Below, in pieces: positions 1-64,000 of a stretch of DNA of 64,000 nucleotides. The notes beneath the pieces were generated by a model. That model had not been told where the DNA came from, ran no database searches, and saw only the letters and a list, made by a program, of their open reading frames with translations. The stretch comes from Diplonema papillatum (lineage: Eukaryota; Euglenozoa; Diplonemea; Diplonemida; Diplonemidae), in contig JAPJBO010000762.1 in the NCBI GenBank assembly GCA_030068145.1, positions 46,555 to 110,554 on the forward strand, read 5' to 3'. A program made the position numbers and the translations under genes. The number at the start of each line of letters is the position of its first letter. The stretch's first letter is position 1.

Positions 1-3000
1 GTCGTCCGCCGGAGCAGTCTGCGCCGCGGAAAGCGCAGAGACGGCCCGCGAGTAACATCGGTCGCGGGCCCGCCGGAGGACCTGCCTCACAGTGGCCCCG
101 TCCAGGTCGTCCACGGACTCGACGTCCGTTTGCAGCTCGAGCCTGTTGTCGACGTCGTCCGCAACCGGGTAGGTTCGCCGGCGCGCGCGGCGTTCGGCCT
201 TCCCGGCTGAGACGGCCCGGGCCTCAGCCCACAGGGTGTCCAGCTGCCCGGCCCTCCAAAGGCGGACGCGGCGGCGGAGGGCCTCCGTCACCGCCTTCCG
301 CCCCCCCCGGTGGGTGGTCGCGAGGACGAGGGGGGCGAAGGCGTACGCCCGCAACCACCCGGCGTCATCGGTGGCTGCCCTGAGGACGGTCTCGAAGAGA
401 GCTGAGACCTGCGGCTTTGCGGCTGCCGGTACCCGCTCCAGAGTACGAATGCCGGCAGTCGCAACCTCTTCGAACGTGAAGGGGATTGCTCCCCCCCGAT
501 AGCCTTCCTGGCCCGCGGCCCCGGGAGCGCCCCCTGATGGCTCCGCGGGAGTCCGAGGCGGGATCGCCGCCGGCTCCCTCCCGCCAGCCACGGCTTCCCG
601 GTAGGCCTTGGAGCAGGGGCACCACATCCGGTGTCTACCCCTCCGTTCCCCGGTCGTGCGGCAGATGCACACGGGCGCCGGTGCCCTCTGCGACCCCGCT
701 GCGCTCTGCAGACTGGCCGATGGCGGCCCCGTGCTGGCCGGTGCCGGTTCTGCGCCCGTGGGGGCCGGGTCCTGTGCGTCGCTGGCTGCCGGCCCCGGGT
801 TGGGGTGGATGTCCCCATCCACGCAGAGGTTGTCCCCGCCCCGCCCTCGCGAGAGGACGCGGACGGCCGCGGAACTGCAGCCCCCCGAGGGGCCCGGCAG
901 CGGCCCCGGGTTGCGCTCGACGTCCCCGTCAACGCAGGGGTCGTCCCCCCCCCTTCCCAGGGAGACGTGCGCGTGCGGGGGCGCTGGGGCATGGGCGGCC
1001 CGGACGCTGTCCGGGAAGAGGACAGGCGTCAAGGACGCGGAGGACGAAGCCGGGGGACTTCGCCTCGCCGCCGTGCCTCTCCCTCGGCCGGCCGAAGCAG
1101 GGGCCGAAGGGCTGCGCCGCCCAGTCGCCAGCCGAGCGGCCAAGGCCCGGGCCGCCGCCGCTATACCGGCGCCCCGGCCTCGCCCCATACCCGCGAACGA
1201 CTTCCGCCTGACTACGGAGGCCGGAGTCCCAACTGGCGACCGGGACGCGGGGCGCTTAGCAGGGGTCCCCGGTGTTCCGCACACAGCATTCAGCAAGCTC
1301 TGACAAGCTTGGCTGACGGGTGGGCGCGGGTCCGGCGAGCAGGCTGCCCCCGCCGGGGTGTGAGCGTTGCCGCCCGGCCCAGCGGCGGGGGTCGCCGTCT
1401 CTGACGGCCCTCCCGGCCCCGGAGCGGGAGGACTGGGGCACGGGAGGTGCGCCCCCCCCCAGGCACTGCCTGTCGGGAACGACGCTTCCGACGGAGTGCC
1501 CCATGCTAGGCCAGAAGGGGGCGTCTCCCACCCGGCGAGGGGGTCTTCGGCGCTGTGGGGCTGCTTGCGGCGCCTAGCCGCTGGCGTGTCGACCGGCGAG
1601 CGCGACGCAGGGCGCTTGTCGCCGGGGACCAAGCCGGCCCCCGGAGTGCCGGGCCCGACCCCCGGGGACGGGCCGTACCGGGCAGGCCCGGCCCCCGCGA
1701 CCGGCGGCAAGCCAGTTCCGGCGCCCCCCTCTCCGGGGCTGACTTCCGCTGGGGCCGCGGCTAGGCCGGACCTGTCGTTCGTGGCCGACCCGTTCCCGAG
1801 GCCGGCCTCCGAGGGTGCCTCCGGTTGGCCGGGTTCGGCGCTCGCGTCGCTCGCCGGCTGGCCCGCCAGCGACAAGCCGCCCCCGGGCCCCACGTTGCCG
1901 GAGCCCGGGCCGCTCCCGTCACCCCCGTCGCGATCGTCGCCTCCGCCGCGGCCCCCCACGTCGCCCGACGAGCCCGACTCCGATTCACCATCAGAGTCCG
2001 ACTCGTCGGAGTCCGGGAAGGGCTCGACAGCCGAGGATCCGCTCGCCGCCAGGTCCGCGGCGTGACGGAACCGACGACGCTCCCGCCGGAGCTTGCGCTC
2101 CGCGGTCTGGGCGTCGGCTGCCCTGCCGCCCGCCCGCCCCCCCGGCGCTCCGGCGGGTTCTACCTGGTCGGCCCCCTCGATAGCGTCGGGGGAACCGGCC
2201 TGGTCTGCCACATCGCGAGCTGCGCCGGCTGCGACCGGGGCGGCCTCCCTGTGGGGCGCGGCAGGACCCACCGGGTCGCCCTCGCCGCACGAGGCGGCGG
2301 GGACGACCTGGTCTGCCCCGCCGGCGGGAACCCCCGCGTCCCCGGGCAGCGACAGTGCCCTGGGCCGGGACGCAGGCGGAGGCAGGCTCCCGTCCCGAGG
2401 GGAGGCAGGGGACGACGCCGTCCTGTTCGACGCGCTGCCGAACAGGACACGGTCGCAAGCGGGAGCCTCGCGCTCGAAAGCGGCCTCCTCACCCTGCTCC
2501 GCCCCCCTCGGAGCAGGGTGAGGGGCGGCGGGGCCCGCCTGCAGGACGGGCTGGAGCGGGGCCCCGAAAGGGCCCGGTGCCGCGAACGGGAAGCCCTGTT
2601 GGGGGCCACCCTGAGCCGGCTGGGCCTGGGGCCTCTCCGCCTGCCACCGCAGGCAGAGCTCGCGCATGTGGCGGAGGCCCCCGTCTCCCACCGCCACATG
2701 GGCCACGACGAGCGAGTCGCGGCCCTGGGTCACGGCATCCTTGCGATGCCGGGCCCGGTGCTGGGCTTCCTCCCCGGCGGTGGTGCTGAGCCTACCGCAC
2801 ACGAGGCAAAGAGCCTCCACCGGGGTAGGGGCCCAGCTGTTGAACTCGCGGAGGAGCTGGGCTTCCAGCTCCTCCGCGCGTTCTTGCGCCCGGCGGACCT
2901 CCCGCCGGGCGGCCAGCACCTGCGGGAGCAGCGGGCCCTCCGGCAGGTCGTCGTCCGCGTACGGGCCCGCGGCCTGTACGCCCTGGCTGCGCCGAGCTGG

Positions 3001-3534
3001 CGCAGCCGTCGACCGCGTTGCCTGTTGTGTTGGTTGATTGCGAGGGGGGTGGAAGGAACGGTTGGGGTATTGGGGGTGAACAGGAAAGCGTACCTGCCCC
3101 GGGCGCGGGTGCCGATTCGGGCACCTGGCGTCCCTGCATCTGCCCCGCTGGAAGGCCGGGCAGACCGGGAGCAGCCGGTGCACGAACCGGCACTGCACCC
3201 GACGGCAGCCCGCGCGTCGGAAGTTGAAGTCTCTGCAGACTTCACCTTCCCGCGCGGATTGCGCCGGGTGCACCCGGGCCCGGGGGACGGCTGCGGCGTC
3301 ATCGGCGGCGGCGGCGGCGGCGTCGTCAGCGTCGGCGGCGTCGTCAGCGGCGGCGGCGTCGACAGCGGCGGCAGCGGGAGAGCTCCGCCTGAGCGCCTCC
3401 GCAAACGAGCGGGGCAGCGGAACCGGGCCAGCGGACGCGGCGGCGTCCGCACTCCTACCGGCGGCAGGGGCCGCCTGCCCCTGACCACCCGGTGGCGTCC
3501 GGGGGGGCCGATCCCCCCCCGGGGACGGCGGCAT
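1..3534 (-). CDS. Retroelement-like polyprotein, N-terminal part (CCCH fingers, 2A-like motifs); runs off left edge
   Basis: Reading the minus strand from ATG at 3534-3532, the frame stays open for 1178 codons to base 1, so the stop lies outside the window. Near residues 100-120 and 126-145 there are two CCCH zinc fingers; the second is C-x7-C-x4-C-x3-H. A long Ala/Pro/Gly-rich acidic middle follows. Residues about 871-878 read DVERNPGP and about 907-915 GDIHPNPGP, the 2A-type ribosome-skipping signature and a relative. A C-x-C...H-x3-C-x-C cluster lies near 945-970. From about 1010 a helical segment (FAPLVL, then GGRKAV) resembles what precedes the reverse transcriptase in some LINE-like proteins; RT itself would lie beyond base 1. 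Seen: open frame, fingers, 2A motifs. Inferred: a non-LTR retrotransposon. A host CCCH protein is the alternative. GC content is far above the rest of the window. Confidence 0.72.
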   Translation of the reverse strand, partial: MPPSPGGDRPPRTPPGGQGQAAPAAGRSADAAASAGPVPLPRSFAEALRRSSPAAAAVDAAAADDAADADDAAAAAADDAAAVPRARVHPAQSAREGEVCRDFNFRRAGCRRVQCRFVHRLLPVCPAFQRGRCRDARCPNRHPRPGQVRFPVHPQYPNRSFHPPRNQPTQQATRSTAAPARRSQGVQAAGPYADDDLPEGPLLPQVLAARREVRRAQERAEELEAQLLREFNSWAPTPVEALCLVCGRLSTTAGEEAQHRARHRKDAVTQGRDSLVVAHVAVGDGGLRHMRELCLRWQAERPQAQPAQGGPQQGFPFAAPGPFGAPLQPVLQAGPAAPHPAPRGAEQGEEAAFEREAPACDRVLFGSASNRTASSPASPRDGSLPPPASRPRALSLPGDAGVPAGGADQVVPAASCGEGDPVGPAAPHREAAPVAAGAARDVADQAGSPDAIEGADQVEPAGAPGGRAGGRAADAQTAERKLRRERRRFRHAADLAASGSSAVEPFPDSDESDSDGESESGSSGDVGGRGGGDDRDGGDGSGPGSGNVGPGGGLSLAGQPASDASAEPGQPEAPSEAGLGNGSATNDRSGLAAAPAEVSPGEGGAGTGLPPVAGAGPARYGPSPGVGPGTPGAGLVPGDKRPASRSPVDTPAARRRKQPHSAEDPLAGWETPPSGLAWGTPSEASFPTGSAWGGAHLPCPSPPAPGPGGPSETATPAAGPGGNAHTPAGAACSPDPRPPVSQACQSLLNAVCGTPGTPAKRPASRSPVGTPASVVRRKSFAGMGRGRGAGIAAAARALAARLATGRRSPSAPASAGRGRGTAARRSPPASSSASLTPVLFPDSVRAAHAPAPPHAHVSLGRGGDDPCVDGDVERNPGPLPGPSGGCSSAAVRVLSRGRGGDNLCVDGDIHPNPGPAASDAQDPAPTGAEPAPASTGPPSASLQSAAGSQRAPAPVCICRTTGERRGRHRMWCPCSKAYREAVAGGREPAAIPPRTPAEPSGGAPGAAGQEGYRGGAIPFTFEEVATAGIRTLERVPAAAKPQVSALFETVLRAATDDAGWLRAYAFAPLVLATTHRGGRKAVTEALRRRVRLWRAGQLDTLWAEARAVSAGKAERRARRRTYPVADDVDNRLELQTDVESVDDLDGATVRQVLRRARDRCYSRAVSALSAAQTAPADD
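3022..3093 (-). other. Possible 72-nt intron in the CCCH/2A frame
   Basis: In the sense (minus) direction the exon would end ...CAG, followed by GTACGC, and the segment ends in CAACACAACAG before GCAACG. It is visibly less GC-rich than both flanks and has a C/T-rich body. Its length is a multiple of three and it has no stop, so the frame stays open whether or not it is removed. It could therefore be a retained or optional intron, or simply a low-complexity coding stretch. Confidence 0.4.
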
Positions 3535-3544
3535 CTTCTCAACG

Positions 3545-3548
<4 letters not shown>

Positions 3549-3581
<33 letters not shown>
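3549..3581 (-). repeat. 33-nt poly(T), i.e. poly(A) in the sense of the CCCH/2A gene
   Basis: An uninterrupted run of 33 T lies 14 nt upstream of the ATG at 3534. In the sense of that gene it is poly(A). It could be the tail of a second retroelement lying head-to-tail upstream, or an A-rich leader. Confidence 0.85.
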
Positions 3582-3582
<1 letters not shown>

Positions 3583-5238
3583 GTAACTGAGGGGGGAAAT
3601 GCATGACGCACGACCACAAGCCGGACCAAACTTGTGAGTGTGGGACTGTCCGTTTTTCCGTCGGGACTTACCCACTAAAACCACCTAACTCAGAGATTCG
3701 AGAGATGCAGAGGGTGCTACCCACGGTTCTCACCGTGTACGCGGCGCGATGGAGGGGCCACCCTCCACGCGGGACTTGGCCAGTCCTTGCGCTGTCTGCC
3801 GCAGGGGTGCCCGGTGGCTAGCCGGATCTTGCGTCGGAACCCCTGCGCTCGCTGTGGCGCGGCTTGGCGGTCCCCAATTCCGTTTTTCTACGGTCGTTGG
3901 GGTACCTGGTGATCGTCCAGTCTGGGCGAGTCCGGTTGAACCGGCAGACTGTGGCAAGGGTACGATCACGCCGCTCAACTCACTCGGGGAGACACCCTCC
4001 ACAAGCGACCGGCTTGCGACCGGTCTGGGAGAGTGCCTCGGGTGAGGTTGCTGCTGCACCTGGGTGTTTTGGGCGCTCTTGCTCAGGCTGGGGTCCTGTG
4101 CGGGCTTTTTTGGGGCAGTATTTTTCACCCAGGAGTATGGAGCAGGGGGGGTCTTTTCGCTTCAGCCGGGGCGGTGGCTGATGGGCGGCGATTTTTTTTT
4201 TTTTTTGGATGAGGCTTTTACCCTGTTGCAGGGGGTAGTGTCACTGCATCGCGGGTTTTTTTACCTGGTCGGACCTGCTCGCTAGCAGGCCAGCCCAGGT
4301 CGCAGTGAGACTGGCGTTCACTGTGTGCTGCAGAAGCATTTTTTTGGGCTCTCGCTCCGGAAGCAACCGGATACCGGCAGCCCCGCTGTACCAACATGGC
4401 TTGTACAGTGTCCCGCGCTCCAAAAAAAAAATTTTTTTTTTGCATGAGGCACCCGCAAGTGTCCTCGCAGGTAGGGGCGTTACTGGGCCCGCTTTGTGCC
4501 GGAAGGCACGCCACGCGCTTGTTTTCCTTTTGTGTCGCAGGGGTCGAGGTGTGTTGGAAGAGGGCGGGTTGCTTTCCCTGGAGGGTGGGTGTAGAAAGTG
4601 CTTTGGTATAGGCATCACGCGGAGACCCCCGTTTCGGCCCGTTAGGCAAGTTACGCATCCCCCCACACGCCGGGCACTCGTCAGACGAGCTACGTGCAGG
4701 GGATTCTGACCTTGTGAAGGTGCAGATTGACCTGACACTCGGGACCGACAATGAAATGTCAGTTGCGCGTCCTTCGTGTCAGGCAGGGTCTCCGAGGGCT
4801 GAAAGCCCTTGCTTTGGTGTGTCAGGGGCTGGGGGGAGAGAAAAAGCGTCCTTTTTCGTCGAATCCAAATCCCGTGGTACACTGTGCTGGCTTAGGGGGG
4901 TGTCGCTACTCACCCTGTCATCTGACATGCTGCCCTGAAAATGCTGCGCCTGGAACGCAGTGCCGTTGTGTGCGTGACAGAGAGGAAAAGTGTGTGGTGT
5001 GGGGGCTATCCTTTCGAAGCGGACAACATGTCTCGCCCTGGGTCTGGGGTGTTTTACTTCTCTGAGCAAAAGAGAGTGCCTGCGCTCTGGGAGCCTGGGG
5101 GAGGACTCTGGCCCAGGGGTTTGGTGAGTGTTGTGTTTGGCTGAAGGGGCTCCTTTCTAATCTTCTTGAGTCTGCTACGTCAGGCACGACGCCGTGGCTC
5201 CAAGCAGTGTGGGGGCTGGCACCACAGCACCGGTGCTG
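3582..5238. other. No recognisable gene; homopolymer-rich intergenic or degenerate element sequence
   Basis: Both strands carry open frames (for example 4241-4882 minus), but none shows domains or motifs I recognise. There are T15 at 4192-4206 and A10T10 at 4422-4441, which may be old poly(A) tails of minus-sense retroelement copies. I see no terminal repeats. Confidence 0.5.
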
Positions 5239-5272
5239 GCACCGGAGAGCACCAGCCGGTGCTCTCCGGTGC
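5239..5272. repeat. Perfect 15-bp inverted repeat (hairpin, loop AGCC)
   Basis: Arms 5239-5253 and 5258-5272 are exact reverse complements (GCACCGGAGAGCACC and its complement), separated by AGCC. The surrounding bases repeat the theme CCGGTGCTCT. There is no T-run after it on either strand, so it is not an obvious terminator. Confidence 0.85.
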
Positions 5273-5295
5273 TCTCCGGTGCTGGGTCAGGTATT

Positions 5296-5400
5296 TGACT
5301 ATGACCACCACGTAGCAGACCTTTTTCAACGAATTTTTGCTCGCGATCAGCTCCGATGAAGAGATTTGTGAGAAATGGATCCAGTGACCAAAAAGTATGT
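5296..5400 (+). repeat. Dispersed repeat copy 1 (CGCGATCAGCTC family)
   Basis: Shares a stretch (TTTTCAAC, then AATTT, then CGCGATCAGCTC) with 7040-7122 in the same orientation and with 45520-45715 in reverse. The 45-kb copy has the clearest reading frame (minus strand), and the others look like decayed copies of the same coding fragment. The family is not recognised. Confidence 0.5.
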
Positions 5401-5530
5401 GCGTGGTTCGTGGGTTCGTACGAGGTTTAGAAACTAAAATAGACCCGGGAATTACAAAGTATGTGATGGTTCGTGATTCGTGGTGTTTACAAGGTAAGGG
5501 CACCGGGCGTGGAAACCCCAGGTTTGCAAT

Positions 5531-7006
5531 GGCCATTGAATGGGGGCTAATTCCCATTCTCGAACACAATTTAACTTTTTGCCCATTCTCGAACACTCGC
5601 TAACTTTTTGCCCATTCTCGAACACTTTTTAACTTTTTGCCCATTCTCGAACATTGAAATTTGCCCAGGGTGGGATTCGAACTCACCACCCAACATCCAA
5701 AAAATCCCAGCCATTTTTGGGTTCGCCATTTCCGATTCCGATTTCCGTCGGATCCGTTCCTCGAACAAGGTGCCAGCATTGTGGTTGGCTGCTGCGTCCC
5801 GGCTCGGTATCCTGGTTGCGCACTGGGCATTGACACCGCAGACTACGGGTAAACGGTTTTCTAAACACAGATTCGTGCATAATTCAGGTATGCGCGAGTG
5901 ACCAGCCCGTTCTACTTGTAGCGCTTCCTAATTCTGTGCCGAAACCTCTTCAGAATCAGAGCCACTGTTTTACGTTTTACCACGAGTAGTAACCAGCGAC
6001 GGGCGCGACGTCACGAATGACTCCAGAGGAGGAGCGGGAGAGACTCAGAGCGGTAAGTAACGCCGCAGCCAATCAAGATTTGAGTGATGCTACTCTTACA
6101 GTAGAAGCTGCAAAGAAAAAGTGCCAGTCGTCTGAAAATAATCAGGAGCTGGCGGATGGTGACTGGATCTTGTCCTCCCTGCCGCAGGCTGGCAGGCTGA
6201 GAGAGAGACTGGAATTGCCGGCGAGCCGCCAGGGCGCATGGCAGGAGCCATTTCTCCTGCCATCATGCAGCCATGTGCCAAGTGTAACCGCCACTTCAAC
6301 TCTGAAAAAAAATTGACCAAAAAAATTGGACCCCGAATTTTTGACCAAAAAATTTGACCCAAAAAATTTGTCCTAACTTTTTTGACCCAAAATTTTTGAC
6401 CCAAAATTTTTGTCCTAAATTTTTGACCCAAAAAATTTGACCCAAAAATTGACCGAAAAATTTTGAGCCAAAAAATTTCGGTCAAATTTTTTGAATCACT
6501 TTGCTGCAAAGTTGCAAGCTGCTTCTCCTGGTGTAGGTCAGTGAACTAAGGTCACTCAATGGCCGCCGCGCAATTTGCAAGCAAGACGAGCAAACTCAGT
6601 GAAGTCTGTGCCGGGTTTGTAGCTCGCACACCACCGTCACGTGTAGAAGCTTGAAGCAACCAAGAACCCGAGTTTAGATGCCGAAGAGGCTGCGGCCTGA
6701 AGTTAGCAAGGGTACCGTCTTCGAATCAGTGAACGCAGCTGTTCTCGCGGTGAAACTTGAGGCAAATGTCTCGGGGAAGTGACATTTTCACCACAAAAAC
6801 TGGAATGTTCGAGAATGGGCAAAAAGTTAAATAGTGTTCGAGAATGGGCACAAAGTTACCGAGAATGGGCAAAAAGTTAAAAAGTGTTCGAGAATGGGCA
6901 AAAAGTTAGCGAGTGTTCGAGAATGGGCAAAAAGTTAAATAGTGTTCGAGAATGGGCACAAACATAAGGAAGTGTACTATAATGGGAATTGTCCCATTGA
7001 ATGGCC
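5531..7006. mobile_element. Non-autonomous inverted-repeat element (about 1.48 kb) with subterminal repeat arrays
   Basis: The left end starts GGCCATTGAATGGG and runs into AATTCCCATT. The right end, reverse-complemented, starts GGCCATTCAATGGG and also runs into AATTCCCATT. Inside each end is an array of a 29-nt unit (CCCATTCTCGAACACT plus an AACTTTTTG core): about four copies at 5553-5655, and about six in the opposite orientation at 6804-6965. Such mirrored subterminal arrays are typical transposase-binding regions of DNA transposons. No transposase is inside. The interior holds an AT-rich degenerate tandem repeat. A clear target-site duplication was not found. Confidence 0.7.
6303..6500. 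repeat. Degenerate AT-rich tandem repeat (TTTTTGACCCAAAA theme)
   Basis: About 200 bp built from variants of a 14-18 nt unit combining AAAATTTTTG with ACCCAAAA or GTCCTAA. It lies inside the inverted-repeat element 5531-7006 and encodes nothing credible. Confidence 0.75.
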
Positions 7007-7457
7007 CTCAATGGCATTCAATGGGGAAGGACGGGAATCGATCCCCAGGTTGGTGACATTTCTTCGCTGGTCAACGACGTAACAGACCCTTTTCAACAAT
7101 TTATTTCTGCCCGCGATCAGCTCTTGCACTGTTGCTCTTGCAAGTTGCAGGCTGGCACTCGGACTGGATCAGGGCCGCCTGCGCCGGGACTTCTTGAAGG
7201 CTACAATAAAGTTCTTCTCTTGATTGAGCTTTATTGCACTTTTGTCAAGGGTCATCGAAATGGAGAAGCAAGCGAGAGTTACTAAGGTTGCGAGTCGTCG
7301 GATTGATGTAAAAGCGAACGGCGTTTAGCAACGCCCCTCTCGAGTCACTGAATTGAAACAAGAGGTTAAATTCAAAGAGGAAGCCGGGGGCCGTGATCAC
7401 TGTTCCCACGGGCCCAAGAAGGAAGGTCTTGAAATATAACGCGACTCCGAGCATTGA
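7007..7457. other. Flank between inverted-repeat element and hAT gene; contains dispersed repeat copy 2
   Basis: 7040-7122 repeats the 5296-5400 sequence (ACAGACC, TTTTCAAC, CGCGATCAGCTC) in the same orientation, so the element 5531-7006 lies between two related copies. The rest is presumably the 3' end of the minus-strand hAT element, but I could not define its terminal repeat. Confidence 0.4.
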
Positions 7458-10178
7458 TCAACATTGGGAAACAATCTTCTCCCACGCGCACTTTGCACGT
7501 TTGCGTTTCCTCTCGGCTATATTTTCGCGGTTTTCGCCCCCAAAGATGTCACCGTAAAGGAGGCGGTGGTTGAGCCGAAGCTGAAGAGAATCGTCCACTG
7601 TTTTGGCTTTCATCTGGCTTTTGTGCTTAGTCAGTATTTTTGCCAGGGCGGAAAAATGCCTTTCCACTGCAGCTTCGGATACAGAGGACTCAGCAAGGGA
7701 GAGAGCAAATTGACTGAGAATGCACATATCAGAGGCTCGAGCTTTCCAAAAAGCCTTAAAGTCAAACCCTTCTCCCGGCTCGTTCCACACGCCAAGACCT
7801 TTGAAAGATCCGTACTCTTCCTTGTACCCGTGGAGATTCCTGTCGCTGCAGTACTTTTCAAGATAACAAAATAAGAGGTTTTCGTGGGATCCATTACTTT
7901 TTTCTGTGTGCGGCTTTGTGGGATCGAGGGCATGGAAGACCTTCAGGGCGGCGAACCCGTAGTTTCGCTTCTCCCGCTTCTTGAAACAGGCAAACGCATG
8001 TGTAAGAGCTTGCTGTCGCCACTTACCGTTTGCAGTCGAGTACCGCCCCTGCAGTCTGACAAGTTCGGCTTTCAGTGTGGACAGAATACTGTGGAGGTCA
8101 GTGAGGCCTACTTTATCTTGCTGGAGTTTGTCTGTAGCAAGCGCGATCGGTGTCGTCACTTCGACCAGGAATCTGAGCCGCGATATATGCGCTTTTGTTA
8201 AGCCCAGATGCGCGTGAAGCTCGCAGATGGCCACCGCCGTGTCCACGAGAGAATTCCACCGTACTGACGTGGGAAATGGCACTCCCTTGGGCGACTTCAC
8301 ACCAGCCTTCTCCTGGCGCTCAAGGAGCACTGCTTTCTCGCGAGGCGAGTTGGCAACAGTAGCTGTATCCAAAATCAACTTTTTGAGGGTTGCAAAGTTT
8401 GGGTCGGCGAACACATCTTTTAGCAGCAACTGCATGCTGTGTGCTGCGCAACGAAAGGCAAAAAAACCACGACCATTACAATGTTCGAGTACTTCGTCCA
8501 CAAGGCACTCGCTCGATGCTGCTTCTTCTATCGGAGTTGCAGAATCTTCTGACTCTGAATCTGAGTCTGAGACGGATTCTGACTCAGAGTCTGAGCTTTC
8601 GCCATCTTTCTCGACTTCCAACTCTGGGAACCCCTGAAGATCCCTGAGAGCTTTCTGCATGCTGTTCGCATTATCTGCAACAACAGCAAAAACACGAATC
8701 TGCTCACTCTCCAAGTTGGAAATGACCTCGTCGACTACTTTACTCAACGTTTGAGCTTTTTGCCCCTGGATCTGGCGAACACACAAAAAGAAAACATCGC
8801 TTTTGCATTTTATAGCAAAGCCAAAAAACTGCCTCCGGTTTCGAGTTGCAACGTCTATCATGAGACAGCAATTCTGAAACCGGAGGGCCTCGATCATTTT
8901 GACCCTGCACCGACCGGCAAGCTCAGCCGTTTTTGCACTGCATTGCTTTGGCCCAAAGTTACGGCCGATTAGCTCGTCGGAAAGCGTGCTCCGATGCAAC
9001 TTGCTGCCCAGCAGACGAAACGGTTGACCGGTTATCGCGAAGTCGAGGGCGATCCGTTCTTCGATCGCTATCCGGCGGATGGCGTTATTTGGCAGGACCC
9101 TGACGCTCTTCTTCTGGGAAGCTGCTACGACCACAGCTGCTTCTTGTTTCGCCTTGTAAGCTGACCCGGAGTGGAGTCGTCCCCAATGCTTCTTTACCAC
9201 GGACGTTTTTGGCATCAACCACGTTTCCTTCGGGCAGTAGTTGCACAAGACCCTGTCGTTGTTTTTGCCTTCTAGAACCACCTTCCCGCAGACCGTCGTG
9301 CCTCGCTCCCCTCCCATGAGTTGGGTCATGAGAAGAGCGGCCTCTTCGGTACTGTTTTCAACCAATCCTTTTGTGGCTTTTTCTTCGTTGGAGTTGGCAG
9401 CGTTGTCGGAAGCTGCGGTGGGTGAGTTCGCAGCGTTAGATGTCTGTGGAGAAGGCGGGTGCTGGCGAGTTGGAGTACGAGGGGGCGAAGGCGCCACTGT
9501 TGCTGTCGTTGGCCCTGTCGTTGGCCCGGCTGCAGGTGGTGCGACGATGCGATCGTTCAGCATGGTTTTCATTTCTTGCAGCAAGTTCGCTGCCAAGAAG
9601 GTGAAATTCGTCGAGAGTTCCGCCTGCAGCTCCTTTTTCGTGACGAAGCTTGCTGCCTCGTTGGCGACGGCACTGTCGGCCGCCTCTGCACCTTCATCGG
9701 CGAGCGACATGCGCACAGCAAGTGCGAGCTCTGCATTCGAGTCTTCATCGTCCGAGAACATGCTCGCGTCTTCATCCAGCTCTTGCGGGGGTTGCGTCTC
9801 GGTAACGAAAGTTGGGAGGTCCTCGCTACCTGCAACATGTCCCATTGACAGAAGCAAGGTGTGGCATTCGTGGCAGCAGTCGTAGTCAGTGTGTGTGTTG
9901 CGTCCCTGGGCCACTACGCCACATTCCGGATTGAAGCAGTGGTAGCGCTTCCCGCCTGTGAATTCCTTCTTGCAGACGTCGCAATCCCACACCGCCGTTC
10001 TGCGTTTTTTTCCACGGATCGCCACAGTGAAGTCGCTTGCGACAAGACGGAGCGGCGTCCAACATGTGCAGCAAAGAGCGCGTCGATCGCTGTCTGGCTT
10101 CGGCTCTGCCAGAGCCTCTGGGTTCGCGGTTGCATCCGTCGGTGCACTTTCTCTGCTCCGCTTGGTCGGTACTCCCAT
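7458..10178 (-). CDS. hAT-family transposase with N-terminal zinc-ribbon and BED-type finger
   Basis: Single intact 906-residue frame from ATG at 10178. Residues about 35-110 carry Cys/His pairs (CCTC; CDVC; HCFNPEC; CCHECH) like a treble-clef or ZZ/DC1-type domain. After an acidic, Pro/Thr-rich linker comes a BED-like finger near 305-345 (CNYC ... KKHWGRLH). The RNase H-like catalytic region has hAT signatures, including CAAHSMQLLLKD and SVRWNS. The C-terminal dimerisation segment (SSVSEAAVERHFSALAKI) is a hallmark of hAT transposases, nuclear cut-and-paste enzymes. Upstream of the ATG, in sense, TTTGCATTTTAG resembles a splice acceptor, so a 5' exon may exist. No breaks are seen. Terminal inverted repeats and an 8-bp duplication were not identified, so the element's limits are unknown. 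Confidence 0.88.
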   Translation of the reverse strand: MGVPTKRSRESAPTDATANPEALAEPKPDSDRRALCCTCWTPLRLVASDFTVAIRGKKRRTAVWDCDVCKKEFTGGKRYHCFNPECGVVAQGRNTHTDYDCCHECHTLLLSMGHVAGSEDLPTFVTETQPPQELDEDASMFSDDEDSNAELALAVRMSLADEGAEAADSAVANEAASFVTKKELQAELSTNFTFLAANLLQEMKTMLNDRIVAPPAAGPTTGPTTATVAPSPPRTPTRQHPPSPQTSNAANSPTAASDNAANSNEEKATKGLVENSTEEAALLMTQLMGGERGTTVCGKVVLEGKNNDRVLCNYCPKETWLMPKTSVVKKHWGRLHSGSAYKAKQEAAVVVAASQKKSVRVLPNNAIRRIAIEERIALDFAITGQPFRLLGSKLHRSTLSDELIGRNFGPKQCSAKTAELAGRCRVKMIEALRFQNCCLMIDVATRNRRQFFGFAIKCKSDVFFLCVRQIQGQKAQTLSKVVDEVISNLESEQIRVFAVVADNANSMQKALRDLQGFPELEVEKDGESSDSESESVSDSDSESEDSATPIEEAASSECLVDEVLEHCNGRGFFAFRCAAHSMQLLLKDVFADPNFATLKKLILDTATVANSPREKAVLLERQEKAGVKSPKGVPFPTSVRWNSLVDTAVAICELHAHLGLTKAHISRLRFLVEVTTPIALATDKLQQDKVGLTDLHSILSTLKAELVRLQGRYSTANGKWRQQALTHAFACFKKREKRNYGFAALKVFHALDPTKPHTEKSNGSHENLLFCYLEKYCSDRNLHGYKEEYGSFKGLGVWNEPGEGFDFKAFWKARASDMCILSQFALSLAESSVSEAAVERHFSALAKILTKHKSQMKAKTVDDSLQLRLNHRLLYGDIFGGENRENIAERKRKRAKCAWEKIVSQC

Positions 10179-10221
10179 ATTTCAGTTTTCTAAAATGCAA
10201 AGGGGGAGAGGATTTTTACTA

Positions 10222-12662
10222 AACCCCCCTCTCGCATATAATTTACATTTTTGGGGTCCAAAAAATGTAAATTATATACGGTATGTAAATTATACACGAG
10301 TTTGGGCCCCTATGTAAATAATACGCGAGATTCACTTCGTGGTGTATATAATTTACATTACGAGGCGCTTACACAGACCCCTTACAGGGCTAGAACACCG
10401 CACAAAGGGGCGGGGATGGCTGAACTAAAGGCACTGCAGACAGCAGCCTTGGAGGAGCTGCGTCTCCAAAATGAGGCAAGCGAGTTCGTTGTTGTCGGGT
10501 CCGAAAGTGGAAGCGAGTTCTCCGAGCTTGAAGACGATCCCGGGGCTGTAAGCACAGACGGGGGCTCCGACGGTGACGTGGCTTCGTTCGCCGGCGGAGA
10601 CGACGACGGCACAGACGAGGAAGGTGAAGGCAAGGAAGACGAAGATGGGAATAAAGCTGAGGAGAGCGACTCTGGTGATGGGGACCCGGAGGAAGAGGGT
10701 GGTGCACCGCCTGCTGCAAAGAAGGTGAAGCTGGAACGTGGGGTTGCTAAGAGGGCGAACAGGAGAACAACATGCCTCGAGTCCAAGGGCAAGATTGTCC
10801 GGAAGTTCGACGAACTGGTGGTCGCAGTGGCGGAGAGGGAGGCGGCAAAGCCAGAGGCAACAAGGAAGAACCCGAATTCGCAGAGTCGTGAGGTGATGAG
10901 CTCGCTGCGGAGTTGGGCAAAGGAAAACGTGGACAACGGTGCCACAACCATCCACAACCGCAGCCAGGTTGAAAGCTTCCGGAAGGCTGTGACATCGTCC
11001 AGGGGTAGCGGCTCTCTACGCGTGAAGCGCAGAATGAGGCACAGGAAGACGCTCTTCCCGCTTGTTGAGGCATGCCTGAAGGTGTTTGTCGTAGAGAAGC
11101 GCAAAGACAATCGGAAAGTGACACTGCAGACGTTGAAGACGCAAGCGGAGGCTCTCCTCCAGGACGATGAGGTGTCTGCCCTCTGCAGGAACGTGAGGAG
11201 TGTCTCCACAACGTACCTGCGAAACTTCCTGAGCAGGAACCGCTTTCGAGTCAAAGTGGTGCAGAAGCAGACCCCCTTTACGCGGGATGACATCTGTGCG
11301 AAAGCACAGGTGTTCCACACACACCTCCACCACGTTCTCCCCCATGTCGACGGTGTCCTCAACATGGACGAAGTCCCGTGCTCCCTTTCGGGTAGCATGG
11401 GGAAAATCAAAACCGTCGCCGCCATTGGCGACAAGGATGTTCGTGTCAACCACGATGCCAATGCCAGCAAGAGGTCCGCAACGCTCCTTGCCTTTGCAGC
11501 AACAAAAAAAGGTGGCCCTGACTTTTCCCCATTCCACGTCCCACCCATTCTCATGCTCAAGGGCCAACCTCGCCGCGACTCCATTAAGCAGGAGAAGTAC
11601 GACACCCGGGTCAAGGTCATTTGGACCCCGAAGGGCGTGGTGAACAGCGAGACAATGGTAAACCACGTCGTGCCTCACGTGAAGAAATGGTGTGAAAAGG
11701 CAGGTTGCGCGACTACATTGGTAATCCTGGATTGCGCAACGTCCCACCTCACCTCTGCTTCTCTCACCTCCTTTTTCAGCAGCCGTCTACCCGTTGCAGT
11801 CATACCGGCAGGAATGACGAGCTGGCTGCAATGGGTAGACGTGTTCTTTGCAGCGTCTTACCGCTCCCGTCATGCAAAGGCGTTTGAAGAACACAGCGAA
11901 AAGAAGCTCACCGCCAAGCAAAAAAGAAGCCTGCTTGCAAAGTTGGTAGCTGAGGCCACACTTAATGCCACAACAGGAGTGACTCAGGCTTTTGACCGCT
12001 TGGGATACCACGGCCCAACGCACCCTGAAACACGTATCAGAGGTATTGATCCCGGTTACACCTTCGTTGCCCCGCCCCCAGCTGACACGGAAGACCACAA
12101 GGAGAGACTGGAAAAGAAAATCAAGGAAGCGGAAGAAAAGGGCCGGCAAATGGCTGCCGCTTCCGCTCGGGATGCGCCCAAGGGCAAACACAAAAAGCCG
12201 CTTCCCCCAGGGGTGCAGAAGATCACAATGTTTACCCAGGTGAAAACAGAGGTGAAAGCAGAGGCTTCACAGCCCAACCCCGGCTCACAACAGTAGCAGC
12301 CTTTTTCCTTTCAAGACTTTGGAGCCGTCCTTCTTCTATTTTTAAAAAGCGAGAACATCATCATCACCCCTCGTTTTTGAGTCAGCAATGGAAAGTCTTT
12401 CTGCAGTGTTCCCCCCTTTGTTCTGACTTCACTCCGATGCGCATCTTAGAGAGACGTGGAGCTGAAACACGAAGGCACAGCTGCCACACCTGCTGACCTT
12501 CCCTGGTACACTTGAGCATGGCTTGTTTGTCCCGGGGAAAAATGAAAAAACCGCATGTAAATTATAGAAAAATGTAAATTATATGCGAGTTTGGCGTAAA
12601 ATGTAAATTATATACGGTATGTAAATTATATGCGGATGTAAATTATATGCAGGGGGGGGGTT
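10222..12662 (+). mobile_element. Complete pogo/Tc1-mariner transposon with TA target duplication
   Basis: The left end AACCCCCCTCTCGCATATAA and the right end (reverse complement AACCCCCCCCCTGCATATAA) are inverted repeats flanked by TA at 10220-10221 and 12663-12664. Length 2441 bp. Subterminal copies of TGTAAATTATATRCG occur several times at both ends (10240-10360 and 12553-12650). It carries one intact DDE transposase. Terminal symmetry plus an open gene suggest a recent insertion. Confidence 0.9.
10416..12296 (+). CDS. pogo-type DDE transposase (CENP-B-like)
   Basis: 626 residues from the first in-frame ATG at 10416; the frame is open further 5' but without an ATG. The N-terminal third is acidic and Ser-rich, ending in a basic KKVKLERG cluster, a likely nuclear localisation signal. 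A helix-turn-helix region follows (about 220-330), ending YLRNFLSRNRFRVKVV, as in CENP-B/pogo DNA-binding domains. The DDE superfamily core has Asp in NMDEVPCSL, Asp in LVILDCATSH, and a third Asp in WLQWVDVFF, matching the family spacing. It acts in the nucleus, excising and inserting at TA dinucleotides, and it lies in an element with fitting ends. No frameshift or stop is seen. Confidence 0.88.
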   Translation: MAELKALQTAALEELRLQNEASEFVVVGSESGSEFSELEDDPGAVSTDGGSDGDVASFAGGDDDGTDEEGEGKEDEDGNKAEESDSGDGDPEEEGGAPPAAKKVKLERGVAKRANRRTTCLESKGKIVRKFDELVVAVAEREAAKPEATRKNPNSQSREVMSSLRSWAKENVDNGATTIHNRSQVESFRKAVTSSRGSGSLRVKRRMRHRKTLFPLVEACLKVFVVEKRKDNRKVTLQTLKTQAEALLQDDEVSALCRNVRSVSTTYLRNFLSRNRFRVKVVQKQTPFTRDDICAKAQVFHTHLHHVLPHVDGVLNMDEVPCSLSGSMGKIKTVAAIGDKDVRVNHDANASKRSATLLAFAATKKGGPDFSPFHVPPILMLKGQPRRDSIKQEKYDTRVKVIWTPKGVVNSETMVNHVVPHVKKWCEKAGCATTLVILDCATSHLTSASLTSFFSSRLPVAVIPAGMTSWLQWVDVFFAASYRSRHAKAFEEHSEKKLTAKQKRSLLAKLVAEATLNATTGVTQAFDRLGYHGPTHPETRIRGIDPGYTFVAPPPADTEDHKERLEKKIKEAEEKGRQMAAASARDAPKGKHKKPLPPGVQKITMFTQVKTEVKAEASQPNPGSQQ

Positions 12663-12692
12663 TATTTATAGCGGACTTTTTTCCCACGAAAA

Positions 12693-13366
12693 TGGGGGGG
12701 GGGGGCAGGGGTACCTGTAACTCGGGGCCCGGGCCCTGGAAAATTTTCCAGGGTTTTGGCCCTGAACGATTACCAAAGGAAAAACTCTCTGGTGCGAGAT
12801 GCAATTCGTTTACAATTCCATTCCAGGGCCCCAGACTGTCCTTGAGCTCAACGGATTCAAAAGCGTTCAAAAACGTCCTCGGAATGTATTTTTCGACACA
12901 GCCACGAAACCTGAAGGAGGTTTTCAGGTTCTGGCAGGTCTAGCTGGCTGTCTAAAGGGTACCACGGCTCAGTCACCCAAGGTCACAGGTGGCAAGGTGG
13001 GTGTTGAAAAAAAAAATTTTTTTTTTGGGCCGGAATCCCTAAAAACTCGCATTTCGGAAAGTTTTTGTCCCACATTTTTCCCAGGGCATTTTGACCATTT
13101 CACCTTAGAGCCTCCGCCCGCTCAGCCCCTATGGTAAATGCACGACTGTGAGCTTTTTTTATCAAATTTTATCAAGTTTATTTCTTGATTTTTTCTCGTC
13201 TTGCTCTCCGCTTGTTGTGGAAGCTGCAATATTGACGATTCCATCCTTGGATGGCGTGATTACCGTGGGCCTGGACCCTATCTGGACCCTAGCGCTAACC
13301 CGGGGCCCGGGGCCCGGGGCCCGGGCCCCGGAGACCCTGGATTTACAGGTACCCTTGGGGGGGGGT
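12693..13366. mobile_element. Possible small inverted-repeat element (GGTACCTGTAA ends)
   Basis: AGGGGTACCTGTAA at 12707-12720 and its inverted partner (TTACAGGTACCCTT) at 13343-13356 face each other. Both are followed inward by GGGGCCCGGGCCC-type palindromes and flanked outward by long G runs. The interior has A/T homopolymer blocks near 13010-13026. No gene is visible inside. Confidence 0.5.
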
Positions 13367-14170
13367 CGTTGTATAATGGTTTAGCTTGAAGGGTGTTGGA
13401 AAGGTTGAAAAAGGTTTTGGGGGTCACCGTCGGTTTGTGTTTTTATTTTTTTCTGTATATTTTTTTTGGGGGGTAATTATTTTTTCGGGGGTTCGCGTAA
13501 CCCTTCTTTTCCGGAAGATAACGTTATCTTTTCTTTTCTCTCTGGCGCTCTTTTTCTCTCTATCTCTCTCTTTGGCTAGCAAAGCGACTATTGCGACCGA
13601 CACCACGACCACACCCGTAATGAATGTGATCAAGGGCCCCCCACGTTCTACATGTTGAGCAGGGGTTGCCATGTAGCCCGTACCGGTCTAAGCCTTCATT
13701 GCAGCTTCCATAAGCACCCCCGTTGGGACGGGTCCGACGGTCCGTTAGTCATCAGCGACATCGGGCGGGAAAAAGTAAATAAAAAGAAAGGGGAAAAATG
13801 GGGGTGTGGGTGGATAAGCTCGTGGTAGGTTGTTCGGAAATAAGTACAACCTAAAACCTTGGGGGGGGGGGGGGAGGGACCTACCCACCCCAGGCCCTAA
13901 AAACGTCTCTGTACGCTGGTTGACAGCTGCACCATCAACACAGCGTGTCCGACTCGTCGATACCGGCTCCTGATGACTCGCGGCGGCACCTGCCGAGCTG
14001 CCATCAACGCACTTTCCAAAAAATTCCAAATCCTCGAAATTTCGGCTATTTGTACATAACCATTCATCAAAGAATTCCTGAGTCCAAAAACTGTTTTCCA
14101 GGCAAGTCTCCTGGGAAACCGACTTAGAGATTTTCGGACAACTTGCACCAAGAGAATCTTGGTGCAAGTT
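13367..14170. other. No gene recognised
   Basis: Pyrimidine-rich stretches (13440-13575) and a G13 run at 13861-13873. Open frames are short and without motifs. It ends at the first unit of the 31-bp satellite. Confidence 0.5.
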
Positions 14171-14440
14171 CCGAGCTAGCGGACGGTGGCGGACGGAGTA
14201 TCCGAGCTAGCGGACGGTAGCGGACGGAGTATCCGAGCTAGCGGACGGTAGCGGACGGAGTATCCGAGCTAGCGGACGGTAGCGGACGGAGTATCCGAGC
14301 TAGCGGACGGTGGCGGACGGAGTATCCGAGCTAGCGGACGGTGGCGGACGGAGTATCCGAGCTAGCGGACGGTGGCGGACGGAGTATCCGAGCTAGCGGA
14401 CGGTGGCGGACGGAGTATCCGAGCTAGCGGACGGCGGCGG
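14171..14440. repeat. 31-bp satellite array, left part
   Basis: About 8.5 units of a 31-bp repeat (GCGGACGGTAGCGGACGGAG, then TATCCGAGCTA), with T/A variation in GGTGG versus GGTAG. It stops exactly at the end of YR retrotransposon 1 and resumes in phase at 18687. Confidence 0.97.
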
Positions 14441-14626
14441 AGTTTCTGCTCTTCGTATTGTCTGACGAGAACTGCCTAGAAGAGTTTCTGCTCTTCGTAT
14501 TGTCTGACGAGAACTGCCTAGGAGAAAGGGAGAAGTAAGAACACGTCTTTGTAACTGATAGCACTAGCGCAAGGGAATGTTGAGTGACTGCCTTAACCCG
14601 GGGAAACGAGCTTGGGCGAGGTCACC
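14441..14626 (-). repeat. B repeat of YR element 1
   Basis: 186 bp starting AGTTTCTGCTCTTCG (plus strand), with a tandem duplication of about 42 bp inside, ending GAGGTCACC. It matches B1 and B2 of elements 2 and 3. The stop codon of the RT gene lies in its last bases. Confidence 0.92.
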
Positions 14627-17555
14627 TTCCATCCACCACAACGCCAGTGAGAAACTGCCTCACCGCAAGTACAATTGAATCGAGCGCATCAGCGCCAATC
14701 ATGGTCAGCGGTACGCGTGACGGCAAGTCCGCAGGGTTGCCCTCACTCCTGACCCATCGTACAGAAACAGCGCAATTCAAGGAACGCACGCGTTCCAGTC
14801 CTTTAACTACCGCCTCGTTCAAGACGGCACTTTTCAAACAGGACCCCTTACGGGCCACTCCTTTCACAGTGGTATTATCAACCACAATGTCCACTCTCCC
14901 ACCTCTAATCGAGGGCGGCAGAGCCAAGACAACTAGCTTGAAGGCAATAGCCTCTAACTCGTTTATGTGCAACGAGCCCTCCGCAGAGTTCCATGACCCC
15001 CCCAACACGGTCACTTCCATTGTGCGCGAGTCAACAAGGACACCCCCCCAGCCTTTCTTACTCGCGTCCACGAAGGCCGTGATACGTGGGGACTGTTCGA
15101 GAGTGGGAACGGCCCTCGGCTTCAGCACCGAGTCAATCCACTCTTGGAGCGACAAACGAACACACGGAGAAACTTCAACTCTATCAGAGGGCAGCCGAGC
15201 CCCTCGGTTCAACGAGTTGGTTATGCGTCGAAAGAACTTCAACGCAAACCAAAACGAGCCCGGAAAAATGCCGGCGACCGCAGAGGCATGCAATAAACGG
15301 CCGCCGAGAGTCTCGAGCTCGCACGCCAGCACGGTGGGCGACGACTTCAGCGTGTAGCGCGCCTCCATCAGCTTTCTTCGCAACTTCCGTGAGACAGCCA
15401 CACGATGAGCAACGTGGTCCCAATCAACCCCGATGAACTCATACCGTGTGGCGGCAGTCTGCGAATCGGACGGCTTCCACGTCAGGCCGCACTCCTCCGC
15501 GGTCTGGTCCAGCCTCCGAGTCGCGAGCCGCACAGCCGGCTTCTTGCCCGCATACCGGATGTTGTCGATCCAAATGTCGACGATGACATCCCGTTCCGCA
15601 AACTCCGGACGCACGAAGTCCTCGTGTCCGCCGGCCACCGCTGCCAGTGTGTGCATTATCTCAGGTGCACACGAATGTCCCATGGGAAGCCGCAGAAGTT
15701 CCCACCAACCGCCATCGGAATCAGCGAAGCGGAAGAGGTGACGCGACTCCGGTGGAATCTCGATCGCGTAAAACCCGGTCTTGAAATCCCGGGTCGAACC
15801 GCACTCCTCACGGCTTGCTTCCAAGTACGCCGAAACGTGCCCGAGAGGCACATGCGCCTCGTACCCCCGCTCGTGAGCGGCCCGGTTCCCGTCCACTGTC
15901 CACAATATGAAGCGCTGTCGCAGCGCCCCGTCCTTCTCTTCCAAGACGGTAAAAGGGACCGAAGCGAACGGGCCAGGACCGGTCGAACGGCGGGCAATCC
16001 CGTTGTCGGCAAGCAAAGACGCATGTTCAGGACGAAGGGTTGAGGGTGAACCGATTGCCGTCTCGGTTTCAACACGAGGGAAGAACGTTGCTCGCCACGT
16101 GTCGTCAAAGCGACGGAGAGCCGCTTCGTTCATCCGCGCACGCAACTTGTCGACCGACATCGGCTTGATCGGCGCGACGTGCAGCGGCGAGGCACGCTCC
16201 TCCTTGCTACGCGGCAGACGCGTCGAACCGCCTCGCCGGGTGACGGAGTGGAAATGACCACTGCGGAGGTATCCCGTCACAAGTGCCTCGTCACCTTGCC
16301 GGTCTCGAGTGCCCTGGCAAGGTCCACGTCGCCCCCGGCGTACCGGAGTGTGGTCCTCGAAAGCGTCCCGGGACCGCCCTCCTCCTCGTGCTTCGTCAGC
16401 CGATCGATGAGGTGCGGCGACAGCTTGCCGCTGGTCACCAACGGCAAGAGGTGCTTCACTGCGCCGCGCTTGATCGAGTGCGCGGTGTACCCCTGCATTT
16501 GCACCGACTGACCCCACAGAGAGTCCAACGCCGACGTCGATAGCCTTGTCAGGGGTGCGAAGGGCGCGCATTTCTTGAACAACATGGCGATCTCCGTCGT
16601 CAACGGCCCCTGGATCACCGCGAACCGCGACGCCTTGAACGGATCGTGCGTCCGCCCCTTCGGCGTCTGGAACCAGTCCACGATCACCTCCTTCTGCGTC
16701 ACCAAGAGGAACTGGGCGAACGAAAGATCCGCCACCTCCGCCCAACGGGATGCCGTCTTCCACGCGACGAGGAGGGCAAGATGGACGGACGGCTGCTGCA
16801 GCCTGGCGTAGGACACGAGCTTCTCCTTCTCGAGCGGCGTCGCTTGGCTGTCCGGGATAGCTGCACCGCCACCGCGCAGGGCCTTGGCCAAAACTCTCAG
16901 GGGGTGATTCTCGAACCCCATCGCCCCAAACGAGGCCGAGAGGGCCTTGGTGTAGGCCAGCTGTCCCTGGGGCCGAATACCGGTCGCCGCCACAAAAAGA
17001 CACGCCGAGTCCGCGGTCATACCCAGTCCGCGTGCCGATGTCCATGCAAGCATCCGCCGCCACAAGTTCCGGCGCTCTTGCGTTGTCGATCGAGCCCACA
17101 TATCCGCCACAGCCGACGACATCCTCACGCGTGCCATTTCCAAAGAAACCGCACTCTCCTTGGTTTGACCTGTACGGCTCGTACCTCCAGACGTGATGAG
17201 GCGATACACTGCTCGGCCTATCTCCGACGAAGGGATCAGTTCCAACGGCGGCGTGCCGGAAGTCGACAGTAGGGAGGGGTTGGATCGGATGCGCTTGGGT
17301 GGTTGGGTCGGTGTTGGTCGACGCGTCGACGAATCTTTTGTGTGTGCCGACGGGGGACGAGGTTGCATTCGGCGCACTGCCACGACAGCCGGCGGGGGGC
17401 GAAGCCGGGGTCGATATACCATTAGGGGTGTTGGGGACGGTCGCGACGGGGCGCTTACTGCCCTTGGAGAGAACCTCATAAACGATTGGGGAGGTTCTGG
17501 GCAGGGCGGCTTTGGAACTGGCGTCATCAAAACGGGCCGGGGGTCGGCCAGTCAT
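14622..17555 (-). CDS. Reverse transcriptase-RNase H, YR element 1
   Basis: 977 residues from ATG at 17555, which overlaps the gag stop as ATGA. The first about 425 codons overlap the recombinase gene in another frame and look compositionally biased. RT follows: QRFILWT, the DFKTGFYAIEIP block, LPMGHSCAPE, and the catalytic VDIWIDNIRYAG, where the usual YxDD is WIDN. RNase H near the end has Asp (AFVDASKKGWGG), Glu (INELEA), Asp (VVDNTT) and WVRSEGNPADLPSR. The protein copies element RNA to DNA. It is intact and diverged from elements 2 and 3, mainly in the overlap region. Confidence 0.9.
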   Translation of the reverse strand: MTGRPPARFDDASSKAALPRTSPIVYEVLSKGSKRPVATVPNTPNGISTPASPPAGCRGSAPNATSSPVGTHKRFVDASTNTDPTTQAHPIQPLPTVDFRHAAVGTDPFVGDRPSSVSPHHVWRYEPYRSNQGECGFFGNGTREDVVGCGGYVGSIDNARAPELVAADACMDIGTRTGYDRGLGVSFCGGDRYSAPGTAGLHQGPLGLVWGDGVRESPPESFGQGPARWRCSYPGQPSDAAREGEARVLRQAAAAVRPSCPPRRVEDGIPLGGGGGSFVRPVPLGDAEGGDRGLVPDAEGADARSVQGVAVRGDPGAVDDGDRHVVQEMRALRTPDKAIDVGVGLSVGSVGANAGVHRALDQARRSEAPLAVGDQRQAVAAPHRSADEARGGGRSRDAFEDHTPVRRGRRGPCQGTRDRQGDEALVTGYLRSGHFHSVTRRGGSTRLPRSKEERASPLHVAPIKPMSVDKLRARMNEAALRRFDDTWRATFFPRVETETAIGSPSTLRPEHASLLADNGIARRSTGPGPFASVPFTVLEEKDGALRQRFILWTVDGNRAAHERGYEAHVPLGHVSAYLEASREECGSTRDFKTGFYAIEIPPESRHLFRFADSDGGWWELLRLPMGHSCAPEIMHTLAAVAGGHEDFVRPEFAERDVIVDIWIDNIRYAGKKPAVRLATRRLDQTAEECGLTWKPSDSQTAATRYEFIGVDWDHVAHRVAVSRKLRRKLMEARYTLKSSPTVLACELETLGGRLLHASAVAGIFPGSFWFALKFFRRITNSLNRGARLPSDRVEVSPCVRLSLQEWIDSVLKPRAVPTLEQSPRITAFVDASKKGWGGVLVDSRTMEVTVLGGSWNSAEGSLHINELEAIAFKLVVLALPPSIRGGRVDIVVDNTTVKGVARKGSCLKSAVLNEAVVKGLERVRSLNCAVSVRWVRSEGNPADLPSRVPLTMIGADALDSIVLAVRQFLTGVVVDGR
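16277..17527 (-). CDS. Tyrosine recombinase, YR element 1
   Basis: 416 residues from the first ATG (17527). The catalytic set of the tyrosine recombinase family is present: Arg in TASRW, Lys in TPKGR, His-x-x-Arg in AHSIKRGA, His in LTKHEE, and the nucleophile Tyr in TTLRYAGG. In DIRS-group retrotransposons this enzyme inserts a circular DNA intermediate without target duplication. The gene is nested completely within the 5' part of the RT frame, starting 28 nt downstream of the RT ATG, so expression probably needs leaky scanning or reinitiation. Confidence 0.9.
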   Translation of the reverse strand: MTPVPKPPCPEPPQSFMRFSPRAVSAPSRPSPTPLMVYRPRLRPPPAVVAVRRMQPRPPSAHTKDSSTRRPTPTQPPKRIRSNPSLLSTSGTPPLELIPSSEIGRAVYRLITSGGTSRTGQTKESAVSLEMARVRMSSAVADMWARSTTQERRNLWRRMLAWTSARGLGMTADSACLFVAATGIRPQGQLAYTKALSASFGAMGFENHPLRVLAKALRGGGAAIPDSQATPLEKEKLVSYARLQQPSVHLALLVAWKTASRWAEVADLSFAQFLLVTQKEVIVDWFQTPKGRTHDPFKASRFAVIQGPLTTEIAMLFKKCAPFAPLTRLSTSALDSLWGQSVQMQGYTAHSIKRGAVKHLLPLVTSGKLSPHLIDRLTKHEEEGGPGTLSRTTLRYAGGDVDLARALETGKVTRHL

Positions 17556-18580
17556 TTTCCCCCGGCCTTGGCGTTTCCCGTCCGCGGCTTAAACGCCATC
17601 TTTTTGGCGGGGCCGTGTTTCTCCTTCCTGGAGTCGAGAACCGCCTCGGCCTTGTCGAGGGCGTCTTCCGCCTGGGTCCCTATCTGCCGGAGCAGGTCGC
17701 GCCGGCTGTGTCCCTTCTCGACGTAGAGGCGTTGCATCCTCACGGCCGTCAGGAGGTCGTTGCCCAACCTCAATTGGTCCGGGCTCTGCAACCAGCCGAC
17801 CGTTGCCGACACCGAGAGAACCCAGCTCCGCAACATGTTGAAGTTAGACTCCAAAAGTTCGCCGCCAGCGAGGTGGGTCCTTCCACACACGTACGCCACC
17901 TCCAAATCACGCACGAGGCCCTCCGGGTCGCCCTCGATCGCGTTCGCCAGCGACTGCACGTCCTTCGCCTCCTTGACGAACACCCGCGGAGCGACAGCCG
18001 CCGGCTGCGTGGCTGTCGCTATCGGCGCATCCATTGGCGCGTCCGCCTCAATCGGTGTCGCCGACGAAGGCAGCGCGGTCGCCGAGGCCACTGCAGGCGG
18101 CGGCTGCTGCGCGAGGCCCATTAGCTGCGCCTGCATCTGCGTCATCATCGTCATCATTTGCTGCTGCTGGCGTCTTTGCTGTTCAAGCTGTTCCTGTTGC
18201 TGCTGCAGCAGCACTTGCATCGTCGCCATCTCCGGTGCGGCCGGAAGCGTCCGACCTGTGACCTTAGCCACCACCTGGGTCACCCCAGACGGATCACGTT
18301 CCTCTAATGCATCCAGTATGGCCAAGGCCTTGACTAGGTCGCATTCCGCAACTTCGCTGGCCGGCACTCCAAGCAGCTCCTGGACCGCGAGCAGCACCTT
18401 CGGCAGAACCGAGTCCGATACCGGCCCGAAGCAGCGCACGCACAGCTCCTGCAGGCGCTGAACCCTGACCCGCAACTTCTCGCCCGAGTCCGACGCGTAC
18501 TTCCTCGACCACGCCTCCCGCAACCTCGCAGGGAATCGTGCTTCGTACCTTTCCGCGGATGGAAGAGGCGAGCCTGACAT
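17552..18580 (-). CDS. Gag-like protein, YR element 1
   Basis: 342 residues from ATG at 18580, immediately downstream of the A1 repeat in sense; the frame is open a little further 5' but without a better start. The middle is Gln/Met-rich (QQQQEQLEQQRRQQQQ), a likely coiled coil, followed by Pro/Ala-rich sequence and a helical C-terminal half ending AKAGGK. No CCHC knuckle is seen. Its position and its homology to the gag of elements 2 and 3 support a structural (particle-forming) role. The stop overlaps the RT ATG. Confidence 0.75.
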   Translation of the reverse strand: MSGSPLPSAERYEARFPARLREAWSRKYASDSGEKLRVRVQRLQELCVRCFGPVSDSVLPKVLLAVQELLGVPASEVAECDLVKALAILDALEERDPSGVTQVVAKVTGRTLPAAPEMATMQVLLQQQQEQLEQQRRQQQQMMTMMTQMQAQLMGLAQQPPPAVASATALPSSATPIEADAPMDAPIATATQPAAVAPRVFVKEAKDVQSLANAIEGDPEGLVRDLEVAYVCGRTHLAGGELLESNFNMLRSWVLSVSATVGWLQSPDQLRLGNDLLTAVRMQRLYVEKGHSRRDLLRQIGTQAEDALDKAEAVLDSRKEKHGPAKKMAFKPRTGNAKAGGK

Positions 18581-18686
18581 CGTGAAAACTTGAATTTCTC
18601 TTTGAACCAACCACACCCTGAAGGCTGTGTTAAGTTCTCTAATCGACTTTTTCGTGGTGCATCAACTCCCTCAGTGAAACTGTGAG
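18581..18686 (-). repeat. A repeat of YR element 1
   Basis: About 106 bp from AACTTGAATTTCTC to ACTGTGAG (plus strand), matching A1 and A2 of elements 2 and 3. In sense it is the 5' end of the element and directly abuts the gag ATG. Confidence 0.92.
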
Positions 18687-19061
18687 ACGGAGTATCCGAG
18701 CTAGCGGACGGTAGCGGACGGAGTATCCGAGCTAGCGGACGGTAGCGGACGGAGTATCCGAGCTAGCGGACGGTGGCGGACGGAGTATCCGAGCTAGCGG
18801 ACGGTGGCGGACGGAGTATCCGAGCTAGCGGACGGTGGCGGACGGAGTATCCGAGCTAGCGGACGGTGGCGGACGGAGTATCCGAGCTAGCGGACGGTGG
18901 CGGACGGAGTATCCGAGCTAGCGGACGGTAGCGGACGGAGTATCCGAGCTAGCGGACGGTAGCGGACGGAGTATCCGAGCTAGCGGACGGTGGCGGACGG
19001 AGTATCCGAGCTAGCGGACGGTGGCGGACGGAGTATCCGAGCTAGCGGACGGTGGCGGACG
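18687..19061. repeat. 31-bp satellite array, right part
   Basis: About 12 more units of the 31-bp satellite, in phase with 14171-14440 across YR element 1. Confidence 0.97.
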
Positions 19062-19311
19062 TAAGCGAGATAATTTATGAAGTCCGAGGGTCGAATGCAC
19101 CTGGAGAATGATAGAGAACGCCGAAAACGTGTGTTTAGGCCGAGATTTTGCTCCGAGGAGCGACCCAGCATCAGGTTGCATATGTGTCTTCTATGGCGGT
19201 TTACGGCCAGCAGACGGGGGGACCCCCTAAAAACCCACAAAATCGCATTTGGGACATCATAGAAGGCTCTCCGGAGGCTTCTGAGGGCGTATTTGAACGC
19301 AGAATGATGTT
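19062..19311. other. No gene recognised
   Basis: Short frames only, no motifs. It lies between the satellite and a transposon end. Confidence 0.5.
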
Positions 19312-19420
19312 TTAGGTAGGGTATGGGGCCTCAGTACCCGTCAGACCCTGGTGAACTATGCGGGGATTTTTCCGCCCAAACCCCCCCCCCCCCCCCCCTT
19401 TTGGCATCGTACCATATTGA
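19312..19420 (+). mobile_element. Solo end of the long-TIR element family
   Basis: GGGTATGGG, then CCCAAACCCCCC..CCTTTTGG and CATCGTACCATATT, match the right end of the element at 47362-48617 in the same orientation. No partner end is found nearby. Confidence 0.55.
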
Positions 19421-20090
19421 TCCACATCAAAGACGCTCCGTCCGTTCAGCACTCTTCCTGCTGCCTCGTCCGCTTTTTCATGTTTACGAAACCTCACAAA
19501 TTCTGACTATTATGGTCGAGCCCGAGTGTTACAGTGATGGGCTGTGTGTGGAACTCCTCACTGCGGCAACAACAATGTCAAGATACCTGCTTGGGCAAAG
19601 CCTCCGTGCCGAAGCGTGTCGGGAAATGGTAGGCATGCTCGGACCGACTGGAAGTATTCGCAACAGTCAGGCGACCGCTTCTGCCCAGGGTTCCCCGCTC
19701 CCCGCTCACGTCGCTATTGTAGAGTGTGTTTCACTGTTGTGAATTTGGCACGACACCACTCACAGTGCGTCTCTCTTGCCTCCGTTTCTTCTCATTTTGT
19801 AGACGCTTTTCCTCGGCAGCTGTCAACTAGCTCAACAAAAGTCTCAGGGTAAAGGGGCTGGACAGTGCGTACAGTTCCAGTTGGGTGCGCGCTGCTCCTC
19901 TCATCCTTTTTCAACGGCGCCGCTGTCTATCAGGGGAGATGATTCCCATCAAGGCCCCCAACAACCCTGCCCAACTCAGTCCGAGGGGTAGTGCACATCG
20001 ACCAGACCTCCCCAGTTTTCGATCTCGCAATTTTTCACGCAAAACCCCCTATAAATCACTGTTTTGGACTGAAAAACACCTGAATTCACT
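19421..20090. other. No gene recognised
   Basis: Frames on the plus strand overlap without recognisable domains. Confidence 0.45.
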
Positions 20091-21785
20091 TGTAATTTTT
20101 ACTAGTGCACTAGTAAAATTTACAAGTGCACTAGAAAAATTTACTAGTGCACTTGAAATTTTTACTAGTAAAAGTGTAAATTTTACTAGTAAAAGTTTTT
20201 ACTAGTAAATTTACTAGTAAAAGGGTCATTTTACAAGTTTACTACTGCACCGTGTGTGCTGGACAAAAACACCATACCCGGCATACTGGGGGGGGCTAAT
20301 TACTATTGAAACGTATAACATAGTTACGAAAGATTCTTCAAGAAATGTAAAATTGAGCGGCCGGAAGAAATCTTCTTCTTTTCACTTTCGAAAATAGAAA
20401 CACTTTTTCTTTTGTAAAATATAGCCAATTTTTTGGTGACTGCATAGATCCCAAAAACAGCCCCCAAAACGACCCCCCCCAAAAAGGGGGGTGCAACGTG
20501 CAACGGGGGCAACGTCCCTTAGTGCGCACCCTGGGGGGAGGGGGGGGGTCAGCCGGCTGATGGATGGATGGATGGTTCTTAACAAGATGCCTGGGGGGGG
20601 GGAAGTAGGTGCTGTGCTGGACAAAAAACACAATACCCGGCATATGATGGCGGGCATCCCAGGTTTGCTTGCCTGGGGTAGCTGCGCCATCGCCTGCGAC
20701 GGTCTCATTGGAATCTCGCGTTTCGGGCCTCAAGATGACGCAGTGCCCCCGGTTAGCCCATCATCAGAATGCGCCGGGGGCACTCTGTCCTGCGACCACA
20801 GGTACAGCTACCTACACGCCAGGGGGGCCCTACCTTGGCGTGTAGTGAGATTCCGGAAATGGGGGGGAGGTACCTGTGCGGTGTGTTTCGTGGCATGAAT
20901 GAAGGAGGGTGTGTGTGTGCGTGCGGTGTGAAAACCTCCTGCATGGGTGCCCCGCTGGGTGCGGTCGGTCTACTCGCGTGCATGTGCGCACGACGCATGC
21001 AGGGGAGGACACGGCATCTGCGCGATGTAGCGGAGCGCTCTAGCAGCGGCCCCGCGTGATGCTTTCTCTCTCTTCTGGGCACCTGGAAGCAGGTTTCGCC
21101 GGGGGGCCCACTTTTCGACCGAACATGAGAAATCAACTCGCGCGGAGGCGAGGGTCCCATAGAACCAGGATGGGCTAAAACCCCAGCGTCTCGACTTCCG
21201 CCGTGTGCCCTGGTGTGCCCCGTGCCCATGTGTGTCAGCTGGCTAGGGGGGGTGTCGCGACGCACCCAACCTCCCGGTTGTCGGGTTGTGGTTTGCTGCC
21301 CCGTTCCGAGCTGCGGTTTGCGGTCTCTGGGGGCGTTCTCTTTCCTGTTTTGGCACTCTCTCACAGTGCAGGAATCGGCTTGATGCCTTTTTCGCCACCT
21401 TGGTGGGTTTTCTTGGACCTATTGCTCCCGTTTCGAACCGGGAGCTGCCGCTACTCTGCCCGCCTTGGAGGGGGCTCGGGACTTACTCAGCCAGTCCCCG
21501 GACGTTCATTGCAGCTGTGACCGTGGCCGCCTATTGCGGTGTCCTGTATTTCCTACTTGTCAGCAGCCTCCTGTCCGGGTTGAGTGGCCTGCCCACCGCT
21601 TCTCCGCATCAGGCGCCTTAGAGGTCGGGCTGTACTGGTCCCGCTTGTGCCGGGCTGTGGAGAAGAACAAGGACGCACGGTGCACTAGTAAAAGTGAAAA
21701 AGGTGTTTTGACTAATCATTTTACTAGTGAAAAAGCATGACTAGTGCACTAGTAAAAATGACTAGTGTCCTAGTAGAAATCCACC
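20091..21785. mobile_element. Possible non-autonomous element with ACTAGTGCACTAGT subterminal clusters
   Basis: Dense clusters of TTTTACTAGTGCACTAGTAA and partial versions occur at 20095-20235 and again at 21683-21780. They are largely palindromic and frame about 1.7 kb with no transposase. A 33-bp direct repeat (GTGCTGGACAAAAA, then ATACCCGGCAT) occurs at 20251-20284 and 20615-20645. True termini and target duplication are not resolved. Confidence 0.4.
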
Positions 21786-21849
21786 TGTTCCGAACCGAAA
21801 TCTGGGCTATTTTGTAGATTTCAGAGGGTCCCACGGCACAACTGTACCC

Positions 21850-22785
21850 TACCGTTGCGCTTACAACCGTGTTCGGAATAATGTTGGACCGGGAAAAAGT
21901 CGAAGTACTTTTCAAAACCCCCAAAAGTCCAAAAAAGTTCCGGTCCAAATATTTTACAGTAGGGTTCACGCCCACAAGGAAGTTTAGAATCCAAGAATAC
22001 GATAAGATATGATACATGTGGTGCCTACAGTCAAGGGCGCGCCCAAGTCCGTTAACAGCGCCCTACAACTTGGAGGTCGCTACTTTAGCCAGACGCAGAA
22101 GGTGGCGAGTCGCTGAGCGTAGTCGGCACGCGGCGTCGCCGGGCCATACTGGAGCAGGGCCGGCGGCATGCCCGCGGAAGGACTCGACCTCGGCGAGCTC
22201 GCAGTGAAGCGAGCGTCGCTGAGTGAAGGCGACGTCCTGGCCGCCGAGTGGCGGTCACGCGCGTTTTTGACGGTGGATGCCGACGACAGCGGGCTGCTGG
22301 CGTTCAAGGAGTTGATCAGTATAGCCAGTCCCGGACGTCGTGTTCCGGCACGTGGTCGGCGACGGGGGCAATCTCATGAGTCGCCCCGCCATGCTCACCC
22401 GAGCTGCTTGTCTACGCGACCCAGGCTACGCCCATAGTCATGATCATGCAACCACGAGTTTTAAGGACGAACAGAAACTAAAGGTAACCTGAACCAATTT
22501 GGACGCGTTTGCGGCCCGGAATTCGGGAAGCTTTGGAATGTTCGCACAATCTGCCGGTCCCATCATTGGTGTAACGGAAACATGAAACAGTGCAAAAGCT
22601 GCTTCGGTCAGACTTCAAAATACCGCCAAAAACTGAAAACCCCAGGGAAAAGTCCAAAACTTTCAGAACCTCCAAAAGCCCAAAACTTTAACTCTAAAAA
22701 GTCCAAAAAGATTCCGGTCCAAAGAAGTTCCGGTCCAATATTTTTCCGAATGCGGTTCCCAACGCGATTCCTTACTGTGCGATAG
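21850..22785. mobile_element. Possible inverted-repeat element carrying an EF-hand gene fragment
   Basis: GTTCGGAATAATGTTGGACC near 21870-21890 and its inverted counterpart GGTCCAATATTTTTCCGAA at 22732-22751 face each other, with further similar inverted sequence outside. Between them lies an EF-hand-like coding fragment. Ends and target duplication are unresolved. Confidence 0.38.
22168..22330 (+). pseudogene. EF-hand calcium-binding fragment
   Basis: A plus-strand frame reads RAFLTVDADDSGLLAFKELI. The loop DADDSGLLAFKE has Asp at 1 and 3, Ser at 5, Gly at 6, Leu at 8 and Glu at 12, as in an EF-hand. Only one loop is visible and the frame soon ends without recognisable continuation. It is either a small piece of a host gene captured between inverted repeats, or one exon of a spliced gene (a GTATAG follows). 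Confidence 0.5.
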
Positions 22786-23914
22786 ACGAAAGCTGGGGGT
22801 CAGTTGTCTGTCACGAGCATCATTCAACAAAGCCAGTTCTGCAGGAATAAGTTACGATTACTCGTCGGTTTGTGTTTTGCGGCTGAACATGCAGAACTGT
22901 GGTCGCTTTTTTGGTGGGCCACCCCGACTCTTCCCCCACAGGAACCGGGCTGAGTATTGAGTTCTAGAAAGTGCAAGTGCCATGAAGGCAAGCAGCACCA
23001 CAGCTGAGGACGGGGAGTTTCTGGGAACTTGTTGCCTACTGGGAGCGTTATACAGCTTGCCTGCCTCATGCTCTTCCGCACTTACTACTAGTAGCTCTCA
23101 ATGCCCGATAGACAGTGCGTTGTGAATTCAAGCTAATCCGAGGCGGTGATTTTTATTGTCGTTGTGAACAACCGAAGATGCGAAAGAAGCTGCTTTCACA
23201 AATAGTACACCGGCTACGCGATTCACCTTACTGTGCGGTAGACCCGACGAGTAGAAACCAGAACCTGCTGGTGTCCCACCCGACGAAAGCTTTGAGCAGT
23301 TGATCGGTGGGCTCAATGGTCGTTAGCACGTCCCGAAACTACAAAGAAACGTGACTTCCAGGCATTCGAAATGCCTGGACAAAGCACCACGACGTGTTGA
23401 CTGGCACACAACGCGCGCGCCACAGGCTACAAGACTGGTTTTCCGCGGCGGCGTGAAAGAGGAAGCACGCAATGGGAGAGTGCCTCCAACACTAGAAAGC
23501 GGAGCACATAGCAGTGAGCAACGACACTATTTGTGGAATGTGCGCAACACAAAGCCTTGCATGCAAACAGTTCACAGGCGGACAAAGCCAGCACCTGTTG
23601 CACAGTCATGTTGGGAAGCTCGGCAAGAATCGTGGGTTTTAGGGAACCCACTACTGTAAATGCACTGTGTCCGGTGCGATGCCAAGGCGATAGGAGCGCT
23701 ATGAACGACAAACCGAATCTACGGACCAGAGTTTGAATGTGGTCGGAAGCCCGCATTATTCCAGTGTCTGAAACCTGTCACGACATGTCTCTGACCTCAC
23801 CGTGCAGGGATAGCACTGTCGTTTGCACTATGTTTGCTAAGCCAGGGACTTTCCCAAGAAACCAACCAAAACCCTCGCAACTCGGCCTGTCTCGCGGTAG
23901 AAAGTGAGGGCACG
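22786..23914. other. No gene recognised
   Basis: Only short frames. CGCGATTC..CTTACTGTGCG at 23215-23240 repeats the sequence at 22757-22780, possibly another copy of the same element end. Confidence 0.45.
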
Positions 23915-24611
23915 CTATGTGTGGGCCGATGGTTTTAGGGTGAACTTGAGCTTGTCACAGTCATCGTCAAAGTCAGCGTCTTCCTCGTGAACAATGTGGG
24001 GGAAGCCTCTCGAAACACCAATGAATTCTTGGCGGCCCTGTGGGCTCAGTGAAGCAAGTTCGAACGGTGCTGTTCGGCATGTGTTGGGCCACCTCTTGCG
24101 CTGGAAAAGCTGCCGCAGCGCAGGCAAATGTTTGTACTCCTCCCATTCCTCAGTCAAGACGGCTACTGGAAGCGCTTCGTTGCAGTGGCGTCCGGCGCAG
24201 ATATGCCGCAGCCGTGGCAAAAGGCTGCAGAGCCGACGAAACTCGGGTCGACCATGAGCATCATCACGGTAAGTTCGGCAACGACGTGGCTCCTCAACCG
24301 GATTCCCGCTCTTACTCTCTACGAAAGCTGGAACAGAGCCTGGATCACCTTTTCCTTCTTCTTTTTCTTCGTTTCTGGTACGAGAAAGTCACTGATCCAG
24401 TGCTGCTTGATTTCATGCCGAATCAAAACGACCACCAGCCTATCGGTCGTCCCAGGGTCCGGTTTGTCAGAAACCCAACCTCTCGCGCAACCTGCTCCAG
24501 CTCCTTCTTTCCCACACGCTTCTTTCTTCCATGCCAATATTTAGAATACGCCTGAGTGTTTTCAGACATGTCGGCGACAGGCTTGTCTTCGTCTTCTTTG
24601 TCACTTGGCAC
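23915..24611 (-). pseudogene. Broken unrecognised coding sequence
   Basis: Minus-strand pieces 24423-24611 (KKRVGKKELEQVAREVGFLT), 24319-24420 in a shifted frame (IKQHWISDFLVPETKKKKKE) and 23915-24250 (LTEEWEEYKHLPALRQLFQR) read like one protein interrupted by frameshifts and perhaps an intron. The first part looks like a small DNA-binding module. I do not recognise the family. Confidence 0.35.
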
Positions 24612-24699
24612 GTCGTAGGTCCGGGTTCGAACTCGCTCTCTTCGTCCTCTCTTCTGCTTCTTCTACGTCACTTGCAGCGGACGTCTCTTCAGAAGAGTC

Positions 24700-24822
24700 G
24701 CATCTGGGGTGCCCGGCTACATTGGACGAGCACACTTTTCCACAAAACCTCCCAGAAATTCCCAAAACTTCGTTCTCTTTCACGCTTTTTCACGTTTTTT
24801 CGTCGTCTTGTTGCGTTAGTGG
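24700..24822 (-). repeat. R repeat, part beyond the LINE 3' end, including the 19-bp target duplication
   Basis: CACGCTTTTTCACG..TTTTTCG, then CGTCTTGTTGCGTTAGTGG (24804-24822), matches the uninterrupted R copy at 33841-33882. The last 19 bp recur at 32446-32464 on the other side of the LINE. R is a dispersed repeat of unknown nature. Confidence 0.8.
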
Positions 24823-24986
24823 TATGGTCCTTTGACAGAGTGAGCCGATGCCTCTCATCTCACCTTTAAAACACGGCTGAGTCGCGCATGCTCTTGACAG
24901 ACGCTAACGTCCGACATTTCGCACGCGCGTCGCAGTCGTTGGGTGGTATTGACAAGGGGTTTCATCGGACACTCGGATGAGCTTCG

Positions 24987-27900
24987 TTACTTCACTGCCG
25001 CAGGTTCCCCCCTGCCCTGGGAGGTCCGCTTGGCTGCCTTCGGGTTGCGTTTCCGCGTTGGTGTTGTTGCTTCGCTTTTGGACTCCTTCTTCGACTTCGC
25101 ACGGTCCCAACGTCCTGGTCTGCCCTTGGTGCACGTCTTGCGCTCAGTCTGCGCAGTTCGTCTCTCCTGCTTGACCTCGTGCTTCCATCGAGCCTGCTTG
25201 CGCTCCCATCCCGACGGGTAGTGCGTCTGCGGTCGAAAACTGCCATTCAGTGTTGCAGCTTTGCGGAGCCCAGCCTGCGGTATGGCTCGCACCTTGTCGC
25301 CGGCCTTCTTCGCCGTCTGCTCTCGTGCGGCGGCTTCGTAGGCGCGCATCACGGCTTCAAACGCCTGCTGGCTCGCCATCTGTGGCCTCTTGTTGAGTCC
25401 GGCCATGTTTCCGCCTCCGAGAGACGTCAGGACGTTGACTTGCATCTCAAGCGCCGGGTGAATCGGCGTCTGCACGATACTCGTCAGCCGTCGCATCGCG
25501 CTCTTCATCGCGTACGATTTCGCGGTCGCCGAGTCCCGATACTCGGCTGTCGCTCGTCTCTGGACTTCATCCATCGCACGATTCGATAGAGCATCGGCGT
25601 CGATATTCTGCTCGCGCGGCACGTGCTCCAACCTGATGTCGATGCCTTTCTGCCGCAGTTCCGCCACCTCTGCCTGCGCCCTCGTCTTGTACGGTCGCAG
25701 AGCTTCGGAACAGCGCGCGTTTCCTGTCATCTGGTCAACGACAAGTCCGCTGTCCCCCCGAACAACCAGCTCTCCGCTCAGCCCTGGCTGGTCTTGGAGT
25801 CGGTGCAGTGCCTTGATCAGAGCCGTGTACTCCGCGACGTTGTTTGTCGCTCGCTCTTCGATCGGGGCACAAATCTCCCATTGTTTCTTCCCCGCGAGGT
25901 AGTATACGGCTCCTGCACCCGAAACGGCCCCACGCGTCCCGTTGTTCCGCGAGCCGCCGTCGAAGAAGACTGCTGTCAGCGGTTCGGGCAGTTCGTCCCT
26001 CGCCAGCCACTGTTTCTCTCTTTCTTCCGTGTTGCGTTTCTCTCGACGCCGAGTTTTGAGCGGCGTCAGCGTCAGGCCGCTAAAAAGCTCGAAGTCAATT
26101 GCGAGTTCAAAGAACGTCGCAGAGGCGTCGCCTCCTTGCTCCGCCCATCGCTTCGAGGAGCTCCATTTTGCCATCGCTACGAGCATCTCTTGCGAGTCGG
26201 GCCACGCTGTGGTGCTTGGCCGGGCTCCCTGCACATCGATGGGGTACACAGCAGTCGGTGGTTTCGGGCACCATCCCCACGGGTAGGTGTCGACAGAAAA
26301 CTCCTTTCTCCGACAATCCTTCTCAACTAATCCTTCCACCTTCTGTCGGTCGAGCAGAATGCGCGCACACATTAGCTGAATCGACCCTGCCATGTCCGCC
26401 GCTTGGTCGTGTTGCGCCTGTTTCGGCACGACGCCACAGAGAGCGAGACATTTCGGCATGTTCGGAAGACTGGCGACGAGGTGCGGGTACTCATTCCTGA
26501 TTGCTGTCCACCTCGTGCAGTCCCACCACATGTGGTGCTCGTCTTCCGGTACCCCCGCGTCGCAGTACTTGCAGACATCGTGCCCAAGCCGCTTTCCCGT
26601 CAAAACAGCGTTAGTGATGACTGCGCGCACCAGCCCTTGCTGGTATCCGGTCAGCCCTCCTTCCGTCAACAATCGTCGTGTCGCCGGACCGTCGATGCCG
26701 TGGATAATCCCCTCGAATTGTCCTCGCACGATCTTCGCATATCTGCTGGTGCGGACGGCCTCCCTCACCGCGTGCTGAAACTCGTCTCTCGCAACTGCCG
26801 CCCGCCTCTTTGCGCCCCTGTCTTCTGCGTCGGTGTCGCAGAAGAGGTTCCATTCCTCCGGTTGCGCCGGGTCTCGTAGACGTCCAAGCTCAGTCCACGT
26901 CCAGCCTACCTCTTCGACAGCCTCCTGGAACAGGGCTACCGGCCCCTTCTTCTTCGCGTTGATTTCTCCGCGCTCCTCTCTTTCGCGCCTTATTGCTCGT
27001 ACCTCCTCTGCCAATCGCCTGAGTCGTGGTCGTCTGCCTAATTGCTGCCCGAGCGTGAGCAGCCGCCGATGCAAAACGACAGAAGCCGGGTCCAGCCGGT
27101 GTCCGCGGCACAACACATTCAGCACTATTGCGCCGTTCCGGCGTGGGCTTCCGGACCAGATCCCCGCCATTGTTGCTCTCATCAAAGCTTGAACGTACTT
27201 CTTAGGTGGCTGCCACACGGCGGTTCCATACAGCGCTTTGGTCGTTGCTGCAGCGGCCACGTATCGCTCCCTTTCTTCCATCGGTACGGGGAGGTGTCGA
27301 GCCCGGCGGGCGATGGCTTGTGCCTTTTCGTGTCGCCCCTTTATGCGCTTGCTCGGCTTCGGCGATCCTTGACTTACCGAAAGCATCGTCCCCAACACGT
27401 CGAAAGCCTGCTGTCTCTCTATCGTCTTCCCTTGCACTTTCACCGCCCTCTCACGGCTTTCACACGTTGTGTACCAGTAGGACTTGGCGGCTCCGACTCC
27501 CAAGTCTGCCGCATTCGCGAATCGTGTTGTTGTCTGTGTGGCCGCTTTGAACTGTTTCTTGTCGCTCGTCATGGCCTGGGTGTCGTCCAGGAAGGCCAAT
27601 GCACGTACAACTTCTTCCTCGCTTCCGAGTACCTCTACCGCTCGGATCCATACTGCAACAAGCGCATTCAGCAGCAAGACACTCAAGGGACACCCCTGCA
27701 AAATGCCGTTTGCTGCGTTGAAGGCTTCCCCTATTCCGCCCGCGGTTTTAAAGTGTCTCCTGATGGCAGAGTATACTCCTCTTAGCGCTCTCAGGACCCC
27801 TTTGTCGATTCCCATGTACTCCACCAGTCTGAACATTATGTCGTGAGGGAGGCGATCGAAGCACTTCTCGTAGTCTACGGACAGCCCATACAAAGGCCGT

Positions 27901-30545
27901 CCGCACTCGATTGCATGCTCGATCCGCAAGGCTACTTCGAACATGACGTCGTCCGCCCCTCTCAGAGGCACCGCCCCGCGTACTCCATCGGGTATCCATT
28001 GGCAGACCCACTCGCCCAGCATCCGAAGCCGCGTCGCCGCCCAGAGTCGGTAGACAGCACTTGTCACCGAGATTGGGCGCAAGTTCATCGGTCCCGTCTC
28101 TCCCTCATTCTTTGGTATGAGAGTTATCAACGCCGTCAGAAGTGTCCGAGGCCAACGGCCAGTCTCTTCGACTACCCTAAACAATTGCGCGAACCGCTCA
28201 ATCGCTTCATCTGGCAGCGCCGCCAATTCGTGGACTCGCCAGCCTTCTGCCCCCGGTGCCGTTTCCTTGCCCAGCTTGGTAAGAGTTTTCAAGAGATCTC
28301 CCTTCGTTATCGGCGCAAGTGCAACCGGTTCTGTCCGTTTGATAGATGCCTCAAACTGCTCCTTGAAGTCATCCCATCGCGGCGCCGAGTTCCGGAAGTG
28401 TCTCTGAAAAACTCCCCCCCACGCGTTTGGCCCACGTAGGATCCTGTCCATCTCTTCCGGGTTCCATGTAACATTCCCATCCTCGTCTTTGATGAAATTC
28501 ACCTGTTTCCTGTCTTCCTGCTTCAGCCATGAGAAAATCCGCCCGGGTCTCGTCTTAACCGCTAGCTGCATGCGGTCTCGCCATTCTCGTACGCGCGCGT
28601 CTCTCACCTTCTCGGCGAGTTTACCCTGACATCCTATCAGGCCTTCCATCATGTGCATGAGGTCCGCCCCTACAGGTGGGCTTGGTCTCCCCCATACTTC
28701 CTTGTACGGCCCTTCAGCCATAAGGCGTGTTCCTATCCTTTTTGCTTTCTCCCATCGTCGCTTTCTCATCCGATCGGTTTGCATGCTGGCCGGTCCGTTC
28801 TCCCCGTCGGCGGCAATGGCCTGCAGTTGCCTCAGGAGACGTGAGGTTGAGCGTTCTTCTACGCTGGCCGCCACTCCGGTTCGTCTCCCCTGCGGTGCTG
28901 CGGTTGGTCGACTTTGGATCTTCGTTTCTCTCGTCCGGCCTGTAAACTTCTTCTCCAACTTCTCGGACCTTCTCGCCAGATACTCCTCCGCAGGTCCCGA
29001 CGCCAGTCTCCACGTCTCCTCCACCGCCTTCCTGGCCAAGGCCCGCGCAAGCTTATCTCTCGTCTTTGCCAGCGTCTCCTCGGCGAGCGATCTCTCATCT
29101 TCCTCGCTCAGGTTTGGCATTCTTCTAGGAAAAGCCGCCGGCCCCACCATTGTTCTTTGCCGGTCCTGGAACCTTTCCAGATTCATTCGGACGACAATCG
29201 CGTGGTGCGTTGGTATCGGCTTGACCTCCACGACCTCTACGCTTTCGACTGCTTGCATGGCAGCCTCGTTGGCTAAAACGAGGTCTATCCGCGTTCCTCC
29301 CTCTGCCTGCCAGCATGTTTTTGCTGGCGACGTCCCGTTTCGCATGGCGACATGGTGAGCCACGTCGGTCCACTGCCCAATCGAAGTCGCGGCTCGCAGG
29401 GTCCGCGATGTTTCCACTGTCGTGTTGAAGTCGCCTAGGATAAGGGTGGGGACGCTGCCGAGAGCAGAAGCGGCTTCGAACACCCTCTCGAACAAGCTCT
29501 CTCTCGACTCCTGTTTGCCGGCATGCCCGTATACTGTCATCATGTGTAGCATGTTCCTTCCTCCTCCAATTGGTGTGGCCACGTGGTGCCATCTTCCTGT
29601 ATCCCACAACGTCCTTTCCAGCTCATGGTCTTTTCCAGGAATCCAAACCTTTCCTTCCCCCGCTCGGATATAAAACCCCACCCCGCCAGGTGCGGTCTGC
29701 GTCCCGCCTCTCGCCGCTTTGGTCGTCGGTTGTGGCTTCGCCGTGCACAGCCGTCCCCCCAATTCCTTTCGGACAAGTTGCTCATACACTTTTGCCGACG
29801 GTGCATCCAGCCGAAGTTCTTGCATCGCTATGAAGTCCGCGTCAAGCGTGGCGACGTCGAGGTAGTGCTTCCGGTAGGAAGTCACGTTTACCGTCGCGAC
29901 TGATATCCCCCTCGGCCGGGTCGTCGTTCGCCTTGATCTTTGTGAGGGCAGCGTCTGCGGCGGCTGCCGTGGCTGCGAGGTCGACGATCTTTGTGAGGGC
30001 AGCGTCTGCGGCGGCTGCCGTGGCTGCGAGGTCGACTTCTCGTGGCACGGGTGCGGTTGTCGGTTTGGGGGCGGTGTTCTTCGCTGGGCGATTAACAGCC
30101 TCGCGAGGGGCACGGTATTGGTGTCTGCTTGTTCCAGCAACTGCAGGCTTTGTAAGGGGAGCTGGAGTCGGTCGTAGTGTAACGGTTGGTAGGTTATCAC
30201 TAGCGTCCGGTCCGCCCCATCTGACCTCCACCGCTTTATCACTCCACGATGGGCGGCATTCACCACCCAGATGTTGCACTTTAGCACCTGTGCTGCTGCA
30301 TTCAAAGTCAGCTCGTCTCCGTATGTTCGGTCAGTTTCCATTCTCTGCAGGTACTGCCCCATCTCTTCTCCTCCCAAGTAGTCATAGTACCTTGCGGTAT
30401 TCGCTTCGATGTCTCGGACCACTCGCTCCCTCAATGCGCCTGCGTCGATTCCGCCGTAGCTGTCCGCAATTGCCGTGAATTGGCAATTCCCGTCTCCCGG
30501 AACTTGGATGTACCTTGCGCACATACCGCGCGCCGTTCGTTCCAT
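24987..30545 (-). CDS. LINE ORF2: OTU protease-AP endonuclease-RT-zinc finger-RNase H
   Basis: 1852 residues from ATG at 30545. Residues about 10-130 form an OTU cysteine protease (PGDGNCQF with Asp and Cys; LHYD with the catalytic His). A linker holds a 17-residue tandem duplication. An APE-type endonuclease spans about 210-455 (TVNVTS, LGDFNTT, RIDLVLAN, HHAIVVRM). RT spans about 755-1010 (LIPKNEG, VDYEKCFDRLP, NGILQGCPLS, and catalytic AFLDD near 986). A CKYC...HHMWWDC zinc motif lies near 1323. RNase H spans about 1520-1655 (FFDGGSRNNG, AEYTAL, GDSGLVVDQM, ADALSN), followed by a basic tail. It nicks the target and copies the RNA there. OTU-bearing LINEs are known in algae (Dualen/RandI-type, from memory); I do not see a second, restriction-like endonuclease with certainty. 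No breaks. Confidence 0.93.
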   Translation of the reverse strand: MERTARGMCARYIQVPGDGNCQFTAIADSYGGIDAGALRERVVRDIEANTARYYDYLGGEEMGQYLQRMETDRTYGDELTLNAAAQVLKCNIWVVNAAHRGVIKRWRSDGADRTLVITYQPLHYDRLQLPLQSLQLLEQADTNTVPLARLLIAQRRTPPPNRQPHPCHEKSTSQPRQPPQTLPSQRSSTSQPRQPPQTLPSQRSRRTTTRPRGISVATVNVTSYRKHYLDVATLDADFIAMQELRLDAPSAKVYEQLVRKELGGRLCTAKPQPTTKAARGGTQTAPGGVGFYIRAGEGKVWIPGKDHELERTLWDTGRWHHVATPIGGGRNMLHMMTVYGHAGKQESRESLFERVFEAASALGSVPTLILGDFNTTVETSRTLRAATSIGQWTDVAHHVAMRNGTSPAKTCWQAEGGTRIDLVLANEAAMQAVESVEVVEVKPIPTHHAIVVRMNLERFQDRQRTMVGPAAFPRRMPNLSEEDERSLAEETLAKTRDKLARALARKAVEETWRLASGPAEEYLARRSEKLEKKFTGRTRETKIQSRPTAAPQGRRTGVAASVEERSTSRLLRQLQAIAADGENGPASMQTDRMRKRRWEKAKRIGTRLMAEGPYKEVWGRPSPPVGADLMHMMEGLIGCQGKLAEKVRDARVREWRDRMQLAVKTRPGRIFSWLKQEDRKQVNFIKDEDGNVTWNPEEMDRILRGPNAWGGVFQRHFRNSAPRWDDFKEQFEASIKRTEPVALAPITKGDLLKTLTKLGKETAPGAEGWRVHELAALPDEAIERFAQLFRVVEETGRWPRTLLTALITLIPKNEGETGPMNLRPISVTSAVYRLWAATRLRMLGEWVCQWIPDGVRGAVPLRGADDVMFEVALRIEHAIECGRPLYGLSVDYEKCFDRLPHDIMFRLVEYMGIDKGVLRALRGVYSAIRRHFKTAGGIGEAFNAANGILQGCPLSVLLLNALVAVWIRAVEVLGSEEEVVRALAFLDDTQAMTSDKKQFKAATQTTTRFANAADLGVGAAKSYWYTTCESRERAVKVQGKTIERQQAFDVLGTMLSVSQGSPKPSKRIKGRHEKAQAIARRARHLPVPMEERERYVAAAATTKALYGTAVWQPPKKYVQALMRATMAGIWSGSPRRNGAIVLNVLCRGHRLDPASVVLHRRLLTLGQQLGRRPRLRRLAEEVRAIRREREERGEINAKKKGPVALFQEAVEEVGWTWTELGRLRDPAQPEEWNLFCDTDAEDRGAKRRAAVARDEFQHAVREAVRTSRYAKIVRGQFEGIIHGIDGPATRRLLTEGGLTGYQQGLVRAVITNAVLTGKRLGHDVCKYCDAGVPEDEHHMWWDCTRWTAIRNEYPHLVASLPNMPKCLALCGVVPKQAQHDQAADMAGSIQLMCARILLDRQKVEGLVEKDCRRKEFSVDTYPWGWCPKPPTAVYPIDVQGARPSTTAWPDSQEMLVAMAKWSSSKRWAEQGGDASATFFELAIDFELFSGLTLTPLKTRRREKRNTEEREKQWLARDELPEPLTAVFFDGGSRNNGTRGAVSGAGAVYYLAGKKQWEICAPIEERATNNVAEYTALIKALHRLQDQPGLSGELVVRGDSGLVVDQMTGNARCSEALRPYKTRAQAEVAELRQKGIDIRLEHVPREQNIDADALSNRAMDEVQRRATAEYRDSATAKSYAMKSAMRRLTSIVQTPIHPALEMQVNVLTSLGGGNMAGLNKRPQMASQQAFEAVMRAYEAAAREQTAKKAGDKVRAIPQAGLRKAATLNGSFRPQTHYPSGWERKQARWKHEVKQERRTAQTERKTCTKGRPGRWDRAKSKKESKSEATTPTRKRNPKAAKRTSQGRGEPAAVK

Positions 30546-30617
30546 CCACTCATAGTCGGTGTCGTCGTCATCTGCCGTCCCTGTTACGTCCCCTCCTCCG
30601 ACCAGGTTGGCCTCGCT

Positions 30618-32405
30618 TCATTTCGCGGTCGACGATACAAAACCGGCCAGCGTCGACTGCCTGTCCGATTTCTTTGTCATGGATGCAGCGGAGTTCTGCA
30701 TCTTCGCCGGTGGCTTTGCCTCGTTTCGTTCCTGAGACGCCGATTCGGTGCCGGACCTCGCCCTTTTCTTCGCCCCCGTCTTCTGGCCCCCCGGCTTGGT
30801 GCCTTTCGTCTTCTTGGTCTTCCCTTCCTCGCGGTCCGCACTCGGCTGTCGCCGCGGTGACGGCGACTTCTGTGCTCCGGCCTGCTTTGTCTGCACTTCC
30901 GCCAGTCGCTTGGTGAGGTCCTCGATCTGGCGAAGAGCTTCTTTCAGCTGTGCGCGCAGCTCCTCCATCTCTGTTGCTTCTGGTGTGCCGGCTGGATTAG
31001 GGCCTGCTGGCCCAGTGGCCGATTCAATGTTGAAGTCCTTCCCGCCTTTACCGCCCTTCATAGGACTGCCTTTCTTTCCGCCACTCAAACCCTTCGCTGC
31101 ACTCCCTCCCTCGGGCAGTTGCTTCCCAGCCTCGCGCCATCGTTCGATTCCCTTTCTCTTTCCGTAGCAGCTCAAAAACTCCGCCCAGGTGTATCTTTCC
31201 TGCTCCCGTACTGAGCCGACCTCTGCAGGGTCTCGTCTCTTCTCCGGTGCCGCTGCTTGCACCCACCTCTGTTCGGTCTCGGAGATCGGCCGGGCTGAGG
31301 AAACCTCGATGCGTGTTCCCCCTCCGGTAACACCGAAGACCCATGAGGGCGGTTCCGTTCCCCTCACCACTGCGAGCACCCTTCCTCTCTTCGGAATGAC
31401 TTTGATTGCAGTCACCCCCTCCCACCCTGCCGTTCTCAGAAAGGCTTCAGCCTGGGCTGCCGTGGTCCGTTTTGCAAATCCGTAGACGTCCCACGGCATC
31501 CCGTTCCTTTTTGGCACGGCCTTCTCTCCCACCGCGGTCCGGACGCGTTCTTCGGCCTCCGGTGCCACCCGAAGCCCGAGCCCGCGCCTGTTGGCCGCCA
31601 GCCTCCGTGCCTGCAGGCGCCTTGCTAACTCCCTTGCCTCAGGGAGGGTCGTGTTGGCAGCCAGCCAGACGATCGGCCCTGCGTCCTTCTTATCGCGCAC
31701 GAAAACGCCGCGATGACCCGATGCAGCCTCGAGCGTCTTCGCCTGCTCGCCGGTAACACGCAAAAGTGCGCCGATAGATCGCGCCGGGTCCTCGGCTCTA
31801 CCGCGTGTCTCAACACCGGTGATCCCGATGGCTCGGCCGTCAACGCCCGCCTCCCCTGCGAATCGCTGAAGGTAAGCTCGCAGGTTGCTAGTCGCCTCTT
31901 CCCACTCTCCCGGCGTTGTGTACTGCCGGGGAACATGCACAGACAGTCGATGGGTGTCATCCCACTCACGCGCGTCTGGCATTGGCGCTTCCCTCATCGT
32001 CAATTTCGAACTGACTGGCTTTTCTCCCAGCTGGAAGAGGGTCCCCGTCGTCGTCTCAACCCGGGTTCCTCGTCTGATTACGACCGGGCTTGTGTGCCCC
32101 TTCAGGCCTGCCAGCTCTGGCACCGCGCCTAGCACCACCATCGCGCATGCTCCTTTTCGCACGCCTCCACCGTAGGCTTTCTTCGTCTCCGCACGACTCG
32201 CAATGGCAACGCCTGCGATACAACCTTGCAGCGCCTGCACGTCGACGACCGGCACGTCCCAGTCCTCACTTCGCAGCTCGGCATGCTGCTTGCTCTTCTT
32301 CGCTGGCACCCACTGCCATGGGGCCTCTGCCTTTGTCTGCGTCGGCCGCATTGTCTCATCAGAGTCAACGCGTTGCCCAGGACCACCGCTCGGAGGTGCA
32401 GACAT
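30618..32405 (-). CDS. LINE ORF1 (RNA-binding/gag-like) with C-terminal PIP-box-like motif
   Basis: 595 residues from ATG at 32405, 40 nt from the element's 5' end. Residues about 230-400 have alternating strand/helix segments with basic patches (WDVYGFAKR..., VIPKRGRVLAVVRG) that could be RRM-like, as in many LINE ORF1 proteins. A coiled coil follows near 485-520 (EELRAQLKEALRQIEDLTKR), then a very basic tail. The last 15 residues contain RQSTLAGFV, fitting the PCNA-interaction pattern Q-x-x-L-x-x-F. The likely role is binding LINE RNA and forming the RNP. ORF2 starts 72 nt after its stop. Confidence 0.8.
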   Translation of the reverse strand: MSAPPSGGPGQRVDSDETMRPTQTKAEAPWQWVPAKKSKQHAELRSEDWDVPVVDVQALQGCIAGVAIASRAETKKAYGGGVRKGACAMVVLGAVPELAGLKGHTSPVVIRRGTRVETTTGTLFQLGEKPVSSKLTMREAPMPDAREWDDTHRLSVHVPRQYTTPGEWEEATSNLRAYLQRFAGEAGVDGRAIGITGVETRGRAEDPARSIGALLRVTGEQAKTLEAASGHRGVFVRDKKDAGPIVWLAANTTLPEARELARRLQARRLAANRRGLGLRVAPEAEERVRTAVGEKAVPKRNGMPWDVYGFAKRTTAAQAEAFLRTAGWEGVTAIKVIPKRGRVLAVVRGTEPPSWVFGVTGGGTRIEVSSARPISETEQRWVQAAAPEKRRDPAEVGSVREQERYTWAEFLSCYGKRKGIERWREAGKQLPEGGSAAKGLSGGKKGSPMKGGKGGKDFNIESATGPAGPNPAGTPEATEMEELRAQLKEALRQIEDLTKRLAEVQTKQAGAQKSPSPRRQPSADREEGKTKKTKGTKPGGQKTGAKKRARSGTESASQERNEAKPPAKMQNSAASMTKKSDRQSTLAGFVSSTAK

Positions 32406-32445
32406 GTTGATAATCGTTTGTGTGATTTTCTTGTTTCCCAGTCCC

Positions 32446-32500
32446 CGTCTTGTTGCGTTAGTGGGGAGTCATTTGCATGCAAATGAGTACCACACTATGA
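32446..32500 (-). repeat. R repeat copy a: 19-bp target duplication plus hairpin at LINE 5' side
   Basis: The target duplication at 32446-32464 is followed by the 33-nt hairpin 32461-32493: basal GTGG/CCAC and an 8-bp arm TCATTTGC/GCAAATGA (perfect palindrome ATTTGCATGCAAAT). R ends at CCACACTAT as in the other copies. Confidence 0.85.
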
Positions 32501-32779
32501 CGTTTTTTTCACATCGTTTCACACTGGTTCAGGTCTTTTCGCAAGCCTTCTCAGTCTTACACAGACGTTCATACCGGGTTGTGTGACAGTTTTCTACGAT
32601 GTGCTGCATGGATTTGCTCCAAAATCGTCCCCTTTAACACATGTGACCGCCAAGGTGTAGGCACTTGATTGACCGATAAATGGCCGAAAAAAACGAAAAG
32701 GGGAAACGGTCGGTGCCCCTCGAGCTCGGGAACTTGTCACTCCCGCTTCCCTTTTCGGTCTTCCGGTTTAGCACTCACC

Positions 32780-33165
32780 ACCAGCACCTGTCCAAGCACC
32801 TGCAGCCGTGTGCGTGTTCTCCATTCGGACCGCGTTGTTCGGGCGGACGTCCTTGAATTCGCCAAACGCAACCCTGATTTCTTCACCAACGAAGTCCTCC
32901 CCCACCGCACCTGGACCCAATGGAAGAGGGGTTTGACTTTGGTCGGAACTTCCGAAGGGTGGGGTGACCTCACGTCATTCCAGGTCGCTAACGTAGTCTA
33001 CCAGCGGCCGATAGCTCTCTTCATCCTCACCCGGACCGGCAGCCCTACGTACGTTGCGGATCGGAAGTGATCAACAAGACGAATCGGCAATTATGCCCGC
33101 TCACTACGGCGAGACGCATTACGACGACGTCCCTGGGGTTTTTCGAGCAAGCTGCGCGGAGCAGT
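32780..33165 (+). pseudogene. Broken OTU cysteine-protease fragment
   Basis: The frame to 33070 reads ADVLEFAKRNPDFFTNEVLP, then GWGDLTSFQVANVVYQRPIA, matching the middle of OTU domains (helix with R..N.eFF; WGD..l.a.A..y.R.I). After a frame change near 33060 another frame reads ETHYDDVPGVF, matching the catalytic-His block (HYDSV-like). The N-terminal catalytic Asp/Cys block is not clear. It is a relic of a separate OTU gene or element. It is not the LINE OTU (opposite strand, different sequence). Confidence 0.55.
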
Positions 33166-33768
33166 GGTGTCAGGGGCTCGGTAGCCCGGCTGATAGCCCA
33201 GCGCGAGACGAAGGTGACCTTCTTTTCGTTTCAAAATGAAGACTGGAGTCTTCGGAAATGAAGACGGGGCTTGGTCAAATCTCGCTCAGATGTTGGATGG
33301 TATCCTGTTACGTTTCGGGTGAAGCTACGGGCCTACTACGAGAAAGCCGTCAGCGACGTGGTTTTCCCTGGCACGGCATGTGCCGCAATTCTGAAGGTGG
33401 TGACCACTAAATAAATATGCCGAGGAAGCGCATAACAAGTGCCAAGCTACTCTACCACGAATCACGTTAGGCGACGTCAACAAATATGCGCTACGAAGCA
33501 AATGAGGTTTGCTGGCGGCATGTTAGGGGGGTATCAGGGGGTGTCGTGCGGTCGGACAAGGCGATGCCGGATGGTCGTCGATGCCAAGTGACGCCTGCGG
33601 TGCGGACAAGCAAGCTTGTTACCACAAAACAAGAACCCCAGTTCCTTCGCTCAGTTTCCCACTGTTTCACAGTTTCTCCAAAATTTTGTTCTCCTTCGCA
33701 CTTCTTCCCATTTCCCCAGTTTCGGGCTGGTGTTCACGTTGGTAGGAAGTCAATAGCCCCCAAGAAAC
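33166..33768. other. No gene recognised
   Basis: Short frames without motifs; leads into repeat R. Confidence 0.45.
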
Positions 33769-33916
33769 TGGAAAAGTATTCAAAAAACTTCCAAAATCTT
33801 CTCAGAATTTCCCAAGACTTCCCAGAATTTCGGTCCCTTCCACGCTTTTTCACGCTTTTTCGTCGTCTTGTTGCGTTAGTGGGGAGTCATTTGCAAGCAA
33901 ATGAGTACCACACTAT
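33769..33916 (-). repeat. R repeat copy b (empty LINE target site)
   Basis: Uninterrupted version of the LINE target. CACGCTTTTTCACGCTTTTT, CGTCGTCTTGTTGCG, TTAGTGG, then directly the hairpin 33879-33911 and CACTAT. The 19-bp target appears once (33864-33882). Confidence 0.88.
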
Positions 33917-33928
33917 GCCAGCTTTTCG

Positions 33929-34411
33929 CTACGTGACGCCAGAAGGGTCACTTTTTCCGCGCTTTCGGCGCGGCGCAACTCTAGTCGGCTGCAACTGTTG
34001 TTGGCAGTTGCTCACGATCTCATAATCCGAAAAGGAATCGGAGTCTTCGCTTTCTCGTTTGCGCCGATAGGCACGCCGCGATGCGGAGGACGCGAGTAGC
34101 CGGGAATAGCCGGCGGGAGGGCGCGATCGTTGTGTGACCCGTGGAGGGTCGGAACCAGAATCAGTAAAAGGGCCCGAGTCAGTGCCTGCCATCGAAGAGG
34201 GCCGGGCGGGGCCGAGTGGGCGCGGTGTGTTCGGGCCGGCGAGGCCAGTGCCGTCGTCGCCGAGATCGGCGCGTCGTCGTCGTGTTGCGCGCAGCGCGGC
34301 TGCGGGAGAGGCCGTGGGGGTGCATGGCGCGGGTCGCTTCCTGCCTGCTGGCGGGGGGGCGCGCTTCGGGGGCGACTTCGTCGTCCGCCTCCTCCGGCCA
34401 CGGCTGGTAGG
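33929..34411 (-). pseudogene. 3' part of a basic Arg/Ser-rich frame split by YR element 2
   Basis: On the minus strand a frame runs from the element boundary through ...SDPPRVTQRSRPPAGYSR and RRKRESEDSDSFSDYEIV to a stop at 33929. The opposite flank (39155-39523) is Gly/Arg-rich on the same strand. They may be the two halves of one interrupted gene. No family recognised. Confidence 0.35.
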
Positions 34412-34904
34412 AGTTTCTGCTCTTCGTATTGTCTGACGAGAACTGCCTAGAAGAGCTTCTGCTCTTCGTATTGTCTGACGAGAACTGCTTAGGAAAAAGG
34501 GAGAAGTAAGAACACGTCTTTGTAACTGATAGCACTAGCGCAAGGGAATGTTGAGTGACTGCCTTAACCCGGGGAAACGAGCTTGGGCGAGGTCACCGGG
34601 GGGTTAGGGAGGGTGGGAAAACTTGAATTTCTCTTTGAACCAACCACACCCTGAAGGCTGTGTTAAGTTCTCTAATCGACTTTTCGTGGTGCATCAACTC
34701 CCTCAGTGAAACTGTGAGAGTTTCTGCTCTTCGTATTGTCTGACGAGAACTGCCTAGAAGAGCTTCTGCTCTTCGTATTGTCTGACGAGAACTGCTTAGG
34801 AAAAAGGGAGAAGTAAGAACACGTCTTTGTAACTGATAGCACTAGCGCAAGGGAATGTTGAGTGACTGCCTTAACCCGGGGAAACGAGCTTGGGCGAGGT
34901 CACC
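34412..34904 (-). repeat. B2-A2-B1 terminal block of YR element 2
   Basis: Two 186-bp B copies, each with the internal 42-bp duplication, flank one A copy of about 102 bp. The A2/B1 junction reads ACTGTGAG/AGTTTCTG, presumably the joined ends of the circular intermediate. Confidence 0.92.
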
Positions 34905-37890
34905 TTCCATCCACCACAACGCCAGTGAGAAACTGCCTCACCGCAAGTACAATTGAATCGAGCGCATCAGCGCCAATCATGGTCAGCGGTACGCGTGACG
35001 GCAAGTCCGCAGGGTTGCCCTCACTCCTGACCCATCGTACAGAAACAGCGCAGTTCAAGGAACGCACGCGTTCCAGTCCTTTAACTACCGCCTCGTTCAA
35101 GACGGCACTTTTTAAACAGGACCCCTTACGGGCCACTCCTTTCACAGTGGTATTATCAACCACAATGTCCACTCTCCCACCTCTAATCGAGGGCGGCAGA
35201 GCCAAGACAACTAACTTGAAGGCAATAGCCTCCAGCTCGTTTATGTGCAACGAGCTCTCTGCAGAGTTCCATGACCCACCCAACACGGTCACTTCCATTG
35301 TGCGCGAGTCAACAAGGACACCCCCCCAGCCTTTCTTACTCGCGTCCACGAAGGCCGTGATACGTGGGGACTGTTCGAGAGTGGGAACGGCCCTCGGCTT
35401 CAGCACCGAGTCAATCCACTCTTGGAGCGACAAACGAACACACGGAGAAACTTCAACTCTATCAGAGGGCAGCCGAGCCCCTCGGTTCAACGAGTTGGTT
35501 ATGCGTCGAAAGAACTTCAACGCAAACCAAAACGAGCCCGGAAAAATGCCGGCGACCGCAGAGGCATGCAATAAACGGCCGCCGAGAGTCTCGAGCTCGC
35601 ACGCCAGCACGGTGGGCGACGACTTCAGCGTGTAGCGCGCCTCCATCAGCTTTCTTCGCAACTTCCGTGAGACAGCCACACGATGAGCAACGTGGTCCCA
35701 ATCGACCCCGATGAACTCATACCGTGTGGCGGCAGTCTGCGAATCGGACGGCTTCCACGTCAGGCCGCACTCCTCCGCGGTCAGGTCCAGCCTCCGAGTC
35801 GCGAGCCGCACAGCCGGCTTCTTGCCCGCATACCGGATGTTGTCGATCCAAATGTCGACGATGACATCCCGTTCCGCAAACTCCGGACGCACGAAGTCCT
35901 CATGTCCGCCGGCCACCGCTGCCAAGGTGTGCATTAACTCCGGTGCACACGAGTGTCCCATGGGAAGCCGCAGAAGTTCCCACCAACCACCATCGGAGTC
36001 AGCGAACCTGAAGAGATGACGCGACTCCGGCGGGATCTCAATGGCGTAAAAACCCGTCTTGAAATCCCGGGTTGAGCCACACTCCTCGCGGCTCGCCCCG
36101 AGGTAGCCGGAAACGTGTCCGAGGGGCACAGATGCTTCGTAACCCGCCTCTTGAGCGGCTCGGTTACCGTCCACCGTCCACAAGATGAAGCGCTGACGCA
36201 GCGCCCCTTCCTTCTCCTCCAGCACTGTGAAAGGGACTGAAGCGAACGGACCGGGACCGGTTGAACTGCGGGCAATCCCGTTTTCCGCGAGCAAACATGC
36301 ATGGTCGGGACGAAGGGTCGAGGGGGACCCGATTGCCGTCTCCGTCTCGACACGGGGAAAGAACGTTGAACGCCACGTATCGTCAAAACGTCGGAGGGTT
36401 GCCTCGTTCATCCGCGCACGAAGCTTCGCGACAGACATCGGCTTGATCGGCGCGACATGCAATGGCGAAGCGCGCTCCTCCTTGCTTCGCGGCAGCCGCG
36501 TCGAACCGCCTCGTCGGGTGACGGAGTGGAATTGACCACTGCGGAGGTATCCCGTCACAAGTGCTTCGTCACCTTGCCGGTCTCGAGTGCCCTGGCAAGG
36601 TCCACGTCGCCCCCGGCGTACCGGAGTGTGGTCCTCGACAGCGTTCCGGGTCCGCCCTCCTCCTCGTGCTTCGTCAGCCGGTCGATGAGGTGCGGCGACA
36701 GCTTGCCGCTGGTCAGCAACGGCAAGAGGTGCTTCACCGCTCCGCGTTTGATGGAGTGCGCGGTGTACCCCTGCATCTGCGTCGACTGGCCCCACAGAGC
36801 GTCCAGTGCCGACGTTGTCAACGCCGACAGCGGAGCGAAGGGTGCACACTTCGCGTACAGAACGGCGATTTCCGCCGTCAACGGTCCCTGGATGACCGCA
36901 AACCGCGACGCCTTGAACGGATCCTGCGTCCGCCCCTTCGGCGTCTGGAACCAGTCCACGATGACCTCCTTCTGCGTCACCAGGAGGAACTGCACTGACG
37001 AAAGATTCGCCGCCTCCGCCCAACGCGAAGCCGTCTTCCACGCGACCAGAACCGCCAGACGAACGGACGACTGCTGCTGCCTGGCCCAAGACACAAGCTT
37101 CCGCCTCTCGATTGGCGTCGCCTGGTTCTCCGGGATAGCCGCCCCACCCCCGCGCAAGGCCTTGGCCAAGACCCGCAGGGGGTGGTTCTCGAACCCCATT
37201 GCCCCAAACGAGGCCGACAGGGCCTTGGTGTAGGCAAGCTGTCCCTGGGGCCGGACACCCGTTGCCGCCACGAACAGGCATGCCGAGTCCGCGTTCATCC
37301 CAAGTCCACGTTCTGTCGTCCATGCCTGCAGCCGCCGCCACAGGCTTCGACGCTCCTGCGTGGTCGACCGGGCCCACATGTCCGCCACGACCGCCGACAT
37401 CTTCGTACGAGCCATCTCCACGGTACTCGCACCCTCCTGTGTCCGACCGGTACGGCTCGTGCCTCCAGACGAAATGAGGCGGTAGACTGCCATGCCTATC
37501 TCCGATGTCGGCATCCCTTCGGTTCCCGGCAACGGCGGCGCACAGGTTGGTCGCAGTGACGATGAGGTCGTTGACGGCCGTGAGGAGCTGCAAGCTCGAA
37601 CCCACATCATTGGCCGGGTCGGTGTTGGTGGCAGCATCGACGCCTCGGTTGTGCGTGCCAACGGGGGATGAAGATCTACTTGGTGTGTAGGCATGGGAAT
37701 CGGCGGGGAGACGAACTTTTGAACGGGTGGGGAGTGCGTCGGAAAGACATTCGACGGAGGGAGGAACTTCATTCGCACGGGAGGTGAGTGGGTCGACGCG
37801 ACGGTGGAACGAGGGAGGAACTTCATCCGCGCGAGCTGTTGTTGCATTGGAACTGGCTGTTGAAGCCTGGGCCGGGTGGGTGCCAGTCAT
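34900..37890 (-). CDS. Reverse transcriptase-RNase H, YR element 2
   Basis: 996 residues from ATG at 37890, overlapping the gag stop (ATGA). Codons 1-445 overlap the recombinase frame. RT is about 560-740 with LPMGHSCAPE and catalytic WIDN (Asp at 683). RNase H is about 843-985 (Asp 849 in FVDAS; ELEA; VDNTT; GNPADLPSR). The stop TGA lies in the last bases of B1. It differs from the element 3 protein at one residue seen (Cys versus Ser in DHACLL/DHASLL). It makes element cDNA. Confidence 0.92.
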   Translation of the reverse strand: MTGTHPAQASTASSNATTARADEVPPSFHRRVDPLTSRANEVPPSVECLSDALPTRSKVRLPADSHAYTPSRSSSPVGTHNRGVDAATNTDPANDVGSSLQLLTAVNDLIVTATNLCAAVAGNRRDADIGDRHGSLPPHFVWRHEPYRSDTGGCEYRGDGSYEDVGGRGGHVGPVDHAGASKPVAAAAGMDDRTWTWDERGLGMPVRGGNGCPAPGTACLHQGPVGLVWGNGVREPPPAGLGQGLARGWGGYPGEPGDANREAEACVLGQAAAVVRSSGGSGRVEDGFALGGGGESFVSAVPPGDAEGGHRGLVPDAEGADAGSVQGVAVCGHPGTVDGGNRRSVREVCTLRSAVGVDNVGTGRSVGPVDADAGVHRALHQTRSGEAPLAVADQRQAVAAPHRPADEARGGGRTRNAVEDHTPVRRGRRGPCQGTRDRQGDEALVTGYLRSGQFHSVTRRGGSTRLPRSKEERASPLHVAPIKPMSVAKLRARMNEATLRRFDDTWRSTFFPRVETETAIGSPSTLRPDHACLLAENGIARSSTGPGPFASVPFTVLEEKEGALRQRFILWTVDGNRAAQEAGYEASVPLGHVSGYLGASREECGSTRDFKTGFYAIEIPPESRHLFRFADSDGGWWELLRLPMGHSCAPELMHTLAAVAGGHEDFVRPEFAERDVIVDIWIDNIRYAGKKPAVRLATRRLDLTAEECGLTWKPSDSQTAATRYEFIGVDWDHVAHRVAVSRKLRRKLMEARYTLKSSPTVLACELETLGGRLLHASAVAGIFPGSFWFALKFFRRITNSLNRGARLPSDRVEVSPCVRLSLQEWIDSVLKPRAVPTLEQSPRITAFVDASKKGWGGVLVDSRTMEVTVLGGSWNSAESSLHINELEAIAFKLVVLALPPSIRGGRVDIVVDNTTVKGVARKGSCLKSAVLNEAVVKGLERVRSLNCAVSVRWVRSEGNPADLPSRVPLTMIGADALDSIVLAVRQFLTGVVVDGR
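36555..37847 (-). CDS. Tyrosine recombinase, YR element 2
   Basis: 430 residues from ATG at 37847, 43 nt inside the RT frame and fully nested in it. Catalytic residues: Arg275 (TASRW), Lys in TPKGR, His364 and Arg368 (AHSIKRG), His in LTKHEE, Tyr410 (TLRYAGG). The N-terminus has repeated RMKFLP segments. It integrates the element circle and probably recognises the A/B junction. It is identical to the element 3 copy as far as I can see. Confidence 0.92.
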   Translation of the reverse strand: MQQQLARMKFLPRSTVASTHSPPVRMKFLPPSNVFPTHSPPVQKFVSPPIPMPTHQVDLHPPLARTTEASMLPPTPTRPMMWVRACSSSRPSTTSSSLRPTCAPPLPGTEGMPTSEIGMAVYRLISSGGTSRTGRTQEGASTVEMARTKMSAVVADMWARSTTQERRSLWRRLQAWTTERGLGMNADSACLFVAATGVRPQGQLAYTKALSASFGAMGFENHPLRVLAKALRGGGAAIPENQATPIERRKLVSWARQQQSSVRLAVLVAWKTASRWAEAANLSSVQFLLVTQKEVIVDWFQTPKGRTQDPFKASRFAVIQGPLTAEIAVLYAKCAPFAPLSALTTSALDALWGQSTQMQGYTAHSIKRGAVKHLLPLLTSGKLSPHLIDRLTKHEEEGGPGTLSRTTLRYAGGDVDLARALETGKVTKHL

Positions 37891-39050
37891 TTCCCGCCGG
37901 CCTTTCCGTTTCCCGGCTGCCTCGGCCTGAAGGCCGGCTTCTTCGTCGGACCCCTCTCCTTCTTGCCGCGCAGAACCGCGGCGGCCTTGTCCAACGGGTC
38001 CTCAGCCTGAGACCCGATTTGTCGGAGGAGGTCCCGACGGCTCATCCCCTCCTCCACGTACAGCTTCTGAAGCCGGAGTTGTTTCAGAAGCTCATTTCCC
38101 AGCCTCAGCTGGTCGGGGCTGCGCGTCCATCCCTCGGTGGCCGACATGGCCAACATCCAGCATCGGAGCATGCCGAACGTGCTGTCGAGCTGCTCGCCAC
38201 CCGGAAGGTGAGCCCTCCCACACACGTAAGCCGATTCGACGTCCCGGATCAAACCCCACGGGTCCAGGAGCAGGGGCTCCCGCCACTCTCGGACGTCCTT
38301 GGCGTCCTTCGCGAACACCCTGGGGGCAACGTCTTCTTCCTCTTCCTGCCGCCCGTCAGACTCCATTGGCTGCGGCGCTGGCTGCGCGGTCGCTGACACT
38401 GACGCTACCGCGGGCGACGGCTGGTGCGAAATGCCCATCAGCTGCGTCTGCATCTGCTGCAGCACCTGCATCATGTGCGCTTGTTGCTGTTGTTGCGCCC
38501 GCATTTCCCGCTGCTGCGCCTGCATCTGCTCCTGCTGCTGCATGACCATCCGCTGCAGCTGGTCCTGCATCGATGCGCCCGCGGATGCCGTCACCGGAGG
38601 CGCCACCGACGCAGACGGGACCGCTGCAGAGGGAACAGACGCAGAAGAAACCGGCTGCCCCGCTCCGCTACCCTCGACCGGGGCCTGGATAAGACTCGCC
38701 AGTGAAGGCGGGGGTACATCAAATTTTCCGACAATCTTCTTAACAGCTAGTGACACGCGAGCTTCGTCCTCCTCATACACGAGCATTAGGATCGCCAAGA
38801 CCCGCTGCAGATCCAAACCCGCCACCTCAAGTATCGTGGCGCCGATCGCCTCGGCGAGTACCGCGCGGGCCCTGTCTGTGACGGCCTCTTCGCATGTGCC
38901 GAATAACGTGGAGCAGAAAGACTCCATTTCACGCACGCGGAACTTCCTTTTGGAAGGTGGCTCATAGGCAAAGGATCGAGTCCAGGCCTCGCGGAGCACA
39001 GAAGGGAACCTGTAGTCCCACCTGTCGGCATTCGGCAGCGGCGAAGACAT
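37887..39050 (-). CDS. Gag-like protein, YR element 2
   Basis: 387 residues from ATG at 39050, which directly abuts repeat A1 (the frame is open upstream but only with a GTG). Gln/Met-rich central coiled coil (QQQEQMQAQQREMRAQQQQQ), then a helical half ending NGKAGGK. The stop TGA overlaps the RT ATG. Presumed particle protein, by position and homology with elements 1 and 3. No zinc knuckle. Confidence 0.75.
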   Translation of the reverse strand: MSSPLPNADRWDYRFPSVLREAWTRSFAYEPPSKRKFRVREMESFCSTLFGTCEEAVTDRARAVLAEAIGATILEVAGLDLQRVLAILMLVYEEDEARVSLAVKKIVGKFDVPPPSLASLIQAPVEGSGAGQPVSSASVPSAAVPSASVAPPVTASAGASMQDQLQRMVMQQQEQMQAQQREMRAQQQQQAHMMQVLQQMQTQLMGISHQPSPAVASVSATAQPAPQPMESDGRQEEEEDVAPRVFAKDAKDVREWREPLLLDPWGLIRDVESAYVCGRAHLPGGEQLDSTFGMLRCWMLAMSATEGWTRSPDQLRLGNELLKQLRLQKLYVEEGMSRRDLLRQIGSQAEDPLDKAAAVLRGKKERGPTKKPAFRPRQPGNGKAGGK

Positions 39051-39154
39051 GGAAAAACTTGAATTTCTCTTTGAACCAACCACACCCTGAAGGCTGTGTT
39101 AAGTTCTCTAATCGACTTTTCGTGGTGCATCAACTCCCTCAGTGAAACTGTGAG

Positions 39155-39523
39155 TGTCCCGGGCGGGGACGGCGCGCGCCGCTTCCGGCCTGTGAGGCCG
39201 TCGCTCTCGCCTAGGCTGCGACCGCCACCGCCGCGATCCCCGCCGCGTCCGCCGCCGCGACCGCCGCCGCGACCGCCGCCGCGTGCGCGGCCGCGACCAG
39301 TGCCGCGGCCGCCGCCACCGTCTCCGTCACTGTCGTCTCCGCCGCCTCGGCCGCCGCGGCCGCGGCCACGGCCGCGGCAGCTGCCGCCACGACCACCGCC
39401 ACCCCCGTCGCCACCGCTGCTGTCGCGGCCAGCAACACCCCTGTGATGCCCCCGTCCGCAGCACGCGTCGGCGTTCGGGCAGGTCCCGCACCGCGTCAGC
39501 CGGTGCGCCCGACAACACTGCAC
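39155..39523 (-). pseudogene. Gly/Arg-rich frame with Cys/His cluster, interrupted by YR element 2
   Basis: On the minus strand the frame reads CCRAHRLTRCGTCPNADACC, then long RGG-type repeats (GGGRGGGRGGGRGG), and ends at the A1 boundary. No in-frame ATG is present (a TGA lies just upstream), so it is an exon or a truncated gene. The Cys/His cluster could bind zinc. Whether it joins 33929-34411 is unproven. Confidence 0.35.
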
Positions 39524-39529
39524 TTTTTC

Positions 39530-39600
39530 ACTTGCGCTTTTTCGTCATCTTGTTGCGTTAGTGGGGAGTCATTTGCAAGCAAATGAGTACCACACTATAT
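39530..39600 (-). repeat. R repeat copy c (empty LINE target site)
   Basis: CGCTTTTTCGTCATCTTGTT, GCGTTAGTGG, the hairpin 39561-39593, then CACTAT. The LINE target is uninterrupted. Confidence 0.88.
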
Positions 39601-40309
39601 AGTGTTTCACAGTGTCTCACGTGGTTCCACTTTCTCACACAAACGTTCCCAAGAGCGACTGGTGAAATCATGTGAAAGACATGGGAATTTTTGTGAAATC
39701 TGGTGTGTCTCCAATGTAGCCGGCCACCCCAGCATCTTGGTCGTTTTTGCATGCTTGTCTTTCATAATAAACAAGGTGTCTGGCAGGTCTTGGTCTTCTG
39801 CAGATGCGTGGATACAGCGACTGATCACAATGCCCTCTAACTGCGCGGTGTCTCTACCTTAGTCCGCGTGCACAAGCTTGGTCTTGAAAACAGACGGCAA
39901 ATCTTACATAAAAAAAAGTCTTTTTTTCCCCCGAAAATTTGTTCTCTTCTTCTGAAAGAGAAAAAAGGAACTATGTATTACAGTTTAACTTTGAAATCGC
40001 GAATTCGACGAGCCGAAATTTTGAATACAATTTAACTTACCAGCTCCAAACGAACTCCAGTTGGTGGTGTGCTCACAGTGATTCTCAGAGGTAGTTGTCA
40101 GGGGAAAAACCCACAATGTCCGAAACGTAGGAGTTTAACTGAAAATAAGGCTTGAAAACTGCCAAGACCACCACCAGACGAACCAACAAGTACCAGCCAC
40201 ACCCACACCCAAGGAAGGAACTTCAACCAACCTTGACTGTCGACCGTAGACACAAAACACGGATCCTTAAAAACGAAACAGTCTTGAAAGAGACCAACAT
40301 CGCGTGGTC
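39601..40309. other. No gene recognised
   Basis: CCAATGTAGCCGGCCACCCC at 39713-39732 resembles, inverted, 24705-24725, so repeat R or a companion sequence may extend here. The rest carries nothing credible. Confidence 0.4.
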
Positions 40310-41133
40310 ATGGGCAAAGGCGATTTGCTGTTGTCGTCAGAGATTGCCGGGCTCATGGATACGCTCCTCAGGACGAGTCACCAGCCGCAGACGGTCCAGA
40401 TCGCGAATCCTGCCTACGACCCCGTCAACAGGCCGGACGGAATAATGTACGCGGAGCACTCGCTCTTCGTGCAGCTCACGAGGGGGATGCATCCACACCC
40501 CTATTCCCCAAGCTCCCTTCTAAACATGCTTACTCGGTTCAGCAAAGGGGCTGAAATGCTTGAATGGCAGGGGGCAGTATCTAATACTGCGGATGGGTGT
40601 GGGGCTCACTGGGTGTTCTTGGTCTTCTCGACAACTGCGCCGAGATCGTGCTTTGTCGTCGATTCACTGACAACGTACGCAAAGCCACTGCTTCTCCAAA
40701 AGCTAGCCGAGCTTTTTAGAAGCCACTGCTTCTCCAAAAGCTAGCCGAGCTTTTTAGTCACGTCGAGGTGCTCCAGACAGGAGAGCAGCACGACGGTTGG
40801 TCGTGTGGCTATCACGCATGCCACCATGCGACGAACGTGTTTCCGGCAGTACAAGAGTGCACGTCGTTTGCAGCTGTCAAGGAACTCTGCCGCGCGCGCA
40901 TATGCCGCCGCTGCCACACAGTGGAGCTGCTAACTTCTTTTTTAGAAAAGGAGTTGAAAAAGCGCACACCGGCCAGAATCACACCGGCGAGCAAAGGATC
41001 AGAGAAAGGAAAACCGCACCGTGCGTCCTACACGCAAGCATACAAGCATGCTATTAGTAGGCAGAAGTCGGTCAAGCACTCTGATATGCGGGCCCTTTTC
41101 TTTGGCAACCCAGTATCATTTCGACTCAAGTAA
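40310..41133 (+). pseudogene. Ulp1/SENP-like (C48) cysteine protease, frameshifted by a 38-bp duplication
   Basis: From ATG at 40310 a frame runs to the His block (GAHWVFLVFS) and Asp (CFVVDSL). A second frame from 40758 carries the Gln/Cys block (GEQHDGWSCGYHACH). The order His, Asp, Gln, Cys is that of Ulp1 SUMO-protease-like domains, often carried by transposons. The break is an exact 38-bp tandem duplication (40682-40719 and 40720-40757) that shifts the frame between Asp and Cys. A basic tail follows. The neighbouring pogo-like fragment on the same strand suggests both came from one element. Confidence 0.7.
40682..40757. repeat. Exact 38-bp tandem duplication in the Ulp1-like gene
   Basis: AAGCCACTGCTTCTCCAAAA plus 18 further bases are repeated head to tail without mismatch. 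As 38 is not a multiple of three, the gene is frameshifted. The perfect identity indicates a recent event. Confidence 0.95.
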
Positions 41134-41750
41134 GAAACTGGCGCAGCAGCTATCCGGAGGATATGGCACAACTGCCCGGCATCCATCCTGCAATTCGATT
41201 CGAAAAAAGGGCGGTGGTAGCAAGCCTCAGTACCCCGCAGTAGAAGAGCACACCCTGCGGTTGGTAAACCAGCGTATCGATAAAGGATGGCCAACGACAC
41301 GAAGTAAAGTGAAGGAAACCGCGCCAAGCTTCAAGCCTTTTCCACAAGGTTTCAAAGCGTCGTTTGAATGGGTCGATGCTTGGAGCCGTAGAAACTGCTT
41401 CAAGTTCGCCTCCACCAGAGCCAATTGTCTTTCGGAAACAGAAGCAACAATGAGGCTGCACGACTTCTGGGGATGGGCGCGTCGCACTTGCATCGGAAAA
41501 AGTTTGATGCGGCATGCATACGGGGTGCATGACTACTTCGTCAACGTGGACGAAATGCCCCTTTATCGATGCCCGAAGGGAAGCTTGTCGAAGCTTCTTA
41601 CCCCAAATGGAGCAGCCAGACCGCCACTCGATCCGGATTGCCGACGCTGTGACGACATTGCCGCGGGCACTTGGAATGGAGCCTTCTTTGTTCTCCATTT
41701 CGGATCCGATGAAGTTCGCGAAAGCCACAGTCTACCCGCGAAGGGCCCAG
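41054..41750 (+). pseudogene. pogo-like transposase, N-terminal half
   Basis: A CENP-B-like helix-turn-helix (AVEEHTLRLVNQRIDKGWPT, then FEWVDAWSRRNCFKF) is followed by the start of a DDE domain with the first catalytic Asp (YFVNVDEMPLYRCPKG). The frame ends after 41750, where CCCAG/GTACGC could be a splice donor. The later catalytic residues are not found downstream on this strand. A truncated or spliced relative of the 10.4-kb transposase, clearly diverged from it. Confidence 0.6.
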
Positions 41751-42087
41751 GTACGCATTGAGAGACTGGCTTTGCTGCGCCTGTACACTGTTCACTGATA
41801 CCTCAAGTGTTTTTGCTTAGAATCGCCACACAAAAAAAAAAAAGCTGGACAGTTCAATTGTATTCAACGAGGTTTTTCAGAATCCCGGTTTTCATTTGCC
41901 TCATCCTTATATTACAATTGAGTTATATTGTAATTGCCCCCCCCCCTGTAGGCCAAGCGGGGTGCGGAAGTACACTGGGCTTTTAATTTAAGAAGACCGC
42001 GGGAAGTCGTCTGAACCGGGAGCTACTGGAGAAGGTGTACGTGCTTGGGTGTACACCTGGTTCGTTTGCGGGATAATAAAACCGCGC
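41751..42087. other. No gene; possible end of the Ulp1/pogo element
   Basis: ATTACAAT...ATTGTAAT inverted repeat at 41911-41935, then C12 and TGTAGG. On the minus strand this reads CCTACAGGGGGGGG..CAATTACAAT, which resembles a pogo/mariner-type terminus. No left partner was found. Near 42005-42035, SRLNRELLEKVYVL may be a trace of the YR-element RT seen at 43.5 kb. Confidence 0.35.
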
Positions 42088-42089
42088 TA

Positions 42090-43525
42090 CCTACCCCCCC
42101 CCGTGTTTAAGATCGCGTTTTTCCGTGTTTAAGATCGCCCCCCAAAAAAACCGATCTTATACACGGGGGGGGACGATCTTAAACACGGGGGGGGGACAAA
42201 AACACCCCAAAAAATTTTTTTTCCGCTGCGCGGGGCCTTGAACCCGTGTGTCCGTGGCTTAGAGGACCGAAACACGGCGCAGACGGGACCAGTGCGGAGC
42301 ACATACCCATTCCAAGCACGTTCTTGCAATCCCCCCACCCCCCAGTGCTGATGCTTAGGCCCCAAAACTCGGCATCGTTGTCAGCCGGACGGTAAGTGGG
42401 TGTTTTGGGGTGTCTCCCAGAGGGGTAAACGTTGCTTACGTTTGTTTGGGTTTTCTTTTGTGAATGTCAGGGTGCAAAGACGAGCCTGCCCACAGAGCAC
42501 TTTTGAAGGCAGAATCTATGTCTGCATCTGTGATTGCCAAGTATGAGTCCGCGAGCCACTTGCACACCTCGTCACGGGTTGGCGCACTGTTTTCTGCAAC
42601 AAGCTGTTGCGAGGACCAGTCTATCCACTTGGAACGAAGAAGTCGTCGCACCTTCAGATTGCAGGCTCTGGTCGCCAACATTCAAGTGACCTGACGTGTT
42701 CGGAGGTATAATGAACACCAGCCAGCCCCGCGATCTCGCCTCCTTCACGACAGGAATGCTGTAGTGCGACTTGTACCCATCCACCATTACGAGAAGCCCA
42801 TACTTCCCTGAGGGGAAGCTGGGTAATGTACAGATGTACTCGAGCATTACTTCGTAGTCGCATCGGATTGCCGAAAGGGAATGCGTGAACATTCCGCAAC
42901 CCGGATGCAGAGATCTGAAGTGGTGACACATTGACGATCCTGTTGACCATGTCCACAGGCCCCGGATGATGCAGTCGTCTCTTTTTGAAGGAAGGGTTGA
43001 CCCTTGAAACGCTTCACGCGGGGACAGGGTTAACTATCCTGGAAAGCTGCACTTTCTTCGTGTAGTAGGGTGTCTTGTGGATGTGCATGGAAAAAACAGG
43101 GGAGATCTCATTCTCTTGCATCGGGCCGTACCGTTAACCGCAATAGGTCTCCTAGGCTAAAAGCCTCTGGCCGACAGAACAATGTAGGTAAGGGAAGTCG
43201 GCAAACTGGATCCGTAACTTCCCCCGCGGCAGCGTTTAAAAAAGACAAGGTTTTGACCCTGCATGGTATCTCCCAACTTGGGGGGTCCAAGAGATATTTT
43301 TCCCGCCAGAACCTCCCAGAGAAAAAGTACCCCAAAAAAAAAATTCCCGCTGCGCGTGGCCAAAAAACCCCCCCACAGTAAAAATGCCCCAAAAAAAAAA
43401 CTTTCCCGCTGCGCGGGACCCCACCCCACTCCCCCCCCGTGTATAAGATCGCCCTCATTTCTCAAAAAAACCGATCTTATACACGGGGGGGGAGGGCGCG
43501 ATCTTAAACACGGGGGGGGGGTAGG
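42090..43525 (-). mobile_element. Tc1/mariner-pogo element, 1436 bp, TA-flanked, degenerate
   Basis: Both ends read CCTACCCCCCCCCC, then GTGTTTAAGATCGCG (inverted), flanked by TA at 42088-42089 and 43526-43527. Second inner copies of GTGTATAAGATCG lie in inverted orientation at each end. It contains only the C-terminal half of a frameshifted transposase, so it is non-autonomous. To its right lies a YR-retroelement relic. Confidence 0.85.
42436..42931 (-). pseudogene. pogo-like transposase, C-terminal half with frameshift
   Basis: The frame 42572-42931 (minus) has LLVMVDGYKSHYSIPVV (second catalytic Asp) and IIPPNTSGHLNVGDQSL (third Asp region), typical of pogo DDE enzymes. The continuation VRRLLRSKWIDWSSQQL lies in another frame from about 42655. 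The first catalytic Asp and the DNA-binding domain are missing. Confidence 0.72.
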
Positions 43526-43527
43526 TA

Positions 43528-43900
43528 TACGCAAAAGTCGTCGCCTACGATACTGGTTTCCGAACTTGGACCTATTGGTGGCCGTTGGTTACATGCCTCT
43601 GCAGTCGCCGGCATTTTTCCGGGCTCCATTTTGTTTGCGGTCTACGGGCCGACTTCATTCCTGGCCGAGTCCACAAGCGTTCCATCCAACGGCAGACCCC
43701 TTCAAGGCTACTCCGTTCAATGTGGTATTGTCAATGGTGTTCTCAGTTCATCAACTTTCTCAATTACTTGATGAAGGAGTCGCTTGCCTTGATAGGTGCC
43801 TGCCGTTTCACCTGAACCTTGTAAGCGAGCACATCATCGCTCTGCATGCCTCCACCCGGAGGCTTCCTCGGGACACGAGGGCAGAAACATCTTCAAAGCA
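43528..43900 (+). pseudogene. YR-retrotransposon RT/RNase H relic
   Basis: Plus-strand reading KSSPTILVSELGPIGGRW, then LHASAVAGIFPGS, matches the linker between RT and RNase H of elements 1-3 (KSSPTVLACELETLGGR, then LHASAVAGIFPGS). Further on, traces of the VDNTTVKGVARKGS block appear. Many substitutions and frame changes. The 42090-43525 transposon seems to have landed in it. Confidence 0.7.
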
Positions 43901-44173
43901 GGGAGCAACGGAGACTAGCGACTGAAAGAAGGTGGATGTAAGGAAACGAAGCCGAAAAATTAAAAAGAGAATAAACAAACAAAAACAAAGAAAATAAACA
44001 TCCCATGAATATTGAGCAACTTTTTAGAAGAAAAGAAGGAACCAAATGCACACTTTTCGGACCATATGAACAGGTCGCCCCTGATAACGCTGAATATCGA
44101 ACCCCGAGCTCGCAAGCATGGTGCACATCCGAGCCGGCTACTTTCGAAAATCGTGGTTGTGATGGGCTGCTGC
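43901..44173. other. No gene recognised
   Basis: A-rich segment 43950-44010 and short frames only. Confidence 0.45.
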
Positions 44174-44226
44174 ATAGTGTGGTGATCATCAGCATGCCGA
44201 TGACTCCCCACTCATGCTACAAGAGC
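44174..44226 (+). repeat. R repeat copy d, diverged, with 19-bp target duplication
   Basis: Hairpin 44179-44211 keeps GTGG/CCAC and the arm lengths but reads TCATCAGC/GCCGATGA, with a T-A to C-G compensatory pair. The target CCACTCATGCTACAAGAGC (44208-44226) recurs with small changes at 44405-44422 after the LINE fragment. Confidence 0.75.
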
Positions 44227-44404
44227 GGTGAACTAACGAAGCTCACTCGCATGTCCGATGTAACCCCTCGTCAATACCACCCAGCAGCTATGACGCGCAT
44301 TGCAATGCGATACTGAGCGCTAGCTTCCGGCTAGGGCAAGCATGGCGCAGCCGTATCGGAAAGGTGAGACGCGAGGCGTCGGCACACTCTGTTGAAGGAC
44401 CATA
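44227..44404 (+). mobile_element. 5'-truncated LINE copy (last 178 bp) at the same R position
   Basis: AACGAAGCTCACTCGCATGT...TCAATACCACCCAGC and the end GTTGAAGGACCATA match the 3' end of the 7.6-kb LINE (24823-25000, inverted). It is flanked by an imperfect 18-19 bp duplication of the R target, so it is an independent, older insertion of the same LINE family. Confidence 0.85.
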
Positions 44405-45148
44405 CCACTCATGCAACAAAGCCCAGTGGGTTGAGGAACCCCGAGAATAGCTGAGTCTCAACAGCTGACGTCGAGTACGTGCGTTGGGTCCGAGTAGCAC
44501 AAAACTCAAGACCAATGTCTCAGCAGCTATTCCATAGGTGCCTACTTGCACTCTAAAAGCGATAGCGAGGGACAGAAAGAGAACAATCAAGGGACGAGCT
44601 TGTCGACGACGGCTGTCCATCAAACTCGAACGGCGTTCCCTTAAACCGCCGGAGAAATAGCCGGAGAATAGAAAAGAGAAAACGGAGAAGAAAAAAAGAG
44701 GGACGAATGAAGCGTGGCACTACTTCGGGCAGCCCCCGCTGTTCGATGCTGCGGCTGTCAGTGCGGGCACTGGACATTGGTTCTCGGCAGCGAGCAAGAC
44801 TCCTTCTGGAATACTTGCGCACGAAAACAACGCAGAAAGGTATTGACGTGGGCGGGGCAGCGCAGGACGATTTCTTCGGATCGCCCATCAATATGCCGTT
44901 GCTTGAATGGAAGAGAAACGCAACTACTCGGAGAACGCAACTGGGTATGAGATCTCACCCTCGCCCTCTGCATTGAAAGCGTCCTGTTTAGTGGTCAGTT
45001 TTACGGCGTTGGACCAAAATACATCGGCAATGGTCGGCATGCACGCGTCGAAATGCGAGTGCTGCAACAAACACAAAAACCCCCAAACAGAGGGTCCGTG
45101 ACACAGTAACCTTGAGCTGGTCAAATCCAGCACCGATGGTAGCGGTTC
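44405..45148. other. No gene recognised
   Basis: R continues for a short distance after the second target copy. Beyond that only short frames. Confidence 0.45.
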
Positions 45149-45720
45149 TCAATGTACGCAGTGTGAAGGTTTGCCAGGGTTCGCCGGCGAGCTCGCTAAA
45201 GATACATGAACGTTGACGAAATTGGCAATTTGGCGAACTCTACCAGAAGCGCCAGGCCGCGCCAGCAAGGCACGTTTCTCTGGCGTGATTAGTGGTTTCA
45301 CCGGGAATTGATAGCCTTTAATGGGAACCGCCTTTCGTCCGGTGATGTGCATTTCTGCAAAACTTTTGTCCGATGAGAGGGCACCGGTGACGAACATCTT
45401 GCGGAATTCCTATTCCACGACGGTGACAACCTATATTTGGATCTTCTCTGTCTCTCCGGAGCCACTGTGAAAACAAGCTTGCCAAGGATCGATTGCCCCT
45501 GCAAGCAGTCTTTCTGCTACCGGTTTGGATAACCTCTCTGCATCTTGTGAGGACCCGCGAGCACCCGTCCGCACATACTTTTGGTCTACCTTCTGGTATT
45601 TTTCACGGACCGCTTCATCGGAGCTGATCGCGAGCAAAAGTCCGTCGAACAAAGTCTGCCACGCGGACCAGCAAAAATATTTCACCAACCAGGGTACGTT
45701 AACGCACCGGCTTGCTGTTT
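45149..45720 (-). pseudogene. Broken unrecognised coding sequence (dispersed repeat copy 3)
   Basis: Minus-strand frames 45431-45688 (WQTLFDGLLLAISSDEAVRE) and 45149-45397 (KMFVTGALSSDKSFAEMHIT) look like one protein with frame breaks. The first part matches, at DNA level, 5296-5400 and 7040-7122. At least three copies exist in this window, so it is probably part of a transposable element, but I do not recognise the family. Confidence 0.45.
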
Positions 45721-46158
45721 ACACAGTAGAACTACTACAAACGTCCCATCTCCCGCGATTTATGTGGGTCCATAGCCCTATTCTACACGGGGGCAGGAGC
45801 CTGAGGTACCAGTTGCTCATTCCAACTTCAAGAATAATCTACAAATTACGAAATTCTGCAGAGATCGGCGAAAACACGAGTCCTTGAATCTTAGCCAACT
45901 TCCGATGCAAATTCACCAAAGTTCGCCAAGTTCGCCATCATTGGCGAGCCGGCGAGCTTGCAAAGTTCGTTGGGCTCCAGCCATCACACTGACGTTGGCA
46001 ACACCGGGAAAAACGATGTGCCCGTGCAGACTTCAAGATACCGTGCCTTCCTTCTTACTTCTACCGTGTCTTTTTGGCTTGTGCGACCGGCAAGATTGTA
46101 AGCACTCAAAATATTAGCATGGCGCTTCCTTTTGTTTGTGCGCACCAGCGGACCTCAC

Positions 46159-47331
46159 CTGCTTTGGTAAGTCTCATGTAGTACGCTGCCAACTCCTAAT
46201 TTCTAGTACCAACAATGCATTGTTAACACAAGAAATGACTAAACCGGTCGCCTTGCATACCATGTAGTCTTGCGAGCGGAAGAACTCGTAGGCGCCCGGG
46301 ATGTTTTGCTTCACAGGTTGGTAGTTCGGCATGAAAGATGTGCGAGGCTTCGCACCCCACTTCTTCGCTAGGTCCCAGTGTCCAAGCTCTCCCATCTAAT
46401 TTGAGTGTGTTGTGGTGAGGCGGTGCGAAATTGACCCCAAGCATCAAGGCCGGATGGCACCCCAGACGACAATCCAAACAGACCGTTCGAATGAACGAAT
46501 TTCATCTGGCGCAATCTGACGGCCGCGTGTGTCCGAGAAAAAAGAGAGAGAGAGAGCGACTGCTAAAACTGCTACAAGAAGGTGTCCGACATGAACCTCT
46601 TACGGTTACTGCCACTCTACAATTTTCCACTACACGACCGGGGGCTCTGGGATGGTAGCTCAGTTTTGCAGACTTTCTTTTTTTCGTGTTTTCTAAGTAC
46701 ACCGTTCGCTTGAAACTCGGAGATTTGAATGTCTGCTACGAGGCAACCCAGCCGTATAACCGTCAATGAGAAAATATCAAACACACCTCCTCATAAAAGT
46801 CACCGTACACGGGCGGGGTGGCCTTCTTGTAGTACCATTCGGCTTTGCGGCATGTCGGGTGGTCCTCCCCAAGGTTGCCGACGCAGTGGTTGTATTGCGT
46901 AAGGAGGTAGTACGTGTATTTGGAACGATCGTAGGAGATGGTAAAGCCCATCTGCTGGAAGTCGGAGAACATAGGCCAGGCCTGGGGGCGCGGGAGCCTC
47001 ATTTCCGGAGAGTTTCGCAGGTACTTCGTCTGCGTGATGTTGTCGAACTTGAAGCCTGTTTCCGCCATGTAGTCACTGAGTTTCTCCTTCTTGGTCTCCA
47101 GCAACTTCTGCAAGACGGCATCGTACCCCTCCGGCTCTTCTCCGTCGAACCATGTACCTTCAAACTTCTGCGGGCTAGGCTCATTTCTCGCGGCGGTGAT
47201 ACGGAAGTATTTCAACCAAGTGATTGGTTCCGCCTTCCCGCACATCGCGGACTCGCGTCTCTCGCCCATCTTGTCGTATAAATCCTCCTCCTTTGCCCGC
47301 TCTTGACTCCTAGTCCCGTAGCTGTGTTTTG
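46159..47331 (-). CDS. Spliced host-type gene, possibly COX6b-like (three exons visible, partial)
   Basis: Exon 46787-47331 (acceptor TTTTTCGGCTGTAG, donor GAG/GTGTGT), exon 46261-46395 (acceptor CTCAAATTAG, donor ATG/GTATGC) and exon 46159-46195 (acceptor GAAATTAG, donor CAG/GTGAGG) join in frame. Introns are 391 and 65 nt. The product contains LTQYNHCVGNLGEDHPTCRK, then EWYYKKATPPVYGDFYEE and GHWDLAKKWGAKP. The Cys spacing, GED-x-P-x-C and following aromatic/Trp residues recall cytochrome oxidase subunit 6b proteins of the mitochondrial intermembrane space, but this is weak. Earlier and later exons are not identified. Normal codon usage and clean splice sites set it apart from its surroundings. 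Confidence 0.6.
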
Positions 47332-47361
47332 CTACAGCCGAAAAAGTTTTAGCAATATGAG

Positions 47362-48617
47362 ACGATGCCAAAAGGGGGGGGGGTTTGGGCAGATGTTTTC
47401 TGGTATAGTCAGATACTGGGCATGTGGGGTATAGGACCCATACCCCCCCCAGAAACCATGTTTTCGGGCCGATTTTGGGGTCCAATGCCCTCGGAGAACC
47501 TTTTTCTGAGCGCAAAACTCAGTTGTTGTGGACTTTGAGGCCCCAGGTAGGGTTACGACTGTACAATGGCTACGGCGGCAGCACCCACCCAGAACAGGAA
47601 CTTAACTCCGTTCTCATAATGCGTGACTCGTAAATGCGTTTCGTTCGAAAAATTGGCTCAAAAATTTGCAAGGCAAGACGCACACGAAGTACGATAGGTC
47701 ACAGGGCTCCATGCGGAGACACTTTAGAGCGACGAGAGCCTTTCTGATGAAAGCTGCAGGAGTTGACCCGATTGCGCCCGGGGTCTCTGTACAGAGGGCG
47801 ACCGACAAAGGTGACCCATGAGGCAGCAGGCATTCGACGATCTCGTGGAGGCAACCACCGACGTCGTGGGTCACGGAAAAGCTGTCGTGCACAAGACGTT
47901 CGTCGCACAAATCCTTCTAGCACAGGCTGGTGGACGAAGAAGGCCAACTAACGGCAAAGGTGTCGTACACCACGTACCGCCAGCTACGTGGTGCCCGGTT
48001 CGAACACCTGGCCGGACGTGTGCGACACCTGCAGAAGGGAACACGATTAACCATCGCCTTCGTGAGGTTACCAGCAGCAAACTCACTTCTTTCGATCCGA
48101 CAAGCCGATTTCTGCCAATAAAAGTTGCCAATACTGCCAGAAGAACCTGGGGTCAGCTTTTTTAACAACCAGGGGCCTCGCCTCCTTGATGATTGATTTG
48201 CGTTGGACGACAGGTGACTCGATCCAACTTGGGGAACTGTTTTAGCTGGTGTACAGTGGGTTTCACACTGGATTTGCGGGTGTCACACTGGATTCCGCAC
48301 TGGATTTTTGGGTGTCAGTGGATTTCACGCTGGATTTGCGGGTGTGGCACACTGGATCAAGCAGGTGTGCCCACGCCCGACACTTTGGCCGCACAGTTAA
48401 CACCCCCACACGATGCTGGAGTGCACCGTGCGGGGCCTCGAAACCCACAGAAACAGAGTTTTGCGCTCAGAAAAAGGCTCTCCGAGGGCATTTGGCCCCA
48501 AAACCGGCCCGAAAAAATGGTTTCTGGGGGGATATGGGTCCCATACCCCACATTCCCAGTATCTTACTATGCCATAAAACATCTGCCCAAACCCCCCCCC
48601 CCCCTTTTGGCATCGTA
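47362..48617. mobile_element. Long-TIR element (about 1.26 kb) in an intron or upstream of the host gene
   Basis: ACGATGCCAAAAGG, a G run, then TTTGGGCAGATGTTTT begins the left end. The right end is its inverted copy. Similarity extends about 190 bp inward on both sides (TTTCTGAGCGCAAAACTC is shared). The interior has a short tandem repeat (CACTGGATTTGCGGGTGT) at 48265-48360 and no transposase. It begins about 30 bp upstream (in sense) of the first recognised exon. Confidence 0.75.
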
Positions 48618-51027
48618 CCAATATAAAAAAGAGGTTCGAGTTTCGCGCTGTCAGGAATCGCCAATCGAGAGCCTACCGGGGAGGCACACCGGAGCTCGCC
48701 GGCACCTAAAACAGGCAACGCAAGCGAGCCAGGCCTTCACCACCGAACAAGGCGCCATTCAAACGACTGTGACACGTAGTCATGCATCACCCCAGTGTCT
48801 ACGGCGACTGCGAACCCCCCCAAAGATGCAAGCAAGCAATCGCGTATCAAACCAACAGTGGAACCGGTGCGAATACGGCCGCCGCCTAACCACTCGCCGA
48901 TCTGCAAGCAATACAACGAGCCAGATTTTGGCTCCTTTTACATTGCTTCACCACCTGGTCAGGCGATAACGTCGGGGATGCGTAAAGCGGCCCTGTGCTT
49001 GCCTATGCGTGCCCCGAAGGGGAAGGAATAAGATGAGAAGGAAGGACAGACTGGAAGTTACGGTTTGACAGGTAGTGACAGGATCGGCAAGGAGAGCAGA
49101 AACGGTTCCACCAGAGGCGGTTGCGGTCGAAGACGGCAACCCGAGCGAGGAGTAAGGTTGATACCTAAATTGGAGCTATGATGGCCATGCTGAAGGCAGA
49201 ATTGCAGGAGGAACTGATGCTTGGCCGAGGATGCTTGGCCGAGGATAAGATGGCTATGGGACAGAAGACAGAGAGTCCTCCTTCACGCCGGGTCCTGGTC
49301 CTGGTGGGTTCCCCGAAACTCCCCGATACCCAGCCCGTTCAGAACACCACGGTCGGTCAACATGGGTTCTGAAAACTCAACGTCGCCCCATGGGACCTCA
49401 TAGTTCGACAGAGTCGATCCAGAATGAGGTGACCGGCCGCGGCGAGGTTCGTCCGTGTCCTTCCTACTCGGCGTGATGGAAACAACATCAATACGCAAAG
49501 GGCCGGCACGCACAAACAAAACGAAGCGCCTACATTTTTAGTACTAACAATCTTGCGGGTCGCCCTTCAATGTATTGTGCACGTAGGCAGCGTGTTTTGG
49601 TGGTTGATCAGAATTCCCCACCTGAATATACACAGGTAAATACAAGTGGGAAAACGATCACCCGGCACGCACAAACAAACCGAGACCCTGGTTGCTAGAC
49701 TGTATACTTGTTGTCAGCGAGACATGAGGTTTGCGGTTTTGCTTGTGTGCTGCCTGTGTAATTGAAATCTGGACGCCAGGCTATTCGCTATCAAAGCACT
49801 CATCAAAATGCTGGTCGTAACGAACTTCTTGTCTTTGTGCCTTTTTGTCTGGTTGTACAGCACGTTTGAGACTGCGGGGTGATCTTGTGCAGCCGTCTGA
49901 GATCATCCTTTCACGTCCCTGGCTTTGCCTGTTCACCTTCGAGAACACACGTTCCTGCAGGGCAGTATGCAAGATGCGAATACCAACGGCAGGAAGCTTT
50001 GCTTGAGGAAGCAGCTATCGACCAGCAGACCTCTGGTGGTTGCTTTGCACTGGTCCACAATGACATACTCCTCTACTGTAGGGTGGCAGCATCCCACCTT
50101 GAACAGGCGGAAGAGGCGTTCGAGAAGCTGTCCTGATACCTGGGCCCCGCAGACTAGAAATGTGCTGAGCTCTTCCTTTGAAAAAAATTATGGAATTGTT
50201 TCAAACCAGCCACGAATGCAAGCCAAAATGGCAATCAGAACATGACCCGTGCCGCAAAATCCACACCGAGTCCCTCGTTACACCGCGATTGTAGTCACGC
50301 CCTTGCACGCCTACCGTCTTTTTTTTTGGTCTTCGTCGCGTCTTTTTTGGTCTCGGTCTTTCTTGAAGGGCAGGTGCCATTTAGGGGGAACCTTATCGAT
50401 CCCCCCTCTTTTTGCTTTCTCACTCCGTTTCTCGCGTTATTTGTTGTTTGGAACATCGTCGTGCTGATGTGGCAAAGAGGTTGGAGAGGGATGGAAGGAA
50501 GGCTAGCTGGGCGATGTGTCACCCCCTCGTGGTCGTGGTGCGTGATTGTTTCTAATTCAAGTTAAGAACTCAGTAGCGTTGCAGATCAAAACTCTCGCAA
50601 GGAAGATATGTGACACCCTTCCTTCAGTGTTGCAGCATCGGTCTCCTAGGAAGACTGCTGTCGTCAACGAATGACAAACCGCATAAGGGAGGTCACATTT
50701 TTACCTTACCGGGAAAATTTCCCACTGGAACCAGGGGGGGGGGGTACGGCTACCACCTTTTATAATTTTGAAGGCGCGGGCAATTATTTCCCCCCAGCCT
50801 GTACGTACACCCAGGTTCGATTCCCTTCCAAGCTCTTTTCCGCAGGCAAAACTACAGCATCGTTCTCCGAAAGTTTGATCAAAAATCCTCAAAAATCTTT
50901 TTTAAAAGATGGGGGGGTTCGGGGGGCCCCCCGCCCAAACGGTACGGTACTAACAACCTAACAGGGCTTGTCTGGGCTTATACGTCTTGTAGAGTACCCG
51001 GCGGAGAAACCCCCATCAATGAGAAGG
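48618..51027. other. About 2.4 kb without recognisable gene
   Basis: Open frames up to about 110 codons on both strands, none with motifs. G-rich runs occur at 50736-50748 and 50909-50927. The last 20 bp before YR element 3 (CCCCATCAATGAGAAGG) resemble one partial unit of the 41-bp satellite. Confidence 0.45.
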
Positions 51028-51520
51028 AGTTTCTGCTCTTCGTATTGTCTGACGAGAACTGCCTAGAAGAGCTTCTGCTCTTCGTATTGTCTGACGAGAA
51101 CTGCTTAGGAAAAAGGGAGAAGTAAGAACACGTCTTTGTAACTGATAGCACTAGCGCAAGGGAATGTTGAGTGACTGCCTTAACCCGGGGAAACGAGCTT
51201 GGGCGAGGTCACCGGGGGGTTAGGGAGGGTGGGAAAACTTGAATTTCTCTTTGAACCAACCACACCCTGAAGGCTGTGTTAAGTTCTCTAATCGACTTTT
51301 CGTGGTGCATCAACTCCCTCAGTGAAACTGTGAGAGTTTCTGCTCTTCGTATTGTCTGACGAGAACTGCCTAGAAGAGCTTCTGCTCTTCGTATTGTCTG
51401 ACGAGAACTGCTTAGGAGAAAAGGAGAAGTAAGAACACGTCTTTGTAACTGATAGCACTAGCGCAAGGGAATGTTGAGTGACTGCCTTAACCCGGGGAAA
51501 CGAGCTTGGGCGAGGTCACC
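51028..51520 (-). repeat. B2-A2-B1 terminal block of YR element 3
   Basis: Same arrangement as 34412-34904. B1 differs slightly near its middle (GGAGAAAAGG versus GGAAAAAGGG). Confidence 0.92.
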
Positions 51521-54506
51521 TTCCATCCACCACAACGCCAGTGAGAAACTGCCTCACCGCAAGTACAATTGAATCGAGCGCATCAGCGCCAATCATGGTC
51601 AGCGGTACGCGTGACGGCAAGTCCGCAGGGTTGCCCTCACTCCTGACCCATCGTACAGAAACAGCGCAGTTCAAGGAACGCACGCGTTCCAGTCCTTTAA
51701 CTACCGCCTCGTTCAAGACGGCACTTTTTAAACAGGACCCCTTACGGGCCACTCCTTTCACAGTGGTATTATCAACCACAATGTCCACTCTCCCACCTCT
51801 AATCGAGGGCGGCAGAGCCAAGACAACTAACTTGAAGGCAATAGCCTCCAGCTCGTTTATGTGCAACGAGCTCTCTGCAGAGTTCCATGACCCACCCAAC
51901 ACGGTCACTTCCATTGTGCGCGAGTCAACAAGGACACCCCCCCAGCCTTTCTTACTCGCGTCCACGAAGGCCGTGATACGTGGGGACTGTTCGAGAGTGG
52001 GAACGGCCCTCGGCTTCAGCACCGAGTCAATCCACTCTTGGAGCGACAAACGAACACACGGAGAAACTTCAACTCTATCAGAGGGCAGCCGAGCCCCTCG
52101 GTTCAACGAGTTGGTTATGCGTCGAAAGAACTTCAACGCAAACCAAAACGAGCCCGGAAAAATGCCGGCGACCGCAGAGGCATGCAATAAACGGCCGCCG
52201 AGAGTCTCGAGCTCGCACGCCAGCACGGTGGGCGACGACTTCAGCGTGTAGCGCGCCTCCATCAGCTTTCTTCGCAACTTCCGTGAGACAGCCACACGAT
52301 GAGCAACGTGGTCCCAATCGACCCCGATGAACTCATACCGTGTGGCGGCAGTCTGCGAATCGGACGGCTTCCACGTCAGGCCGCACTCCTCCGCGGTCAG
52401 GTCCAGCCTCCGAGTCGCGAGCCGCACAGCCGGCTTCTTGCCCGCATACCGGATGTTGTCGATCCAAATGTCGACGATGACATCCCGTTCCGCAAACTCC
52501 GGACGCACGAAGTCCTCATGTCCGCCGGCCACCGCTGCCAAGGTGTGCATTAACTCCGGTGCACACGAGTGTCCCATGGGAAGCCGCAGAAGTTCCCACC
52601 AACCACCATCGGAGTCAGCGAACCTGAAGAGATGACGCGACTCCGGCGGGATCTCAATGGCGTAAAAACCCGTCTTGAAATCCCGGGTTGAGCCACACTC
52701 CTCGCGGCTCGCCCCGAGGTAGCCGGAAACGTGTCCGAGGGGCACAGATGCTTCGTAACCCGCCTCTTGAGCGGCTCGGTTACCGTCCACCGTCCACAAG
52801 ATGAAGCGCTGACGCAGCGCCCCTTCCTTCTCCTCCAGCACTGTGAAAGGGACTGAAGCGAACGGACCGGGACCGGTTGAACTGCGGGCAATCCCGTTTT
52901 CCGCGAGCAAAGATGCATGGTCGGGACGAAGGGTCGAGGGGGACCCGATTGCCGTCTCCGTCTCGACACGGGGAAAGAACGTTGAACGCCACGTATCGTC
53001 AAAACGTCGGAGGGTTGCCTCGTTCATCCGCGCACGAAGCTTCGCGACAGACATCGGCTTGATCGGCGCGACATGCAATGGCGAAGCGCGCTCCTCCTTG
53101 CTTCGCGGCAGCCGCGTCGAACCGCCTCGTCGGGTGACGGAGTGGAATTGACCACTGCGGAGGTATCCCGTCACAAGTGCTTCGTCACCTTGCCGGTCTC
53201 GAGTGCCCTGGCAAGGTCCACGTCGCCCCCGGCGTACCGGAGTGTGGTCCTCGACAGCGTTCCGGGTCCGCCCTCCTCCTCGTGCTTCGTCAGCCGGTCG
53301 ATGAGGTGCGGCGACAGCTTGCCGCTGGTCAGCAACGGCAAGAGGTGCTTCACCGCTCCGCGTTTGATGGAGTGCGCGGTGTACCCCTGCATCTGCGTCG
53401 ACTGGCCCCACAGAGCGTCCAGTGCCGACGTTGTCAACGCCGACAGCGGAGCGAAGGGTGCACACTTCGCGTACAGAACGGCGATTTCCGCCGTCAACGG
53501 TCCCTGGATGACCGCAAACCGCGACGCCTTGAACGGATCCTGCGTCCGCCCCTTCGGCGTCTGGAACCAGTCCACGATGACCTCCTTCTGCGTCACCAGG
53601 AGGAACTGCACTGACGAAAGATTCGCCGCCTCCGCCCAACGCGAAGCCGTCTTCCACGCGACCAGAACCGCCAGACGAACGGACGACTGCTGCTGCCTGG
53701 CCCAAGACACAAGCTTCCGCCTCTCGATTGGCGTCGCCTGGTTCTCCGGGATAGCCGCCCCACCCCCGCGCAAGGCCTTGGCCAAGACCCGCAGGGGGTG
53801 GTTCTCGAACCCCATTGCCCCAAACGAGGCCGACAGGGCCTTGGTGTAGGCAAGCTGTCCCTGGGGCCGGACACCCGTTGCCGCCACGAACAGGCATGCC
53901 GAGTCCGCGTTCATCCCAAGTCCACGTTCTGTCGTCCATGCCTGCAGCCGCCGCCACAGGCTTCGACGCTCCTGCGTGGTCGACCGGGCCCACATGTCCG
54001 CCACGACCGCCGACATCTTCGTACGAGCCATCTCCACGGTACTCGCACCCTCCTGTGTCCGACCGGTACGGCTCGTGCCTCCAGACGAAATGAGGCGGTA
54101 GACTGCCATGCCTATCTCCGATGTCGGCATCCCTTCGGTTCCCGGCAACGGCGGCGCACAGGTTGGTCGCAGTGACGATGAGGTCGTTGACGGCCGTGAG
54201 GAGCTGCAAGCTCGAACCCACATCATTGGCCGGGTCGGTGTTGGTGGCAGCATCGACGCCTCGGTTGTGCGTGCCAACGGGGGATGAAGATCTACTTGGT
54301 GTGTAGGCATGGGAATCGGCGGGGAGACGAACTTTTGAACGGGTGGGGAGTGCGTCGGAAAGACATTCGACGGAGGGAGGAACTTCATTCGCACGGGAGG
54401 TGAGTGGGTCGACGCGACGGTGGAACGAGGGAGGAACTTCATCCGCGCGAGCTGTTGTTGCATTGGAACTGGCTGTTGAAGCCTGGGCCGGGTGGGTGCC
54501 AGTCAT
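51516..54506 (-). CDS. Reverse transcriptase-RNase H, YR element 3
   Basis: 996 residues, same layout as the element 2 protein: frame open through the recombinase overlap, RT with WIDN at the active site, RNase H with Asp/Glu/Asp, stop at the edge of B1. One residue difference seen (Ser in DHASLL). ATG at 54506 overlaps the gag stop. Intact. Confidence 0.92.
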   Translation of the reverse strand: MTGTHPAQASTASSNATTARADEVPPSFHRRVDPLTSRANEVPPSVECLSDALPTRSKVRLPADSHAYTPSRSSSPVGTHNRGVDAATNTDPANDVGSSLQLLTAVNDLIVTATNLCAAVAGNRRDADIGDRHGSLPPHFVWRHEPYRSDTGGCEYRGDGSYEDVGGRGGHVGPVDHAGASKPVAAAAGMDDRTWTWDERGLGMPVRGGNGCPAPGTACLHQGPVGLVWGNGVREPPPAGLGQGLARGWGGYPGEPGDANREAEACVLGQAAAVVRSSGGSGRVEDGFALGGGGESFVSAVPPGDAEGGHRGLVPDAEGADAGSVQGVAVCGHPGTVDGGNRRSVREVCTLRSAVGVDNVGTGRSVGPVDADAGVHRALHQTRSGEAPLAVADQRQAVAAPHRPADEARGGGRTRNAVEDHTPVRRGRRGPCQGTRDRQGDEALVTGYLRSGQFHSVTRRGGSTRLPRSKEERASPLHVAPIKPMSVAKLRARMNEATLRRFDDTWRSTFFPRVETETAIGSPSTLRPDHASLLAENGIARSSTGPGPFASVPFTVLEEKEGALRQRFILWTVDGNRAAQEAGYEASVPLGHVSGYLGASREECGSTRDFKTGFYAIEIPPESRHLFRFADSDGGWWELLRLPMGHSCAPELMHTLAAVAGGHEDFVRPEFAERDVIVDIWIDNIRYAGKKPAVRLATRRLDLTAEECGLTWKPSDSQTAATRYEFIGVDWDHVAHRVAVSRKLRRKLMEARYTLKSSPTVLACELETLGGRLLHASAVAGIFPGSFWFALKFFRRITNSLNRGARLPSDRVEVSPCVRLSLQEWIDSVLKPRAVPTLEQSPRITAFVDASKKGWGGVLVDSRTMEVTVLGGSWNSAESSLHINELEAIAFKLVVLALPPSIRGGRVDIVVDNTTVKGVARKGSCLKSAVLNEAVVKGLERVRSLNCAVSVRWVRSEGNPADLPSRVPLTMIGADALDSIVLAVRQFLTGVVVDGR
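53171..54463 (-). CDS. Tyrosine recombinase, YR element 3
   Basis: 430 residues, all catalytic residues present (TASRW, TPKGR, AHSIKRG, LTKHEE, TLRYAGG). Nested in the RT frame exactly as in element 2. Confidence 0.92.
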   Translation of the reverse strand: MQQQLARMKFLPRSTVASTHSPPVRMKFLPPSNVFPTHSPPVQKFVSPPIPMPTHQVDLHPPLARTTEASMLPPTPTRPMMWVRACSSSRPSTTSSSLRPTCAPPLPGTEGMPTSEIGMAVYRLISSGGTSRTGRTQEGASTVEMARTKMSAVVADMWARSTTQERRSLWRRLQAWTTERGLGMNADSACLFVAATGVRPQGQLAYTKALSASFGAMGFENHPLRVLAKALRGGGAAIPENQATPIERRKLVSWARQQQSSVRLAVLVAWKTASRWAEAANLSSVQFLLVTQKEVIVDWFQTPKGRTQDPFKASRFAVIQGPLTAEIAVLYAKCAPFAPLSALTTSALDALWGQSTQMQGYTAHSIKRGAVKHLLPLLTSGKLSPHLIDRLTKHEEEGGPGTLSRTTLRYAGGDVDLARALETGKVTKHL

Positions 54507-55666
54507 TTCCCGCCGGCCTTTCCGTTTCCCGGCTGCCTCGGCCTGAAGGCCGGCTTCTTCGTCGGACCCCTCTCCTTCTTGCCGCGCAGAACCGCGGCGG
54601 CCTTGTCCAACGGGTCCTCAGCCTGAGACCCGATTTGTCGGAGGAGGTCCCGACGGCTCATCCCCTCCTCCACGTACAGCTTCTGAAGCCGGAGTTGTTT
54701 CAGAAGCTCATTTCCCAGCCTCAGCTGGTCGGGGCTGCGCGTCCATCCCTCGGTGGCCGACATGGCCAACATCCAGCATCGGAGCATGCCGAACGTGCTG
54801 TCGAGCTGCTCGCCACCCGGAAGGTGAGCCCTCCCACACACGTAAGCCGATTCGACGTCCCGGATCAAACCCCACGGGTCCAGGAGCAGGGGCTCCCGCC
54901 ACTCTCGGACGTCCTTGGCGTCCTTCGCGAACACCCTGGGGGCAACGTCTTCTTCCTCTTCCTGCCGCCCGTCAGACTCCATTGGCTGCGGCGCTGGCTG
55001 CGCGGTCGCTGACACTGACGCTACCGCGGGCGACGGCTGGTGCGAAATGCCCATCAGCTGCGTCTGCATCTGCTGCAGCACCTGCATCATGTGCGCTTGT
55101 TGCTGTTGTTGCGCCCGCATTTCCCGCTGCTGCGCCTGCATCTGCTCCTGCTGCTGCATGACCATCCGCTGCAGCTGGTCCTGCATCGATGCGCCCGCGG
55201 ATGCCGTCACCGGAGGCGCCACCGACGCAGACGGGACCGCTGCAGAGGGAACAGACGCAGAAGAAACCGGCTGCCCCGCTCCGCTACCCTCGACCGGGGC
55301 CTGGATAAGACTCGCCAGTGAAGGCGGGGGTACATCAAATTTTCCGACAATCTTCTTAACAGCTAGTGACACGCGAGCTTCGTCCTCCTCATACACGAGC
55401 ATTAGGATCGCCAAGACCCGCTGCAGATCCAAACCCGCCACCTCAAGTATCGTGGCGCCGATCGCCTCGGCGAGTACCGCGCGGGCCCTGTCTGTGACGG
55501 CCTCTTCGCATGTGCCGAATAACGTGGAGCAGAAAGACTCCATTTCACGCACGCGGAACTTCCTTTTGGAAGGTGGCTCATAGGCAAAGGATCGAGTCCA
55601 GGCCTCGCGGAGCACAGAAGGGAACCTGTAGTCCCACCTGTCGGCATTCGGCAGCGGCGAAGACAT
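54503..55666 (-). CDS. Gag-like protein, YR element 3
   Basis: 387 residues from ATG at 55666, adjoining A1. Gln/Met-rich coiled coil in the middle, C-terminus NGKAGGK. No difference from the element 2 Gag seen. Confidence 0.75.
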   Translation of the reverse strand: MSSPLPNADRWDYRFPSVLREAWTRSFAYEPPSKRKFRVREMESFCSTLFGTCEEAVTDRARAVLAEAIGATILEVAGLDLQRVLAILMLVYEEDEARVSLAVKKIVGKFDVPPPSLASLIQAPVEGSGAGQPVSSASVPSAAVPSASVAPPVTASAGASMQDQLQRMVMQQQEQMQAQQREMRAQQQQQAHMMQVLQQMQTQLMGISHQPSPAVASVSATAQPAPQPMESDGRQEEEEDVAPRVFAKDAKDVREWREPLLLDPWGLIRDVESAYVCGRAHLPGGEQLDSTFGMLRCWMLAMSATEGWTRSPDQLRLGNELLKQLRLQKLYVEEGMSRRDLLRQIGSQAEDPLDKAAAVLRGKKERGPTKKPAFRPRQPGNGKAGGK

Positions 55667-55770
55667 GGAAAAACTTGAATTTCTCTTTGAACCAACCACA
55701 CCCTGAAGGCTGTGTTAAGTTCTCTAATCGACTTTTCGTGGTGCATCAACTCCCTCAGTGAAACTGTGAG

Positions 55771-56506
55771 TGTTTCCACCACGTTTTGAGGTGTCCCCAT
55801 CAAGGGTAAAGTGTTTCCACCGCATTTTGAGGTGTCCCCATCAAGGGTAAGGTGTTTCCACCGCATTTTGAGGTGTCCCCATCAATGGTAAAGTGTTTCC
55901 ACCGCATTTTGAGGTGTCCCCATCAATGGTAAGGTGTTTCCACCGCGTTTTGAGGTGTCCCCATCAAGGGTAAAGTGTTTCCACCGCATTTTGAGGTGTC
56001 CCCATCAATGGTAAGGTGTTTCCACCGCATTTTGAGGTGTCCCCATCAATGGTAAAGTGTTTCCACCGCATTTTGAGGTGTCCCCATCAAGGGTAAGGTG
56101 TTTCCACCGCATTTTGAGGTGTCCCCATCAATGGTAAAGTGTTTCCACCGCATTTTGAGGTGTCCCCATCAATGGTAAGGTGTTTCCACCGCATTTTGAG
56201 GTGTCCCCATCAAGGGTAAAGTGTTTCCACCGCATTTTGAGGTGTCCCCATCAAGGGTAAAGTGTTTCCACCGCATTTTGAGGTGTCCCCATCAATGGTA
56301 AGGTGTTTCCACTACGTTTTGAGGTGTCCCCATCAAGGGTAAGGTGTTTCCACCACGTTTTGAGGTGTCCCCATCAAGGGTAAGGGTTTCCACCGCATTT
56401 TGAGGTGTCCCCATCAAGGGTAAAGTGTTTCCACACGTTTTGAGGTGTCCCCATCAAGGGTAAAGTGTTTCCACCGCATTTTGAGGTGTCCCCATCAATG
56501 GTAAGG
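55771..56506. repeat. 41-bp satellite array, part 1
   Basis: About 18 units of TGTTTCCACCGCATTTTGAG, GTGTCCCCATCAAKGGTAAR, G. Variants alternate AAGGG/AATGG and CGCATT/CACGTT. It runs directly between YR element 3 and a solo A-B unit. Confidence 0.97.
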
Positions 56507-56770
56507 AGTTTCTGCTCTTCGTATTGTCTGACGAGAACTGCCTAGAAGAAAGGGAGAAGTAAGAACACGTCTTTGTAACTGATATCACTAGCGCAAGGGA
56601 ATGTTGAGTGACTGCCTTAACCCGGGGAAACGAGCTTGGGCGAGGTCACCGGGGGGTTAGGGAGGGTGGGAAAACTTGACTGTTTCTTTGAACCAACCAC
56701 ACCCTGAAGGCTGTGTAGAGTTCTCTAATCGACTTTCGTGGTGCATCAACTCCCTCAGTGAAACTGTGAG
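56507..56770 (-). mobile_element. Solo A-B unit of a YR retrotransposon (1)
   Basis: 264 bp: one B (with a single internal 42-bp unit), the 20-bp spacer, one A. Diverged from elements 1-3 (GATATCAC, GACTGTTTC). It sits in phase in the 41-bp satellite. It is the product expected if A1 and A2 of a full element recombine, the counterpart of a solo LTR. Confidence 0.88.
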
Positions 56771-57767
56771 TGTTTCCACCGCATTTTGAGGTGTCTCCAT
56801 CAATGGTAAAGTGTTTCCACCACGTTTTGAGGTGTCCCCATCAATGGTAAGGTGTTTCCACCACGTTTTGAGGTGTCCCCATCAAGGGTAAAGTGTTTCC
56901 ACCGCATTTTGAGGTGTCCCCATCAAGGGTAAAGTGTTTCCACCGCATTTTGAGGTGTCCCCATCAATGGGTAAGGTGTTTCCACCACGTTTTGAGGTGT
57001 CCCCATCAAGGGTAAAGTGTTTCCGCCGCATTTTGAGGTGTCCCCATCAATGGTAAGGTGTTTCCACAGCATTTTGAGGTGTCCCCATCAATGGTAAAGT
57101 GTTTCCACCGCATTTTGAGGTGTCCCCATCAATGGTAAGGTGTTTCCACCGCATTTTGAGGTGTCCCCATCAATGGTAAAGTGTTTCCACCACGTTTTGA
57201 GGTGTCCCCATCAAGGGTAAGGTGTTTCCACACGCATTTTGAGGTGTCCCCATCAAGGGTAAAGTGTTTCCACCGCATTTTGAGGTGTCCCCATCAATGG
57301 TAAAGTGTTTCCACCGCATTTTGAGGTGTCCCCATCAAGGGTAAAGTGTTTCCACCGCATTTTGAGGTGTCCCCATCAATGGTAAGGTGTTTCCACCGCG
57401 TTTTGAGGTGTCCCCATCAAGGGTAAAGTGTTTCCACCGCATTTTGAGGTGTCCCCATCAATGGTAAAGTGTTTCCACCGCATTTTGAGGTGTCCCCATC
57501 AAGGGTAAAGTGTTTCCACCGCATTTTGAGGTGTCCCCATCAATGGTAAGGTGTTTCCACCGCATTTTGAGGTGTCCCCATCAAGGGTAAGGTGTTTCCA
57601 CCGCATTTTGAGGTGTCCCCATCAAGGGTAAAGTGTTTCCACCGCATTTTGAGGTGTCCCCATCAATGGTAAGGTGTTTCCACTACGTTTTAGGGTGTCC
57701 CCATCAAGGGTAAGGTGTTTCCACCACGTTTGAGGTGTCCCCATCAAGGGTAAGGGGTTTCCACCGG
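56771..57767. repeat. 41-bp satellite array, part 2
   Basis: About 24 units. The first one carries a rare GTCTCC variant that recurs at 61579 after the second solo unit. Confidence 0.97.
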
Positions 57768-58282
57768 AATTCTCCGCCGGCTACTCACTCAGGCATGGGC
57801 ACATGCTTCTGTCTTTCCAGCTCAGGACAAAGGGGAAAAGGGGAGAAATCACTTCCGTTGGGGTAACCCCCCGAGATAGCCACGGTTGATGAGAGAACAG
57901 GCTAGCCCAGGAGGTCACGGGGGACGGAGGGTGGGAACCCAGCGCACCCGGATCTCGCCACTAATGCAGCGGACACGAACTCAATGATGCTCCCTCGCAC
58001 GAGGGGGACGAATGCCGCACGGCAAGATGTGCAAAGGGGTGGGAGGGAGGGAAAAGGAATTCCTACCCGGCCAACCGATATATTCCTGGAGAGCGTTCGT
58101 TTGCCTTTGTGGAATTCCCACGATGGATCGCAAGAATTCTCCGCCGGCTACTCACTCAGGCATGGGCACATGCTTCTGTCTTTCCAGCTCAGGACAAAGG
58201 GGAAAAGGGGAGAAATCACTTCCGTTGGGGTAACCCCCCCGAGATAGCCACGGTTGATGAGAGAACAGGCTAGCCCAGGAGG

Positions 58283-61153
58283 TCACACCGCCGGACCCAT
58301 CACGCCAGTCAGAAAGCTCCTGACCGCCAGTGACATATCCGAAAGGTTTTGTTCGGTGAGAGATGCCAACGGCACCCGCGATGGCAGATCAGCGGGATTC
58401 CCTGCACTCCTCACCCATCTAACGGACAACGCAACCTTCAGTTGCTGCAAACACAACAAAGCACGAACAACCGCATCGTTCAAGTTCCGCGATCGTAAAC
58501 ACGCGCCCTTTCGGGCCACCCCTTGCACAGAGGTGTTGTCCACGATGACCGTTACCGTGGACCCGGCGTACGCCGGCGAGATGGCCTTCACGGATCTCTC
58601 AAAGGCCATAGCTTCAAGCTCGTTTATGTGGAGGCGCTTCTCCACACGATTCCAACAAGAGCCGACGACTACCATGTCGTTGGTGTCGACGTCGACGAGT
58701 ACACCTCCCCAACCATCAAGGCTGGCATCCACGAACACTGCCAACTTCGGCGATTGATTAGCGACTGGAACAATTCGGCGACGCTGAACACGCTGCATCC
58801 ACGAGGGGAGCGCGCGCTGCAGACCGTGTGACAGAACCACGTTCTCGTCAAGACACTTCTCGCCCCGATTGAGGGCGTTCGTCAGCCGTCGAAAAAACTT
58901 CAGGGCGAAGTAGTACTCGCCCACGTAGACTCCGGCAATCGCCGACGCGTGCAGCAAGCGACCAGCTAGGGATTCGATTCCGGCGGCTGACATCTTACCC
59001 GCTCGAACACTCTCCTCGGCGCGCTGCAAACGCGATTGCATCTTGGCGGAGACGCCCACGGTGCCGTCGCTATGCTTCCAGTCGACGCCAAGAAACTCAT
59101 AGCGGCATGCCGCGGTCCTCGTATCCGCAGCCTTCCACGTAATGCGTGCCTCGGCAGCCAAGGCGTCCAGATCCGACGTCGCCTTCAACACGAGGTTGCG
59201 TGGCCCCGCGTATCTGATGTTGTCCACCCAGACGTGGACCAGCACCTCCGACGACACTGCATGCCTGCCGTCGACGTAGTCCGGGTGCCCTGCGGTCGTC
59301 GACGCCAATGTGTGCATCAGCTCGGGTGCACACGAATGGCCCATCGGTAGCCTCGTCAATTGCCACCAGTTGCCGCCGCCGTCCTGAAAGGCGAAAAGTC
59401 GGCGAGACGCAGCTGGGATCTCAATCCCGTAGAACCCGCACCTGAAGTCACGGGTCGAGCCGCACTCTCGATTCACCGCGTGCAGATACTTCGACACGTG
59501 GCTAAGGGGGACGTGAGCCTCGTATCCGTCCGCTTCGACCACCCGGTTCGCGTCGTACGTCCACAGGATGAACCGCTGGCGGAGCTTGCCCTCCTTCTCC
59601 TCGACGACTGTGAACGGCACGTTCATGTCTCTACCCGGACCAGCGGCACGTTCCGCGATTCCGTGCTCTTCCAGCTCCAACGCATGCGCCGCCTCGAGAC
59701 GGGAACGCCCCGGAGGTGAAGATGTCTTCGAAGGGATCGTCTGCGGGTAAAACGTCCGGGACCAAGTCTCATCGAACCTCTTCCTCGTCGGCGCGTTCAT
59801 TCGTCGGCGAAGAACCGCAACGTCCATTGGCGGTACCGAGTCGACGTGCAGCGGCGACTTCTTCTCTTCCTCTGTCCCCGGAAGCCGGGTCCGCTTCCCC
59901 CTCCGAAGGATGGAGTACCGTTGGTGTTGATGGACGAAGCCGCCGGGGTCCGGAACGGGGTGCTCGTACATAGGGGGGTGCCTCCGCTTCTTGCCCGACT
60001 TCCTGGTCCTCCTCAGAGGTACATTGTCACGTCCCCGGTCTGAAGAACCCGCGCCAGCGCCACCGGATCCGACGTGTACCTGACCGTCATGTTGGCCACG
60101 GTCGGATCGGCGTCGTTCGTGTGCTTCGCCAGGCGCGAAATCAACTGCAGCGCGAACGGAGCTCCCGCAGCCTTTAGGCTCATCAAGTGGTCGATGGCGC
60201 CCCTCTTCACGCTGTGCGCGGAGTACAGCTTCGTCGCGTTGTCCGCTCCGAGCAGTCTGCTGAACTGATCCGTCGAGAGGGGGCACAACTGTTGAAAGTT
60301 CCCCAGGCCCCGCAGCAACTCCGCGATCTCCCGGGTCAGCGGTCCCCGGATCGCAACTACCTTGCTTCTGCAGAACGGGTTGCCCCGACGGCCCTTCGGC
60401 AGCGTGTTCCAGTCGACCACTATCTCCGTGTTCGAGATGAGAGGAAAACACGCACGGGAGAGATTTTGAACGTCGCCCCACCGCGAAGCCGTCTTCCACG
60501 CGATCAAAACTGCCGCACGCACGCGAGGAGTCTGCCGGAATGACCAAGCTAGCAACACCTCCCTCGGCACTGATAGGGCTTGCTCCAGGGGAATATTGCC
60601 TCCTGAACCACGGAGGACCGTGGCCAACGATAGGAGGGGCCGGGCATCCACCCCAAGGTGGCCAAAGACCGCTGAAAGGAGGCGGGTATACGCCAGCATG
60701 CCCTGCGGCTCGACCATTGTCGCCATGACAAATTGGGTTGCTGTATCCGGATCCGCCGGCAATCCCTGCATGTCCGCCCATGCCTGGAAGCGGCGCCACA
60801 AATTCTGGCGGTCCTGCACTGTCGAATCCGCCCATGCCTTGCCAACAAAATGGCGCAGGCGTTGCATCGCCTCCTCGGACGAAACCCGCCGTTCCCGGTG
60901 CTTCGCCTGCACCCCACGCGGCACCGTGGTTCCAGCCCTGCTGGCGATCAGGTCGAACATCGCCCGTCCGTTTGCTGTTGGCCGACTTCCGAGCACGGGC
61001 GCTGAACCTCGAAAGCGCGTGAAGCTGGTTCTCGCGCTTCCGGGTAAACTTGCGTTCACCGGTCGGGCACCGACGAGCTGTCGCGGCCGACCGTTCCTTA
61101 CTGGCAGATGCGGGAGTGTCGCCTCCCACCGGGCCCGGGGGAGGGCCAGTCAC
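58283..61153 (-). CDS. Reverse transcriptase-RNase H, YR element 4
   Basis: 956-codon open frame. The position equivalent to the RT ATG is GTG here (61153), so translation is doubtful. RT: QRFILWTYDANR, DFRCGFYGIEIP, LPMGHSCAPELM, active site VWVDNIRYAG. RNase H: AVFVDASLDGWGG, INELEAMA, IVDNTSVQG, GNPADLPSR. Distinct family from elements 1-3 but the same overlapping design. Frame fully open despite truncation of the element. Confidence 0.82.
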   Translation of the reverse strand: MTGPPPGPVGGDTPASASKERSAATARRCPTGERKFTRKRENQLHALSRFSARARKSANSKRTGDVRPDRQQGWNHGAAWGAGEAPGTAGFVRGGDATPAPFCWQGMGGFDSAGPPEFVAPLPGMGGHAGIAGGSGYSNPICHGDNGRAAGHAGVYPPPFSGLWPPWGGCPAPPIVGHGPPWFRRQYSPGASPISAEGGVASLVIPADSSRACGSFDRVEDGFAVGRRSKSLPCVFSSHLEHGDSGRLEHAAEGPSGQPVLQKQGSCDPGTADPGDRGVAAGPGELSTVVPPLDGSVQQTARSGQRDEAVLRAQREEGRHRPLDEPKGCGSSVRAAVDFAPGEAHERRRSDRGQHDGQVHVGSGGAGAGSSDRGRDNVPLRRTRKSGKKRRHPPMYEHPVPDPGGFVHQHQRYSILRRGKRTRLPGTEEEKKSPLHVDSVPPMDVAVLRRRMNAPTRKRFDETWSRTFYPQTIPSKTSSPPGRSRLEAAHALELEEHGIAERAAGPGRDMNVPFTVVEEKEGKLRQRFILWTYDANRVVEADGYEAHVPLSHVSKYLHAVNRECGSTRDFRCGFYGIEIPAASRRLFAFQDGGGNWWQLTRLPMGHSCAPELMHTLASTTAGHPDYVDGRHAVSSEVLVHVWVDNIRYAGPRNLVLKATSDLDALAAEARITWKAADTRTAACRYEFLGVDWKHSDGTVGVSAKMQSRLQRAEESVRAGKMSAAGIESLAGRLLHASAIAGVYVGEYYFALKFFRRLTNALNRGEKCLDENVVLSHGLQRALPSWMQRVQRRRIVPVANQSPKLAVFVDASLDGWGGVLVDVDTNDMVVVGSCWNRVEKRLHINELEAMAFERSVKAISPAYAGSTVTVIVDNTSVQGVARKGACLRSRNLNDAVVRALLCLQQLKVALSVRWVRSAGNPADLPSRVPLASLTEQNLSDMSLAVRSFLTGVMGPAV
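60013..60960 (-). CDS. Tyrosine recombinase, YR element 4
   Basis: 315 residues from the first ATG (60960); the frame is open to 61059 but without an ATG. Catalytic residues: TASRW, LPKGR, AHSVKRGA, LAKH, TVRYTSDP. Nested in the RT frame like the others. The N-terminus may be incomplete. Confidence 0.82.
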   Translation of the reverse strand: MFDLIASRAGTTVPRGVQAKHRERRVSSEEAMQRLRHFVGKAWADSTVQDRQNLWRRFQAWADMQGLPADPDTATQFVMATMVEPQGMLAYTRLLSAVFGHLGVDARPLLSLATVLRGSGGNIPLEQALSVPREVLLAWSFRQTPRVRAAVLIAWKTASRWGDVQNLSRACFPLISNTEIVVDWNTLPKGRRGNPFCRSKVVAIRGPLTREIAELLRGLGNFQQLCPLSTDQFSRLLGADNATKLYSAHSVKRGAIDHLMSLKAAGAPFALQLISRLAKHTNDADPTVANMTVRYTSDPVALARVLQTGDVTMYL

Positions 61154-61195
61154 TTTCCCCCGGGTCTCACGTTTCCCTGAGCCGCGGCGTACCCT

Positions 61196-61314
61196 ATTTA
61201 CCCATTTTGAGGTGTCCCCATCAAGGGTAAAGTGTTTCCACCACGTTTTGAGGTGTCCCCATCAAGGGTAAAGTGTTTCCACCGCATTTTGAGGTGTCCC
61301 CATCAATGGTAAGG
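61196..61314. repeat. 41-bp satellite array, part 3
   Basis: Almost three units between truncated YR element 4 and the second solo unit. Confidence 0.95.
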
Positions 61315-61578
61315 AGTTTCTGCTCTTCGTATTGTCTGACGAGAACTGCCTAGAAGAAAGGGAGAAGTAAGAACACGTCTTTGTAACTGATATCACTAGC
61401 GCAAGGGAATGTTGAGTGACTGCCTTCACCCGGGGAAACGAGCTTGGGCGAGGTCACCGGGGGGTTAGGGAGGGTGGGAAAACTTGACTGTTTCTTTGAA
61501 CCAACCACACCCTGAAGGCTGTGTAGAGTTCTCTAATCGACTTTCGTGGTGCATCAACTCCCTCAGTGAAACTGTGAG
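61315..61578 (-). mobile_element. Solo A-B unit of a YR retrotransposon (2)
   Basis: 264 bp, one substitution from 56507-56770 (TTCACCC versus TTAACCC). The flanking satellite variants also match, so it is a duplicated segment rather than an independent insertion. Confidence 0.88.
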
Positions 61579-61912
61579 TGTTTCCACCGCATTTTGAGGT
61601 GTCTCCATCAATGGTAAAGTGTTTCCACCACGTTTTGAGGTGTCCCCATCAATGGTAAGGTGTTTCCACCACGTTTTGAGGTGTCCCCATCAAGGGTAAA
61701 GTGTTTCCACCGCATTTTGAGGTGTCCCCATCAATGGTAAAGTGTTTCCACCGCATTTTGAGGTGTCCCCATCAAGGGTAAAGTGTTTCCACCGCATTTT
61801 GAGGTGTCCCCATCAATGGTAAGGTGTTTCCACCACGTTTTGAGGTGTCCCCGTCAAGGGTAAAGTGTTGCCACCGCATTTTGAGGTGTCCCCATCAATG
61901 AGGAGGGTCTTC
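61579..61912. repeat. 41-bp satellite array, part 4 (decaying edge)
   Basis: About eight units. The last ones are degenerate (GTTGCCACC; GGGTCTTCGACCGCATTTTG), marking the array border. Confidence 0.93.
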
Positions 61913-62565
61913 GACCGCATTTTGCGGTGATCATTGAGGTCTGCCCACCATCGAGGAGGGGTTTCAAACGCACAGCCCCCAAAACAGGTACAGTCTTAGC
62001 TTTGATGAGGTTTCCCGGCCCTTTGAAGAGGTAGGCGAAGCAGGAGGCCTGCAATTCGGTCGTCAAGTTGTTCCATGATAATCACGGAGGAGTCGGATCT
62101 CCAAGTTGTGCACGTTGAGAGATCGAAAATGGGCCAATGCGGAAGAAGATGTCTAGAGAACCGGTGCTGATGTTTGACTTGCTCCCGTTGTGCCAAAGCA
62201 CCCAGTCGTCATTCGTAGTTCCTCCATCCTTTAGTTCTCTGCTCACAAACGAAGAGGCCGGTCAGCGCAAAGCTGGCAGTAGTCGATAATGATGTGATAA
62301 CCTTCCACGGTTCAAAAATAGTGAGTGTCATCTGGTCGAGTTTCATCGGAAGAATTCTGGTCGGGTTTCGTCTGGAAAAGGAAGTGTAGCATCATAAGGA
62401 GAATTCTGGTCGGGTTGCGTGTGGAAAAGGAAATGTAGCTTTCCAAGGTTGCGTACGGTAGCGCGGGTAGCGCGGAACATATTGATGGATTGTCGTTTCT
62501 GTAGCGTGAGAACTCTTTTATTCCGTAATCGAAACAGGGTCCAGACAGAAGTTGAGGTTAACGTG
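61913..62565. other. Non-coding upstream region of the right-edge gene
   Basis: Holds an imperfect duplication of about 53 bp (GAATTCTGGTCGGGTT...GGAAAAGGAA) at 62352-62438. No gene. It may contain the promoter of the frame starting at 62566. Confidence 0.45.
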
Positions 62566-64000
62566 ATGTCGTCGCCATGTCAGAACAGCGAGTCCGAGTT
62601 GGTGAGTGCCATGATGCGGCAGGAGACGTCGTGCACCACTTTCGTGAACGAGGCGACTAGTGGACGGTTAAGGGTTTGCAGAAAGACTTGGGAGGAGTTT
62701 GGAGGTTGTCGCAGCAAGGGCTACCAGATGTTCGTAGCAAAAGAGCTGAAGAGAAGAGGGCTGTATGCCACGACGGATGTGGGAAGAGGTCAAGGGCGAA
62801 GACGCTTTATATGCATCAACTGTCCGGAGCACACACAGGTCGCTTCTCCGGATAAGGGATACACGGAGCAAGTCGCAGAAGCTGTCATGGAGCTCACCGT
62901 GGATAAGGGATCAGAGAATGACGCTACGGAGCAAGTCGAAGAAGGTGTCATGGAGCTCACCTTGGTTGAGCAACTGGAAGCGATGGGAGACACTTCAACC
63001 CAGCAAGAACCGCTGAGCCTCACCGCGGTTGTTGCTGACTCGTCGTCTGGGTGGGGCCAGTTCTTCTCTCACCGACTGGTTGCTTGTCTGTCGACAGCAA
63101 CTACGTTGGTGACCTGGTTGAACACGGTGCAGGAGGGGTTGACTTGCGCTCTGTACGCGAGCGTGATGGCCGTGCATCACCTACCCCCTGCAGCAGTCAG
63201 CAAGGATATGCTGCGTGAGTGCGCGCTGGAGTACGGCACCACCTTGGAGACGTGCGCCACCGACGGGCTGGGGACAACGGCAGTCCAGGCATTTGCCGCG
63301 AAACACCGCATAGGGTTCCTCCACAGCTGGGAACTCTTCCGATTGTGCTTGGGGGGAAGCGGAAGAGATCGGTTTGAGCAGAACATCGTGTTCTTGCCGT
63401 CGTCGCGCGGGCCCAGCGGAACAGGGCACTACATTTACGTGTACCTGCCGAAGAACTTTGCACTGCGCATGAATCCAGATCTGGTCAAACAGATGGGGCT
63501 CGAGGCAACCACCGGGGACAAGTGCGTCATCGACGCCGATACTGGCATCGTGACAGAGTTTGCCGACTTGACCGGGTCTTCCTCGTGCCCCGCGCAGCCT
63601 ACAGCGACAACGCCAACGGACGACGCAGTTTCTCAACTGCACACAGCTTTGACTGGCAAAAGGAAGAGAAGGGACTGCCCTGCTGAAGCAGCAATGCCCC
63701 CGCCTCCGCCACAATTCAACGCCATAGCTCCAGCCGATCAGGAGTCAAACACCCTGGACGGCAGATCGACTCGCAGGGCAGATGCTGCGCGAGATCATAT
63801 CGCCGATACAACCGATGCCAGCGCTGGCCATCAGCAGCATCTGACTGCGATGCCAAGGCGAGAACTGAACGCCGACTCGGTGTCGAGCGAGCGGCTGGCG
63901 GCTCTGGAAGCCACGATGGCCACACTGGCCAACCGCGTGGCGGAGTTGACTGAGTCCCCCTTGTCCCGCGCGGCTCAACCTCCTGCGACAACCCCGACCG
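62566..64000 (+). CDS. Unrecognised protein, possibly protease-like, open off the right edge
   Basis: From ATG at 62566 (MSSPCQNSES) the frame stays open for 478 codons to the window end. Residues about 40-90 are basic with a CINCPEH motif. Residues about 90-130 contain a direct repeat (DKG..EQV.E.VMELT). Residues about 190-295 show CALYASVMAVHHLP (Cys194), then AVQAFAAKHRIGFL and GTGHYIYVYLP (His288), an arrangement reminiscent of OTU-type cysteine proteases but without a clear Asp-Gly-x-x-Cys. A KRKRRD cluster could be a nuclear signal, and a coiled coil (SERLAALEATMATLANRVAE) lies near the end. It could be the first ORF of another retroelement, given the surroundings. Function unknown. Confidence 0.6.
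   Translation, partial: MSSPCQNSESELVSAMMRQETSCTTFVNEATSGRLRVCRKTWEEFGGCRSKGYQMFVAKELKRRGLYATTDVGRGQGRRRFICINCPEHTQVASPDKGYTEQVAEAVMELTVDKGSENDATEQVEEGVMELTLVEQLEAMGDTSTQQEPLSLTAVVADSSSGWGQFFSHRLVACLSTATTLVTWLNTVQEGLTCALYASVMAVHHLPPAAVSKDMLRECALEYGTTLETCATDGLGTTAVQAFAAKHRIGFLHSWELFRLCLGGSGRDRFEQNIVFLPSSRGPSGTGHYIYVYLPKNFALRMNPDLVKQMGLEATTGDKCVIDADTGIVTEFADLTGSSSCPAQPTATTPTDDAVSQLHTALTGKRKRRDCPAEAAMPPPPPQFNAIAPADQESNTLDGRSTRRADAARDHIADTTDASAGHQQHLTAMPRRELNADSVSSERLAALEATMATLANRVAELTESPLSRAAQPPATTPT

Follow-up and report, generated by a model that had tools for sequence, protein, structure and literature searches.

A LINE of Diplonema papillatum with a probable target in the 3′ tail of a dispersed retroposon

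Introduction

Target-specific LINEs are known that insert into rRNA, tRNA or snRNA genes, telomeric repeats, microsatellites or transposons. In the Tx1 clade, to which Keno also belongs, Tx1L inserts into the transposon Tx1D, and Kibi and Koshi are found in microsatellites; the target of R1 is rDNA. Dualen/RandI of Chlamydomonas combines an APE, an RNase H and a cysteine protease with the reverse transcriptase (RT), and has a second, restriction-like endonuclease. Passages of PMC4640811 place transposons and microsatellites among LINE targets, name the Tx1 and R1 clades as target-specific groups of the APE type, and give U2 as the target of Keno. For SART1, a section of PMC7265360 gives the telomeric repeat as target and describes the RNA as thought to pair with the nicked target. 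L1 elements that bear an aRNH occur in plants and oomycetes according to passages of PMC5348765, where structure 3aly is named as an aRNH.

The LINE described here, LINE A, resembles Tx1-clade LINEs in having an APE, an RT and a fixed target, and some targets of that clade are transposons or microsatellites. Unlike Tx1-clade LINEs, LINE A has an OTU domain and an RNase H, and it inserts into the 3′ tail of a retroposon. SART1/TRAS and R1, of the R1 clade, are likewise sequence-specific LINEs of the APE type. However, their targets are telomeric repeats and rDNA, versus a retroposon tail for LINE A, and the domain contents of R1 and SART1 differ from LINE A in the OTU domain. The likeness to aRNH-bearing L1 elements lies in the RT, which is closest to LINE-1 ORF2, and in the RNase H, which matches 3aly among others, its type being judged by similarity only. 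In contrast to LINE A, which has an OTU domain and targets the tail of the repeat R, the passages of PMC5348765 on these L1 elements do not contain the term “OTU domain” and describe no strict target choice.

LINEs that target transposons or microsatellites are thus already known, and what is new is a nested, target-switching group. The combination of OTU, APE and RNase H domains, a retroposon-tail target, a related (CA)n family and a decamer-phased target was not met in a literature search whose partial coverage makes it weak evidence of absence.

Results and Discussion

LINE A and its domains

The window (the whole stretch of 64,000 nucleotides that was analysed) is part of contig C762; the assembly has 2,910 contigs and totals 271 Mb. 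LINE A starts with GGGACTGGG at position 32445 and ends in ...GGACCATA at 24823. Its features are as follows.

24823..32445, minus strand: LINE A, full length, 7,623 bp; the junctions recur in other genomic copies
30618..32405, minus strand: ORF1, 595 aa, intact (ORF translation)
24987..30545, minus strand: ORF2, 1852 aa, intact (ORF translation)
30249..30500, minus strand: OTU-like cysteine protease domain, ORF2 residues 16-99 (Pfam PF02338, 9.2e-10)
29241..29852, minus strand: APE-type endonuclease domain, ORF2 residues 232-435 (Pfam PF03372, Exo_endo_phos, 7.1e-9)
27390..28118, minus strand: reverse transcriptase, ORF2 residues 810-1052 (Pfam PF00078, RVT_1, 8.6e-15)
25575..25973, minus strand: RNase H, ORF2 residues 1525-1657 (Pfam PF13456/PF00075)

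The order of the ORF2 domains found by Pfam is OTU, APE, RT and RNase H, with the RNase H downstream of the RT. LINE A is therefore predicted by Pfam to carry both an RT and an endonuclease of its own (RVT_1 and Exo_endo_phos in ORF2). Among solved structures, LINE-1 ORF2 chains are closest to the RT (~78 bits, versus 48 bits for R2, in a phmmer search of the PDB), and the PDB matches of the RNase H include 3u3g, 3hst, 3aly and 2ehg. Pfam, which can miss short motifs, gave no match to a restriction-like endonuclease in ORF2. ORF1 matched no Pfam family above the curated cut-off, and a search of the PDB gave nothing credible. Viral contigs yielded no relative of the RT region: four stretches fitted the pattern and none was confirmed.

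The insertion in the window

LINE A interrupts a copy of R and is bounded on each side by a perfect 19-bp copy of CCACTAACGCAACAAGACG (given in the sense of R). The sites in the window that bear on the insertion are listed below.

24804..24822, minus strand: 19-bp target-site duplication on the LINE 3′ side, CGTCTTGTTGCGTTAGTGG, 0 mismatches
32446..32464, minus strand: 19-bp target-site duplication on the LINE 5′ side, CGTCTTGTTGCGTTAGTGG, 0 mismatches
32446..32499, minus strand: 5′ part of the R copy hit by LINE A (blastn to the R copy of locus L004, 100% over 54 bp)
33862..34415, minus strand: R copy with an empty LINE site at 33864-33882, 98.2% to R
39544..39598, minus strand: short R copy, 55 bp, with an empty LINE site, 96.4% to R
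44172..44224, plus strand: 5′ part of a diverged R copy, with the first duplication copy, 83% to R
44227..44404, plus strand: 5′-truncated LINE copy, 178 bp of the 3′ end, at the same R position, ~75% to the LINE 3′ end

The last 21 bases of the interrupted R are also present at 24822-24802 (blastn to the L004 copy, 100% over 21 bp). An earlier note on this DNA had claimed a perfect 19-bp duplication around the LINE, and empty sites in the R copies at 33.9 and 39.6 kb. Both claims are borne out: the duplications at 24804-24822 and 32446-32464 have no mismatch, and the 19-mer CGTCTTGTTGCGTTAGTGG, with 0 mismatches at 33864-33882 and 1 at 39546-39564, continues in both places directly into GGAGTCATTTGCAAGCAAATGAG, which is the empty site. 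It should be noted that the empty sites are paralogous R copies. The same note had a second, truncated LINE with its own duplication at 44227-44404; position and duplication stand, but the two duplications, CCACTCATGCTACAAGAGC and, from 44405, CCACTCATGCAACAAAGCC, are imperfect.

The R copy at 33862..34415 resumes at 39154-39520 (92.5% to R) behind a nested retroelement. This nested element, at 34416-39153, has a second copy at 51025-55773, and the two are 99.9% identical across 4,749 bp.

R, a probable retroposon with a target of its own

R copies have a common 3′ end and are truncated at the 5′ side, with lengths from ~22 bases to 1.4 kb. The full length is 1,395 bp: in 10 of the 18 loci compared the match to the L004 copy has an identical start base, and L072, a rearranged form, is an eleventh locus with this start base. 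A Cys/His-rich stretch of R resembles the C-terminus of ORF2 in LINE family B (37% across 78 residues, with an E-value of 5e-9 in a two-sequence database), so R is probably a non-autonomous retroposon derived from a related LINE. The autonomous partner of R was not found.

By a strict rule, duplications of at least 7 bases flank R in 14 of 51 rows, which include LINE junctions and rows whose 5′ end is misplaced by indels; shuffled pairings gave a mean of 1.0 and a maximum of 5. R had been described as a dispersed repeat. It is dispersed, but it is not an arbitrary repeat, being a 5′-truncating retroposon with short duplications of its own.

The 3′ flanks of R from loci L001-L108 and the window, 59 in number, were collapsed to 48 with distinct first 14 bases. 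Their lag-10 identity is 0.480 (n=48) versus 0.284 at +400 (n=38), and their lag-20 identity is 0.421 versus 0.295 at +400. The repeats are in fixed phase: 41 of 48 flanks have G at position 11 and 47 of 48 have it at position 1, where it may be the last base of R itself. R itself thus enters a target in this phase, namely degenerate decamers that follow the pattern GTGAwwwnnT.

The R 3′ end may be a structured RNA; nothing at R reached the gathering score in Rfam, and viral contigs held no exact R tail. Upstream of the LINE target is a hairpin, CATTTGC/GCAAATG (33862-33916), which in the copy at 44172-44224 reads CATCGGC/GCTGATG, with one pair changed on both sides.

LINE A junctions genome-wide

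The 19-mer, which is the 3′ tail of R, has 777 occurrences in the genome. GACTCC followed by the first 16 tail bases has 1,007 exact sites, ~2 per million strand positions. Exact LINE 5′ ends number 14 in the 271-Mb genome, the one in the window included, and the upstream flanks of all 14 were read. Ten are directly in R at the target base (one of these, L050, in a diverged R). Three others (L048, L051 and L054) are in an R-type tail behind other sequence, which in L048 and L051 is the 3′ end of a LINE. The remaining one, L047, is off target in unrelated DNA; 7.6 kb away, at L020, an identical 19 bases, CCACTATTCAAGCTAGTCA, are found on the other side of the LINE. The 5′ junction is 19 bases from the tail start in 13 of the 14 and 20 bases in L050. 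Both sides were seen for five of the 14 elements (C762, C1076, C471, C501 and C367).

Exact LINE 3′ ends (the last 16 bases) number 425 genome-wide, in queries that terminated at the last base of the LINE and that copies with other 3′ ends escape. The exact 16-nt tail CCACTAACGCAACAAG is abutted by 168 of the 425. Chance cannot credibly account for these 168, because the 1,007 tail sites represent so small a share of strand positions. Among the first 100 of the 425 ends listed, 39 abut the exact tail. The first 20 of the 61 non-exact ends in this hundred comprise 9 with at most 3 mismatches in 16, 4 with 5-7 and 7 with at least 8. Extrapolated to all 425 ends, these shares would put about two thirds at 3 mismatches or fewer. 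In a best-match sample of 30 loci, which is biased to young copies, 23 of 32 3′ junctions abut exact CCACTAACGCAACAAG.

The sequence-specific targeting claimed from the window is thus upheld, as an R-type tail directly precedes 13 of the 14 exact 5′ ends. The earlier note had proposed to ask whether most other LINE copies are in unrelated flanks. For the 5′ ends this is not so, but the 3′ side is leaky, since 11 of the 20 non-exact junctions have at least 5 mismatches. The specificity of LINE A is therefore strong, though leaky and incomplete.

Occupancy of the target is another matter. That two of four R copies are hit is correct for the window but atypical of the genome: 52 distinct 19-mer sites in 46 loci gave four LINE junctions, from three insertions. 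These sites come from the first 100 of the 777 occurrences and for the most part follow the order of the contigs, and 56 occurrences were reduced to 52 by counting sites with identical 120-base surroundings once.

In the part of the genome common to the LINE 3′-end and R-tail lists, an exact GACTCC-tail is found at most 8 kb upstream on the same strand for only 9 of 50 LINE 3′ ends (controls 4, 2 and 0). Thus many LINE copies are without an intact R upstream, which old age, tandem insertion and 5′ deletions could explain. L029 and L031 have the tail downstream, with neither R nor a duplication upstream, and L018 has R upstream and a different sequence downstream. L038 was considered as an off-target insertion and rejected, as its flank resembles diverged R.

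What is recognised, and a proposed mechanism

In three loci a LINE is found directly or nearly directly behind the tail of a LINE that is less like the window copy. The identities to the window copy are 98.5% behind 84.6-92.4% in L049, 92-97% behind 84.4% in L051, and 93-95% behind 79.5% in L052. Provided that likeness to the window copy is a measure of age, a younger LINE entered the tail of an older one. From such insertions the upstream hairpin part of R would be dispensable and the downstream CCACTAACGCAACAAG sufficient. Recognition seems to rest on this downstream sequence rather than on the GACTCC of R. The target had been placed between CTCC and CCAC of R, but GACTCC seems not to be required, some insertions being behind the tail of another LINE. 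Among 16 junctions with at least 5 mismatches, 12 start with CCAC and 15 with CC; one of the 16, L022, could be a tail that carries an indel. The CCAC start is compatible both with reading of GTGG by the endonuclease and with pairing of a read-through RNA with a GTGG-3′ primer.

LINE A is very probably a target-specific non-LTR retrotransposon of the APE type, which nicks the R tail and inserts by target-primed reverse transcription. Its endonuclease would nick the strand 5′-CTTGTTGCGTTAGTGG^ in the 3′-terminal tail of R, and the freed GTGG-3′ end would prime reverse transcription from the LINE 3′ end (...GGACCATA). The 19-bp duplication would result from a second cut at a distance of 19 bp. 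The APE domain would do the choosing of the target, and CCAC would be needed by the endonuclease or for pairing of the read-through RNA with the GTGG primer. The RNA-target pairing of SART1, as described in the section of PMC7265360, is a possible parallel to this requirement.

R provides about a thousand dispersed landing sites for LINE A. As a landing pad, R is a simple example of a mobile element that makes a niche for another.

Related LINE families with different targets

Three LINEs that are ~75% identical to LINE A at the 5′ end (L056-L058) all lie in the same R tail. Ten others (L059-L068) have the same GGGACTGGG start, and all follow directly after (CA)n, which is interrupted in L067. 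Across the genome this (CA)n family, family B, has 23 exact 5′ ends, of which 20 follow CACACACA and L067 is among the other three; the one 3′ end that was read (L089) also runs into (CA)n. The family shows 36% identity to LINE A in the RNase H/C-terminal part. Since two related families have different targets, the R tail versus (CA)n, target choice appears to have changed within one group of related LINEs. With both families in one genome, many near-identical copies, and about a thousand naturally varying copies of the target, the bases that are read and the switching of specificity should be tractable to study.

A wider reading would join all of this into a three-level parasitic cascade. The 10-bp repeats would be the phased target of R, and the R 3′ tail the target of LINE A; LINE A transcripts would gain the R 3′ terminus and could also be moved by the R machinery, and the target of the group would have switched between the retroposon tail and (CA)n. 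Taken as a whole, this cascade is unlikely.

Independent insertions and alternative explanations

The truncated copies in R begin at LINE bases 7422, 7076, 7158, 6835 and 7203; they are therefore separate insertions. Private variants are common to both duplications of an element: AAGATG in L017/L044 (C501), AACATCACAAGAGC in L024 (C276) and CTCATGC in the 44-kb copy of the window. In the 30 best-match loci the LINE reaches the identical last base (...GGACCATA) and the 5′ ends vary, in a query that ended at this base and so favoured copies with that 3′ end. Off R, 16-bp duplications of non-R sequence that start with CCAC are found in L011 (with one mismatch) and L030. Varied 5′ truncation, ~19-bp duplications and a recurrent 3′ junction are hallmarks of target-primed reverse transcription. 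From the junctions read, the copies display a recurrent 3′ junction, a predominant target, ~19-bp duplications, 5′ truncation and independent insertions.

Two loci are exceptional. L009 has a 37-bp duplication that includes decamers, and L025, an unclear case, has a LINE and tail next to R inside decamer repeats. Both could be read to mean that insertion is specific but that part of the family was re-mobilised by the R machinery, a LINE in the R tail giving R-like transcript ends. However, both can also be explained as ordinary insertions in which the duplication is long or has mutated, and L029 and L031, with no R upstream, show no decamer duplication; such re-mobilisation is thus quite unlikely.

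Alternatively, CCACTAACGCAACAAGACG could be the 3′ end of the LINE itself and be common to the LINE and R, as in SINE/LINE pairs; the junctions would then be products of template jumping, from the RNA of the LINE to that of R. R and many LINE copies do have an identical 22-nt terminus, with decamer repeats of one kind behind it, and many LINE copies have the tail without an exact R upstream. At off-target sites, however, LINE 3′ ends (CCATA) continue into other sequence, which places the tail outside the element. The private variants common to both tails also speak against a shared end, as do the off-target L011, L030 and L047/L020, where 16-19-bp duplications start where the tail would. A shared tail is very improbable, and is largely refuted by the off-target insertions that lack it.

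A single entry of the LINE into R, with later spread of R-LINE units by duplication, would suit the evenly spaced LINE 3′ ends of two contigs (six, 117 bp apart, in C55; three, 167 bp apart, in C48), but it is extremely improbable and is refuted for the dispersed copies by their differing truncation points, R lengths and outer flanks. LTR-like terminal repeats were also rejected, since off-target copies carry other duplications. Specific insertion of LINE A into the R tail remains the preferred explanation.

Other features

The regularly spaced LINE 3′ ends at C55:317445-318045, which have the exact tail, and at C48:113650-113999 are probably tandem arrays. An Rfam scan of the window gave only one match that reached the gathering score, an LSU rRNA fragment at 42808-43170 (RF02543, 132.9 bits) in TE-rich surroundings; this fragment is of eukaryotic type and, like the LINEs, marks the genome as that of a eukaryote. 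A hAT-like transposase ORF (Dimer_Tnp_hAT) is present at 7458-10178, and a 41-bp tandem repeat of ~48 copies occupies 55769-57766.
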